64,000 bases of DNA from Isoetes taiwanensis. Its lineage: Eukaryota; Streptophyta; Lycopodiopsida; Isoetales; Isoetaceae. Numbering within the stretch: position 1 is the first letter of the stretch; each line of letters begins with the position of its first letter. Under the pieces are notes generated by a model. That model did not search any database. It was not told where the DNA came from and saw only the letters and a list, made by a program, of their open reading frames with translations. Shown here piece after piece: positions 1 through 64,000 of this stretch. The stretch covers positions 10,172,912 to 10,236,911 of the forward strand of contig JAJEKV010000020.1 in assembly GCA_021234155.1 (NCBI GenBank). The letters run 5' to 3'. A program made the position numbers and the translations under genes.

Positions 1-3000
1 TTGGTAGCGCTGGTTCGGTGCGTATTGCCCGGACTTTATGAGGAAGAGAGTCCGAACAACTACTTGAATCATCCCAAATACAAACCTTTCTTGACCAATT
101 TGTTCAAGATTACGATTTCTAGTGATCCGTCCTTAGATATAGCATGATGTGAAAATGTGCTTCTTGAGCACTACCATGGTTGCTAAAGATGATCCATTTC
201 TTGTGCATTCCATGGCGGGATCCTAAGAGTTGGAGTTTGGAGAACTTCGATGAGGGGCTCCAACTTGTACACCCATAGCTTTAGCAATGTAACTCTGATA
301 TAAAGCTTTAGAAAGAAACTATACTAAGCGATGCATCTTGGAAATGGGATACATAGAACACATCCAAACAAACATATCTTTGCCAGGCATTGTATATAAT
401 GTTTACAGAGGCTTCATGTGTGGCGAGCTTGAAGTATACCCTACTCATCAAAATAATATAATAGACCTATCGTCACTTGATCATCTATATAGACAAAAGC
501 AAAAGGAAACATTTGCAAGTCCTTATGGAATATATTTGTGAACTAAGCTCACGAGAGGCTAAAGATGTTGAAGGCGTTGGATATGCTTTTGCAAAATATA
601 GCGACCATTTTGAGATGTAGCATAAGTTCCCATTAACGCGGAATGAGAACAAGATATTGAGCATTGGACTTAATAAGTTTCTACCAAAGCATAGCGATCT
701 TTTTGAAATGAGTCAGGTAAGAAGGCAGAAACTCCTAAAAATACACAAATGGTATATCTACCACGAAATTTCCTTTTCGGTGCCAATGCAACGGCTTATC
801 CTATGTGGTATATGTACACCAATTTTCTTTAAATTGCTTATACAAATGTCTGCGACCAAAATTTATCGTTTACGCTACAAAGAAACATATTATTCCAAAT
901 GACCTCAATATAGACATTTTGAAACTGCGGTTCTGAAAACATCAACAAGCGAGAATCTTCAACTTCTCCATACTCTGAGTTAGCCGGTGAAGATTTCATG
1001 CCTGCTATGATCCCTATGCCACAACGTAGGGAAGAAATTTGTTTCCGGTGTCTAGACTTCCGGTAGAATCTGCAACCTTGACTACATCAAAGAGAACAAA
1101 AGCGATTTAAACCGGGGTTTGATAACGGCAATTCGCGGGTTTTCCTTATAAAAGGAGACATGAATAGATCATATAAAATATCTTGCTCTAGGCGTATTAT
1201 TACAAAATGGTTCATCCCTCTTTTATGGCCAAAGAGCGCCGATGGCACGAGCAAACACGCATGAGACGTTATTTAGTGTCTAAGCCCATTTTGGTAAAAA
1301 CAAATCAAAAGAAAGCGGATCGTCTGACCCGGATCGGTCACAACCGATTGAAATCAAAGCTTCATAATGATGTCTTCATCGACAAAGCGAGAGAAAATCA
1401 GCCAGCCAAAGCGATTTTTCCAATGCTATTTGAAGTATGCTTGAGAACATCTAGAGCTGATGTTGGAACTCTTATATAGCCGCGAAACAGAATTGCCAAA
1501 GCTCCTATTTTGTGTTCGCCATTCTAAGCCGGTTGAACGCGGGTTACCGATTCGTTTCTTGGTCCACAGCACGTACGTAGCGTTGCGTTTGGAACAAAGG
1601 GGTTTTGGGTCAGTAACACGTATGCCGGTGTTGGGCGCGTAACCCGGTATAACCACGAAACTCCCACATGCTTGAGAGTTTGACCGTTGCATTTCGAAGG
1701 AGTTTTCGCGGTCATCAACATATCTTGAGTATATTCAACTATATACTGATTATATCCCTAAACTTATAAGCGAGGTTCGAAATTAACTCAAAACGTGCCA
1801 CAAACAAAACATAGCCAAAAAGGAATTTTGATTGCGTCCATGTATTTCAAGTTTTCTACTTTTGAGCTTTTGTTTATTTTTGTTTTGCATCTACAGCCGG
1901 AAAATGGTGGTCTGAATCCTTGATCTGAAATAGAAATGCGACCATTGGGCATGGGAGGAGTTTTCTAGATTTGCGGATCCAAAGAAAACTTGCCATTTTT
2001 CCAACCAATTTGGCAATGCTTAATGCTTGTTATGATTCAAAGAAGTGTAGCAAAACTTCTGGACACTTGAATGATGATCAATTATGCGTATCCAACAAAT
2101 TGAGCACAACATTCAAGGATCTGGAATAAACTTCGTCATCTATGGCCGTATCTTTATTGAGTATGTCATAGCTAAAAAGCTTGAATGTTGTCTAAGGCAT
2201 CTTTTAATATATTACTATTTTTTGTGCGTTATAAAAATGATGTCATGTATATTTTTCAATTGTGGCTTATAGATTTTAATATATATAAAATAGTCAAAAA
2301 TAATTAGAAATTTTCAAAGGCAATGCCACCATAAATATCATGATTATCAGCGTACAATAATGTCATCGATTCGGCGTGTAATCGTGTCTACACAAAGCAG
2401 GCACAATACATGCATTGCATCGCGTCGCTGCAATACATCACGTACATTTTAGGTCGGGTTGAGGATGTTGCCACTTATTGCGGTTTCTTCATCCGGCGTT
2501 TCATTAGGCTTTCTCATCTCGGCGATTATCCATGGCTTCTTTTTCTTGATCTCATCACGGAGGAGGGAACTTCTTACATGAAACGCCTGCTTTCTTAGCC
2601 ATTCACATCCTTTCTAACCTCTTCTATCTTGTCCTTTTAATCCCAGAGCGCGGACAATCACCTAACTCTTCCTGGATCTAAATGTTGAAGTTCTCTGGGC
2701 CTCCGGGATATTGTTGGTTTCATGCAGTGCCGGATGCAGAATGTCATCAGTTCCGTGTGATAGACATTCTTCAAGGCGAGCATACATGCATCGCATGCAT
2801 TTTTTGAAACGTTCGGGTTGAGGATGGCTTCATTCTTGGTTTTCGTGACTTTCTCATCTCGGCCGGTGATCTGACTCCCACCCTCCCTCCTTAAAATTGT
2901 TATTTATATGTTTACTTGTTTTACGATTTATAATTGCATTGACATGACAGGTCCATCGCTTTTCGGTGTAAATGTTGTTTTGTCGTAATATACGGGGTTT

Positions 3001-4790
3001 TCTGCATTGGTTTTCTGTTGTTGGTGATATGCGGGGTCACAGGGTGATCTTGGCGACTTGGGTATTCTACGTGGGCGTGGAGCAGCGTTAGCGACCACCG
3101 TTGTCCAAGCCCCTTGTCGAGCCCACATAGCTGGGGTTTTCCTGAAAACCCGAGGTTTAATCAGCGTCAAAGCTCAGCGAATTGATGCCCACAATTTGTT
3201 GAGGTCAAGGTGTTGCCTGCGGATATTCCACTGTTTTCATTTTTGTGTAGCACAATGCGACTACCCACCCTGTAAGCGGGAATGAGGTGGCTATCTATGG
3301 GGATGTTGTTGGTTTCATGCGAGTCAGCGGTCTTATGTTATTTTATATTAGAATGATGCTCAAGTGGGGTTTTCATCCGGTAGTAGGACGCAATGCAGGT
3401 TACATTGTTTGTTTTGGTGTTGGGGTTTTGGCTTTTTGCCGTGCGTGCAGATCTCACTTGGAAGGCCTCGGCCTCAGGTGGGCGTTCATCCTTCCTTCCT
3501 TCCTTATGGATGGCACTTTTGATGTTCTGGGGTGCAACACATACATGTTTATTACAGGCACAACCATATACATGTCAAATTGCATGTCACAGTAATGGCA
3601 TTTGAGTGAAAACAAGCACAACATATAGCTCAATGCTGGCCGTAAGCAAATCATGTTTCAGGCGGGCATGTCATTTATATCTCGCGATGAACATCCACAA
3701 CTATGTGCGTTATACATGTCACGAAGTATCCATTAATGGCACAAATGTGTCAATTGGAACACTTGAAATAAAATCTTTGGCACGCAAATGTACAAAAATT
3801 TGGGAACCAATGGCCTGAAATGTGCACAAATGGCACGTTACCAAATGTTGCCATTTGTATATTACATTAGATATGGCTATTTGTGCCATTGCGCCACCCT
3901 CTTTTGTATGGTAGTGTGGGTGTCACGTATTTTTGTAGTAGTGTGGTGTCCTGTTGGGTCCGTTACCGCGATGGAAGTAGGTAGCTCTTTGATCCAATTT
4001 TACGTAAAGGCTAGAAATCGTATCCCGGTAGTAATCTTAGAATAGTTGCCTTTTGCGGATAAGCTCACTATCCCTCTTGCTTACTTGTAATATGTGTATG
4101 TCCATTTCGGTGTTTATTTCTGGCCGGGTTTTGCCATTTTGAGCCAATACGCTTGGCTGCTGATTCCATGGCTATATACATTTCTTTTTCCGGGTCGATC
4201 TTTTTCCCTTTTGTTACTTCATCAGCCCAATTCTTATAATGCCTTTCCTTAGAGATAAGATGGAAAAGTAAGGTGGAGAAAAATTCACATCATCATTACC
4301 TTGGAAAGGCTAGGAATTGGTAACAGGTGGTGATGATCTTACAGGTTTGTGTGCAGGCAGAGTCCGGCCGGATGGGATGAATCACTCTTTAAAGGCCACA
4401 GCTTGAGGAGGAGAGCTGAGCAGATGGTTGACCAGATGGTGGACGTTCCGATTGGTCCTGAAGCTGTGATTAATCTAGCTTATAAAATGGTGAGATGACT
4501 AGGAGAATCCATTCCATGGCGGCTAAGTCCTTCTCGGGGATGGAAGCGGATGTTACATAATGCACGGATTGTGGGTCAAGGGTACCGAACCCACAACAAC
4601 ATTGTTCTTCCAATCGGTTCTGCGCCGGCCGAATAAGCTAGATCAGGTATTGAGGGTGATTTTGGCCATAGAAAATTCCATCGATCTTGGGTCGGTGCCA
4701 AATGGCTCGCTGCGTGGCCGCTGCTTTGTAAACGGCCGGTTTGGCCTTAGAAAAATTCATTGACAACGGTCAATACAATAAGCGTGTAAA
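1..4790. other. Intergenic sequence, no recognisable gene
   Basis: I see no family I can name in this stretch on either strand; all open frames are short. Exon-like pieces exist: a frame near 560-716 ends at a donor-like GTAAGA, and one near 4357-4494 follows a GTGCAG acceptor. Around 3700-3910 several copies of a TGCCATTTGTGC-like word occur in both orientations, which may be a decayed inverted-repeat element. A TATAAAAGG word lies near 1149. The stretch does not match the sequence left of copy B, so the duplication described below starts at its right edge. Confidence 0.5.
4357..4494 (+). other. Orphan exon-like open segment, unrecognised
   Basis: A 45-codon open segment follows an acceptor-like GTGTGCAG and encodes a charged peptide containing WDESLFKGHSLRRRAEQMVD and then PIGPEAVINLAYKM. 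Its composition is protein-like, unlike the surrounding AT-rich spacer, but I do not recognise the family and see no partner exons nearby. It may be a captured or decayed exon of a host gene, or chance. Confidence 0.2.
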
Positions 4791-4889
4791 CTACGAGATA
4801 CACAAGTGCTGCTTCGAGGGTGCCTATCTGCGGTATCTTTTTGCAAAGGTACACATGGCATGCCGATGGCACAATCGAACCCTCCATTG

Positions 4890-4991
4890 TTTGATGCATG
4901 ACATATATATATAATTCTCCTACAAATATTTCCAGGTATCGAGCCTTCATGTTTGATGCGTGACATATATATATAATTCTCCTACAAATAT
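4890..4991. repeat. Local duplication of a 40-bp word, about 62 bp apart
   Basis: A 40-bp word beginning TTTGATGC and ending CTACAAATAT occurs at 4890-4929 and again at 4952-4991, with one difference. Copy B has the corresponding sequence split, its two halves lying at about 55,592 and 56,745, around a 1.1-kb segment that copy A lacks. Confidence 0.7.
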
Positions 4992-5742
4992 GCTTTTAAA
5001 ATATTCTTGGGTTGATTAACCATAGGAGTGGGCGTGACGCTTTGGGGAGAATGGGTTAGGACTTTGAAATGAAAGCGGAGAAAGAATGGTAGGACGACAA
5101 GCGGCTATAGCACATTACAATACTTTTCTCTGCATAATAGTCAAGGCTAACGAAATTGCCGCCGGATTCTGAACCTCTTTACGGTGCATTCCGGCGATTC
5201 AAGAAAACCGAGAATTTAGCCTTGTGGATTATTTTGTGGAAGGCGGGATTACGACTTTATTTCTTGCAAAGTGTGCCATGACCGCGTCAAAGTCCCGAAG
5301 CTACGCAACACAGGCCTGCTGCCTCTGAATCTGGAAGGTTGGTCGCGGTATTTGTGATGAATGATGCCCTAATAAAAGCTCAAATCTTCGCTTGTGAGAA
5401 ATCCTTCGGTTCTTTGATTTTTTCTTTAAACTAACGCTTGAAACAATTTGGTACATCAAATTTTCTTACCAACCGAGGTTCGATTAGAGTTGTTATCAGC
5501 CAGTAAAGAATCTAGTCTTAGGCTGACCGATCTAGCAAGCACGTAGAATAGTAAATGGAGGCATTCAAGGAAAAATAAAGGAGAAGATTAAAATCTGAAT
5601 GCACAACGAGCGTTGTGTTTTTATTCACGTGTGTGCTTCACATTAAGACAAATGCGGCGTTGATTTTTTGGTGATGTGGAGAACAATTAGGAAAAAATAA
5701 ACTTTTAATTTGCAACTTGAATTATGTACAAGATATTTACTA

Positions 5743-5935
5743 ATATGGATAACATTATACCTTGTATTGACTTGTCTCCATATATGCCGAAATTTAAACC
5801 ACATATCATTTTCATCCATTCCGGGCTTTGTTGGCTCTTCATTATTTGCTTTCGTGCCCGTGAAGACCTTGTCACATACACCTCTTCTCGCTTGCCTAAT
5901 ACCTTTTAGATAGCGTTTTTTGTAATGTTTTTTAT
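5743..5935 (-). pseudogene. En/Spm Transposase_24-like exon, copy A
   Basis: This is the counterpart of the exon at 57,610-57,813. The minus strand reads through a segment rich in Lys and Arg (KGIRQARRGVCDKV) followed by an EEPTKP...M..NDMWFKF block. That block resembles the KPEWM..D.W.....YW.T..Y signature of the plant Transposase_24 (Ptta/En/Spm) family. Compared with copy B the frame is disturbed, mostly at CAG/CTG words, so I cannot say whether it is truly broken or poorly sequenced. The family assignment is by eye. Confidence 0.45.
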
Positions 5936-6050
5936 CCCACTCGATATAATGGGATAACAAACCAATGCATTTAAAAAAATAAATAAGAAAAAGAACATAA
6001 GAAATTTATGCATTCTTCATTTTATTACTATCTAATTACACCGCAATGTT

Positions 6051-6297
6051 TTTCGTTACAAGGTCCAATTGCCCACTAGAATCTTTCTCATGTCCGAGAT
6101 GGATAAGTCAACATGTTTTCCGATGAAAGTACATTCAATTTTCGGTCAAAATAGTTCTTATAGCCACCACATGGGACCATTTCCGGCGTCAAATTCAAGT
6201 TGTATGGTCTTTCCTCTTTAAAGCGACTCTCCTTAGCGGTTTGATAATCTCCTCATGTGATTTAGCCGTGCTTTTTTCCGTTGTTGAACTTCATGTT
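6051..6297 (-). pseudogene. Basic exon of the minus-strand CACTA-linked gene, copy A
   Basis: This is the counterpart of the exon at 57,890-58,137 (RKKARRNHMRRLSN...LDLVRK). The copy-A version has several small length differences relative to copy B, at least partly at CAG/CTG words, and no long frame survives. I do not recognise a named domain in this exon. Confidence 0.4.
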
Positions 6298-7838
6298 TCC
6301 AACATTTTATACAACAAACAATTAGAAAAATAATGTACTTCAATGCATTAAAAACATACACATAATCTCATGGAAATATAAATTTATGATTTTGCTTAAA
6401 AGCTTTGGTTGCTTCCTTTAAATAACCTACATGTAATCTCATTCCCATCTATATGAGTAAGCTCGAGGGCTTTTCCCATTCTGCGGAAGTATGATCCGAG
6501 AAAAACCAGCGAGACATTAGAGATAACAAATTGCAAAGCAATTTTTACATTCCCATGCATTTAGAATATGAACACCACATTTTCCATACATCTTTACAAG
6601 CGAGTCCCAAGATATCAAGATCTAAGATACACTATAGATTGAATTGTGCATTAATTAGGAGTGAAGATGGTCAGGGTGGAATACTAGTTGAAAGTAATTG
6701 AACTAAGTGCTAAAAGTTTGTAGTAACATGCGGTTAATAGTATGAAAACTCCTACAGTAGGATCATTTTATGCTTATGAAAACTCGTGCAGTAGGATCAT
6801 TTTACGCTTATGCAAGCCTTCAGGCATTCTCTATATTTTGATGTAATAAATCTAAGTGTTGAACGAACCATTCTCCCCCAGAAGAACCATTCTGCAATAT
6901 TTTCAAAAGAGCCGCATTAACTTACGTGCAGCGGAGATGGTTCCGCCAGCTACGCCGATTGCTTTTCTCATTTTTGCGAATCTAAAGAAAATAGATGTTA
7001 GATATGGACGCAATATGTCATAAGCATCCTGACTATAAAGCTATAAATACAATCGCAAAGCTCTTCTTAAACAATAAAATAGAATTGCAAAGCTTATCAG
7101 TTATTGCACATCTGCACAATGAGAATGTTTCCTTGATGCAAAGGTTGGGCATTATATTTGAAACAGTTAGCAGTTTATGAGAACGATGTTGCCAAGGACT
7201 AATGTTCCCAAAAGTTCACATATCAAGGATATTGCACGTTCAATTACAAAAGGCTGAGCCCTCGAAAGTAAAACCTTGTGCCATCTTTGTTCCATATACA
7301 ATACATTTTTTAGATCGGGAGCGGTGCCTCAGTTGACTATTTGGAGCATTTGACAATCTCATAGCAGTTGGCTCAATAATATCTCAGCTTGACATGACAG
7401 TCCCTCCAGATCTTGGCTACTTGAGCATGTCGGGCTAAGGCACAACAAATAACTCAAGAGGTACAATGTTCAGAGAAGCATTATCTGTCTGGACGATTGC
7501 TACTGCTTTAAATTAGAGTGAAAATGGGCAAGCTGAATACTAGTTGGGTGTAATTGAACTAAGGCTAAAAGCTTGTAGTATGTCTATGAAAAGAAATCAT
7601 GCAGATTAATAGTATGAAACCTCCTGCAATAAGATCATTTTATGCTTATGAAAACTTCTATAGTAGGATCAATTTATGGTTATGCAAGCCTTTAGACATT
7701 CTTTATGTTTAGGTGTAATAAAAATAAGTGTTGAAGGATAACTAATATTGCAGTATGAAATCTCCTGCAGTAGAATCATTCTGCAATTTTCAAATTACCT
7801 ATAAGACAACCATTTTCAAAAGAGATCAATTAACTTAC

Positions 7839-7892
7839 ACGTGCCACAAGAAGGTTCCTGCGCTACTCCAGTGCTTTTCTCATTTTGCGGAT
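7839..7892 (-). CDS. 54-nt repeat exon (mini-exon), copy A
   Basis: On the minus strand, TCTGTTAG precedes the exon and GTAAGT follows it. The exon begins with two bases of a codon and ends with one (phase 1 on both sides), so adding or skipping it keeps the frame. Joined to an identical neighbour it encodes one 18-residue repeat, YPQNEKSTGVAQEPSCGT. It is identical in sequence to the copy-B exon at 59,704-59,757. Function unknown. Confidence 0.55.
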
Positions 7893-8807
7893 CTAACAGA
7901 GAATAGATGTTAGATAAGGAAACAATATGTCATATGCATCCTGACTATAAACCTATAATACAATTGCAAAGCGCTTGTTAAACAGTAAAATAGAATTGCA
8001 AAACTTATCTGTTACTGGACATTTGCAAAATGAGAATGCTTCCTTGATGCAAAGGTTGGGCATTATATTCAGAACAGTTAGCAGTCTATGATGAACGATG
8101 TTGCCAAGGACTAACGGTGCTAAAAGCTCACATGTCAAGGACATAGCATGTTCAATTGGAAAGCTGAGCCTTCATGTAAAACCTTGTGCTATTCCGTTCC
8201 ATATATATTTTAAGATGTGGGAAACAGTGCCTCCAAATTTGGCTACTTGGAGCATTTGACAATCTCATAGCAGTTGGCTCAACAATATCTCAGCTTGACG
8301 TGACAGTCCCTCCAGACCTTGGCTACTTAAGCATGTCGGGCTGAGGCACAACAAATAAGATCCCTCAAGAGGTACACTGTTCAGAAATTTTGCAATCTTC
8401 CAGTAAAATCTTATACAACTACATTGAGGCATATGTGCAGAGAAGCGTTATCTATCTGGACAATTACTACTGCTTTAAATTAGAGTGAAGATGGGCAGGC
8501 TAAATACTAGTTGGATGTAATTGAACTAAGTGCTAAAAGCTTGTAGTATGTCTATGAAAAGAAACATGCAGATCAATTTGTATGAACACTCCTGCAATAG
8601 GATCATTTTATGCTTATGAAAACATTTGCAGTAGGATCAATTTATGGTTATGCAACCCTTCAGACATTCTTTATGTTTAGATGCAATAAAAATAAGTGTT
8701 GAAGGATAACTACTATTGCAGTATGAAATTTCCTGCAGTAGAACCATTCTGCAATTTTCAAATTACTTATTAAGACAAGCATTTTCAAAAGAGAGCAATT
8801 AACTTAC

Positions 8808-8861
8808 ACGTGCCACAAGACAGTTCCTTCGCTACTCCAGTGCTTTTCTCATTTTCCGGAT
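8808..8861 (-). CDS. 54-nt repeat exon (mini-exon), copy A
   Basis: This has the same structure as the neighbouring repeat exons: an acceptor CTGTTAG, 54 nt, phase 1 on both sides, and donor GTAAGT. It encodes YPENEKSTGVAKELSCGT once joined to a neighbour. It is identical to the copy-B exon at 60,676-60,729. Confidence 0.55.
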
Positions 8862-9544
8862 CTAACAGAGAATAGATGTTGAATAAGGACGAATAATATA
8901 TCATCGATCCCGACTATAAAGCTATAATACAATTGCAAAACCTTGTTAAACAGGTAAAATAGAATTGTAAAAAGTTTATACATTCTGCGCACATGCAAAA
9001 TGAGAATGCTTTCTTTATGCAAAGGTTGGGCATTATTTAGCTACTTTGAGCATTTGACAATCTCATAGCAGTTGGCTCAAGAATCTCGACTTGGGCTTCC
9101 AAGGCCACGACCTTAGCTATTTGAGCATGTCAGTTGAGGCCACGACAAACAAAGATCCCTCAAGAGGTACAATGTTCGAGGTGATCTTCTAGTAAAATGT
9201 TATACAACTAGATTGGGGCATATGTGGGATCATGACGGACAATTCATCGCGCTTTAATCCACGGTGAAGATGGGCAGGCTGAATACTAGTTGGGTGTAAT
9301 TGAACTAAGTGCTAAAAAGCTTGTAATATGCCTATGACAAAGAGCTAATTAGCTTAGTGCAGCCAGAGATGCCAATTTCAGCAAGAGAATCCATGCCTAG
9401 TTTCTAACCTGAGGGGCAGAGGAATACAACAAGGGTAAGGTGCTTCCCTACACTCAATGCTTGTGATCATATATTTCCCGCTACTACTAGGAAACCGTAG
9501 TTAATTAATTTACACATACATATGTGTTAACCTTAAAAAGATAG

Positions 9545-10122
9545 TGTTTTCCCAAAGGTGCAATGGGGTTCGGGAACTCCCTCGAAGACAGCCCTGCCAC
9601 AAATGAATGAGGGAGTTTTTGGATCTAGTGAAAATGAGAGTCCGCATTAGGGACTATGTCACGGGATTTGCAAGAAGAGAACAAGAAAGAAAACAGAACA
9701 AATGAGAGGAAAATGATAAGCTTCCTTGATATCAATGATGAACATACATGAGCTCTCTCACAAATAGAGAGAAAACCGAAGGAGACAAGACTCAAAAGCC
9801 CATCTAGAACTCATATGCGAAGCTCTAGTCATATATATATAGTACAATGGCCTCCGCCCAATATAGACACACTGGCCCGATCTCGGTGCCGACTCACGAA
9901 GAAGGCCCAATTTGTGAATGGCCGGCGTGCCTCTTGAGGTGCTCGGAATCATGGCGACGCTGGCGGTGATGGCAGATCACTTGTCAGCGCCTCCTTTTTG
10001 GGCTGTTGCTTGGTCTTCTCAAGGGGGCTTTGATGGCCCGGCCCGGTTGGTCGCGGGATCCTTGAGCTTGACCTGGTCCGGTCAGATGCATGAATAGTCC
10101 TATACCAGAGGCCAGACTAACA
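9545..10122 (-). repeat. G1 LTR (3' LTR of the element)
   Basis: On the minus strand the LTR runs from TGTTAG to a CA-type end. It is a direct copy of 19,944-20,494 and closely related to both G2 LTRs. A purine-rich tract (minus-strand GGTGGGGAAG) abuts it at 10,123, as expected for a polypurine tract. Confidence 0.85.
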
Positions 10123-13100
10123 CTTCCCCACCAAACGACACTCGAGTGAAGAAAAAGGAGGAAGTGTTTGCGAGGGGGGAAGCCATCCTGCTCGAAAGTG
10201 ATCCTCACGGAGTGAGGGACGGGCACCATTATGGTGCGGCTAATGAGATCGGGCGCGGTTTGAAGAGCAGGAGGAGTGTTGAGGCCAAGGGCGGGATCTG
10301 CATCAACAAGAAATCGAGATCGGACCATGTCTTCAAGGGCGGCATGGGCGTCGAAGAAACGGCCCGACATTCCATGGGGAGGCAGTCCGAGGCCGGAAGG
10401 CAAGCGACCGCATTCGGATTGCAGTAAAAAAATGGACGACGCAATTTAAGAGGAGTAAAGGGGCATTTGAGAGCGACACAAAACACCTTTTGAAGATGGA
10501 TCAAGGATCCGGTGAGGTGGTGGCATTCTCGCAAGAAGGTGTCAAAGACCATGAAGCGAATCGGTAGAGGCGTTACCAACCACGCCATTAGCAATATAGA
10601 TCCAATTTGTGGTGGTATCAAGAGTGGCACCCTCCTCCCAATGGGAGCGGGCGAACAAAACATGGATCCCACCCCGAGATCCGGTCGAGATCCGAGGTGG
10701 AGTCCATCCAAAGATGGCCATCCATGACCTTTGTCCAAAAGGGGAGGCCTAATCAGAAGTCAGGAACCTGGGGTGGAGGAACACCCTAGGGAAGCATAGG
10801 GAGAACCATGCGGGTGGGCGTATGGGTTGCCGAAGTCTCCCACTAATTGCCCGACAAGAGCCGATCAAGTGCTTGACACCAACCCATCCCAAAAAGAAAA
10901 GAGAGAGTTGAGAGTTAGCAGAGGGCTATCCCAACCCGTGGGGACCGCCTTGCTATCCAAAAGAGCACGTGAATTGATTGTAACCTCGCGAGTCTTTGCA
11001 TATAAACTTGTGCATAGGGAAGGTCCTCGGGATGTCCCGTAAAACTTCCTTATCACCGCTGGCCTTTCGCTTTGCCGAGAGGTAAATGATGGGCAAGCTT
11101 CGGGCATGTCCCTGATGAAGAGTGTGGGTGCGAGCATGATCAGCAAGATAGGGTTGTTATCCCGAAGCAACCATTGCAAAGTGGGTCACCCGAAAGATCT
11201 TTGGCGGCGGCCCATCCCGAAAGTTTTTCAGATATCACCAGATAGAAATCATGAAAATGTAAGCCATGGGCTGAACAACTCAAGGTGACAAAGATGCGGA
11301 TGTTGCTTGGATGTATGAGATCAAAACCAAAAAGGGCACAGCATAAACCTTTGTCTTCCATCATTGAGTTCGGGGCGGTCCGGAGAAAATCGGCGGTGGT
11401 GGGAGTATCCACAGTCCATCCGGCCGCGATGCCACCAGGAAAAGGAATAGGTGGCGTTGGCGACCACATAATCGTGATAGCAGCAGGAAGGAACCGGGAA
11501 GTCGAAAGGAAGGTTGGAAACAATGGTGTTATGGCCGTCAAGTTTTTGCTTGAGCCTCATCGCCAGCCCGAATAGCCAACGCAGCCTGGTGTTCAAGGTC
11601 GGATCGGTTGTCCTTTTTCTAGCGGCCGGGCATGATTGGTCACGGACCCATTTCGGTGAAGTGTTGACGGGAGGAGGATTGCCCTCGTGTATTGAGGCGG
11701 CACGACAATCTCCGCGTCATCAAGAATCTTTGTTTACGCACCTCCGTAGTTTCCGATCTTGAAGAGAGGTGAGCCGAGAGGTGCGTGTGAGAAAGCCGAA
11801 TCATCAAGGAGGCAATTTGGCGCCCCGCCGTATAAGGTGTTGAACTTGAGTCTTTGTAATTGTCACGCTTCGTAGTACAAGGCGTCGAAGCTTAGAAATA
11901 TCTTTTCCTTGGCAACAGGAAGAGTGTCTTTGGACTTGTTTTGCTCCAACAAAGTCCGGAATTTCGGATTGAGCTGAGCCATTTGATCCGCAAGTTGGCT
12001 GATCTGATCCTCGCACTTTTGAGATGCAGATGAGCCCTGTAAGAGAGCTCGCGTGCTTGTCTTGAAGTTTGGTCTCAAAGTGGCAACTTGGGCAGTGGCA
12101 GCTGAAGGTCACCGGTGGACCGCATCCGAGGCCTCTAGTGCCGATTTGAACCCCGATTCATAAGAGCTTCCCCGATTCTTGTAACTTTAGAATAGCGACT
12201 TTGAGCATCCTAGCGGCTTACCGATACAACGGTGACGAGGGTGTTGTGGTGGTGGAGCCTATGTTGTTGCGGGTTTTGTGATGTTTGGAAGATATGGTGA
12301 ACCGGATGGTGTAGGCGAGGGAGGAGACAAAGTGACATGGGAGTGCGGTTTTGGACATGACCGTGGGAAGAAGGGCGGAAGTGCCAACTTGGTGAGTCAG
12401 GGAAGGACCGCTGGTGGAATTATGAGAATTTTGTGGTGTGGGAGATGAAAGTAATGCCGGACGATGGCTTGAAGGTGGCCTCCCACGTAAACTTCAGAAA
12501 TGGAAGTGGCAACCGAAGGCGGTCCACTTCTTGGAGAAGACGGTAGAACAACAATTGTGGCCAATCAATGGTGGTTGGAATGTATAGCGGTGAGCACCAT
12601 ATTATAGAAAGGCTTATTGATATGGGTGTTCTTGATAGAATACCCAATGAACTGCGCCACAAAACTTAACAAAAGTTTCGTGAGGCTTGTCGATATTTGT
12701 CGGAGCGATGTACATGGGCCCGATAAGGAGGTGCACCAAACCCCCATGACATCTAGATCCTGTATGGCGGACCACCATGATAAACAAGGGGTTTGTAAGG
12801 GGAATATGGAATACCTCGGAAATCAAATGTTGAGTCAGCTGAAATGGTGGTGCCATCGACCCTTTGTTGTCATCCATGCGGGATGTTAACAATATTGGCG
12901 ATGAGCGCTGATTGGTCGGATTTGGAGCGGAAAGTTCCATTTGAGAGAATTAGAGTAAACTTTTTGGCGTTAAATGACTTCGATTTGGGCCAACAAAGGG
13001 CTTCCTGGCGGAAAGTGGGCGTCAAGAAGGAGACTCGAAAAAGCCGCCCTCGGGAAGCGGAAGAGTGTGAATTTGGGTGGCCAAGATTTTCCGTAAAAGA

Positions 13101-14060
13101 AGGATTCAAAGGCGAAGATGAAGGGAACTGAGGAAAGGGTTTAGGGCGCATTAACCGAGTCGACAGGGTGAAGATGAGGGGCTTAAACCGGAACCGCTGA
13201 TGATGCTGTGTCGAAAAGATGCCAAGGATGAGATTGAGAGGCAAAAAAATTTGGCTAAGTCCCCAAAGAACTTAAGGGAGAAACAATGAACGGTGAGGAT
13301 GAGACGTATTGAGAGAAAGATCGATGTGACAAGTGGCCAAAGGACACATATTAATGTTTGGCCGGGTATGAAAAGAAACAATGGCATTTAATGTCGGGTA
13401 ACTTCGAAGTGGGATATCATTAAAACGAATGTGTCGAGGGTAATTCGGGCTAGATATCTGTGGGGAGAAAAAGATTCTCGGTTTAGAAAGAGCCTTGCAT
13501 TGCAAAACACGCTACTTAATTCCGGTTGGTCCACGTCGACTTCGCAGTTCCTCGGTTGGCTATATAAGGCGAACCGGGAGTGAAGTGAAGACATTCGATG
13601 GCTTTTGGCGGCTGCTGGTTTGAAGCGAGGGTTGCACCATCTTGGACTAACCATCAAGAGTGGATCACTGTAAAATGAATTATCCGGATCATGTGGCCAT
13701 TTGTCACAACCGGGTGGCGTCTTGAATGGATGGCTGGTGCTCGGGATGGCTGAACATCCAAAACCCTATGACCAGCGGGATGGAGGTGGTTTGCACCATT
13801 TGGGACCTGGCGGAACCTCTATCACCTCCTCGCATTACACTTTCCCCGAACCGGGAGTAGAGGGTTTTTCCTCTTAGGTTTTTAGTAGATAGGCTCGAGC
13901 CCGTTTTTGTATATAGGAGGCGTGTCCATGGCGGAAATAGCTGGGGTCGCATGGGTATTTTTGTAAAAATATCCACTATAATATAATATGTCACCTTTCT
14001 AGTCACTTTACGTGGTGTTTGCTTCTTGAATCGTATCATTTTGTTGATTGTCGCTTTTAC
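10123..14060 (-). other. G1 accessory region between pol and 3' LTR
   Basis: About 3.9 kb separates the end of pol from the 3' LTR, and the same region exists in G2 (30,630-34,520). Conservation of position and sequence in two copies argues it belongs to the element. Minus-strand open segments around 12,420-13,250 include blocks such as LISEVFHIPL and ETFVKF. These faintly resemble the 'putative plant transposon protein' domain found in extra ORFs of plant gypsy elements; this is a by-eye suggestion. The part nearest the LTR has no protein I can name. Confidence 0.45.
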
Positions 14061-14118
14061 GTGTGATGAAATGTTTTGAGGCGAAAACCATTAACCAATG
14101 TAGGTAATGGGGTGCCAT

Positions 14119-15060
14119 CTAACTGCCGCTAGTTGGAAAACATTTGGGTCTCGACCACTTGAACAATTTGATAAGGGCCAAGCCAACGAAACTTGAGTTT
14201 ACAGGAGGAAAATTTTTGTACACGGAATCATAAAGAAGAACCAAATCGCCTTCTTTGAATGTTTTTGTCTTCAAACGTTTGTCATGTAAAATTTTTGCAA
14301 CTGTTTTGTCCATGAAGCACCACGAATATAAGCATCCCGTCGAAGTTCATCCAACTGTTCTAATTGATAGACCCGTTCTTTGAGTGCGGCGGTGGATTAT
14401 GGCGGCGAGTTGAAAAGCGGAGGTTGGAAGGATGTATTCAAACGGCATGAGAGCTCACGACCGTAAACCAATTTGAAAGGAGTGTGACACAGCAGCAATC
14501 TTGAAACAAGTATTGTAGGCCCAAAGAACGGTAGGGAAGTTTTGTTTGCCGATGCGTAAGTGAAGCGTCCACAAATTTTCTTGAGAATGGTGACGAGTTT
14601 TGTTGGTGCTTTACGCCAAACCATTACCTTGAGGATAGTAAGGTGTGCTCTTGTGATGATGTATCGGGGAGATAATCCGTCAGCTCATGATAGTATGATT
14701 GATGAAATGGACACCACGATCAGCGACCAGCTCCGTAAGGGCAGCGAATCTAAAGTGATGATTTGTTGATAGAGGACCCGGCCGTGCTTGCTGCGGTGTT
14801 ATGCCGGAAGTGCACAAGCTTCCGCCCATTTGGTAGCGTGGTCGGTGAGAACCCGAGAATGTAGCACGACGCAGGTGTCTTGCCGGAGGAGATCTATGGG
14901 TCCCACAAAGTCCATTCCCCCATTTCTTTGAAGGGGAAGTGGCGTGGCGGCCGGCGTCAAGGGGAAGAGCGTCGCGGGCGTGCGGCGTCCACCCGGCAAA
15001 GCGTCACCACGTCTTGAGGCGTGGGCGTGAGCATCTTTGAAGGCGTGGGCCAAAATACCC
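14119..15060 (-). pseudogene. G1 integrase region (fossil)
   Basis: Minus-strand segments carry the integrase core start GMDFVGPIDL followed by a TDHATKWAEA block near 14,800-14,950. Further on they carry the conserved C-terminal part with FKEGDLVLLYDS near 14,230-14,260. These are standard Ty3/gypsy integrase landmarks. The region is interrupted. Confidence 0.75.
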
Positions 15061-17120
15061 GGCTAGAAGGAGTTTTGCGTGCGTGGTGTCACCATGAAAA
15101 TGACCACCACCTAGCCCTTGATGAGCTTCTCCAGGAACAATATCACGGAACTTCATGAGGTAGAACACGGTCGGAAGGATGGTATCCTTACCCTTTTTTG
15201 TAGAGATGCCACTGCAACCATGGTGTAGTCACGGACCTCGCGGAGAAATTGATGTCGACGGGATTGCCGCTAGCGGAGGGAGGCGTTGTATCCTCTCCGG
15301 TGGAAAGGCACCGTGAGGAGGTGCTTGCTGAAAATCATGGAACCAATGTGGTGTTGCCGTGACTAAAAAGAGTTGAGCATCGGAAAGGCGTCACGAGACT
15401 CGGTTGAGGGATCATGCAGGTGGATGCGTGAAAGATAATCCGGGACCACATGAGATTTCGTCGCCTTGAACAATTTCAAAGGGCAAATTCTTGGAAGAAG
15501 GACCCAGCGAGCAATGCGTCCCGTTGGCGGATTTGTTGATCAAATAAAGGAGTGCTTGGTGGTCCACAAAGAACTTAATTTGACTGCCCAAAAGGTAGTG
15601 GGGAAGCGTTGGACCCAGAAATTGAGACCCAAAGCTTCCGCGCTCGGTGTGAGAATAGTTGCTTCGGTGATTGAGTTTTAAATTTGGGCGTGTCGATTTT
15701 GGTTTGTCGTTGGCGCATCATATAACTGCGAAAAGAACAGCTCCAATAACAAGCTTAGGAGTGACATCGACATGAACATGAAAGGGCTTGTCCCATTGAG
15801 AAGGAACAAGAACCGGTGCACGGTAAGCAAAAGCTTCAAATTTGTTGGAAAGCGACATCCGCCGGGAATTCAAGCCCGGGTGGATTCGTCACCCGTGAGT
15901 TTATGAATGGGATCATAATGGGTGCTAGTCAGGGAATGAAGGTGGAGTAATAATTGACCTTACCGGGAAAAGCGTGTCTCCTTGATATTGGCTGGTGCTT
16001 GAGCCTTGAGCAATAACCCCCGATTTTTGGCGGGGATCGTGGTGATACACACCTGGGCGACAACATGGCCTAACGTAAGAACACGAGGAGGTGGCGCAAA
16101 AGGTGCATTCTCAGGATTGAGACTAATGCGGACTCATCACATTTACGGAAGAAACGAGTTCCAATTTATCCAAATGGAAAGCCATGGAACGTAGGGCGAG
16201 AAGTCATCTTGAAAAATTTGTAAGAAGGATTTTCCTTCATAAAATCATGAAAAACTGAGAGCATGATGCGTTGAAACGTTGATGGAGAGTTTGATAATCC
16301 AAAAGGAACCACCTTGTAGGCAAAAGTGCCCGCGGGGTGGTGAAAGTAGTCTTGAGCTGATCAGATTCTTTGATTGAGATCACGATTGTAGCCGAAAAAC
16401 CATCCATGAAGGGAGTACATCTCATGTCCAACAACCTCTTCAGAACACGGTACGTGAAGGGAAGTGGAAAGTGATCGCGCTCAGGTGGCTTTGTGAGTTT
16501 TGTTAGTCTACAGACCGCGGATCTTACCATTGTGTTTTTGAGCAATGGCGATGGGGCTCACCCATTCAGAATGTTTGACCTCATACAGATCAAACTGCGG
16601 CAAAGGAGTTTGTCAATTTCTCGCCTTTGGCGATCCGCGATAATTAGGGTTGGCCGGTGACTGTCGTTGCTAACGGTCGTGCATCGATTTGGTAGGGCGG
16701 TGAGTTCCCCCAAGCTTTTGTTGATTCCGAAGATCTCTGTAGCTCCGGCGAAAATGTGTTTGAACTTTTTGAAAGCTTGACAGCCCCGCTTACGATAAGG
16801 GGCTGGAAGATTTCTGCAAACAAGTCCGACGGGCTGATTATTTGCCCGTCCACTATCTCGACTTCCTCGAGCCCGGAATATGGGGTATCACTTGATATCC
16901 CGACAATGTATGCAGGAGGTTGGAGCATAACGGGGATGCATGGCACTCTGCGTGGTGAAAAGAGGTGGCCGAGTTTCATCATTGAGGTTGCTTCATGACG
17001 GCGTGTACCTCAACAAGAGTTGGCAGGAGGTTCATCTACGAAAAATGATCAGCAGCGTTGGATTCTATTGCAAGGAGCGGGTAAGGGTCAAGCAGCACCA
17101 CGACTTGGTCACGATCAAGA
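15060..17120 (-). pseudogene. G1 reverse transcriptase and RNase H region (fossil)
   Basis: Reverse-transcriptase landmarks sit around 16,240-16,545 (DHFPLPFTYRVL, FMDGFSA, ESDQLKTTFTTPR), with RNase H-like sequence following at lower coordinates (15,470-15,870). Order and spacing fit a Ty3/gypsy pol read on the minus strand. The reading frame is multiply interrupted. Confidence 0.75.
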
Positions 17121-17499
17121 GTCATGTCGCCCCAAGGATCAAAGATATTAAGGGTAGGATGACGAGAGGCATTCCTTGAGGTGGAGCCTGAACTTGATAA
17201 ATATTTGAGCTTCCTCGTAATCCGTGTCCGAGAGAGGGTTCGCGATGTTCAACGAAATGATCCGGCCCGTTTCCAAGTCCATGGTGGCATGGAGGTGACC
17301 ATCGGTGATGACTAAGCGGTCCGTGGGCCCGAGAATGGATACTTTGGCCTGGCGGAGAAAAGGTGCGCGACCAACATTTCATAGTCACCGGATCTTCGCC
17401 AGCTTTCCAAACTCCAAATTCCATGGGGAAGCCGGAGATCACCGATGTTGATGTGAAGAAGCGTGGCGCCTTGAGGTCGCGTGATATGGCCATTAGCCA

Positions 17500-19280
17500 A
17501 CTTGATGTCATATGGGGACGCTAAAGAGTTGTTTGATGCCCATTTGTTTGGCGGAGTTTATCCGTGATGAGATTGACTGCACTACCCCGTCAATTTGAAC
17601 ATGATTGACTTGTTGATTGCCCACCGTGGCATGGACGTGGGGTGTAGAGGTAGGCAACAGCCCCAACTAGAGCGTCGAGGGGTAACTGGTCCTTGAGAGC
17701 AGGGCGAGTTTCAAAATGGTTGCCAAGCTTAAAGGAATCTTGATCTTGGCTAGCTCCTCTTGGAGTTCCGAGGCACATGAGAAAAAGGATGCTTTGGTTC
17801 CGCGGTGCGGGAGTGCGTGGTAATGAAGCGGCAACTTCTTTGAGTAAGTCAACCTCTGCGGCAATATTGGGATATGTCGTGGAGCGTGGAGGTTGAGATG
17901 GAAGGGGTATCTTGGCGTTGTTGAGCTCTGGTGGTGGCATGAACATTTGCCAATGTCGCCTTCAACGGCTTGCATGAGGTTCAAAATGCTTTGGCGAACT
18001 TTTGGCATGACATGTGGCATGAGTTTCTCAAGTCGGTGCAAAGTGAACCTTTTTCGTCCTCATGAGGAATGGTGTCAATTGCAAAGGCGGGTTCGCGTGC
18101 CATTTGGAATAATGGTCAAGGGGCGTGATGCCCTTGTGCGGCGTGAAACTAAACCAGCAATTTGATGGTTGGATTTGGGAGGATTAAGTGCTGAAAAAAT
18201 TTCCTCCTGTGCTTGTTGATCCGGTGAGGTTGATTTCTTTGGATTGGTTGATAAGCGTGTGATTCTTTGGCTCTTGGTGGCTTCTTAAGAACTGGTCTCG
18301 AGCCTTGTTTGCCATTAGCAATCGAGTTGGTAAGCCGCGAGGCGGACCGATGTGGTCGATTTGTGCCGGGAATGTACCTGAACTTGTGGAAAGTTGTGGT
18401 ATGACCCCATTCTTAGCGGTGATAACTGCGAGCTTTAGAAGGATCAAAAGGAGGGGGCGTGTGTTGGGTCCCGTTGTTGCTCTGTTGCTGATAGAGTTGA
18501 GTTGGTTGCATCGAAGTGGTGGCTGCTGATAGTGCGATTGTTGCTGAGGTGTGGTTTGCACTTGATAAACCCGGTTTGTTGCGGAAGGTGTGGGATGAGT
18601 CGCGAGTGCACTCTTAGCCGCATGATTGCACATGTTGCATCTCTTGCAATGAGGCGGGCTATTGGTGGATTGCACTCATTTGCCAAGTGGCCTTGGTATT
18701 TTGCAGATATGGCACCAGTTGATTTATTTGCGGATTGGCGTGTGTTGAGGCTGGACAGCCGCCCGTCTGTGGAACCATAGCGAGGTGGAATGAAAAGGGA
18801 GCTCTGAAGAGCCACGCCGCGGGGAGGATACATTGACGGAGTGATTGACAAGATCAATCTTTTGCTCCAAAGTCTTAGGGCGAGGTATTCAGTCATGAGT
18901 CCGAATAGGCTGGAGGAAGTCCTTGGAGAAACCAGGACCAAAATGCGGCCTGCGGGTTGGGTACTCCTTAAGTTCTTGGCGAGAATGTGAAGTCGATCCG
19001 CAAAATCCGGGCGGACTCAGTGGGCTCTTGTTGAAGTTCATTGAGTTGCTTGAGATGAAGTTGATCATCATCCAAGTAGTTCCATAATGAGAAAGAAAAG
19101 CAGTTCTCATTTGGACCAGATCTTGTTTCCAATGGCTTTTGTTGGACATGAGCCATTGATGAGGAGGGCCACAGGGGGGTGGTGGAAAAAGATGTGGAAT
19201 TTCCAGTTGAGGTTGCGCATGACCATTTAGGGACTAGAGCCTCAAATTCTTCCCATGTGGGCCTGAGCACTTTGGTCTAA
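17500..19280 (-). pseudogene. G1 gag and protease region (fossil)
   Basis: Minus-strand segments contain a retrotransposon-gag-like stretch (LDDDQLHLKQLNELQQEPTE, about 19,000-19,090) and a zinc-knuckle-like KYQGHLANEC near 18,680-18,710. A protease region follows near 17,530-17,620, better visible in sister copy G2. Interrupted throughout. Confidence 0.65.
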
Positions 19281-19943
19281 GGGTTTGCCTTCGTGTTGCC
19301 AAAGGTGGGATAAGTCAGTTTGGGAGTTTGAAAGGTAGATGTGAAAGTGCTTGGCTGGGCCGAGGAACGATTATAGTGAGGATATTGAGGTTGAGTTGGA
19401 GGTGGCATGGTGCTGAAGGACCGATGAAGGGTGGCTGCGGTTGAGAACTGAAGCTGAGCATTAGTTTTGAGATCGGTAAGGTTGCAAAGGAAAGGCGAGG
19501 GGAAATGTAGGGAAAGGATATTCTGGGTAGGCATAAAAGAGACTTGGTGGATATCAAAGGCACACGGGAGATGATGAACTGTGAAGGAAGAAGCGTATGG
19601 CACGAAGGAAGAATGATGAAGCATGTTAGTGTATAAAGAAATCTGATTGAAAGTTAGAGGCACGAAATAGAAAGAGGCTGCAGTAAATATTAAAGTGGCG
19701 AAACATGAAACAATATTTGCAGCAGAGGCTGTGAGAGCTGGGAGCGAAGCGGAGATCTGAGGTGCGTGCGTATGCGGCCCGAGCCTAAAATAAATAGCCT
19801 CCCTCATGTCGCCATGATCCATATATGTCGAAACGGTTTCCGGCCAGTGGCTCAAAGCGAGATACCCGTCTGGCAATTCTTCTGGCGTGAAATTCGGCGG
19901 ACATGGCGACTGAAGAAATTCGAATCGGACGGCGTGGCGGCAG

Positions 19944-20494
19944 TGTTTAAGGAGTTTTGGAGTTCGGGGAACTCTGAAAACGGCCCTGGCGGAGACCGAT
20001 GAATCTAACGGGGAGAGTCCGAGGGGGACTATATTCTTACGGGATTTGCAAAGAAGAAGAACAAGAAGAAAAAGAACAAATGAGAGGAAAATGATAAGCT
20101 TCCTTGATATCAATGATGAACATACATGAGCTCTCACAAATAGAGAGAAAAGCGAAAGGAGACAAGACTCAAAGCCCATCTAGAACTCATGCGCGAGCTC
20201 TAGTCATATATATAGTACAATGGCCTCGGCCCAATATAGACACTCGGTGATCTCGGTTAAGACTCTGGAAGAAGGCCCAATTTGCAGGAATCTTTGGCGG
20301 TGCCTCTTGAGGTGCACGGAATCCGCCTTGGCAGCGGTGATGGCAATCACTTGTCTGGCGCCTCCTTTTGGGCTCTTTGCTTGGTCTTACAGGGGGCCTT
20401 TGATGACTAACCCGTGGTTGACTGTGGATCCTTGAGCTTGACTTGGTCCGTCGTATGCATGAATAGTCCTGTACCAGGAGGCACAGGACTAACA
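19944..20494 (-). repeat. G1 LTR (5' LTR of the element)
   Basis: This is a direct copy of 9545-10,122. On the minus strand it starts TGTTAGTCC and is followed by a tRNA-primer-site-like sequence. It contains a TATATATAG word near 20,207-20,215 that could serve as the TATA box of the element. Confidence 0.85.
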
Positions 20495-20537
20495 GATAGT
20501 TCCTTTGCTACTCCAGGGCTTTTCCCATTTTGCAGAT
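20495..20537 (-). pseudogene. Remainder of the mini-exon split by G1
   Basis: The right flank of G1 starts with the target duplication GATAG and continues as the body of a repeat exon (minus-strand LQNGKSPGVAKEL). The intact counterpart in copy B is 61,379-61,432, where no insertion is present. The left side of the split, near 9500-9544, is diverged from copy B. Confidence 0.75.
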
Positions 20538-21206
20538 CTAATAGAGAACTAGATGTTAGATAAAGAGCAAGATGTACTAACCATGAGCAACCTGACTATA
20601 AAACTACAATACAATTGCAATGCTCTAATTTAACAATAAAATAGAATGCAAAGCAAATTTTTCCTTAAAGCCCTGTGAAGATTCACATGTTTTCAGATGC
20701 TGGCCACAATCTTTGGACCTCCGCAACCTATCTATTTTGAGTTTCAGTTAGTTAACTAACAGAAAGAGTAATGTACAACAAGATTAACTCATGTTGCTCC
20801 CTTTCTTGAGTTGCTCTAACAAGGAGCATGTATACTATTCATGAAAGAAATGCGGCTGTAGAGGAACATGAGAAAGTCGCAGTAGATATAGAAGTGCTTA
20901 GGAAGCACTAACAATGGTGAAAGAAGAGATTTTTAATCCCACTTCAACCGTAACAGGCAGAAAACGAAAATCTTAAGCCAATGAAAAGGCTGAGAAAACT
21001 GCCAGGAGAATGCTTGATTGGCAGGCTGGTGTTCTTGATGCATATTACACAAATCCATTCTCCAAATCTACAGAAGCGTGCAGTAGTAGCAACAAAATGC
21101 AATGTAGTCATTTTCAAAAAAAGACATCTGACTAATCTTTATCAACGGGAAAGTCTAAAACACAGAAACAAAATAAGAATTTTCCAAAAATAGGCAAATG
21201 ACTTAC

Positions 21207-21564
21207 ACGTAATCTTCACTTGGCCGCTTATGTTCATTCCAGAAGTATCTGACAGAGGAATGCTTCCCAAATTCGCCTTCAAAAATGGAGGTTGTTGATA
21301 TGCTTCAATTCTTTTTCTGGTAAGAACTCTTTTCTTCTTTTGAAGCTTTTTTTACTGTAAAATAGGACGTTTGGGAGCCGGGGAAGAGATTTCATCATCC
21401 AGACTTTCCTCATCTCCATCTTCAGAGTCCACATTTTCTTTCCTTATGTGAAAATCGTCATCTTCGGTATCTGGTTCCGAACTTGAATATCCCAAAGATC
21501 CTGCATCTTCAAAATCATCTTCAAAATCCTCAATGCCCTGCTTCAGGCCTGTCCCTCCAGCCAA
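21207..21564 (-). CDS. Acidic exon of the minus-strand gene, copy A
   Basis: This is the counterpart of 62,100-62,457. The minus strand encodes an acidic stretch (FEDDFEDAGSLGYSSSEPD..., then EDGDEESLDDE), a proline/lysine turn (PAPKRPILQ), a basic cluster, and a tail ending GQVKIT before a GTAAGT donor in phase 1. In copy A the frame is disturbed in the basic cluster. The acidic-then-basic layout suggests a nuclear protein, but I recognise no domain. Confidence 0.5.
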
Positions 21565-21625
21565 GATCTCATTATGTTCGCGGGAGAATTAATTTCCCTC
21601 TTTTCTCCTTTCTTTTTTTTTTTTT

Positions 21626-22399
21626 GGGAAAATTACCAATATACCATTAATGTTTTCAAAAATTTCAAAAAAGCCACCCGTATCTTTAAAATTACCAAAA
21701 AGCCATTGAGAAACCTATCTTCAACGTAGAAAATGAACAACAAATAACTAGAGACAGTAATACAATATAATTTCATGTCAGATTAAGATAAGCTCACAAA
21801 AATCGTGCAGGATTTCTATATGTTCAGCTATTGTGCCGTGTTTGTTCCCCACTGTTAGCATACGTGAATTTTCGCACTTCTTTCAATGCATCTTCGGTTC
21901 GAATGCGCCTCTTCTTTGGACATCCAGCTCGACGATGGCTTTCTAATGGAAGCAGTCTTGTTACCTATCCAAATGTACTATCATCCCCTTCCACTACGAG
22001 ACAAATACTTCCTGCATAAGTGTTCCAATAGGAGGCCAATGAAAACACTCATGTGCATAGTCTTGTGGACGGAGCTTCGTGAAATAAATTGCAGATATAG
22101 CATGGGAACAAGACAATCCAGAGATCTTCCAACTCTTACATGAACATGTTCTTGCCAACAAATTCACTACCCTTGATTTTTTTTCTGTCCATATTTCAAA
22201 CACATGATCATCTGTAGGCAAAACTTGATAATATCTTGCTCGCTTTCCTGCTTCCTTTAGTTCTCTTTCTGCTTCCTTAACTAAAGATTTATGTACTGCA
22301 TTTCCAAGCATTCCTATAGCAGTATTTGCAACATTCCTTCTCTCATAAAACCATGCACAAACTTTCCTTTGGATTATTTCTAGCATAGTAATAATTGGC
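21626..22399 (-). mobile_element. MULE fragment, copy A (right end deleted)
   Basis: This starts with the same terminal sequence as the complete copy-B element (GGGAAAATTACCAATATACC, after a T run) and contains its SWIM-type exon. It ends at 22,399, where truncated copia LTR sequence is joined. The right terminal inverted repeat and its flank, present in copy B at 63,410-63,551, are missing here. Confidence 0.8.
21994..22399 (-). pseudogene. MULE transposase C-terminal (SWIM) exon, copy A
   Basis: The minus strand encodes the C-terminal part of a MuDR/MURA-type transposase: a KPIITMLE-type entry block and then a SWIM zinc finger with the CxC...CxH pattern (CSCKSWKISGLSCSHA). Further on a PKKRRIRTEDALKEV block leads towards a zinc-knuckle tail near 21,840. 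The DDE catalytic core is absent, so this cannot encode an active transposase. Confidence 0.8.
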
Positions 22400-22746
22400 G
22401 TGGTCAACCTAGCTACAGTATTTCGGTCAATACTGTAGCTACAGTAACAGTGCTACAGTGTTTTCAATGGTTTAATTGTTTAAGTTAATTGCTTGATCAA
22501 ATTTTAGACATTGAAAATATGATCATGAAGTACCTTATGAACTTATAAGATTATTACTAGATCATTTCTAGTTGAAGCATTATTTATACTTGTTTAATTG
22601 AACTTGGGATTAGTGACCATCTTTTGGCTCCCAAGTTTAAGGAAAAGTATGAATAAAGAAGTTGGAAACAAGTAGTTCTTCAAGTTGTTTTGCTAGACAT
22701 TGTTCCAAGTTAGAATTGTCAAGTGTTGAGTAGTCCTTTTCTAACA
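22400..22746 (+). repeat. Copia 5' LTR, right half only
   Basis: This matches the last ~350 bp of the 740-bp LTR at 46,809-47,548 and ends in the same TTTTCTAACA. The first ~390 bp are missing, together with the adjacent CACTA and MULE sequence. The first 70 bp differ most from the 3' LTR. Confidence 0.85.
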
Positions 22747-22747
22747 G

Positions 22748-22760
22748 TGGTATTAGAGCA
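22748..22760 (+). other. Copia primer-binding site
   Basis: TGGTATTAGAGCA lies one base after the LTR end. It matches the initiator-tRNA-Met primer site used by most plant copia elements (TGGTATCAGAGC) with one difference. Confidence 0.85.
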
Positions 22761-22777
22761 AATAGACATGTCTAGCA

Positions 22778-23640
22778 GGTTTGGAGCTAGTCTTCTGAAT
22801 CAGGTCGAGGTCTACAAAGGTGGGCCTGGCTTCCAAGTGTAAAAGGACGCCATGATCCATATTTTGGAAGTGGAAGACCTTTGGGAACTAGTAAATCCTA
22901 CCAGTCATTTGGCTGTAAGCACTGGAGTTTTGGTTAGATCTGGTTCAGCAGAATCAGTGGCAGGAGGAGCAGGCCAGTCCTCTGAAGGTGCAGGCACAGC
23001 AGGTGGAGCAGCAGGTGCAAGTAGCCTTGCTGGAATAGCTAGTGCAGGAAAATCAATGCAAGCAAAAATCAAAGAAGCCCAAGGTATTATTTCTTGCAAA
23101 GTTAGTCCTACTATTAGATTGAAATTAAGATCTCTTAGTCCTAAGGACATGTGGAAATTTTTGTTGAGTCATTATGAGGAAAAAATAGCTTCACAAATGG
23201 ATTTATTATAAAATGAGTTAAGGAACTTAAAAATCACAGAAGAGGAAGATGTAGTTGAGTTCTTTAACAAGTTTGATAATATGATAGCAGACCTAGCTGG
23301 AGCAGGTACTATCATATCTGAAAGGAGCCAAGTGCTTCAAATATCTAGATCCATAAGTGACAATGAAAATTTGGCCTTGTTTGTTAGAAATACATGTAAA
23401 TCTAAAGAAGAGGCTGAGAATCTGCTGAGAACAGAGTGGGAATAGAAAAGGATCTTAAGGCAAAATCAAGAAAATCCTGAAGTTTTAATTGTCAAGAAAA
23501 AGGAAAAGGGTTTGTGCTATTATTGTCATGAACAGTTCCATTATAAAAATGAGTGTCCTAAATTAAGGAAAGAAAAGGAGTTTAATTGTTTTAATTGTGG
23601 AGGAAGAGGGCATATGATTGCAAAATGCCTTACTCCTAAG
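22778..23640 (+). pseudogene. Copia gag with two zinc knuckles (fossil)
   Basis: A gag-like reading region starts near the first ATG after the primer site. It carries an unusual Gly/Ala/Ser-rich stretch at about 22,940-23,060 and ends in two CCHC knuckles, CYYCHEQFHYKNEC (23,515-23,556) and CFNCGGRGHMIAKC (23,590-23,631). The knuckles bind nucleic acid in the Gag particle. The region has a few interruptions. Confidence 0.8.
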
Positions 23641-24162
23641 AACTTTGGAAAGGGAAGGGGAGGAGGAAGCTCAAACAGAGGTCGAGGAAGGAGTACAGAA
23701 AAAACATTTCTAGCCCGAGATGTTGAAAAAAAGTATAAAGCTGAGATTGGTGATTCAGATGAAGAGGTAACCAATGCTTTTGCTATTGTTCATGAAGAAT
23801 ATAGTTCTGACAATTCTGATCTATTTGTAGTTGATTCTGGAGCTGAAAGATCAGTTGTAAAGTCAACTGAGATGCTTAGAAATTTGTCTACTACAAATTC
23901 TAAGAAAATTCAAGTTGGAAATGGAGCTCTAACTGAGATTCAGGGCAAAGGATTATTACAACTTGAAGATTTGGAGGGGAATATTGTAAATATAGAAGAT
24001 GTGTTGTGTGTGCCAGTTATTATTAAGAATCTGATTTCTGTAAGTCAACTTGTGCTTATGAATGGAATTCTGAAATTTCGAGCAAAGAGGATGGGGAATT
24101 TATTTCAAATGCATGGTCTTATGGCAAGCAATGTAAACATAATTCAAGAAGCAGATTTAGAA
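23641..24162 (+). pseudogene. Copia protease region (fossil)
   Basis: The frame continues from the knuckles into an aspartic protease with the active-site block FVVDSGAERSVV near 23,824-23,859 (DSGA, as in copia proteases). It runs up to the pre-integrase boundary, where the YR retrotransposon is inserted. Confidence 0.85.
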
Positions 24163-24381
24163 TGCTATGGTTCTCTTCTTATATAGAAGAGAACCATCAT
24201 TCTGGGGAAAGGGACGTCTGTTTTGGCGTCATGTTATTTTGGACGTAGGAGTCATCTTTAGCCTGAGCTTTCTTTGGCCCATGATTTCTTTAGCTCTGTC
24301 TGCTATATATCCCTGTAGCTTCCAAGCAATTCTCATCGGCGTTTCCCTTGAGCTGAATTCTCTTTGTTCCAGTGTTTCCCT
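24163..24381 (+). repeat. YR retrotransposon A1 repeat
   Basis: A 219-bp direct repeat of A2 (43,157-43,369), starting TGCTATGG. Bases 24,167-24,197 form a near-perfect palindrome: 13-bp arms (ATGGTTCTCTTCT and its complement) around TATAT. Similarity to A2 stops abruptly at TTTCCCT. Confidence 0.9.
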
Positions 24382-25775
24382 ACAGCCTAGTCTTTCATTG
24401 GTCTTGCTCTGCTCTCGCTCGGAAGGATTGGGCTCGAATTGCCGGTTTTTTTAAAACATCCCGGTATTCTTGTGGTCCGATCCCCTAAAACTAATAGGCA
24501 TTGGCGCGTGCTTGGCTTGTTCTCGGGGTTTTCTTTGTCCTAATGCGTTACGTGTTGGGTTCGCGACCTTATGCTCCTCTCCGTCAGCTATTGCCCCCCC
24601 ATCCTTTTACTGCTTTCGGCCATGTTCGTCCACTCATCATCTGTCCTAATTTTTTACGATTTCGCCATGGTTTCTATTATCTGCTCTATTGGTTCTAGCT
24701 CGCCCTCTTCTATCCTTCATGATTCGGTTTTGCCATATTCCTCCTGCTTTTCTCATGATTCTGTTTTTTTCTGATTCTGCTCTTCTTTTTGGTGGCTTGG
24801 GGATGCTTACCTTCGACTTTGTCTCTTGCTTAGAAACCTTCCCATTCGGTTAAGGTACGTTCATCATTCACGGTTGGATTCGCTATGCTTTTGCCCATCT
24901 ATCCTGGTCCCGGCTGCTCTCTCCTCTCCTGTGGTATCTGGCCCATGGGTTTTTTATCTTGTTCCCTTCCAAGCAAGTGTTTCGTCCCCTCTCATCCCTC
25001 TGCAAACCCAAGTCCGAGTCTTCTCATGGCTGGAGTCCCCGGTTGGCTTTTTCCTCGCTCCTTCGGCCGCCCGGATCATGCCTGTATTTTTTCGGGGGGA
25101 TCTTAGGGTGAGTGTCCGGCCAGTCGGGTTGTCCCGGGTTCCCGGGTCCCTGTATCCCGTTGCCCCCCCTCCCTTTCTTCGTGTTTTCGTTTATTTTTTC
25201 TTAGATAGGTTTTTAAGTTTTGATTTTCTATGGTCTAGGGTTTCTTGTTTATGGTGTGGTTTTGTTTTTATCTTTTTTGTGATGTAAAGTAGTGAGGTTG
25301 GTTTTTTTAAGTTTTGATGGTGCATGTGTATTGTTAGGTAGGGTTTGGTCTTGGTTTTTCCAGTTATGTGTATGATCTCATGACCTTTTTTACATACGCA
25401 CTATAATACTTTACTATGGAAAACCTATGGCTCGCATGTATTTGCTCATATTCATGCATTGGCCTTTTGCGGCATCGACTTCCCCCTCCACTTGTCTCCT
25501 TATTCGAATTTGTTGTGCTAAGTGTCTTGCCTATTATGTTCTTAAGCCTATGTAGGGACAATTGCCATTTTGCTCGTTTTCTCATAACGATGCTGTGGGT
25601 TTTTGCCTAGATAGGGTCCGGTTTTGGGATTTGTTTCATTTCGTTTTTTCTTTTTCGCCATGGTTGTCATTGGTGTGTTTCTTTTGTTGGTTGTTTTGGT
25701 TTTTTCTTCCTATGTTGTTTTCCAATAAATTTTCTGGTTTGTTCATGTGGTTCTTACCCCCCTTTTCTTCTTTCA
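24382..25775 (+). other. YR retrotransposon leader, no clear gene
   Basis: A pyrimidine-rich 1.4-kb stretch with open frames of uneven composition but no recognisable domain. It ends in a CTTTCAG word just before the first gag-like frame, so it may act as an untranslated leader or an intron. Confidence 0.4.
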
Positions 25776-26276
25776 GTGACTATGTGTGCTCAATCTACTC
25801 TTCAGAGCTTTTCTCTGCCCACCACTGATACCGAACGTACCCCCCCTCCTTTACCTACTGTCATACCGCCCAATGTCCCTGTTCCATCTGACCCAGCACT
25901 TTTCCTACCTTTTCCATTTGAGGGCCATGACCCTAATCTTTGCGTTGCTTTCAACCTCAATCATTTGTTTTGGTCCCTTGATCGGCTGCCCCCGACATCT
26001 TCCTCTTCTTTGACATTTATGTCGGATTGCCTTTGGTTCTCCTCTTATCTGGATGATGCCATCGACCAGGTGGATTTTGGCGTTGATTATTACCGCGACC
26101 CCATCAGCTCGGAACTAACTTTTGAGCTGGAGGTCCCTAATATGGTGTATTTTCGTCTAGGGGATTTGGTTGTTGCTTTGCATTGGTGGGGCCGAAGTGG
26201 CCACGTGCTGTTTAGGTTCCAGTTTGCAGCTGTTCTACGTGATTGCATGCTACGTTTCTCCTACGCCCGGGGTTAG
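25776..26276 (+). pseudogene. YR retrotransposon first gag-like frame (fossil)
   Basis: An open segment of about 160 codons with a proline-rich N-terminus and hydrophobic/aromatic blocks (NLNHLFWSLDRLPP, DDAIDQVDFGVDYYRD). No family is recognisable. Position ahead of the zinc-knuckle frame suggests a structural (Gag-like) protein. Confidence 0.45.
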
Positions 26277-26615
26277 AGATCTGAGTTGCCTCGTTTTGCT
26301 CCATTTTCGGCTCTGTATCCTATCTTTCCTTGGCGTTTCTTCACCGACCCCTCTTGCACTCTTGTCTCCGGTTCAGGCCCGGATGTGATGGCACCCTGAT
26401 ACCCACATAGAGAAGCTCCATTGTAGCGACTGGTCCTCTGGCCCTGTTTTAGCCATAAAGTTGCCATTTTTGGTTTGCACCTCGGTGCTTTTGTTATTGT
26501 TTGTGTTGGAAATAAAAAATTATGCAAATTTTATCCCTTGGTCTTCTCGGTTCCCATTTTTCTGATTTCTTGTTGGTTCTAAGGGTTTTTTGTTTGGGAT
26601 GGTGATGCCAACCGG

Positions 26616-27758
26616 ATGCAGGTTGCACTCGGTCAGATGCCCCTTATCGTCTGCGGGGGTTGCGGGCGGCTACGTCGGGAAAGCGTATTGCTACTCAGGC
26701 ACCCGCGGGCATCGGGCGGGCTCGTTCTTCGTCCGCAGCTCCTCCACCTGTTCTCCCAAGTACAGCTGCTCCCTTGGGTTCTTTGGGCAACTTGGGCCCC
26801 TCTTTCCTCCTCGAATCCATTTGGGGGTGCCTTTACAACCTCAACATTTTTTTCCACACCCCCGTTGAATATTCCCGCACCTCCAGTCCCACCTTTTGTT
26901 CCCTCTTCGGCTATGCCCACTGCTACTCCTGCTCCTCCTCCCCCACCCGTTGGTGTTCCCCCCATGGCCACTCCCGCTCATGCAACTTCGAATACGACAC
27001 CTCTGCCATTGTTTTCTTTTCCACCACCTGCCCCATCAGTGGCGCCTCCCTCCCAATATGAACTCTTATTGCCTCAAGTCCTTCAATCCCTGCAATTACA
27101 AATGGCCCAAATTAATGATTTGCAGACATCAGCCCAGTCTTCCATTCACGAGGCTGTCGAATCACTGCGGGAGGAAGTACGAGAGCGGGCGGCTAGGACC
27201 TTGCCCTTTTTCAAACGGGATTCTTCACGGCACCAGTATGAGTTTTTGGCTGCTACGGAAGACCGATTTCGGGAGTTGTATGCTCGCCTGTTCTCTCTCT
27301 CTCTGGCGGTGCCCGACTCGGTCTTGAAACTCATTGAGGAGGGTAAGATGGCAACTCAACAGCGTATGAAATTTCTTTTGATTGCTGATCGTGAAGGGTA
27401 CGATGTTGCTTTTGACTTTGCTGATCATTCAGGCTTGTCTTTGTTCGCTGATGACTCCCGCCGCTTGAAATTAGCCCACCAAGGCCGCCTTGAGCGTCGC
27501 ACTAATTCTGCCACAAAAGCTCCAAATACCTCTTTTTCTTCTCACCCAACTGCTCCTGGTGCCCCCGCTGTTCCTCTTTCCCGGGGTACCCCTCGCTTGT
27601 TTTGCACATTCTGTGGCCGTAATAACCATAGAATTGAGACATGTTTTGCTCGTGCGGCAGCATCGAACACTCCTTTGGCACTCCCTCCTGCTCCTTCCCT
27701 CCCACCAGTGCCCCAGTTTCCCATCACCCCTCAATATTTCCCTCGTCCTCAGATGTGA
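26616..27758 (+). pseudogene. YR retrotransposon gag-like frame with CCHC knuckle (fossil)
   Basis: A 380-codon open frame. It has a Pro/Ala-rich region, then a predicted helical part around codons 145-200 (QYELLLPQVLQSLQLQMAQI...), and a zinc knuckle CTFCGRNNHRIETC (C-x2-C-x4-H-x4-C) at about 27,604-27,645, with a proline-rich tail. Size, knuckle and position upstream of reverse transcriptase fit the ORF1/Gag of DIRS-class elements. Confidence 0.65.
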
Positions 27759-27819
27759 GCATTTGGTTGATGGAGTTAAAATCAGACGGCTATGACCGTA
27801 CTGTTGATTATTTTTTGTG

Positions 27820-28800
27820 AATGGGATACATACTACAATTATGTTTTTTTGAAACCATGTTTTTCCTTTAAAGTCGTGAAGGCTTGTTAAAACACATGCA
27901 TCTAGGAGTGAATTGGATATATACAACAATTATGTTTTTTGAAACCATGTTTTTTCCTTTAAAGTTGTGATGGCTTGTTACTACATCTTTTCAAATTCTC
28001 GTTGAATTGTTGGATCTAGGTACTTGGTTGTATCGGCTTGGATGCATTGCACTTAGAATTAGAGGTTAGCCTGGTTTGGGTCAGTCGAGTTGACAGAATT
28101 CTCTAGTGTTTTTTTCACTACTCTAGACTCTTACGCTGGCTAGCTTCTTGACCTTAGGAATTCCTTTATTTCTAATTTCCATTTTGTTGTCATAGTATGC
28201 TTTGTTGCGACTCTGTTTTGCTGTGTTTTCCCACGTATACATTGCTTTGGTTGCTAGGTTGTCATTGCATGTTTTTTCCCCTTTTCTCGCATATGCATCT
28301 CCCCTTCCTTGCAACGTTAGTTGGTCGATCATTTAGGGATGTAAGGTTAGGTTTTTTCCATTTCAACAATCGTCTTATGTTTTGGACCATGGTCTCTTTA
28401 AGGTTGTGATTATCTTGCCTGCTTCGTTTCTCAAGTTCTTGTTGGTTGTTGGATCTGAGTACTTGGTTGTATCGATTTGGTTGTTAGCTTTAGATTATAG
28501 ATTACCATTCTTGGGTCAGTCTGGGTGATGGAGTGCTCTAGTGTTTGTTTTTGCTACACGAGTTACCGTCTTTAGGATAGCTAGTTTCTTGGCGTAAGTG
28601 TTCCTTGATTTCTAGCTTCCTTCTTGTCGTCATTTTGCATCTCTGTCTACGGTGGTTTCCCATGCTCGCATTGTTTTGGCTTGCTAGGTTGTTGTAAGTA
28701 AGGTTTGACCCCCCTTTTTTTCCTCCCCGCATGTGCATATTCCCTTCTTTGCAAAGGCAGTTGGATGGTTGATTAATAAATGTCAGGTTAGGTTGTTGTT
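27820..28800 (+). repeat. Tandem ~440-bp repeat inside the YR retrotransposon
   Basis: Two diverged direct units run from about 27,905 and 28,345, sharing blocks such as GTACTTGGTTGTATCG, CTCTAGTGTTT and GGTTGCTAGGTTGT. An 80-bp part of the unit is also duplicated just upstream (about 27,828-27,900). No coding potential is seen. The spacer lies between the Gag-like frame and the reverse transcriptase. Confidence 0.7.
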
Positions 28801-29189
28801 CCGGGTTTTTTGGCACAAGTTGTTCAAGTTATCTGGGTTAAGCACATATCTCTCTTTGACTCTCTCTCTCTCCAAACTTTGGGTCTCTGGGCTCGGGTTT
28901 GTTCTGTATATTTATTGGCATATCGGCAAACGCTTTTAGTTGATTGGGCTTAGGCCGTTCCCTTCTGACTCATTTTTTTACCATAGTGGATCATGGTAGC
29001 ACTTTTCATGTTTTGTTATTGGGCATTCTCGTTATATACCTCCCAGTAATGCATCTCCCCTTCTGGTTTCGAAACTCTAGTCATTGTTATAGGCAAAGCA
29101 TTCTTCCCCTATTAAATATGTAGTATAGGCATCTTAGAGATGTTGCAGAGTTTTTTCTTTCAGTGATATCTTGTTGTTCTTATATGATT

Positions 29190-30050
29190 TGTTGCTATTT
29201 CAGATTGCACTCCGTTTTCCTCTTGCATTCCTCATCTCGGCATTGATCCTATCGTAGCCGACTCTATTGCATCATCTACCAGCGTCTTCAATCGCCTCTT
29301 GTCCGCTTTGTCTTTTTGGCAATCCTTCTGTTCCTCCCAGCAGGTTCTCAGCTGGATCCAGTTTGGTTATCGTTTGCCTTGGCTTACTCATTCCCCTGCC
29401 CAACCCTTTTTTTGCAAAGAATCATTCGTCCTTGTTTACCCAACTCGATTTTGCTCGTTCTGCCGTCTCTGACCTCCTTCGGACCGGTGCCGCCTCCCTT
29501 GTGCCTTCTTGTCCCTTCTTACGTTTCCCCGGGTTGGGGTGGTCCCTAAAGGTCAAGGAAAGTGGCGTCTTATCTTAGATTTTGCCGGGTCTTGAACTCC
29601 TTTTTATCTGTTCCCCCTTTTAAGCTATGAATCATTAGACCTACTCTCCCATCTTTGCAAACACACGCCGATTTCCTTTTTGCAATAGACTTGAAATCAC
29701 GGTTACCATCATGTCTCCATATGGCCTCCTCACCCGTTCTTTCCTTGGTTTTTGTTGGGCCGGTCAGTTTTTTGTCTTCAATGTTTTCCCCTTTGGACTC
29801 GCCTCTGCTCCATTTGTGTTCATCAAACTCATTGGCGGTTGGTCTTGGTGGCGTCTTTCGGGGGTATCGATGTTCCCCATATGTTGATGATATCACATTT
29901 TACGTGTCAATCTTCGCGAATCCCTTGAGGTCCAGTTATTTTTTGACTTACAACAAGCGGTTTTTTCTTCTACTTTGGAAAAAGTATCGGTTTCGCATTT
30001 CTCATCGCACTGTCTTCTTAGGTTTCATCGTCGATGTTCAGCATGGTTTG
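29190..30050 (+). pseudogene. YR retrotransposon reverse transcriptase, first part (fossil)
   Basis: Reverse-transcriptase landmarks of the DIRS type appear in order: FAIDLKS near 29,680, the catalytic block PYVDDITFYVS near 29,875-29,910, and FLGFIVDVQHGL near 30,018-30,050. The gypsy element G2 is inserted directly after it. An acceptor-like CAG precedes the region near 29,205. The region is interrupted. Confidence 0.75.
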
Positions 30051-30629
30051 TGTTTGGGGGTGCAGGTTCGGGGAACTCACGGAAGACAGCCCTTTGTGAG
30101 GACCCGTGGATCTAACGGGAGAGTCAAGGGGACTATGTCCTTGGGATTTGCAGAAGAGAAGAAAACAGAACAAATGAGAGAAAAATGATAAGCTTCCTTG
30201 ATATCAATGAACATACATGAGCTCTCGCAATAGAGAGAAAACTGAAAGGAGACAAGACTCAAAACTCATCTAAAAAACTCATGTGCTAGCTCTACTCATA
30301 TATATAGTACAATGGCCTTTGGCCCAATATAGACACTCGGTGATCTCGGTGCCCGACTCACGGAAGGGAGGCCGATTTGGGAGAATGTTGGCGGTGCCTC
30401 TTGAAGTGCCTAGAATCACTTGGCCAGCGAGGCGGTGACGCGGGCCGTCACTTGTCTGCCCAGCGCCTCTTGTTGGCTTGACCACATGCTTTGACTACTT
30501 GCGTGGTCTGCTGCGGCTGTCTTCTTTGGAGCCTTTGATGGCTGACCGTGGCTGACTGAGGATCCTTGAGCTTGACCTGGTGCATTTGTATGCATGAATA
30601 GTCTGTGCCGGGAGGCCGCGGGACTAACA
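30051..30629 (-). repeat. G2 LTR (3' LTR of the element)
   Basis: This LTR is closely similar to 40,394-40,958 and to both G1 LTRs. It begins TGTTTGGGGG on the plus strand and ends GGGACTAACA; plus-strand CTCCCCCACC next to it is the complement of a polypurine tract. Confidence 0.88.
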
Positions 30630-33600
30630 CTCCCCCACCAAACGACACTCGAGTGAAGAAAGGAGGAAGTGTTTTAGGCGGGAAGCCATGCAATGCGAAA
30701 GTGATCCTCACGGGGGTGAGGGCGGGCACCATATGGTACTGGCTAATGAGATCTGGCGTGTTTGAAGAAGCGGGAGGAGGAGTGTTTTGGCCAAAAGGCG
30801 GGATCTGCATCAATAAAGCGAGGCGTACCATGTCTTCAAAGGCGGCGACATGGGCGTCACGAAGAAATGTAGCGACATTCCATGAGAGGAGGGAACTGGA
30901 GGCCAAAGGCACCGACTGCGGCATTCAGGTGCGGTGAAAAATGGGGCCTTTTGCCGATTTAAGGAGCTTAGCAAAATGCATTTGAGGCCAGCACAAAAAC
31001 CTGCTTGAAGATGGTGAAGGATCGAGGTGAGGTGGTGGCGATGCAAGAAGGTGTCAAGACCATGAAGCGCATCCGCCGTCGTTTGCCAACCACGCTCATT
31101 AGCAATGTAGATCAATTCGTGGTGGTATCGGTGGCACCTTCTTCCCAATGTGGCCGAACAAAAGCGTGGATCCCCAGGAGATCCGTCGAGATCTGAGGTG
31201 GAGTCCATCGGCATGACCATCCATGACCTTGGTCCAAAAAAGGGAAGCCGAAGTCGGGGAACACAGGGGCGTGGAGATGCGCCCGAGGGAAGCATAGGGA
31301 GAAGGAACCATGCCCGTGGGCGTTGGGTTCTGAGCGGTCTCCCTGAATTATTGACAAGATCCGGATCAAGAGCTTGACACCAGCGATCCCAAAGAAAAGA
31401 GAGTTGAGAGTTGGCGGGAGGGCTATCCCATCGTGGGGGCAGATCTTGCTATCAACGAGCTTCGTAATTGATTGTATCCGTGAGAGTCTTTGCATATAAA
31501 TTTGTGCATAGGGAAGATCCTCGGGATGTCCTAGATACTTCCTTATACGTTGCGGCCTTCCGCTTACCCGAGAGAGATAAATGATTGGCAAGCTTCGGGC
31601 ATGTACTCGATGAAGAGTTTGGATGCGGCGGGGATCCATAAGATATGGATTGTTATCTGAAGCACCCATTGCCGCAGTGGGGTCACCGAAGAAAGCTGGC
31701 GTGGCCCATTTCGAAGTGTTTCTGCTGAACAACTCGGAAGGTGATAAAGTAAGCCGGATGAACAACTGATAAAGGTGCACAGTGTATGAGATCAAAGACC
31801 ACAAGGGCCAGACACAACCCTTTGTCTTCAATGGGAGTTACGGCCAAATCCGAAGAAAAATCTGCCTTTGCTGGGGGAATATCCGCGGTCCATCGGCGCG
31901 CATGCCGCCGAAAGGAAGAGGTGGCGGCGAGCAACCACATAATCGTGATAGCAGGAAGGGCTGGGAAGTCAAAAGGCATTACGGTTAAGAATGGCGGTAT
32001 GGCCGTCAAGTTTTTTTGCTTGAGCCTCATATTGGTGAATAACTTCTTTGTGGCTGTTGTTCAAGATCCCGTATCCGGTTGTCCCGTTCTAGCGGCCGTG
32101 GCGTGACTGGTCCGGACCGTTTTCGAGAAGTGTTGACTTGGGAGGAGGATTTCCCGGAGTATTGAGGCGGCTGCGGCAATCTCAGCGTCATCCGGTATCT
32201 TACGTTTTTGCACCTCGTAAGCTGATCTTGAAGAGGTGGTGAGAGGTTTGTGTGAAAGCTGAGCCATCAAGGAGGCAACTTGGCGTCCCGTTCGTAAGGT
32301 TTTGAACTTGAGTGCTGAAATTTTCACAAAGTTCGAGTACAAGGCGTTGAGCTTAGCAATATCTGCGTCCTTGGTTTTCGGGAGAGGCGGCTTTGGACTT
32401 GTTGTGCTCCAATAAATCTGAATTCTGATTGATTGGGCTGAGCACTATTGATCTGCAAGTTGGGCTGACTTGATCTTGTGCACTTTTGAGATCTGTATGA
32501 GCACGTAAGAGAGCCGTGCTTGTCTTGAAGTTTGGCCTCAAAGTTGCAAGCAGGCGTGGCGGCAGAAGTCTGGTGTCTTGCATCGAGAGGCCTCTAGTGC
32601 GGTTGAACCCGCTCATAAAAGCGTCTTGGGATTCTTGTAACTTGGAGGCAGCAGCAGGCATCCCACGTCGACATACAACAAGCAGCCGAGGGTGGTGTGG
32701 TGGTGGAGCGGCTGTTGCCTGGTTTGTGATATTTAGAAAGATAGTGTGGCCCGGATGGTGTAGCGGAGGAGGAGAGCGGTGACATGGGTGTGCGGGCTTT
32801 GGACATGACCAGGGAAGAGCAGGCGTGAAGTGCAGCTCGGTTAGTTGGTGTGGAAGGGGGCCGGAGTGGAATTATGAGAATTTTGTGGTGTGGGAGGGAA
32901 GTAATGGCCGGATGAGGGCTTGAAAGTGGCCTCCCGCGAAACTTGAGAGAAATGGAAGTGGCACCGGCGGTCCATTTCTTGGAGAAAACGATAGAACATC
33001 ATTTGGGGCCAATCTATGTGGTGGTTGGAGTGTGTAGCGGTGAGGACCAGGTTATAGAAAGGCTTATTGATATGGGTGTTCTTGATAGAATACCCAAGGA
33101 ACTTGGCATACGAAATTTAACAAAAGGTTTCGTGAGGCTTGTCGATATTGGTCGGGGCGATGGACATTGGCATGATAAGGAGGTGCACCAAACTGTGACA
33201 TGAGAGATCTGTATGGCAGACCATGATAAACAAAGGGGTGTGCAAGGGAATATGAAATACCTCAGAAATCAAATGTTGAGTCCAGCGAAATGGTGGTGCC
33301 ATCGACCCGCGGTGGTGTAATCTTGCGCGCTGTTCGCGATATTGGCGATGAAGCTGCGTCAAGCTGATCGGGGATTTGGAGCGGAAGTTCCATTTGAGAG
33401 AATTCGTAAAGCTTGTGTCGTTCAGCGACTTCTTTATTTGGGCCAACAAAGGGCTTCCGCGGAAAGTGGGCATCAAGAAGGATCTGAGATGCAAAAGAGC
33501 CTGATCCTTGGGAGCGGTAGCAGAAGTGTAAAAATCTTGGGGCAGCCATGGTAGCGATTCTGAAAGCGAAAGTGATTCAAAGCGGGGAGGGATCGAAAGT

Positions 33601-34520
33601 CGAACGCGGAGGACAAAACCTGAAGAAACGAAAAAGATTTTTAGGGCGCTAACCGGAGGCTTAAGAGGTATGAATAAGTGGCCGAGCCGTTGATGGTGTC
33701 AGGTGTCGAAAAGATGCCAAGAAGTGTAGTGAGACACAAAAAATTTGGCTAAGTCCCAAAAAACGTAAAGGGAGAAGCAATGAGCGGTGAGGATGAGAGG
33801 CGTGAAGAAGGATCGGATGTGGTGATTGTGTGAAAAGGACACATTAATGTTTGACCGTGAAAAGAAGGAATTGCATTCAATGGCGAACCTTTCGAAGTGG
33901 GATATCATTAAAGGAATGTGTCGGAAGGTACCATGGCTAGATATCTGCGGCGGGAGAAAAGATTCTCATTGAAAGCTTGACCTTGCATTGCAAACCGTTA
34001 GCGATTTGTGTGATTGGTCCGCGTCGACAAGGAGTTCCTCGGCCATTGGCTATATAAGGCGAACCGGAATAAAGGCATCCGATGAAATTCCGGCATGGCT
34101 CGCTTTGCTGGTTTGAGCGAGGGCGCACTATGCCCTGAACTGTCGAGGGAGTGGATTACACCGCAAGATGAATTGCGGACCTCGGGCGCTGCCACAACCG
34201 TAAGGCATTGAATGGGCGGCCGGTGTGCCGGGATGGCTGAACATCCGGCCGAACCAGCGGGATGGAGGTGGTTACGCACCTTCAGCGGGATCTCGCCGGA
34301 ACCTCTACCATCTCCCTCCCATCACCTCTGCTCGACTTAGGGGTAGAGGGTTTTTCCTCTTAGGACTTAGTAGATAGGGCTCCGAGCCCGTTTTTGTATA
34401 TAGGGCAGTGCCCATAAGCGGAAATAGCTGGGTTGCCCACATTTGTAAAAAATCTCCACTATAATAGAATATGCCTTTCTAGTCTTTTTACGTGGTGTTT
34501 GCTTCTTGAAGCGGTATTAT
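30630..34520 (-). other. G2 accessory region between pol and 3' LTR
   Basis: This is the counterpart of 10,123-14,060 in G1. Minus-strand segments around 33,117-33,494 include SEVFHIPLHTPLFIM and APTNIDKPHETF, also found in G1 at about 12,640-12,850. No integrase, RT or chromodomain similarity is visible. It could be an extra structural or envelope-like ORF as in some Athila/Tat elements, but I cannot name the protein. Confidence 0.45.
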
Positions 34521-34559
34521 TTTGTTGATTTTTCGCTACGTGTGATGAAATGCTTTGAG

Positions 34560-35560
34560 GCGAAAACCATTAACCAATGTAGGTAATGGAGTGCCATCTA
34601 ACTCTCGCCGGTTGGAAGGCGCTTGGTCTAACCACTTGAACAATTTGATAAAGGGCCAAACCAACGAAACTTGAGTTTACCCGGAAAAATTTTTGTACAC
34701 GGAATCATAAAGAAGAACCAAATCGCCTTCTTTGAATGTTTTTGTCTTGAGGGCGTTTGTCATGTAAAGATTTTGTTGTTGTCCATGAAGAACACGAATA
34801 TAAGCATCCTTCGAAGTTCATCCAACTGTTCTAATTGATAGACCCTTTCTTTGAGTCTGGCGAGGTGGATTATGAGCGTGAGCCGGTTGAAAGCGGAGTG
34901 TTGAAGGATGTATTCAAAGCGGCATGAAGCTTCGACCATAAACCAATTTAAAAGGAGTGTGACCGGTAGCAATCTTGAAACAAGTATTGTAGGCCCAAAG
35001 AAACGAGGGAAGTTTTTACGCCTTGTCGGGCGGGAAGCGTCACAAATTTTCTTGAGAATGGTGACGAAGATTTTTGTTGGTGCTACGCCAAACCATTACC
35101 TTGAGGATAGTAAAGGTGTGCTCTTGTGATGATGTATCGGAGATAATCCGTCGACTCCTTGATAGTATGGTTGATGAAATGGACACCCGGTCACTCCACG
35201 ACCAGCTCGTGGGGCGGCGAATGCGTGATAATTTGTTGATAGAGGACCCGTATGCGCTTGCTGCGGTGTTATGCCGGAAGTGCACAAGCTTCCGCCCATT
35301 TGGTGGCGTAGTCGGTGAGAACCGAATGTATCGCACGGTGTGTGCAGCAGGAGGATCTATATGTCCCACAAAGTCCATTCCCCATTTCTTTGAAGGAAGT
35401 GGCGTGGCGGCGTCAAGGGAAGAGCTTGCCCGCGGGCGTGGGCCCGTCCGGTAAAGGTAAGCGTCACCGCGTCTTGGCGTGGGCGTGAGCATCTTTGAAG
35501 AGTGGGCCAATAATACCCAATGAGAAGGATTTTTGCGTGCCGTGGTGTCACCATGAAAAT
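34560..35560 (-). pseudogene. G2 integrase region (fossil)
   Basis: The minus-strand core start KWGMDFVGHIDPP lies near 35,335-35,390. A zinc-binding-like segment lies upstream, around 35,440-35,620, and the C-terminal part runs down to about 34,600. The layout mirrors G1. Confidence 0.75.
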
Positions 35561-35899
35561 GACCACCACCTAGCCCTTGATGAGCTTCTTGAACAATATC
35601 TGGAACTTCATGAGGTAGAACACAGCCGTCGAAGGATGGTGTCCTTACCTTTTTTTGTAGAGATGTCACGCAGCCATGGTGTAGTCTGCGGACCTCGGAG
35701 AAATTGATAGCGGCAGGATTGTCGCTAAGCGGAAGAAAGCGTCTCGTCTTACGGTGGAAGAGCACCTGTGAGGAGGTACTGCTGAAAGTCATGGAACCAA
35801 TGTGGTGTTGGGTTACTAAAAAGAAACGCATCGAGGAAAGCGTCGAGACTCGGTTGAGGATCACCTGTGTGGATCGTGAAAAGATAATCCGGGGCGACA

Positions 35900-37410
35900 T
35901 GAGATTTGCCGGCCTTATGAGCGATTTCAAAAGGAGCAAATTCTTGGAGAAGAAGGACCCAACGAGCAATGCGGCCGTGGGCGTGGACTTGTTGATCAAA
36001 TAGAGGAGTGCTTGGTGGTCCACAAAGAGCGGTTGGCTTAAAAGGTAATGACGGAGCGTTGGACCTGAGAAAATGAGACCCAAAGCGCTACGCTATGAAA
36101 GTGGCAAAATAGTTGCGCTCAGCGGATTGAGTTTTCGGCTGGTAGCGATTTGGTTTGTCGATTTGCGCATCATATTCTTGAGAAAAGAACAAGCCAATAG
36201 CAAGCCGCAGAGACATCTACATGAGCGTGAAAGGGCTTGTCCCATTGAGGAGGAACAAGAACCGGTGCACGAAAAGCAAAAGCTTCAAGTTTGTTGGAAG
36301 CGACATCCGCTGGGGATTCCAAGCCCGGGTGGATTAGATCACCCGTGAGTTTATGAATGGGATCCGCAATGGCTGCTAGTCGGTATGAAGGTGGAGTAAT
36401 AATTGACCTTACCAGGAAAGAGCGTGTCTCCTTGATATTGGCTGGTGCTTGAGCCTTGAGCACCAAGCCCGATTTTGGCGGGGATGCGTGGTGATACACG
36501 CTGTGACAACATGGCCTAACAGAACACGGTGGCCTTAAAGGTGCATTTCTCGGGATTGAGACTAATGCGGACTCATCACATTTCGGAAGAGCGAGTTCCA
36601 ATTTATCAAATGGTCAGCCATGGGCGAAGGCGAGAGAAGTCATCTTGAAAAATTTGCAAGAAGGGATTTTCCTTCATGAAATCATGAAAATGGCGAGAGC
36701 ATGATGCGTTGAAACGTTGATGGAGAGTTTGATAATCCAAAGGAACCACCTTGTAGGCAAAAGTGCCCCGCGAGGTGGTGAAAGTGGTCTTGAGTTGATC
36801 AGATTCTTTGATTGAGATCTGATTGTAGCGGAAAAACCATCCATGAAGGAGTACATCTCATGTCCAGCCACCTCTTCGAACACGGTGCGTGAAGGGAAGT
36901 GGAAAATGATCCGCTCCGTGGCGATTGAGTTTCCGATAGTCCCACCACGGGCGGATCTTACCATTGTGTTTAAGGGCATGGCGATGGGGGCTCACCCATT
37001 GAGAATGTTTGACCTCATAGATCAAACCTGCAGCAAGGAGTTTGTCAATTTCCTTGGGCGATCCGCGGTAATTAGGGTTGGCCGATGCTTGTCGTTGCTA
37101 CTGCTGGTCGTGCATCGATTTGGTAGGAATGGTGAGTTCCCCAAGCTTTGTTGATTCCCCGAAGATCTACGTAACTCGGTGAAAATGTGTTTGAATTTTG
37201 TGAAGCGGCTTGACGGCCCCGATATAAAGGCGGAAGATTTGGCAACAATGGGGACTGGGTTGATTGTTGCCCGTCCACAATCTCGACTTACGGGAGTCGA
37301 ATATGGGGTATTACTTGGTATCACGGACAATGTGTGCGGGGAGGTTGGAGCATAGCAGGATCGTGGCACTGCGTGGTGAAAAAGAGGGGTTGCTTTCGGT
37401 TTCATTGGCG
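35900..37410 (-). pseudogene. G2 reverse transcriptase and RNase H region (fossil)
   Basis: RT landmarks (YSFMDGFSA, KNLINSRPLSPPRG) lie near 36,760-36,860. An RNase H segment with FVDHQALLYLINKSTPTAAL lies near 35,950-36,030. Interrupted in several places. Confidence 0.75.
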
Positions 37411-37929
37411 AGAGGTTGCTTCATGGGCGTGTACATCGCGGGGAGTTGCGGGGAGGTTCAACATCACGAAAAGTGATCAACACATTGGATTCGATTGCAA
37501 GGAGCGGGTGAGGTCAAGCAAAGCAGCCACGGCCTGGTCACGATCAAAGTCATTTCTCCCCAAGGATCGACATATTCGAGGGGTAGGATGGCGGCCGGAC
37601 TTCGCGGTGGAGCTTGAACTTGATAAATATTGAGCTTCGAGGAATGCATCTAATGCGAGAGAGAGGGTTCGCATTGTCAGCGAAATGATCACTTTGTTTG
37701 CAAGTCCATGGTGGCATTGAGATGACCATCGGTGATGACTAAGCGGTCCGTGGCCCGGTAATGGATACTCTTTGCTGGCGGAGAAAAGGTCTGCCGACCA
37801 ACATTTCATAGTCACGGATCTTCGCCCGGCTTTCCAAACTCAAATTCCATGGGGGCGGGAGATCACCGATGTTGATGTGAAGAAGAGGTGTGGCCTTGAG
37901 GTCAGCGTGATATGGCCATTAGCCAACTT

Positions 37930-39700
37930 GATGTCATATGGGCACGCGAAAGAGTTGTGTGATGCCAATTTGTTTTGCGGAGTTTATCCGTGATGAGATT
38001 TCGCTACCTCCATCTATTTGAACATGGTTGACTTCTTTGATTACCCACCGTGGCATGGGACCGTGGGTGTAGTAGGCCACGGCCCCAACTAAAATAGTTG
38101 GGAGTGGTAATGGTCCTTGAGAGCAGATGAGTTTCAAAATGGTGGCCAAGCTTAAAGGAATTTGATCTTGGCTAGCTCCTCTTGGAGTTCTAGAGGCACA
38201 TGAGAAAAAAGGATCTGCTTTGGTTCCCAGTGCGGGAGTGCGTGGTAGTGAAGCGGCAACTTCTTTGAGTAAGTCAACCTCGGCAAAGAATATTGGGATC
38301 TGGTGAGGCGTGGAGGTTGAGATGTGGAAGGTGTATCTTGTCTTTGTTGAGCTCGGTGGTGGCATGAACATTTGCCAATGTGCGGCCTTGGCCCGGCTTG
38401 CATGAGTTCAAAATGCTTTGGCGAACTTTTGGCATGACATGTGGCATGAGCTTCTCAAGTCGAGTGCAAAAGTGAACCTTTTTTCGTCCTCATGAGGAAT
38501 GGTGTCAAGCGCAAAGGGCAGGTTGCGTGCCATTGAATAATGGTCAAGGGGCGTGATGCCTTGGTCTGGCGTGAAACTAAACCAACCCAATTTTGGCAAT
38601 GGAGGATGAAGTGCCTGAAAAATTTCCTCTTGTGCTTGTTGATCCGGTGAGGTTGATTTCTTTGGAGCTGGTTGATAAGCGTGATTCTTTGCGCTCTTGG
38701 TGGCTTCTTAAGAAGCTGGTCTCGGGCCTTGTTTGCCATTAGCAATCGAGTTGGTAAGCCGTGAGGCGGGACCGATGTGGTCGATTTGTGCCGGGAAGCC
38801 GCACGACGAACTTGTGGAAGTTGAGGACACGTAGGTGGTGGTATGACCCCATTCTTGGCGGTGATAACACTTTGAGCTTTAGAAGGATCGAAGGAGGGCG
38901 TGGGTTGGATCCCGTTGTTGCTCTGACTGGCTTGATAGAGTTGAGTGGGTTGCTGAAGTGGTGGCTGGCGATAGATGCGATTATTCTTTGAGGTGTGGTT
39001 TGCACTTGATAAACCATTTTGTTTGCGAAGCGGTGTGGGATGAGTGCGAGTGCACTCTTTGGGTGGCATGATTGCACATGTTGCATCGCTTGCAATGAGG
39101 CCCGGGCCATTGGTGGAGTTGCACTCATTTGCCAAATGGCCTTGGTATTTGCAAATATGGCACCAGATTTTTGGCTACTGTGGATTAGCGTGTTGAGGCT
39201 GAAACAGTCGTTTGTGGAACCATGGCGGGTGGAATGAGCGGGAGCTCTTGAAGAGCCACGCCTCGGGAGGAAACATTGGCTGAGTGATTGACAAGGTCGA
39301 TAGCCTGCTCCAAAGTCTTGGGACGGTATTGATCATGAGTCGAATAGTTGGAGGGAAGTCCTTGGAGAAACCAGACCAAAATCTGGCTCGTGTGGGGTAC
39401 TCCTTGAGCTTACTTAGCGAGAATGTGAAGTCGATCCATAAAATCCGGGGGAGACTCGTGGGCTCTTGTTGAAGTTCATTGAGTTGCTTGAGATGAAGTT
39501 GATCATCATCCGTGGTCCCATAATGAGACGAAAAAAGCGGTTCTCATTTCTCACCAGTCTTGTTTCCAATGGCTTTTGTTGGACATGAGCCATTGATGAG
39601 GAGAGCCACGCAGGTGGTGGAAAAAGATGTGGAATTTCAAGTTGAGGTTGACATGACCATTTAGGACAGCTAGAGCCTCAAATTCTTCCATGTGGGCGAG
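37930..39700 (-). pseudogene. G2 gag and protease region (fossil)
   Basis: The protease active-site block VQIDGGSE (DGGS) lies near 37,990-38,020 on the minus strand. A zinc-knuckle-like region lies near 39,120-39,170 and gag-like sequence (KTLEQAIDLVNHSA) near 39,275-39,320. Interrupted. Confidence 0.7.
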
Positions 39701-40393
39701 CTTTTGGTCCTAACGGTTTGCCTTTCGTGTTGCCAAAGGTGGGATAAGTCGGTTCGAGTCCGAAAGGTAGATGTGAAAGCCGGGCTGGACAGAACAAGAT
39801 AGTGAGGATATTGAGGTTGAGTTGGATGTGGCATGGTGCCCGAAGGACCCTCGGCGATGAAGGGTGACTGCGTTGAGAAACCTGAAGTAGCCGAGCATTG
39901 GTTTTGAGATCCGTAAGGTTAAAAAGGAAGGGCAAATGGGGGAAACGTAGGGAAAGGATATTCCCGGTAGGCGCAAAAGGAGACGGTGGATATCCGCCCA
40001 CCCCGGGAGATGATGGTTGTGAAGGGAAGAGCGTATGGCCAAGAATGATGGATGTAGGCATGTTCAGGGGTATGAAAGTACGGTTGAGAAGGTTGAGCCC
40101 GATAAGGCTCCTCGATAGTGATGAGGGGACCGAGGTTGTGAGCAATGTTTGCACGCTTTTGGGGCGGGAACCGGACGACAGACAGACAGGGGTGGGTGGC
40201 GCCGACCGAGCCCCTAGACCGAAGATGGCCTCCCCTATGTCATAAGCAGGCATCCATACATGTCGAACGTTCGACGCCGATGGCGCCAAGCGAGAGGCCG
40301 CTCGAGAAAGGAGTTCTTGGCGTGAAATTTCTAGGGACAGACATGGCATGTAAGAAAGTAGGATGGAATGGACGCACTCCGAACGGGCGCCGG

Positions 40394-40958
40394 TGTTTGG
40401 GGGTCCGGGTTCGGAACTCGAAGATGACCCCCGCGGAGGACCCGTGGATCTAACAGAGAGTCGGGGGACTATGTCACGCGGGATTTGCAAGAAGAGAAGA
40501 AAAGTAACAAATGAGAGAAAAATGATAAGCTTCCTTGATATCAATGAACATACATGAGCTCTAATAGAGAGAAAAAATCGAAGGAGACAAGACTCAAAAC
40601 TCATCTAAAAACTCGTGTGCTAGCTCTACTCATATATATAGTACAATGGCCTTTGGCCCAATATAAACACTCGGCCCGATCTCGGTGCCGACTCACGGAA
40701 GGAGGCCTGATTCTGAGGAATGTTGGCGGTGCCTCTTGAAGTGCACCTAGAATCTTGGCCCGGCCTGCCGGCGGTGGCGAGGAACGTCACTTGTCCGGCG
40801 GCCTCTTGTTGTTGACCCGCGGGCTTTGATTTGCGTGGTACTTTGCTTGGTCTTCTGGCGAGCCTTTGATGGCTGACGTGGCTGGCCCGAGGATCCTTGA
40901 GCTTGACCTGGTGCATTTGTATGCATGAATAGTCTGTACCGGGAGGCCGGGACTAACG
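40394..40958 (-). repeat. G2 LTR (5' LTR of the element)
   Basis: Direct copy of 30,051-30,629. It contains TATATATAG near 40,632-40,640 and is preceded on the plus strand by a primer-site complement (GGGCGCCGG). Confidence 0.88.
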
Positions 40959-40963
40959 GTTTG

Positions 40964-41900
40964 TTCGCATCTCGCCTCTAAAAAAGCGCTGTATCTCTTT
41001 GTTCCGACTTGCTTGCTGCACCTATGGTCTCTGCTCGCTTGATTGCTCGTTTCCTCGGTTTCATTCAGTCCTTGCGTCTAGTTTTTGGCCACCTGTGTGC
41101 TGTTTTAACCTCAGGCCTTCACTTGGATCTTCGCTGCTCTGAGCTTTGGGACACTCCTTTTCTGCTTTCCCCCCTCTCACGTCTTGAACTGTGTCTTTGG
41201 CAGACTATTGTGTTCAGGTTTGACCGTTGTCCTCTTTGGCCCCCTCTCCTCACTAAAGTCACCCTCGGGTTTGATGCTAGCGATGAGGGTTGGGGTGGTT
41301 GGTTGTCTATTCCGGGTACACCTGTGCTCTCTTTTCATGGCCTTTTTACCGCATCTGAGTGTCTTCAGTCCTCGACATGGCGTGAGTTGTGCCGCCCTGC
41401 TCCAATTGTTGCAAACATTTTGCTAGCCTCCTCTTCAACTCCATTGTAGTTGCTCGTGGTGATAATCGAATAATGTCGGCGTTTTTATTGCAAAAAGGGT
41501 GGTTCCTCGTCTCCGTTCTCCATCCGCTTTTTAATCGAAGCTTTTCATTTTCTGTTATCACCATAGGATTCAACTCGAGCCGTTGTGGGTTCCCGTTTAG
41601 AAAATGAGTGGGCTGACTATTTGTCTAAGATTTGTAAGTTTGATGAGTTCTCCCCTTTCCTCACGAGGCTTTTAGCTTGATTGAGTCTCGATGGGGCCCT
41701 CATCATGTCGACCCGCTTTGCTAGTCCGTCTAATGCTTTACTTCCGTCTTCAATACCAAGGATGCTTACCCCCGAATTCCCGATGCTTTTTCCTACAATT
41801 GGCTTGTTCAATAATTTTCTGCTTTCCTCCACGCCTCCTTAGTCCTATTTGTCTTGCACCATGCTTCGCCTTTGCCATGCTGGCTTAACTTTGGTTGTTT
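40964..41900 (+). pseudogene. YR retrotransposon RNase H region (fossil)
   Basis: After G2 the YR element resumes. Segments carry FDASDEGWGGWL (about 41,270-41,305), QSSTWREL, EWADYLSK (41,606-41,629) and WGPHHVD (41,692-41,712). The pair of an AD-LSK block and a WGPH-VD block is the recognised signature of the DIRS-class RNase H region, not of gypsy or copia. Interrupted. Confidence 0.8.
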
Positions 41901-42299
41901 TTTCATGGCCTTACGCCCTTGGGCGTTGGTGGCTTCTAACCACGAACTCGGCAGCCATTTGTGATAGATGCTTTGTTTTTCATGAGTTTTCTCGCGTTGC
42001 TTCCGTCGGTCTCGCGTCTTGCGGTGAAAAGCGACATGTGGCATTATTTGCTCTATTTGTGTATTTGAATAAGGTTGGTGATATGTTTTGGTTCTAATTA
42101 TATGTTTATGTGGTGTGTGTTCGGATGTCTTACCGCATTTTTCCATGATATCGCTTTTTTTGTAGCTCCTATCCTCACCTCCCGTTCTTCAATCCCGCTA
42201 CTTCTACCCTTCTTGCTTATATACCTCCGTTTGGCGGGCGATTTTGGTCTTGGTGCTTGTCCCATGGTGCCCCTTTCCTTCTGCTTCATCCATCCATGT

Positions 42300-43085
42300 C
42301 GCTGACCTTCTTCGGCTTCTTACGTGTCATCTACCGCTAAGCGCCTGCGCCTCGATGGGTGGTGCTTCTCGCCATCTCATTTTTTCTGACTGATTAATGC
42401 CCGCGTCTCGGGTGTTGGGTCCCTTTATCCTCATTGGTCCGTAATCGCCCCGGCTTGGGTCCACACCCGTCCACGGTTGCCCCTCCACGCTCGCTCACGT
42501 CCCGTCTTGTGATGTTGTCCTTTGCCCGACCCATGCGGAATGGCGTGACTTGATGAAGGCCTCTTTAGTTACCTTATGTTTTCTTTGGCTTTCTCCATAT
42601 TTCCGAGGCCCTTCATTTTAAATTGGCGGCACGACCTTTTTCCAGATCATGTCTGCGTGGCAATCCGAAGTCTAAATGTGACCAGGTTGGGGCGGCCAGA
42701 AGTCTTGATTGCCGCGTCGGCCGGTTCGGTCTCTTGCCTGTCCATCTCTTGCGGCGCTTGCTTTTTCGCTTGCTCATTCCATGTCATTGATCCTCCCGAG
42801 GGTGGAACCTTGTTTGATCCTCTTTGTCCTCTTAATCGGTGCTTTGTCTTACTCCACCGCGTGCATGGTGGTTTGAGTGCTAACGCCGCGCCGGTTTAGT
42901 TCCCGATCTTTTTGGCACTCATCGCGGGCATCGTGGGGGGCCACGGGCGGCCTCTCTTGACTGCTGCGGTTTTGTATGCGAGGTGGTTAGCTCTCTCGGC
43001 CATTGGCATTCTCGCTTCTTCTCATGCTCGCTTCACGGCCCTACCCGGTGTTGAAGAGCATCTCAGCGTCTCTCGCAATCTCGGC
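42300..43085 (+). pseudogene. YR retrotransposon tyrosine-recombinase-like region (fossil)
   Basis: One frame from about 42,907 reads H-R-G-H-R-G-G (near 42,919-42,939) and, some 25 residues later, LGHWHS (42,995-43,012). This fits the HxxR and LGHW catalytic blocks of tyrosine recombinases in DIRS and Crypton elements. The expected final tyrosine would lie just before repeat B1, but I cannot place it confidently. Upstream sequence from 42,300 is likely the N-terminal part but has no clear motif. Confidence 0.6.
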
Positions 43086-43120
43086 CGTGATAGTTGGAGG
43101 TAGGTTCCTCTTTATGTCTG

Positions 43121-43151
43121 GGTTATTGTTGTTTTGCAAAGGACCTTTCCC
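43121..43151 (+). repeat. YR retrotransposon B1 repeat
   Basis: 31 bp (GGTTATTGTTGTTTTGCAAA then GGACCTTTCCC) identical to B2 at 43,961-43,991. It is followed by TACAA and then directly by A2. Confidence 0.92.
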
Positions 43152-43156
43152 TACAA

Positions 43157-43369
43157 TGCTATGGTTCTCTTCTTATATAGAAGAGAACCATCATTCTGGG
43201 AAAGGGCGTCATTTTAGCGTCATGCTATTTTGGGCGTAGGAGTCATCTTTGCCTGAGCTTTCTTTGGCCCATGATTTCTTTTCTTTCATGCGCTATATAT
43301 CCTCAGCTTCCAAGCAATTCTCATCGGCGTTTCCCTTGAGCTGAATTCTCTTTGTTCCAGTGTTTCCCT
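43157..43369 (+). repeat. YR retrotransposon A2 repeat
   Basis: Direct repeat of A1, carrying the same 31-bp palindrome at 43,161-43,191. The ~590 bp from its end to B2 have no counterpart next to A1 or B1. Confidence 0.9.
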
Positions 43370-43960
43370 CCCTCCCTCCTCTATGGCGGATCGCGTGGTT
43401 TTTGTTCACTTGGTTTTGGTTGGTTTCTGTTTATCCCGCCTCGTGGGGGCTGATTCTCCCCTTCTCTTTTATCTTGTTGAGAATTTGGTGGCCTCCCCAA
43501 TGTCAGGTAGCACTTGTCGCTGCGGAGGGCACCTCGGGGTTGACCCCCGGGGTCGGGCCTAGTCTATCTTACTCTCACTCTCTCTCGGCGTAGCTATGCG
43601 CTTCCGAGTGATCCATTTTCTCTCGTTTTTCCATTCATTCTTTTTTCTTTTGTCATACGTTTGTTGATGCTTGGCCCGTCAAGCTCCTAACTCTTTGTCT
43701 TGTCTTAACTTTCCATGAGGTCTGTTGTGTGTAGTAGCTGGCCGGTCCTGGCGGTTCCCGAGCGGTCTCTACGTGTTTGGGGGTCGGGTTTTGGGGTCCG
43801 AAGTATTCGATGGGGTGGCGGAAATGATGCTAGTTGGTGGTGTCGTCAAAGCAGTTTGGTGGTCACGTATGCTTCGAGAAGGAGCTTTTGATGCTTAGCT
43901 TGGGGGTGTTTTTGGCTCCCTCGGATGATTCTCTGATCTTTATTGTTATTCACTCATATC
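43370..43960 (+). other. Unique 590-bp spacer between A2 and B2
   Basis: In classic split-direct-repeat elements the A2 and B2 copies are adjacent. Here a 590-bp segment separates them. It has no recognisable gene and no clear similarity to the rest of the element. Confidence 0.45.
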
Positions 43961-43991
43961 GGTTATTGTTGTTTTGCAAAGGACCTTTCCC
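43961..43991 (+). repeat. YR retrotransposon B2 repeat (right end of element)
   Basis: Identical to B1. The copia sequence resumes at TAGAAT immediately after it. Confidence 0.9.
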
Positions 43992-45240
43992 TAGAATTAT
44001 GGCATAACAGGTTAGCTCACACACATTATCACAATCTAAAAACTTTACAAAAGCTTGGGGTTATTAATTGCAGGACAAAGTAAAAGAAGATCCAATGTGT
44101 GAAGGATGTGCAATTGGAAAATTGAACAGATTACCATTCAAAAAGAGGAAATCAAAAGCAAGTCAAGCTTTAGAACTTATTCATACAGACCTATGTGGTC
44201 CTCTGAATGTAAGAAGCAGGACTAATCACAGATATTTTATTACATTCATTGATGACTATAGCAGAAAATGCAAAATTTATTATTTGACAAGAAAATCTCA
44301 AGCATTACAAGCATTCAAACAAGTTGTGGCTGAAGTTGAAAGAGAAACTAGTCTAAAAGTCAAATGTATTAGATCCCATTGGGAGGAGGAGAATACTTGT
44401 CAAAAAAATTCAGAAGTTTTTGCATAAATCATGGTATCAAAAAGACAACTAACTTGGGTGATTTAGTCCTCAACAAAATGGGATTCTTTGAAAGAAAGAA
44501 TAGGGCAGTTTTTGGATGCATGAAGAGCAATGCTAAAGCAAAGTGGTTTACCAAGAAACTTATGGGAGGAGGCTTTGAGAACTGCAATTCGAATTCAAAA
44601 CATGCTGCCATCTGCAAGTATAAAAGGTAAGATACCTAATCTAGTTTGGAATCCTCATGAAAAATTGAATTTTGACTGGCTTAAAACATATGGTTATTTA
44701 TGTTATGTCCACAAACCAATAGAATTGAAAAAGAAATTGGATGACAAGGCAGAGATTGGTTTTCTTGTTGGATATGATTCTGAATCAAAGGGGTAATGGG
44801 ATTTTCATTCCGTAAAAAAAACAAACTATTATTATTAGCTGAGATGTTTTATTTGATGAAAAGGTTGTCTATAAGGACAGATACAACAAAGGAGTCAGAA
44901 TCCAGGAGCAAACCTCTTTTGTAAATGAGAATGAGGTAGATCTAGATGATAATGGAGATAAGGAAAATACAAATAATGATACACATGACACACTCTCAGA
45001 CATGGAACATATAAGTGCGTAAAATGGGGAAAAAAGAAATGGTAGTGAAAACTGAAAATATACACGAGGCAGAAAATGTTCAAGAAAAGTATGGTGAAAA
45101 AAGAGAAAATACTCAAGCCTCGAGAGGTTGATTGAAGAGGCAAGGCTAGGGAAAATGCAATATGGAAGAACCGAAGAAGGTAAAAAGGCATTTAATTGAA
45201 AGGAAAAGGAATTACCATATGAACAAATTATGACTATTCG
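43992..45240 (+). pseudogene. Copia integrase region (fossil)
   Basis: The copia body resumes with a pre-integrase block and the zinc-binding CEGCAIGK (about 44,099-44,122). It continues with the integrase core around ELIHTDLCGPL (44,173-44,205) and FIDDYSRK (44,245-44,268). Downstream sequence up to 45,240 is the less conserved integrase C-terminus and linker, rich in Glu and Asn. Interrupted in a few places. Confidence 0.8.
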
Positions 45241-45264
45241 AAAATGAGCTAATACCGTAAACTT

Positions 45265-46791
45265 TTGAAGAAGTGCCTTAATAGTGTGAATAAAATTGAA
45301 TGGCTAAAATCTATGGAAGATGAGTTGACATCTTTAAAGATACAAAAAACTTATGATCTTGTCAAATCAGAAAAAGGAAAAAATATTATTGGAAGCAAGT
45401 GGATATTCAGAATTAAACAAAACCCTGATGGCACAAGGAAATACAAAGGAAGATTAGTAGCACTAGGCTTTACTCAAAAAAAGGGAAGAGATTATGAGGA
45501 GACATACTCACCAATTGTCAAACTTACCAGCATTAGAATTCTTTTAGCAATGGCAAATGCTCTAGGATTGGAATTACATCACATGGATGTAAAAGCTGCC
45601 TTCTTAAATGCTATTCTTGAGGAAGAAGCCTACATGAAACAGCCACCTGGATTTGAAGAAGATAAAAGCATGGTCTGGAAATTAAACAGGGCTGTCTATG
45701 GACTAAAACAATCTCCAAGGGAGTGGTATCTATGTATGGATCATTTCTTGAAGGAACAAGGTTTTGAAAAATTAAAAAATGATGGAAACCTATACAGATT
45801 TGAAAAAGAAGATGGTTTTTGCATTGTTGCACTTTATGTGGATGATTGTATTATGGTAGACAACTCTATGAGTATATTGGATGAATGCAAAAATATTCTG
45901 AAATCACGGTTTCAAATGACTGATCTTGGTGAGTTGAAGAAGTTTCTAGGAATAGATGTGATCAGAAACAAAGAAGGAAAGACTTTAAAGTTGAGTCAAA
46001 ATAAACATGTGGAAAACATGCTGAATAGATTTAATCTGGAGAATGCAAATGCAGTAAAGATTCCAATGCTACCAGGTCATAGGTTGACTGACAATCAAGA
46101 GCAAACTGACAAAGAAATAGCAGACATGGAACTTATTCCTTATAGGGCTTTAGTTGGCTGTTTGCTATATTTGGCAAACAGTACTAGGCCTGACATAGCT
46201 TATGCAGTAAACATATTAAGCAGAAGATGTCACAATCCTACCAAGGAACTTTGGGAAGCTGGAAAACGAGTGCTCAAATACTTGAAAGGTACTCAAAATC
46301 ATGGAATTTGTTATACCTCTGATAGTTTGAAATTGTTTGCATATAGTGATGCAGATTGGGGAGGTGACTTAGAATGTAGAAAGTCAACTTCAGGGTATGC
46401 AATATTTCTGGCTGGGGGAGTTGTAACTTGGAGATGCAAAAAACAGTCAGCCATGAGTTCTGCTGAAGCAGAATATGCAGCAGCCTCTCTAGTAGCCAAG
46501 GAGATTGCTTGGTTAAAAAGGTTATTAAATGAATTAAATTGTGAACAGGTTGAAGCCACTGAAATCTTCACAGATAGCCAGAGCTGCATTGCAATAGTGA
46601 AGAATCCAGTTGCATATGAAAGAACAAAGCATATCGAGCTCAACATCCACTTTATCAGAGATTTAGCAGAAAAGAAGGTTATTCAAATGAGGTATGTAAA
46701 AACTGCAAATCAAACAGCTGATATCTTGACTAAAGCTCTTGCAGAAAATAAATTTAAGCAGTTCAGAAACTATCTTAATGTTATCAACTAA
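45265..46791 (+). pseudogene. Copia reverse transcriptase and RNase H (fossil, long open frame)
   Basis: An uninterrupted 508-codon frame. It contains the RVT_2 start (NKIEWLKSMEDEL), GSKWIFRIK, the catalytic YVDD (45,834-45,845) and an RNase H with YSDADWGGD and SSAEAEYAA. The C-terminal DILTKAL tail is typical of plant copia polyproteins. The intactness of this half contrasts with the rest of the element. I label it as part of a broken element, not a host gene. Confidence 0.93.
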
Positions 46792-46808
46792 AGAAGCTGA
46801 AGGAGGAG
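46790..46808 (+). other. Copia polypurine tract
   Basis: AAAGAAGCTGAAGGAGGAG is purine-rich and abuts the TG start of the 3' LTR, as required for plus-strand priming. Confidence 0.8.
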
Positions 46809-47548
46809 TGTTAATGTTTGGTCAGCTTAGGGTTGATAACAAAGTGCATGGTTGTCTTCTCCAAAGTTGCAAATTCATAGTTGCAGCTTAACAAATCCTT
46901 GAGCCTAAGATTTATTCAACATTGAAGTGTTTATTCTTAATTTTATTAAACCTATGGTTCAATGGTTGAAGGAGAGCCGATTTCTTCTAGTATGCATGTG
47001 GGATAATTGCAAAGAGCCGATTTACTCACACATACATGTGGGATAACGTAGAACACGGTTTCTCTAAGTTTAGCAGGTTGTTGATTTGGATATCTCTCCC
47101 TACAATCAGGAATGAAGATATATATACTCAAGGAGGAGCTAGCAATTTGACGGGCAAGCACATAAAGATTTTGAGCGGATTTTCTAAGGCAGGGGTTCGT
47201 GGTCAACCTAGCTACTGATATTTGGGTCCATCGGTGAGCTACGCTATGAACTTATAAGATTTTACTAATGGTTTAATTGTTTAAGTTAATTGCTTGATCA
47301 AATTTTAGACATTGAAAATATGATCATGAAGTGACCTTATGAACTTATAAGATTATTACTAGATCATTTCTAGTTGAAGCATTATTTATACTTGTTTAAT
47401 TGAACTTGGGATTAGTGACCATCTTTTGGCTCCCAAGTTTAAGGAAAAGTAAGAATAAAGAAGTTGGAAACAAGTAGTTCTTCAAGTTGTTTTGCTAGAC
47501 ATTGTTCCAAGTTAGAATTGTCAAGTGTTGACTAGTCCTTTTCTAACA
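46809..47548 (+). repeat. Copia 3' LTR, full length (740 bp)
   Basis: Begins TGTTAATG and ends TCTAACA, giving TG...CA ends. The target duplication AATTG follows at 47,549-47,553. It contains a direct repeat of about 40 bp (AGAGCCGATTT...CATGTGGGATAA) at about 46,973-47,045. The same LTR start occurs at 63,976. Confidence 0.92.
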
Positions 47549-49036
47549 AATTGATGATGATTATGGGAGTCACATACCTTCTAAATGTGCCAATGATGAT
47601 TTTCCAAGTAGCAGTGCAAAGGTAAGTCCCATATGTGAAGGAGATATTTTAAGTGGTGGAGATCCATTAGATGAAGACCCTAATGACTCTGGAGATCCAT
47701 TAGACGATGGTCATAATGATTCTTTGAAATCAATATATGATGGAAGCTCATTAAACATGCTATCCGCCACACTCTTGATTCTTAATTTACAAACTATGCA
47801 TGGATGGTCAAATGCTAGTCTTGATGACCTTCTAAAAGTTCTAGGAGGACACTTATTGCCCAAGGGAAACTTATTGCCACGATCATCCTATTATGCACAA
47901 AAATTGATGAAGGATCTTGTCTAGAATATGAATCTATTCATGCTTGCCCAAATGATTGTATTCTTTATCGGGGAGAGTATGCTCATCTGGACTCTTGTCC
48001 AAACAAAAAATGCCAAGAAAGTCGATGGGGTAAAAAGGGCAAGCCTAATGCACGTAAAGTTTGCGTTACTTCCCTATCATTCCTCGACTATTGAAATTGT
48101 ATGAATACCCATCAATGGCAAGACACATGACATGGCATGCTAACAATATGAGCACATATGGCATATGTAGGTATGTCTCTGATTCACCATCATGGCATCA
48201 CATCACCAATAATTGGCCTGACTTTGGTGAAGATCCTCGCGACATCAGATTTGGATTAGCATTTGATGGTGTAAGTCCATTTAGCGAGATGAGATCTAAC
48301 TGGAGTACTTGGCCAGTTATGTTGGTAAATTACAACATTGAGCCATGGTTAGCCACGAAGCCACATTTCATTATGTTGATACTATTGATTCCTGGACCGC
48401 AGCAAGTACCTTCCTCAAAAATTGATGTTTACATGCACCTTATTGTGGAAGATTTTTATAAGCTTCGGGAAGGAGTAAAAGCAAGTGACTTCAGCAGGCC
48501 AGTTTTGGAGAGGGAATTCACTTTGCGTACGATGATCATGTGGACCATACATGATTATCTTTACATGCAATTTCTATATATTATACCATGTCACTTTATA
48601 TTACAGCATCTTCTTATTCGAAACACATTGGATGCAATGCATGTGGAGAAGAATGTTGCAGAAAACCTAGTTAAGACAATACTTGGAGATGCTGACAAGG
48701 ACAATGAAAAGGTACGAGAAGACATGAAAGAGGTTAGAATACGCGAGTCCCTTTGGTCAAAATCAGAAAGCGGTAAAGTGGTTTTACCTCATGCTCCATA
48801 TGTTCTTACAAAAGAAGAAAAAAAAGCTTTCTTTACAGCTATACAGAGGGTGAAACCTCCAACAGGATTGTCTTCTAACTTCAAAAAATGTGTTGCAAAT
48901 GGAAAGTTGAAATCCATGAAATCGCATGATTATCATATTCTTCTTCAACAGTTTCTTCCTTTGGCTATACGTGGATGTCTAGGAGAAGGAGAAAGAACGT
49001 CAATAGTAAGACTAAGTGCTTTGTTTAGGCAAATTA
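47549..49036 (+). pseudogene. CACTA (En/Spm) TNP2-type transposase, middle part
   Basis: Sequence after the copia LTR encodes an acidic linker with a GDPLD repeat. It continues with MHGWSNASLDDLLKVL...LLPKGNLLP (47,780-47,880) and then, in one frame from 48,061, the Transposase_tnp2 core: YFPIIPRLLKLYEYPSMARH, FGLAFDGVSPF, LIPGP, NTLDAMHVEKNVAENLV, and the SHDYHILLQQFLPLAIRG block near 48,920-48,978. Compared with the family, the part between MWTIHDY and NTLDAMHVEKN is ~100 residues short; an intron-like TTACAG lies at the junction. The 5' exons are missing here because of the copia insertion and the deletion at 22,400. The 3' part is lost at the LINE. Confidence 0.82.
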
Positions 49037-50710
49037 CTGCAGACCCTGCTTTACGCCCACATGCAGTCAGACAGTACCACATCTTCCTTAAAGCTAAGAA
49101 AGCCAGGTACATTGCAGCGCATCAAAGGAAAATGTTTTACCTCCTGGAACGTCACTCCAGGACCTTCTGGCGAAGGGTTCTTAGAAAGCCAGTACAATCC
49201 ACAAGGAATATCACTCCCGAGCAGTGGAGGCAATACTTGCAATAGTTATACGACCCTCAGGGTGCACATGCACCATTACCCTTGCAAGAAGGCCCAGTGC
49301 TGGAAATCACAGATTCGGACGTGGAACAAGGCTTACAGCGTCTTGCCAATGGGAAAGCCCCAGACTTGGATGGTATGCAAGCAGAATTGCTTAAGTGGGG
49401 CGGGGCCGTCCATAATGCAGTGTTGGCCTTGTTCAACAAGGCATTACGGGAAGGCTTCCCTTCCTGCAGTGGACCAATAGCAGAGTTGTTCCCATCTATA
49501 AGGCAGGTGACCCACACTGCCCAGCCAATTACCGAACAATCATGGTCAGTTCGGTGTTTGCAAAACTGCTTGCTGGGATTCTCGAGCAAGAATTGGCCGG
49601 GCCGGGCCGAGGCGGCAGAGGTGCGGGCCCTCACCGGTAGGATTTGAACCGGCACTCAACCATTGACCACATCTTCACGTTGCGAACTACGATTGAAGAC
49701 AACGAGGAACCGCCCGTCGGGGATCTATATTGTTGCTTTGTGGATTTTATGGCGTTTGACGTGCCTCGGAAAAAACTATGGGCAAGGGCGCAGCAACTAG
49801 GGGTTCCTGTAGATTTGCGAGAATGCGATTAATACGGAGGCTATATGAAAGATGCCGGTCGGGTTTTGGACAAGCCAACCATTTGATAGTAGTATCGGGG
49901 GTTCGTCGGGGATGCCCTCTCTCCAACATTGTTTGGGCTTTACATTGATCAATTGGAGAGCTGGCTTCTTTGATAATGGGGCGATGGAGCTCACCTTCTC
50001 TATCGAGATCATCGGGCGGTTAATATATGCTTTGATGATGTGGACCTCTAACTACACACCAGCGGATTTATGCAACGACATCGATGCCACGGACACATTC
50101 CGCCAAGCGACCGATATGCGGTCAAACGGCCAAGGCTAAGGTGGTTTTCATATCATCTTCACGTCGCCCAAGGGTCCCCTCCTTGATTTACCAAGGCGAG
50201 AATGTGGAAGTTGCATCCACATACAAGTATTTGGGAGTGGAGTTTTCTTCTACTATGCACCTGGGACACATCCATAATGGCCACACAGTGGCGGCAGGTG
50301 GAAGGCACTATATGCAATGCAAAACAATAGTCATAGAGGCTGTATGATTGGGCCCATCAGATCCACCCTGTTCAAAGGTCTTAGTAGAGCCCGTCCTTTT
50401 ATCACGGGTGGAAGTATGGGGCCCAGTAGTATCACTTGCTACTTGAATGACTTGGAGCAGGTCCAGAAAGCCTGCTTAGTACGAGCACTAGGGGTGAAGT
50501 CCACAGTCCCATATCAAATTAGGATTCTTGCCTCTTCAGAGGGCGGCCCTTGATCGCCACATTGTCTATTTTCAGAAGGTGGTCAATATGGACGATGCTC
50601 GTCTCCCTAAACTAGCTTATATCATGGCAATGGGGCCGCAACGCCTCAAGGTATGCTGGAGGGAAAAGAGAGCTCAATGGTTGAAGGACGAATTCATTAA
50701 TTAGATAAAA
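49037..50710 (+). mobile_element. 5'-truncated LINE (non-LTR retrotransposon)
   Basis: Right after the TNP2 sequence LSALFRQI the coding signal changes to a LINE ORF2. In order it has an arginine-rich pre-RT block (RHSRTFWRRVL), the RT0/1 motif NGKAPDLDGMQAELLKW, an FVDFMAFDVPRKKLW block, GCPLS, an ADDV-type site near 50,030-50,050, and YKYLGVEFSS (50,221-50,250). A C-terminal part ends in WREKRAQWLKDEF. No endonuclease domain is present, so the element is 5' truncated, as is usual for LINEs. The frame shifts several times, for example between 49,645 and 49,850. No clear poly(A) tail is visible at the right end. Confidence 0.8.
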
Positions 50711-53400
50711 TAGGGAGATTTTGAGAATTTTGAATAGAGCCCTTCGGGTCCACCATCAACAAAATCTGGTTCACTTTAATTTGAAATTTGATCCCGCCCA
50801 ACGTGGGCGGGAATTAGGTGCATCCACATTATTAAATATTAAATTTGAGTGGTCTTAGTAGAGTGGCAGGCAGCGACCATGCTAGGTTCTCTGGCCATAG
50901 CCAAGGCCGAAGCTCATCGCCATAGCCAGGGTTTTCATATAGGGGTTATGGATCTATAAGATTTCTATAACGGCCATAGCCAAGGCCGGATCTCAAGGCC
51001 ATAGCCAGAGCTTTTATTATGGGGCTTCAGATTCTAGAATTTTTTACAGCGGCCATAGCCGAGAAGCTGAGAATCTGGAGGGGTTTTCTGCAAGAAGGTT
51101 TTCTGCAAAGAATATTAGAAACAGGGCTTCTATTCTTTTTTTATCTCTCAGTGCAGCTAATCCGCGCAACACAAGGTACTCAGAACGATCTGGCGATTTA
51201 GACGGGCTCTGATTCTATCCTTTCAACAAAAAGAATGGCCTCATTTCGAATTGGGTTTTTCTAGTTGCACAGATATGTGAAATGCAGCATTTTGTATTGG
51301 GCGCCCACAAAATCGATCAGAAGATCTTCAAATGAGCAAAAATGGTCGTGATCATAAATTTAAAAAGGAAAAACATGTTGGGTCTGAGAATCCGACCCCC
51401 AAATCGCTGCAATAATCTGAAAAAGGGCAGAAATCTATGTATTTTTCCACGACAATCTCTTCTTAGGCTTCCAGATCTTCAGACCGATAAATGTCTTTGT
51501 TTTTTCGTTTCTATATGGATTGCCTTCCTTGCTTCCTGTAACTATTCTTATTTGTGATATGCAGGGCAGAGCTCTCAAACACGTCTTAGAGAGCCTTCAA
51601 ATCTGCGATACACGGCCTTCAAATCCTAGGGTCTGCTCTCTGCTTGCCACTCCGTGGGTCAACCACTACGGGTATTCCACAGATCTCTCAAGGTATTCCA
51701 CAACTCTATAATCTCAATAAAATTTCCACATCCAAGGTATTCCACAGATCAGAGAATTGGTAAGTATAGAGAATTCATCTGCCTTTTTGTTTTTTTTGGC
51801 ATTTACCATCTAATTGCAATCGTAGGTGATTCTTACCATCTAATTGCAATCTTACCATCCGTACAGAATCTTACAAGCTCTAGTTTATGGAAGCTTTATG
51901 CTCCATGAAATCGCAATGGCGATTTGGATGAGCACAACCCAGAGGGACACATCTATATTCCTGTTCAAGCAAATCGCCACGGCGATCTTGCTGAGAAAAA
52001 AAAATTTGTTTTTTAATGTTTTATTTTCTTAAGATTGTATTTCTTATTAAGCATTTTCATTATTGGGTAAACAAAATTGCATAAAATGAAAATGTTATTT
52101 TGTCTTTGGGTGTCTAATATGCACCCATTTCTTGTTCTAGAAGATCGCAATGGCGATCTTTCAGAGCCCATCATGTGCAATATCTACGTCAATTACAATG
52201 CTATATATTATAAATAAGTCATAAAAATTAAGTATATTGGTCTTCCATGTGCAAAATGATCGCGATCGCCATTTGTCCAACCTTTTTTGCCTATTTTTGG
52301 GTCACCAATGAGGTACACGTATTTTTGCGATTTGTATGGCCACTGCAGCCTATTTCAAGCTAAACGAGAAATCCAAATTTCTCAAAATAATGAATTCTTG
52401 CTTGTTGGCTAGATGGAATGTGCAGGAGCACAGGTGCATACATGTGCAAATAGAGAGGCATCACCATAGCTTGAGGCAATATCTTGACGCTTCCCTTCCT
52501 CAAGAAGCTTTGGGATGCCAATGCCCTTGAACATGTCAAGACAAAGACACTACCAAACAGCCACATCCCAAATTGAATGAGGCCCGCAATGCCACCGCTG
52601 CACTCCACTTGCCCATGAAAGGGCGTGACTCATTGCCTCCATTCATCGAGGGGCAACATCATCTTCGAATTGAGATGGGCGATGGATGGATTGTTCGCCA
52701 CGCCAGACATGCTCGGTCAATGCCGCCAAATGGGGAGTCATTGAGGATGAATCTCATACCCTTCCAAAGTTGCCCAAACATATGATCAAATTCGGACGCT
52801 TATGAATGCCGAAGTTGGTCGCCCGGCCAACCGCTACATGTGACATTGAGCAAAGATCCGTGACGGGTGCTAGGATCATACCTTCGTGATGTTATGGACA
52901 TGCTAGATCAGCTATGTCCCAGCACACACTTGACATGTATATATACATTGATGTATACTTAGTATAGCTTGACAAAGATTCTTATTCTTGCCATGGTTTT
53001 TTCCCTCGAAAACCCTTCGGGTGGGGTTTTAACCCTGACAAGTAATAAGTTTGTTGGGTCCCTTATGGGTCCCATATCATTCTCATTTCATTCTCTCATT
53101 CTCATGGATTCTCATAAAAATCATTCTCATTCTCTCATTCTCATTCTCACCAAATACATGGACATCTCTTTTTAGCCACCTATAAAGAGGCAAATGTTAA
53201 AGGATTAGTAGACCTCTCTCAAAGGGTTTGATTTGCATCTTTATGATGACAAGAGAGACTTGTGGGATAAAAATAAGACGTAAAAACGTAAATCTTCTTT
53301 CATTTTCTTGACATCATATTTTGTTCTCATAGCCCTAAGCAAAGGATTAAGAGACGTTAACCAATATTTCTTTTTCTTTTTTATCTATGGATATTATGTT
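50711..53400. other. Spacer with short palindromic repeats; no gene
   Basis: I see no recognisable gene. The stretch holds five GCCATAGCC words (50,890-51,060), four GATCGC-NATG-GCGATC-like palindromes (51,906-52,275), three GGTATTCCACA words (51,670-51,755), two CCATCTAATTGCAATC words (about 51,810 and 51,838), and a TTCTCAT-rich simple repeat (53,080-53,150). The first two sets could be the subterminal region of the CACTA element whose gene lies just upstream, but no CACTA terminus was found. Confidence 0.45.
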
Positions 53401-53639
53401 TTTCTTTGCATGTCTATGAGCTGAAATATTTAGGTTGGTTTTAATTGTTTCAAAGGGGTCTTGATATTTCAAGAAATTGGCAAAGTGCCCCCGATTCGCT
53501 GAGCCTCTATTGCACGGTAATTTTTGTAATCCAATTGTTTCAATATAATGACAATTTTATCAGGAAAAATATTGGGAATTTCTAGATCTAAACTTCCATT
53601 GTATCTAAACTTCCATTTGTATTCCATCAGACGCCAAAT

Positions 53640-54331
53640 CTAGCACCTCTAGATTCTCAAGATGGTCCAACGGGTGGCACGCGCCCTCTTGTACCGTGTT
53701 ATGATAATGGAACTCCTACACCTTCTTAAGATTTTCTAATTCAGATGGAATTGTGCCTGTCATCATGTTATAGCATATTAAGGACTAAAAGGGAGGAACA
53801 ATTTCTTAGAGAACTTGGAATTCTCGCCCGTGAGTTGGTTTTTTCCCAAAGAATAATTGTAACAGAGAGGATAACTCGCCGAGTAACTAGAAATAGTCAC
53901 AATAAAGGGTATCAGATGCCAAAGACAAAATCTTCAAATTGTTAAGCTTTCTCAACTCCTGAGGAGTTTTATTTTTGTTTCCTCGCAAAATTTTAATTCT
54001 AATAGAGGATACTTGCCCGTGAGAAGTAGTAAGATTATTAATTGCCAAAGTTAAACTCTCCAAGTTCTTAAGAGTTCTTAGCTCTGTGGTATTGTGCCAC
54101 GTGAATCCATTGTTGGTGTTACAACAAGAACTAAATTTACTTGAAAAATTCTTTCTCGTTAAAGAGCCGCTGGAATCCATTTGAGCTAGAGTAAGATTTG
54201 CAACTCGTTAGAAGTGTATGCAACTCCGCCCAAGAGCATGCATTAGAGATGCTGGCAGTAGCTTCATTCGCACAAGACTCCCCAAGGATCGCCGCTATAC
54301 CTTTGCTTGAAAGATAGCAGAACCTTTTCAT
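53640..54331 (-). pseudogene. Leucine-rich-repeat receptor fragment
   Basis: The minus strand, read from 54,331, gives a possible N-terminus with a NACSW block, as in the LRR N-terminal domain. LRR units then follow in successive frames: LRTLKNLESLTLAINNLTT, TPQELRKLNNLKILSLASDT (53,890-54,090), then TGTIPSELENLK and LENLEVLDLAS nearer 53,640. Those are plant LRR consensus pieces (LxxLxxLxLxxNxLxGxIP). No kinase or membrane segment is seen and frames change, so this is a remnant of a receptor-like protein gene. Confidence 0.5.
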
Positions 54332-54334
54332 CCC

Positions 54335-55490
54335 CTAAGTATAAATCATGTCCGAATCAATAACCTAGGAGCGTATACTTTGTGTAAAAGATACCCTCTA
54401 TTTTAGTGCTTTGTAGCATGTCAAAACTTCAACCTTATAGACAAAGATCCGCCTAGCATGTATAAAGATACAACAAGGCTTGTATCCTCATGATCTGAAT
54501 CAAGAGTGAGTACACTTTTCACAACGAAGTAATCTTGAGCATGTTTGGCTAACTGTCATATTAAATTTAGCAAGGATTTTAGAAGTATACTGTTGAGTAC
54601 TATGAATACCAACCGGCCGCCAAAACTTCAAGGCCAAGGTCAAACCTAAATCAGAATTCCCAAAGCTCTGTTCGTAAACTATTAGTTTAATGTATAACTG
54701 GGAGAAGCATGTCCCTCATGATAGTATCATTCATAGAATAAAATAATCAAGATCAAAAGAATCTTTTCCACAACAATATAGATTTTGATTTTTGCCTTTG
54801 CCCGGCACCTTACCTAGCATTCTCGCTTGTTAACGTGGAACCCGAATTTGTCTTAACCGCTATATGCATTCATATAAGCACATAACCTATGCTTCCTTTT
54901 ATTCTAAAACCTCTCTTAAAACCTACTATTCGAGAGTATGCATGATTCATAATTCAAGCTACTTAAATTCCTTTCTACCACTCTCGATCGGATTTTTTCT
55001 CTTTGCTCGTTCATCAAACTATACCTCGCGACGCTTTCATGATTCGGGTTGCTCCATGTATGTTCGGCTCGCGAGGTGCTTGCTGGTACCGCAGCGTATA
55101 ATGGGACCACAAGTACGTAAAAACCCAAATGAGTCTTATAATCGTCAGGTTGATGCAAAGAACTGGTGCTTACGCTTAAAAGTTCACCAAGACGCCCAGA
55201 AGCCCTTTGATCACTTTCTAAATGCTGATTATTAAGTGATTGACTAACAGATTACAAACGGCTTAATGCTACTTGAACCAATTTGTTATTAGATTAGCAA
55301 TAAACTTGTCTCTTCCAAGGATTTAGTGATTAACCAATATTTCCTACTCGCTAGCGTGATTTTGATTAGCATATTTATTTACCATTTTCTTTGCCGGGTT
55401 AGTTAGAATGCCCGCAAAAAAATAAAATTTGAAGAAACTACTTCTATTAATCTGAAGCAAACTTCATATATGTCTATATAACCGATGTCG
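54335..55490. other. Intergenic sequence, nothing recognised
   Basis: Moderately AT-rich sequence with short open frames of no recognisable family. I found no repeat boundary, RNA gene or regulatory pattern here. Confidence 0.4.
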
Positions 55491-55659
55491 CTCAATACAC
55501 AAGTGCCTTTTCGAGGAGTGCCTATCTATGACACCTTTCGATAAAAAGTACACATGGTATGCCACGCGTGGCATAACTGAGCCCCTCCATGTTTGATGCA
55601 TGACATATATGATCTATATATGTTCTTATGTTTGTGCTTATCCGGATATTCCCGCTCGA

Positions 55660-55935
55660 TGATCCGACGGGCCACGCGTTATGTTTGTCGCGCTTTTATC
55701 CGGACCGGGTCCGCGCTGGAGATCCTACGGCTCACGCGGGCTTTGGGAAAATCCTAGTAAAGATGGCTTGGGAGTTTACATATAATATGTACCTTTGTCC
55801 TATGGCAGATTGATTCGATCCCTTCCTGCCGGGCCCGAGATCCGACGGCTCACGTTGCTTTAGATATATCCTACATGATCCTACAGTCCAGATTGATCAT
55901 AATCCTTGGTCCAAGATCCTACGGCTCACATTGCA
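55660..55935. repeat. Degenerate repeats of GATCC(T/G)ACGGCTCACG
   Basis: Five diverged direct copies, centred near 55,667, 55,725, 55,846, 55,880 and 55,922, each a GATCC-type word followed by ACGG-TCAC in the better copies. The spacing is irregular. Confidence 0.55.
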
Positions 55936-55989
55936 TGCTCGGGCCTTGGTATTTTCAACAACTTTTTAGGAAAGGCTTTTAAAATTTTT

Positions 55990-56066
55990 TATGTTATTAG
56001 GGAAATTCGAACCCTGGTCATTAACCCCCCAACCCCCCATTCTAACCACTAGACCAAGCATTAATT
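55990..56066 (-). mobile_element. tRNA-like SINE head with pol III A and B boxes
   Basis: On the minus strand TGGTCTAGTGG (56,046-56,056) matches the pol III A-box consensus TRGYNNARNGG exactly. GGTTCGAAT (56,005-56,013) matches the start of the B box. The spacing of about 32 bp and the GCTTGGTCTAGTGG start resemble tRNA-derived SINEs or a decayed tRNA. It does not fold as a complete tRNA by eye, so a SINE head is the better guess. Confidence 0.45.
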
Positions 56067-56206
56067 CTATGAATAGTTTATGTTTCAAATATACTTAAGG
56101 GTAATGTCCTAATTTAGATAAAATAGAATATAACATTCTAGTAAGGAAATAGGGAAATACTTCTTTAAAGTTCTAGGATGTTTTGATTTTTCGCATCGTT
56201 CCTAAG

Positions 56207-56234
56207 TTCTAGAATGTTCTAGAAATTTCTAGAA
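56207..56234. promoter_or_regulatory. Perfect heat-shock-element array
   Basis: Three TTCTAGAA palindromes lie end to end with 2-bp spacers (TG, AT), giving six alternating TTC/GAA half-sites at 5-bp spacing, the ideal binding site for heat-shock factors. The surroundings are rich in related TTCTAG words, so it could also be a by-product of a local repeat. No gene lies immediately beside it. Confidence 0.45.
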
Positions 56235-56879
56235 TGTAAAGGAATCCAGGAGAATTAAAGGGAATCTAAGGAAATCAACATAAATTGTAAGAGAATCTAG
56301 GAAGATATTTTACAAGTCTAAGGGAATCTCTTTAAAAATCTAGTTGAATCTAAGAAAAATCTTGATGAAGTCTTAGAGTTTTTTAAGATTTTGCAGAGAG
56401 CCACAATAGAATGTTCTAAAATGTTTCATAATAAAAGGTGTACAATATAAATCTTGAAAAAAAAAAAAATGGTCTAGATGGCTGTGGTAAGCTCCTAAAA
56501 AAAAATAGAAAGTGTTTTAGAAAATGTTGGTACGTGATCCAAAATAGATTATTTTGGAAGGTTCTAAATGCTCATGGGTAAGCACCTCCTAAGAGAATCT
56601 AGGGGAATATTCATGAATGCTAAATATAGTACATAGAATGTTGAAGAATATAGAGGAATCACAAAAAGAATCCTCAAGAGAATTGTTGGTTACCTAAAAG
56701 CATTTGCAATGCTACCAGAGGGGACGGTTAAATCTCTTGTATATATATATATAATTCTCCTACAAATATGCTTTTAAAATATTCTTGATTGATGCTTTTC
56801 CCTAAGGCTGATATGTAAATATTTTCTCGAGGAAAAAATCGGGTCGCTTTAAAAAAATAAGAAAAAAAGAAAAAAAAAA

Positions 56880-57250
56880 AGATCGAAATATGCATTCGGA
56901 GCAGCCTTTGTCGGGTTATGGCACATCTAATTACCGCCCGTTTCTCGTGATAATGGTCAAGGATTGCTGAAATTGCCGCCGGACTATGAACCTCACCTGG
57001 TTATTCCGGCGATTCAAGAAAACTTCGAGAAATTTAGCCTGCGGATTATTTTGTGGAGCAGGATTCTGAGCTTTATTTCTTGCAAAATCTTAAAGCGGCA
57101 ACGTCAAAGTCCCATCAAAGCTCTGCAACCTGGGGGGCTTCTACTAGCATACAGAATGCAGGATTTGGTGCAGTATTTGTGATAGATGATGCCCTAATAA
57201 AAAGCTCAAATCTTCGCCTGGTAAATCATCTGGTTCTTTGATTTTTTCTT
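56880..57250 (+). other. Exon-like open segment, unrecognised
   Basis: Overlapping plus-strand frames show protein-like composition, e.g. EQDSELYFLQNLKAATSKSH and NAGFGAVFVIDDALIKSSNL near 57,055-57,225. A diverged version exists in copy A (about 5150-5400). I do not recognise the family, and no splice structure is convincing. Confidence 0.25.
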
Positions 57251-57609
57251 CAAACTAACTTCTAAGCTGCTTGAAACAATTTGGTACATCAAATTTTCTT
57301 ACCAACAAGTTCGATTCAGGTGTTATCAACCCAAGGCGCATAAAGAATCTAGTGCCGGCTGTCGATCTAACTAAGCCTGTAGAATAGTAAATGGAGACAT
57401 TCAAGGAAAAAAATAAAGGGAAAGATTAAAATCTGAATGCCTGCAGAACGTTGTGTTACTATTCCTGATGTGTATTGCTTCACATTAAGGACAAATGGCA
57501 TTGATTTTTCAGGTGATGTGGAGAAGGCTCGAATTCTGAGGAAAAATAAACTTTTAATTTGCAACTTGAATTATGTACAAGATATTTACTAATATGGTTA
57601 ACATTATAC

Positions 57610-57813
57610 CTTGTATTGACTTGTCTCCATATATGCAAGAAATTTAAACCACATATCATTTTTCATCCATTCAGGCTTTGTTGGCTCTTCATTATTTGCT
57701 CGTGCCCGTAAGACCTTGTCACATACACCTCTTCTCGCTTGCCTAATACCTTTAGACAAGCGTTTTCGCCAATATTTTTTATTCCACTCAGCCCATGGGA
57801 TAACAAACCAATC
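57610..57813 (-). CDS. En/Spm Transposase_24-like exon, copy B
   Basis: An exon of 68 whole codons between an acceptor TGCAG and donor GTATAA. It encodes DWFVIPWAEWNKKYWRKRL, a basic KGIRQARRGVCDKV, and EEPTKPEWMKNDMWFKFLAY followed by METSQYK. The last part resembles plant Transposase_24 (Ptta/En/Spm), which has KPEWM..D.W......T..YK. It is the last clear exon; the next acceptor-like site (about 57,533) leads into a frame that I cannot follow. It probably belongs to the second (TNPA-like) gene of the CACTA element whose TNP2 gene runs the other way. Confidence 0.5.
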
Positions 57814-57889
57814 CTGCATTTAAAAAAAAATAAATAAGAAAAAGAACATAAGAAATTATGCATTCTTCATTTTATTACTATCTAATTAC

Positions 57890-58137
57890 CTGCAATGTTT
57901 TTCGTACAAGGTCTAATTGCCCACTAGGAATCTTTCTCATGTCTGAGATGGATAAGTCAACATGTTTTCTGATAAGTACATTCAATTTTCGGTCAAAATA
58001 GTTCTTATAGCCACCACATGGGACCATTTCAGCGTCAAATTCCAAGTTGTATGGTCTTTCCTCTTTTAAAACAGCTCTCATAGCAGCGTTTGATAATCTC
58101 CTCATGTGATTTCGCCGTGCTTTTTTCCGTTGTTCGA
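57890..58137 (-). CDS. Basic exon of the minus-strand CACTA-linked gene, copy B
   Basis: Open throughout, entering in phase 1 and leaving in phase 0 at CAG/GTAATT. It encodes a very basic start (EQRKKARRNHMRRLSNAAMR), a middle with EMVPCGGYKNYFDRKLNVL, and a tail HVDLSISDMRKIPSGQLDLV. No named domain is recognised. Position between the repeat exons and the Transposase_24-like exon, with compatible phases, supports a single gene. Confidence 0.5.
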
Positions 58138-58277
58138 CTTCATGTTTCCAACATTTTATACAACAAACAATTAGAAAAATAATGTACTTCAATGCATTAA
58201 AACATACACATAATCTCATGGAAATATAAATTTATGATACTGCTTAAAGCTTTGGTTGCTTCCTTTAAATAACTTAC

Positions 58278-58346
58278 ATGTAATCTCATTCCCATCTATA
58301 TGGCCGCAAGCTCCAGGGCTTTTCCCATTCTGCTTGGAAGTATGAT
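58278..58346 (-). CDS. 69-nt exon related to the repeat exons, copy B
   Basis: Phase 1 on both sides, flanked by a CAG acceptor-type AG and GTAAGT. It contains QNGKSPGACGH, clearly related to the 54-nt repeat exons, plus an extra DGNEIT tail like the end of the acidic exon (KIT). It looks like the terminal, diverged member of the array. Confidence 0.55.
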
Positions 58347-58791
58347 CTGAGAAAAAACCAACGAGACATTAGAGATAACAAATTGCAAAGCAATTTTACA
58401 TTCCCATGCATTTAGAATATGGACACCACATTTTCCATACATCTTTACAAGCAGAGTCCCAAGATATCAAGATCTAAGATACACTATAGATTGAATTGTG
58501 CATTAATTAGAGTGAAGATGGTCAGGTGGAATACTAGTTGAAAGTAATTGAACTAAGTGCTAAAAGCTTGTAGTAACATGCAGATTAATAGTATGAAAAC
58601 TCCTACAGTAGGATCATTTTATGCTTATGAAAACTCCTGCAGTAGGATCATTTTACGCTTATGCAAGCCTTCAGGCATTCTCTATGTTTTGATGTAATAA
58701 ATCTAAGTGTTGAATGAACCATTCTCCCCCAGAAGAACCATTCTGCAATTTTCAAATTACAAGCATTTTCAAAAGAGCGCAATTAACTTAC

Positions 58792-58845
58792 ACGTGCCGC
58801 AGGATAGTTCCTTCGCTACTTCAGTGCTTTTCTCATTTTGCGAAT
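58792..58845 (-). CDS. 54-nt repeat exon, copy B unit 1
   Basis: Minus-strand acceptor TTTTAG, donor GTAAGT, phase 1/1. Encodes YSQNEKSTEVAKELSCGT when joined to a neighbour of the same class. Confidence 0.6.
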
Positions 58846-59703
58846 CTAAAAGAAAATAGATGTTAGATATGGACGCAATATGTCATAAGCATCCTGACTA
58901 TAAAGCTATAAATACAATCGCAAAGCTCTTCTTAAACAATAAAATAGAATTGCAAAGCTTATCAGTTATTGCACATCTGCACAATGAGAATGTTTCCTTG
59001 ATGCAAAGGTTGGGCATTATATTTGAAACAGTTAGCAGTTTATGAGAACGATGTTGCCAAGGACTAATGTTCCCAAAAGTTCACATATCAAGGATATTGC
59101 CTGTTCAATTGCAAAGCTGAGCCCTCGAGTAAAACCTTGTGCCATGCTGTTCCATATACAATACATTTTTAGATCTGGGAACAGTGCCTCCAGATTTGAC
59201 TATTTGGAGCATTTGACAATCTCATAGCAGTTGGCTCAATAATATCTCAGCTTGACATGACAGTCCCTCCAGATCTTGGCTACTTGAGCATGTCGGGCTG
59301 AGGCACAACAAATAACTCAAGAGGTACAATGTTCAGAGAAGCATTATCTGTCTGGACGATTGCTACTGCTTTAAATTAGAGTGAAAATGGGCAAGCTGAA
59401 TACTAGTTGGGTGTAATTGAACTAAGGCTAAAAGCTTGTAGTATGTCTATGAAAAGAAATCATGCAGATTAATAGTATGAAACCTCCTGCAATAAGATCA
59501 TTTTATGCTTATGAAAACTTCTATAGTAGGATCAATTTATGGTTATGCAAGCCTTTAGACATTCTTTATGTTTAGGTGTAATAAAAATAAGTGTTGAAGG
59601 ATAACTAATATTGCAAAGATGAAATCTCCCGCAAAGAGAATCATTCTGCAATTTTCAAATTACCTATAAGACAACCATTTTCAAAAGAGATCAATTAACT
59701 TAC

Positions 59704-59757
59704 ACGTGCCACAAGAAGGTTCCTGCGCTACTCCAGTGCTTTTCTCATTTTGCGGAT
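59704..59757 (-). CDS. 54-nt repeat exon, copy B unit 2
   Basis: Acceptor CTGTTAG, donor GTAAGT, phase 1/1. Encodes YPQNEKSTGVAQEPSCGT. Identical to 7839-7892 in copy A. Confidence 0.6.
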
Positions 59758-60675
59758 CTAACAGAGAATAGATGTTAGATAAGGAAACAATATGTCATAT
59801 GCATCCTGACTATAAACCTATAATACAATTGCAAAGCGCTTGTTAAACAGTAAAATAGAATTGCAAAACTTATCTGTTACTGGACATTTGCAAAATGAGA
59901 ATGCTTCCTTGATGCAAAGGTTGGGCATTATATTCAGAACAGTTAGCAGTCTATGATGAACGATGTTGCCAAGGACTAACGGTGCTAAAAGCTCACATGT
60001 CAAGGACATAGCATGTTCAATTGGAAAGCTGAGCCTTCATGTAAAACCTTGTGCTATTCCGTTCCATATATATTTTAAGATGTGGGAAACAGTGCCTCCA
60101 AATTTGGCTACTTGGAGCATTTGACAATCTCATAGCAGTTGGCTCAACAATATCTCAGCTTGACATGACAGTCCCTCCAGACCTTGGCTACTTAAGCATG
60201 TCGGGCTGAGGCACAACAAATAAGATCCCTCAAGAGGTACAACTGCTCGTAAATTTTGCAATCTTCCAAGAAAATCTTATACAACTACATTGAGGCATAT
60301 GTGCGAGAAGCGTTATCTATCTGGACAATTACTACTGCTTTAAATTAGAGTGAAGATGGGCAGGCTAAATACTAGTTGGATGTAATTGAACTAAGTGCTA
60401 AAAGCTTGTAGTATGTCTATGAAAAGAAACATGCAGATCAATTTTGTATGACAACCTTGCAATAGGATCATTTTATGCTTATGAAAACATTTGGCAGTGA
60501 GGGATCAATTTATGGTTATGCAACCCTTCAGACATTCTTTATGTTTAGATGCAATAAAAATAAGTGTTGAAGGATAACTACTATTGCAGTATGAAATTTC
60601 CTGCAGTAGAACCATTCTGCAATTTTCAAATTACTTATTAAGACAAGCATTTTCAAAAGAGAGCAATTAACTTAC

Positions 60676-60729
60676 ACGTGCCACAAGACAGTTCCTTCGC
60701 TACTCCAGTGCTTTTCTCATTTTCCGGAT
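60676..60729 (-). CDS. 54-nt repeat exon, copy B unit 3
   Basis: Acceptor CTGTTAG, donor GTAAGT, phase 1/1. Encodes YPENEKSTGVAKELSCGT. Identical to 8808-8861 in copy A. Confidence 0.6.
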
Positions 60730-61378
60730 CTAACAGAGAATAGATGTTAGATAAGGACGCAATATGTCATACGCATCCTGACTATAAAGCTATAATACAA
60801 TTGCAAAAACCTTGTTAAACAGTAAAATAGAATTGTAAAGCTTATCTGTTACTGCACATCTGCAAAATGAGAATGCTTTCTTTATGCAAAGGTTGGGCAT
60901 TATTTAGCTACTTTGAGCATTTGACAATCTCATAGCAGTTGGCTCAAGAATCTCTCAGCTTGGGCTTCCAAGGCCCTGACCTTGGCTATTTGAGCATGTC
61001 AAGCTGAGGCACAGCAAACAAGATCCCTCAAGAGGTACAATGTTCAGAGGTGATCTTCTAGTAAAATGTTATACAACTAGATTGAGGCATATGTGCAGAG
61101 ACTGCCGGACAATTACTGCTGCTTTAATCACAGTGAAGATGGGCAGGCTGAATACTAGTTGGGTGTAATTGAACTAAGTGCTAAAAGCTTGTAATATGTC
61201 TATGACAAAGAGCTAATTAGCTTAGTCTGTAGAGATGCCAATTTCAGCAAGAGAATCCATGCCTAGTTTCTAACCTCTGCAGAGGTGAATACAACAAGGC
61301 TGTAAGGTGCTTCCTACACTCAATGCTTGTGATCATATATTTCTGCTACTACTAGGAAACCGTAAGCAATTAACTTAC

Positions 61379-61432
61379 ACATACCGCAAGATAGTTCCTT
61401 TGCTACTCCAGGGCTTTTCCCATTTTGCAGAT
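61379..61432 (-). CDS. 54-nt repeat exon, copy B unit 4
   Basis: Acceptor CTATTAG, donor GTAAGT, phase 1/1. Encodes YLQNGKSPGVAKELSCGM. It is the most diverged of the four and the first in transcription order. Its copy-A counterpart is split by gypsy G1. Confidence 0.6.
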
Positions 61433-62099
61433 CTAATAGAGAACTAGATGTTAGATAAAGAGCAAGATGTACTAACCATGAGCAACCTGACTATAAAACT
61501 ACAATACAATTGCAATGCTCTAATTTAACAATAAAATAGAATGCAAAGCAAATTTTTCCTTAAAGCCCTGTGAAGATTCACATGTTTTCAGATGCTGGCC
61601 ACAATCTTTGGACCTCCGCAACCTATCTATCTTGAGTTTCAGTTAGTTAACTAACAGAAAGAGTAATGTACAACAAGATTAACTCATGTTGCTCCCTTTC
61701 TTGAGTTGCTCTAACAAGGAGCATGTATACTATTCATGAAAGAAATGCGGCTGTAGAGGAACATGAGAAAGTCGCAGTAGATATAGAAGTGCTTAGGAAG
61801 CACTAACAATGGTGAAAGAAGAGATTTTTAATCCCACTTCAACCGCAAAACAGGGCAGAAAACGAAAATATTAAGCCAATGAAAGGCTGAGAAAACTGCC
61901 AGGAGAATGCTTGATTGGCAGGCTGGTGTTCTTGATGCATATTACACAAATCCATTCTCCAAATCTACGGTTAAAAGAGTAGCAACAAAATGCAATGTAG
62001 TCATTTTCAAAAAAAGACATCTGACTAATCTTTATCAACGGGAAAGTCTAAAACACAGAAACAAAATAAGAATTTTCCAAAAATAGGCAAATGACTTAC

Positions 62100-62457
62100 A
62101 CGTAATCTTCACTTGGCCGCTTATGTTCATTCCAGAAGTATCTGACAGAGGAATGCTTCCCAAATTCGCCTTCAAAAATGGAGGTTGTTGATATGCTTCA
62201 ATTCTTTTTCTGGTAAGAACTCTTTTCTTCTTTTGAAGCTTTTTTTTCTGTAAAATAGGACGTTTGGGAGCCGGGGAAGAGATTTCATCATCCAAACTTT
62301 CCTCATCTCCATCTTCAGAGTCCACATTTTCTTTCCTTATGTGAAAATCGTCATCTTCGGTATCTGGTTCCGAACTTGAATATCCCAAAGATCCTGCATC
62401 TTCAAAATCATCTTCAAAATCCTCAATGCCCTGCTTCAGGCCTGTCCCTCCAGCCAA
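62100..62457 (-). CDS. Acidic exon of the minus-strand gene, copy B
   Basis: The frame is open for about 120 codons from near 62,480. It encodes acidic clusters (GIEDFEDDFEDAGSLGY, EDGDEESLDDE), then PAPKRPILQKKKLQKKKRV (basic, nuclear-localisation-like), and ends SGMNISGQVKIT before GTAAGT in phase 1, compatible with the repeat exons. No ATG lies in frame before LAGGTG, so the start codon is probably in an upstream exon, and a MULE now occupies that region. No family is recognised; a nuclear regulator is inferred from composition only. Confidence 0.55.
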
Positions 62458-62522
62458 GATCTCATTATGTTCGCGGGAGAATTAATTTCCCTCTTTTCTC
62501 CTTTCTTTTGTTTTTTTTTTTT

Positions 62523-63551
62523 GGGAAAATTACCAATATACCATTAATGTTTTCAAAAATTTCAAAAACATTGAGAAACCTATCTTCAACGTAGAAAATG
62601 AACAACAAATAACTAGAGACAGTAATACAATATAATTTCATGTCGATTAAGATAAGCTCACAAAAATCGCGGCAGGATTTCTATATGTTCACCTATTGTG
62701 CCGTGGTTTGTTCCCAATCGTTAGCATAATGGAATTTTCGCGACTTCTTTCAATGCATCTTCGGTCTGAATGCCTCTTCTTTGACATCCACCGACGATGG
62801 CTTTCTAATGGAAGCAGCCTTTGTTACCTATCCAAATGTACTATCATCCCCTTCATACTTCCTGCATAAGTGTTCCAATAGGAGGCCAATGAAAACACTC
62901 ATGTGCATAGTCTTGTGGACGGAGCTTCGTGAAATAAATTGCAGATATAGCATGGGAACAAGACAATCCAGGGATCTTCCAACTCTTACATGAACATGTT
63001 CTTGCCAACAAATTCACTACCCTTGATTTTTTTTCTGTCCATATTTCAAACACATGATCATTTGTAGGCAAAACTTGATAATATCTTGCTCGCTTTCCTG
63101 CTTCCTTTAGTTCTCTTTCTGCTTCCTTAACTAAAGATTTATGTACTGCATTTCCAAGCATTCCTATAGCAGTATTTGCAACATTCCTTCGCTCATAAAA
63201 CCATGCACAAACTTTCCTTTGGATTATTTCTAGCATAGTAATAATTGGCTTACCGCTAGCTTCTAAGAGCCAAGAGTTTACAAGTAGCGAAATCTTCTAC
63301 ATGAAACTCCGATTTGATCCGGCGCAATCGATAGGTGGTGGGCAGCAGAAGAATGGCGCCCAATTTTTTCCTTCCGTTAATTGTTAATTTCCTTTCTAGA
63401 ATACGTAGAAGTATGGCTTTATGGTAATTTAGAAAATACTGGTGGCTTTTTGGAAATTTGGAAAACTTTAATGGCTTTTTGGTAATTTAAAAAATACCGG
63501 TGGCTTTTTGGAAAATTTGGAAAACTTTAATGGTATACTGATAATTTTCCC
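62523..63551 (-). mobile_element. Small Mutator-like element (MULE), complete ends
   Basis: The left end GGGAAAATTACCAATATACC and the right end (complement of GGTATACTGATAATTTTCCC) are terminal inverted repeats. The right one extends about 140 bp because a ~60-bp unit is doubled. Runs of 12 and 10 T flank the element and fit a 9-bp TTTTTTTTT target duplication. Inside is only the C-terminal part of a MURA-type gene. The element is an internally deleted, non-autonomous copy sitting just upstream of the acidic exon. Confidence 0.82.
62853..63290 (-). pseudogene. MULE transposase C-terminal (SWIM) fragment, copy B
   Basis: The minus strand reads SLLVNSWLLEASGKPIITML, matching the NSW...KPI..MLE entry of MuDR transposases. 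A helical stretch and a SWIM zinc finger CSCKSWKIPGLSCSHA (CxC...CxH) follow, then YAHECFHWPPIGTLMQEV. Catalytic DDE residues, expected well upstream, are absent from the 1-kb element. Confidence 0.82.
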
Positions 63552-63622
63552 TTTTTTTTTTCATGACTAGGATTTAGTTAGGATCATTTTTCTCTAAGCA
63601 TTAACTCTTCAATCATATATAG

Positions 63623-63834
63623 GTACCTGCAAGGATCAATGAGTTAGAATCAAACATTTACATGGATCATGTGGATAAGCCTGAAACATTTGAAGAATTG
63701 AAACTCCAAGCCATTAAAAACGGAGTTTCAGTTGTAGATTGCGCATGTTCTATATGCAACGGGACGAGGTTGAAGTCACTTGATGACATTCATCAACATT
63801 TGAAACATCACAGTTGGAGTTGTCAATTGAAAGA
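63623..63834 (+). CDS. CACTA TNP2 gene, 5' exon (partial)
   Basis: After an acceptor-like TATATAG the frame reads VPARINELESNIYMDHVDK, ETFEELKLQAIKNGVSVVDC and ACSICNGTRLKSLDDIHQHL. The CxC..C...DI..HL pattern resembles the N-terminal Transpos_assoc zinc domain of TNP2 proteins. A donor-like GTGCAAG follows. It is transcribed away from the minus-strand gene. The homologous stretch is deleted in copy A. Confidence 0.45.
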
Positions 63835-63908
63835 GGTGCAAGACCCTTCCAACTTTTTAATTTTAACGTTATTTCATTATTTATTATTGATAATATTAAG
63901 AATTGCAG

Positions 63909-63975
63909 GAAGGTAGATATATTGATAATAATTATCAAATATCACAAAAGATTCTAGACACCTTCGCACTAATTG
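63909..63975 (+). CDS. CACTA TNP2 gene, next exon, interrupted by copia
   Basis: After TTGCAG the segment encodes GRYIDNNYQISQKILDTFAL and stops at the copia insertion. The AATTG at 63,971-63,975 is the target duplication. Sequence right of the other copia copy (47,549 onward) would be its natural continuation, in the same coding sense. Confidence 0.5.
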
Positions 63976-64000
63976 TGTTAATGTTTGGTCAGCTTAGGGT
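63976..64000 (+). mobile_element. Start of a second copia LTR (cut by window end)
   Basis: The last 25 bases match the start of the 740-bp copia LTR at 46,809 exactly. AATTG precedes it, the same 5-bp word that follows the first copia copy. Confidence 0.85.

Follow-up and report, generated by a model that had tools for sequence, protein, structure and literature searches.

A retrotransposon with split direct repeats and a hairpin at its internal repeat junction in the lycophyte Isoetes taiwanensis

Retrotransposons that insert by a tyrosine recombinase (YR) have been reported in algae, animals and fungi; land plants are said to lack them. Several groups are described in forms that can be set beside the element studied here. 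In the available part of PMC4157794, the Pat1-like element SpPat1 of echinoderms has a Gag zinc knuckle, a reverse transcriptase (RT), a methyltransferase (MT) domain, a YR in direct orientation and split repeats with an internal junction after the YR. For algae, Volvox among them, the same part of that source describes the PAT elements Kangaroo and Toc as having split direct repeats; both are without a Gag zinc finger, and the YR of Kangaroo is inverted. DIRS1-like elements, according to the available part of PMC3266345, have an MT domain, a 3-bp circular junction (AAT in several) and no target duplication, together with inverted terminal repeats. In a 2022 review of the transposable elements of land plants (PMC9033089, in the part available), DIRS elements were omitted on the ground that only green algae were known to have them.

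The window analysed here is a 64,000-nucleotide stretch of the Isoetes taiwanensis genome (contig JAJEKV010000020.1). A first-pass annotation had placed a DIRS-class YR retrotransposon with split direct repeats, of PAT/Ngaro type, at 24163..43991. The element stands, with its exact ends corrected to 24164-43994 and an AAT core on each flank (Table 1). Its repeats run in the order A1 - internal - B1A2 - spacer - B2. A1 (24158-24381) and A2 (43152-43369) are 91.6% alike over 227 columns (E 3e-83), B1 (43121-43157) and B2 (43961-43997) agree at 36 of 37 positions (E 5e-11), and a YR domain is found in the copies. No inverted pairs of 60 or more nucleotides occur at 22000-46000; the repeats are direct.

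Table 1. Features of the element and its surroundings in the window.
Feature	Positions	Strand	Evidence
Host Ty1/copia 5' LTR	22399..22746	+	93.5% repeat pair with 3' LTR 47198-47548
AAT core, left copy	24161..24163	.	present once in uninterrupted copia copies L040, L041; other copy 43995-43997
Split direct repeat A1	24161..24381	+	repeat pair; palindrome near left end
Gag-1 region, ORF 221 aa	25611..26276	+	within 93.6% DNA match to L009 (ORF 233 aa there)
Gag-2 ORF 391 aa, CCHC zinc knuckle CTFCGRNNHRIETC at end	26583..27758	+	motif read by eye
Imperfect direct repeat between gag and pol	27957..28633	+	73% pair 27957-28193 / 28396-28633
N-terminal pol/RT, broken frames, YVDD at 29880	28600..30050	+	92% DNA match to L009
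Nested LTR retrotransposon, 10,908 bp, not part of YR element	30051..40958	-	LTRs 579 and 565 bp, 85%
RT end and RNase H, broken frames	40964..41690	+	93% DNA match to L009
Adenine-methyltransferase-like domain (WGPHHVD...)	41691..42060	+	homology in relatives, fold match
Tyrosine recombinase, broken frames	42085..43090	+	86% DNA match to L009 YR
Split direct repeat B1, AAT core at its end	43121..43157	+	repeat pair with B2
Foldable B1A2 junction: B arm, AAT core, A palindrome, returning arm	43142..43207	+	DNA fold, covariation between families
Split direct repeat A2	43155..43369	+	repeat pair with A1
A2-B2 unique spacer (tail), 591 bp	43370..43960	+	76-90% aligned in other copies, one 35-bp piece 97%
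Split direct repeat B2, element right end	43961..43997	+	36/37 to B1

The YR element sits within a Ty1/copia element, whose profiles are Pol_BBD (1.3e-14 at 23446-24183) and RVT_2 (1.9e-74 at 45253-46788). Matches to the copia element are ~38-45% identical among the 120 listed of 2920; the named ones are mostly from flowering plants, and one is from a coral. The LTR retrotransposon nested in the YR element, overlooked in the first-pass annotation, is flanked by a GTTTG target site duplication (30046-30050 and 40959-40963), and one better-preserved relative, L009, is uninterrupted across this site. This insertion separates RT from RNase H in the window; once its 10.9 kb are subtracted, the YR element is ~8.9 kb long. 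Beyond their first 60 bp the copia LTRs are ~99% alike (by eye); A1 and A2 are ~91% alike, and the nested LTRs 85%. This order of divergence runs opposite to the order of nesting, and the nest is therefore not datable by divergence; noise from nanopore assembly of repeats may be part of the cause.

The insertion site could be read from other copies of the host. Two of the three other copia copies fetched (L040 and L041) are uninterrupted, with AAT present once and no target duplication, while the third (L039) apparently also carries a YR element. With the core counted once, the copia translation passes across the site in frame (EADLELWHNRLAH). Among 14 independent 5' flanks, 12 end with A before AT (p 1.3e-4), and at -3 all 14 carry a purine (p 1.7e-4; spotted post hoc). 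The core is not kept at every start: L020 has G and L024 has T, and the A1 start of L019, a copy left out of the flank count, is mutated.

Across the genome we found 124 YR matches of 44-100% identity, a multi-copy and diverse population in which some copies have near-identical repeats. Sixteen A1 loci were fetched for comparison, and four divergent families in addition. The complete A1..B1A2..B2 set was present at nine of the 16, L017 and L018 among them being one insertion that was duplicated; L013 had no detected B2, and six loci were truncated, nested or could not be resolved within 10 kb. Ordinary LTRs were seen at none of the 16. All four divergent families have the identical repeat order, with A1 and A2 98.4-100% alike. 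In L035 the two are 100% alike, yet pol residues 352-628 (RNase H and MT) are unmatched, so that this copy cannot be complete; the right end of L038 has two B copies, and its core position was not placed. One related family is without enzymes, and its ends are nevertheless common to the enzyme-bearing families. The A2-B2 spacer had been taken as a departure from the textbook form. This does not hold, as a spacer of ~0.4-1.1 kb also occurs in the nine complete family copies and in 4/4 divergent families.

The pol and YR frames of the window copy are not open, and since they are broken, domain calls rest on better-preserved copies such as L009, whose open frames encode a CCHC gag, RT, RNase H, a methyltransferase-like domain and YR. 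A Pfam scan of four window pieces other than the YR piece found nothing. The motifs named in the first-pass annotation were all located, in broken frames: YVDD, EWADYLSK at 41606, WGPHHVD at 41692 and HRGHRGG from 42920. The repeated spacer it reported ahead of RT is real as well, and L009 and L015 have comparable repeats between gag and pol. The CCHC motif CTFCGRNNHRIETC was seen by eye in L009 and the window alike, and a Pfam zinc-knuckle match to it is absent from the window pieces and L009.

L009 Pol matches RVT_1 at 7.6e-19, over the cut-off, and RT_RNaseH_2 at 3.9e-4, under the cut-off; the copia RT model gave no match to the L009 RT. Over its whole length, the L009 pol can be aligned with proteins at 34-43% identity (eight examined). 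For Phage_integrase (PF00589), L009 scored 4.7e-5 (23.7 bits, under the curated 27.1), L035 4.1e-9 (36.9 bits, over the curated cut-off) and L038 3.9e-3. The best solved-structure match of the predicted L009 YR model is Cre. Residues R166, H275, R278 and Y310 are conserved in at least 90% of 35 aligned YRs, and H298 was judged by eye. An ordinary gypsy or copia LTR retrotransposon that looks odd through nesting would fit the LTR element that splits the YR element, the copia element around it, and the match of its RT and RNase H to Ty3 in the PDB. This explanation is extremely improbable, as Pfam finds no LTR-type integrase in four L009 frames, a YR follows pol in the copies, target duplication is absent, and the split repeats recur in four further families. 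The first-pass annotation had named three outcomes that would overturn it (RT segments grouping inside gypsy or copia, no YR profile match, ordinary direct LTRs in other copies), and none of them was observed.

The MT domain bears on the choice between PAT and Ngaro. The Dam model of DIRS/PAT elements matches all eight pol relatives scanned (E up to 0.5, best 1e-8); L009 alone matches weakly (E 0.2), and the Klebsormidium protein P0004 at 1.2e-4. The best fold match of the domain is a cap adenosine methyltransferase (E 1.3e-3). A Ngaro-type element would share the A1..B1A2..B2 order, but Ngaro elements are without this domain in the available part of PMC3266345, whereas here it is seen by homology in 8/8 relatives scanned and by fold, which makes a Ngaro assignment very unlikely. 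Hence the PAT-like half of the original PAT/Ngaro label is kept and the Ngaro half dropped. A gypsy-related RT/RNase H, a YR in place of a DDE integrase, the MT domain, split direct repeats and a short core without target duplication are all PAT-like. The Gag zinc knuckle (by eye), the direct YR and the internal repeats after the YR point to the Pat1-like subgroup; the zinc knuckle sets the element apart from Kangaroo and Toc, and the direct YR from Kangaroo. The likeness to SpPat1 is one of description, not of tree, and the host here is a land plant. Filing as DIRS1-like was rejected, there being no inverted terminal repeats with internal complementary regions; the Isoetes repeats are direct and split, with only a short hidden B-A inversion. 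ALOG-type DIRS1 (available part of PMC3537659) was rejected as well: the YR N-terminus has no ALOG domain, PF04852 being absent from the YRs of L009, L035 and L038, and the seven ALOG matches in the genome do not coincide with any of the YR matches. Overall, we consider it highly probable that the window element is an old member of a PAT-like family of YR retrotransposons resident in the genome of this lycophyte, a streptophyte. ALOG genes and nearby transposons of plant type agree with a land-plant host.

Among named proteins, those closest to pol come from Klebsormidium, with P0004 44% identical across 91% of pol. Six rows of the Isoetes genome stand beside Klebsormidium nitens in both the pol tree (97/96) and the YR tree (94/88), from which named PAT, DIRS and Ngaro references are absent. 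The first pol tree gave 93/90, and placement with Closterium instead could not be rejected (p 0.187). A pol tree rooted on Ty3 was discarded as unreliable, the Ty3 branch being too long (7.0). The nearest named tree rows, K. nitens P0004 (KFL_000940010, partial) and P0075, have the same order of RT, RNase H and MT with YR after; P0004 has Pol and YR in one frame, whereas L009 has them in separate frames, and the comparison with the alga is at the level of proteins. Contamination by a water-borne alga or another organism deserves consideration, since the Isoetes paper describes its plants as non-axenic and reports that contaminant contigs were taken out (available part of PMC8566536). We give it almost no credence: YR copies are spread over many scaffolds, several of 15-53 Mb, the element lies in a copia element with uninterrupted copies elsewhere, ALOG genes are found on scaffolds C1018 and C996 that both also bear YR copies, and the closest named alga is just 44% identical in pol.

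The integron attC site consists of an outer stem, exchange bases beside it, an inner stem and a loop, and a tyrosine recombinase acts on the folded strand. The new finding here is a long hairpin at the B1A2 junction. As DNA, the junction folds at -22.6 kcal/mol (z -7.0; 0/200 shuffles). In a covariation alignment of seven sequences from four families (L038, its ends not placed to the base, and L031-L033 left out), the AAT core lies within the hairpin stem in all four families, and compensatory changes occur between families. In these families the outer stem, core included, forms between the end of B and part of A, and so is present only at the internal B1A2 and at a circle junction. The layout is like that of attC; the comparison is one of layout alone, action on the folded strand being a property of attC.

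By this analogy, the B1A2 hairpin may be the insertion site, a foldable, attC-like recombination site. In the insertion model as a whole, element RNA would be reverse transcribed, and the internal B1A2 copy would provide the joined end sequence missing from the RNA ends. A circle with a BA junction would then form, the YR would exchange strands within AAT between circle and target, and the hairpin is proposed either to display the core to the recombinase or to direct how the ends are joined. In the tandem pair L016->L014, the two elements have a single BA junction in common, as integration of a circle into an existing junction would give.

On the other hand, we see roughly an even chance that the hairpin serves RNA or reverse transcription (packaging, priming or strand transfer), or forms a double-stranded dyad to which the YR binds, instead of being a site folded from a single strand. 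Compensatory changes do not tell an RNA hairpin from a folded strand of DNA or a double-stranded palindrome. Moreover, the inner stem alone is also present in A1, the expected RNA 5' end, and RNA folds from the A start give z -1.8 to -8.4 in five families. Against these alternatives, the outer stem with its AAT core is confined to B-A junctions in the four families that were aligned. We therefore offer only tentatively, as a rather doubtful proposal, the full attC-like reading: that the YR acts on a hairpin of joined ends, possibly in single-stranded cDNA, with the structure under selection across several element families in a land plant, and with an unbroken streptophyte lineage of these elements since the Klebsormidium split.

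Land-plant ALOG regulators have been proposed to derive from DIRS-type recombinases, and the present family is relevant to that origin because complete ALOG-domain elements in streptophytes were not known at the time (available part of PMC3537659). Since the Isoetes family is not of the ALOG type, it supplies the DIRS-order background, not the missing ALOG ancestor. The size and diversity of the population in this lycophyte, where some copies have near-identical repeats, revise the distribution map of DIRS elements. With the conserved foldable junction, the way in which such elements join their ends and insert becomes open to a specific test.

Comparing the window with itself bore out the A1-internal-B1-A2-B2 repeat order that the first-pass annotation had claimed, and resolved two LTR pairs, one of them belonging to copia (see table). 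The B1/A2 overlap and both element ends have AAT in common, which fixes the limits of the element body. Part of this body is an interruption, at a place where L009, a better-preserved copy in the genome (contig C1040), is continuous; from its flanking repeats, LTRs and frames, the interruption is an LTR retrotransposon. Once this nested element is taken out, together with one of the two target-duplication copies, the YR element measures 8,918 bp, next to 9,107 bp for L009 and 8,930 bp for locus L015. The repeated sequence claimed ahead of RT is also present, as an imperfect internal repeat distinct from the nested LTR element, and L009 and L015 hold comparable repeats.

Positions of features in the window
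Feature	Position	Remarks
YR element body	24164-43994	19,831 bp
A1 / A2	24158-24381 / 43152-43369	91.6% identity
B1 / B2	43121-43157 / 43961-43997	36/37
Copia LTR pair	22399-22746 / 47198-47548	
Nested LTR retrotransposon	30051-40958	GTTTG on either side; 85% LTRs; minus-strand frames
Second LTR pair	30050-30628 / 40393-40957	
Imperfect internal repeat	27957-28633	
Second LTR retrotransposon	~9636-20494	77-83% to the nested one
Duplicated unit, both copies	5125-9519 / 56941-61384; 20494-22399 / 61389-63249	92-98%
tnp2 (CACTA-type) transposase	48058-49245	3e-37
SWIM zinc finger ORF	21994-22452	4e-6

The window also contains copia, beside a tnp2 transposase, and a SWIM zinc finger ORF that we take to come from a MULE. 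Across the nest (22399-47548) the order of ages is paradoxical: LTR similarity is highest in the outermost copia and lowest in the innermost LTR element. A second LTR retrotransposon is related to the nested one. The large duplicated unit has internal repeats of roughly 0.9 kb and is cut by an LTR element; the match of its first copy stops at the start of the copia LTR.

When the left flank, AAT and the right flank are joined, the copia frame continues as EADLELWHNRLAH. Of three other copies retrieved for this part of copia, L040 and L041 have the uninterrupted site, with AAT once, exactly there. L039, on the window's scaffold beyond the window, diverges at the identical point into GCTATGG and so appears to carry a YR element too. 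Just past the window, G000:C1019:10238607-10249347 is an apparent duplicate of the copia with its YR insertion; its A1-to-YR distance of ~10 kb vs 19 kb suggests that the nested LTR element is absent there. Among 14 independent A1 starts, counted without L014 (tandem junction), L018 (duplicate of L017) and L019 (mutated start), A precedes AT in 12 (p 1.3e-4 vs flank background), and a purine, noticed after looking, stands at -3 in all 14 (p 1.7e-4, same background). L016 and L014 lie head to tail with one BA junction between them. The circular junction of DIRS1-like elements is 3 bp long, AAT in several of them, and they lack a target duplication (accessible portion of PMC3266345); the window element resembles them in its AAT core and in having no target duplication.

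Pfam searches of four of the window's own pieces gave no match. L009 has open frames, measured stop to stop, for Gag-1 (233 aa), Gag-2 (394 aa, containing CTFCGRNNHRIETC), Pol (665 aa) and YR (327 aa). Its Pol matched RVT_1 (7.6e-19) and, below their cut-offs, RT_RNaseH_2 (3.9e-4) and Dam (0.2), the methyltransferase model of DIRS/PAT elements. The YR exceeded the Phage_integrase cut-off in L035 (36.9 bits) and fell below it in L009 (4.7e-5); that of L038 gave 3.9e-3. A structural model of the L009 YR (pLDDT 88) had Cre as its top PDB match (E 1.4e-10), and a sequence search of PDB with the YR found none. Dam was detected in all nine members of the pol alignment, L009 included, at E up to 0.5 (best 1e-8). 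For the model of the methyltransferase (MT) segment (pLDDT 85), the first PDB match was a cap-specific adenosine methyltransferase at E 1.3e-3, none being at 1e-3 or better. By these profile and fold matches to methyltransferases, the family is PAT-like, not Ngaro. Pat1-like elements of the echinoderm form, as described in the accessible part of PMC4157794, match it in Gag zinc knuckle, YR orientation and internal-junction position. The assembly was built from nanopore reads (available text of PMC8566536) and is noisy in repeats, so that some of the frame breaks could be artefacts.

Searching the genome (1.658 Gb, 1110 contigs) with A1 gave at least 41 matches (40 of 926 candidates scored), and with the YR protein at least 124 at 44-100% identity (122 of 2016 scored), some of them two pieces of one locus and many without a stop. 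Other copies sharing the A and B repeats do exist. A1..B1A2..B2 recurs at further loci, including four with YR identities of 68, 60, 55 and 44%, where A1 and A2 are 100, 98.6, 99.2 and 98.4% identical; by this similarity, some copies are probably recent. L035 is not complete, with no match to pol residues 352-628. It combines identical A1 and A2 and an open YR frame with a pol from which RNase H and the methyltransferase are missing. Gag is matched only in part in L035 and L037, and not at all in L038. In L036 (1786 and 9440-9452, element orientation), the last 13 bp of B2 are identical to the A1-start bases and slightly unlike B1. Among ten YR loci examined with 1.5-kb flanks, a repeated B was present in six (L025-L029, L034) and not found in L030-L033. 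The genome also has seven ALOG matches, two nearly full-length; ALOG is a streptophyte family, retroelement copies apart, in the accessible part of PMC3537659. Together with the tnp2 transposase and copia of the window, these matches agree with a plant host.

Six of the 16 fetched A1 loci form a non-autonomous family (L012, L017, L018, L021, L023, L024; L017 and L018 have flanks in common). They share the autonomous element's ends, a leader of ~1.9 kb and the opening ~50 residues of Pol, followed by ~5 kb of filler unrelated to it and 86-97% alike between loci; neither the rest of Pol nor YR found a match. A1 and A2 are 91-99% identical within copies, which presumably were mobilised by enzymes from other elements. 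In L021 every frame is shorter than 180 aa.

A palindrome, ATGGTTCTCTTCT-TATAT-AGAAGAGAACCAT, stands at the left end of A; its arms differ in L035, L036, L037 (8 bp only) and L038. Past it, A holds the complement of B's end, which lets the whole of B1A2 fold: the end of B, including the AAT core, makes the outer stem and the palindrome the inner one. Folded as DNA, the junction gave z of -4.7 to -7.9 in all six sequences from five families (core not placed in L038), which none of 200 shuffles reached. Ranked by RNA energies among 992 90-nt windows per copy, the junction came first in eight of 12 copies, third in three (L016, L036, L038) and 18th in L009, in which a hairpin of the tail takes first place. 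In six of seven further YR loci the most stable fold sits immediately 3' of YR, the exception being L031. Across seven sequences of four families, few and partly related, 12 of 27 stem pairs changed on both sides. Pairing cells made up 92.3% vs 80.4% in shuffles (0 of 500 reached it) and 41-54% after sliding; a weaker signal came from the number of additional pair types, which 39 of 500 shuffles reached. Such compensatory changes are equally compatible with a hairpin in RNA, a folded strand of DNA and a double-stranded dyad; the one pointer to the junction as such is the requirement that B adjoin A. The fold resembles integron attC sites. The words 'hairpin' and 'palindrome' are absent from the main texts of PMC6681497, PMC3266345 and PMC3783388.

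In the literature searched, mostly outside subscription journals, we found no DIRS or PAT element described for a lycophyte, the group that includes Isoetes taiwanensis. The accessible text of PMC9033089 omits DIRS from land plants, and a table in the part of PMC4157794 available lists two Arabidopsis species without such elements. A fern repeat table with 361 DIRS fragments totalling 45 kb (PMC6890710) counts against any claim to a first, as does the appearance of DIRS as a class in a review on plants from 2024 and in a database of plant repeats.

The pol search gave 169 matches (7991 candidates scored); among the 120 listed, the only named organisms were Klebsormidium nitens, 44% identical over 91% of pol, and Closterium, at 39%. 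The YR search gave 62, the top at 37%, with the oyster Saccostrea cucullata (30%) as sole named organism. One Klebsormidium protein (P0004; KFL_000940010, partial) matches RT, MT and YR together. The trees are unrooted and were built without named PAT, DIRS or Ngaro references, and several of their rows show long branches or an unusual composition. For pol, six rows from this genome and the Klebsormidium group lie on one side of a branch (97/96; the six alone, 81/76); for YR, the six group with Klebsormidium (94/88). An earlier pol tree with two rows from this genome gave 93/90 and did not reject a Closterium grouping. The simplest reading, not a proven one, is that the element descended vertically within streptophytes.
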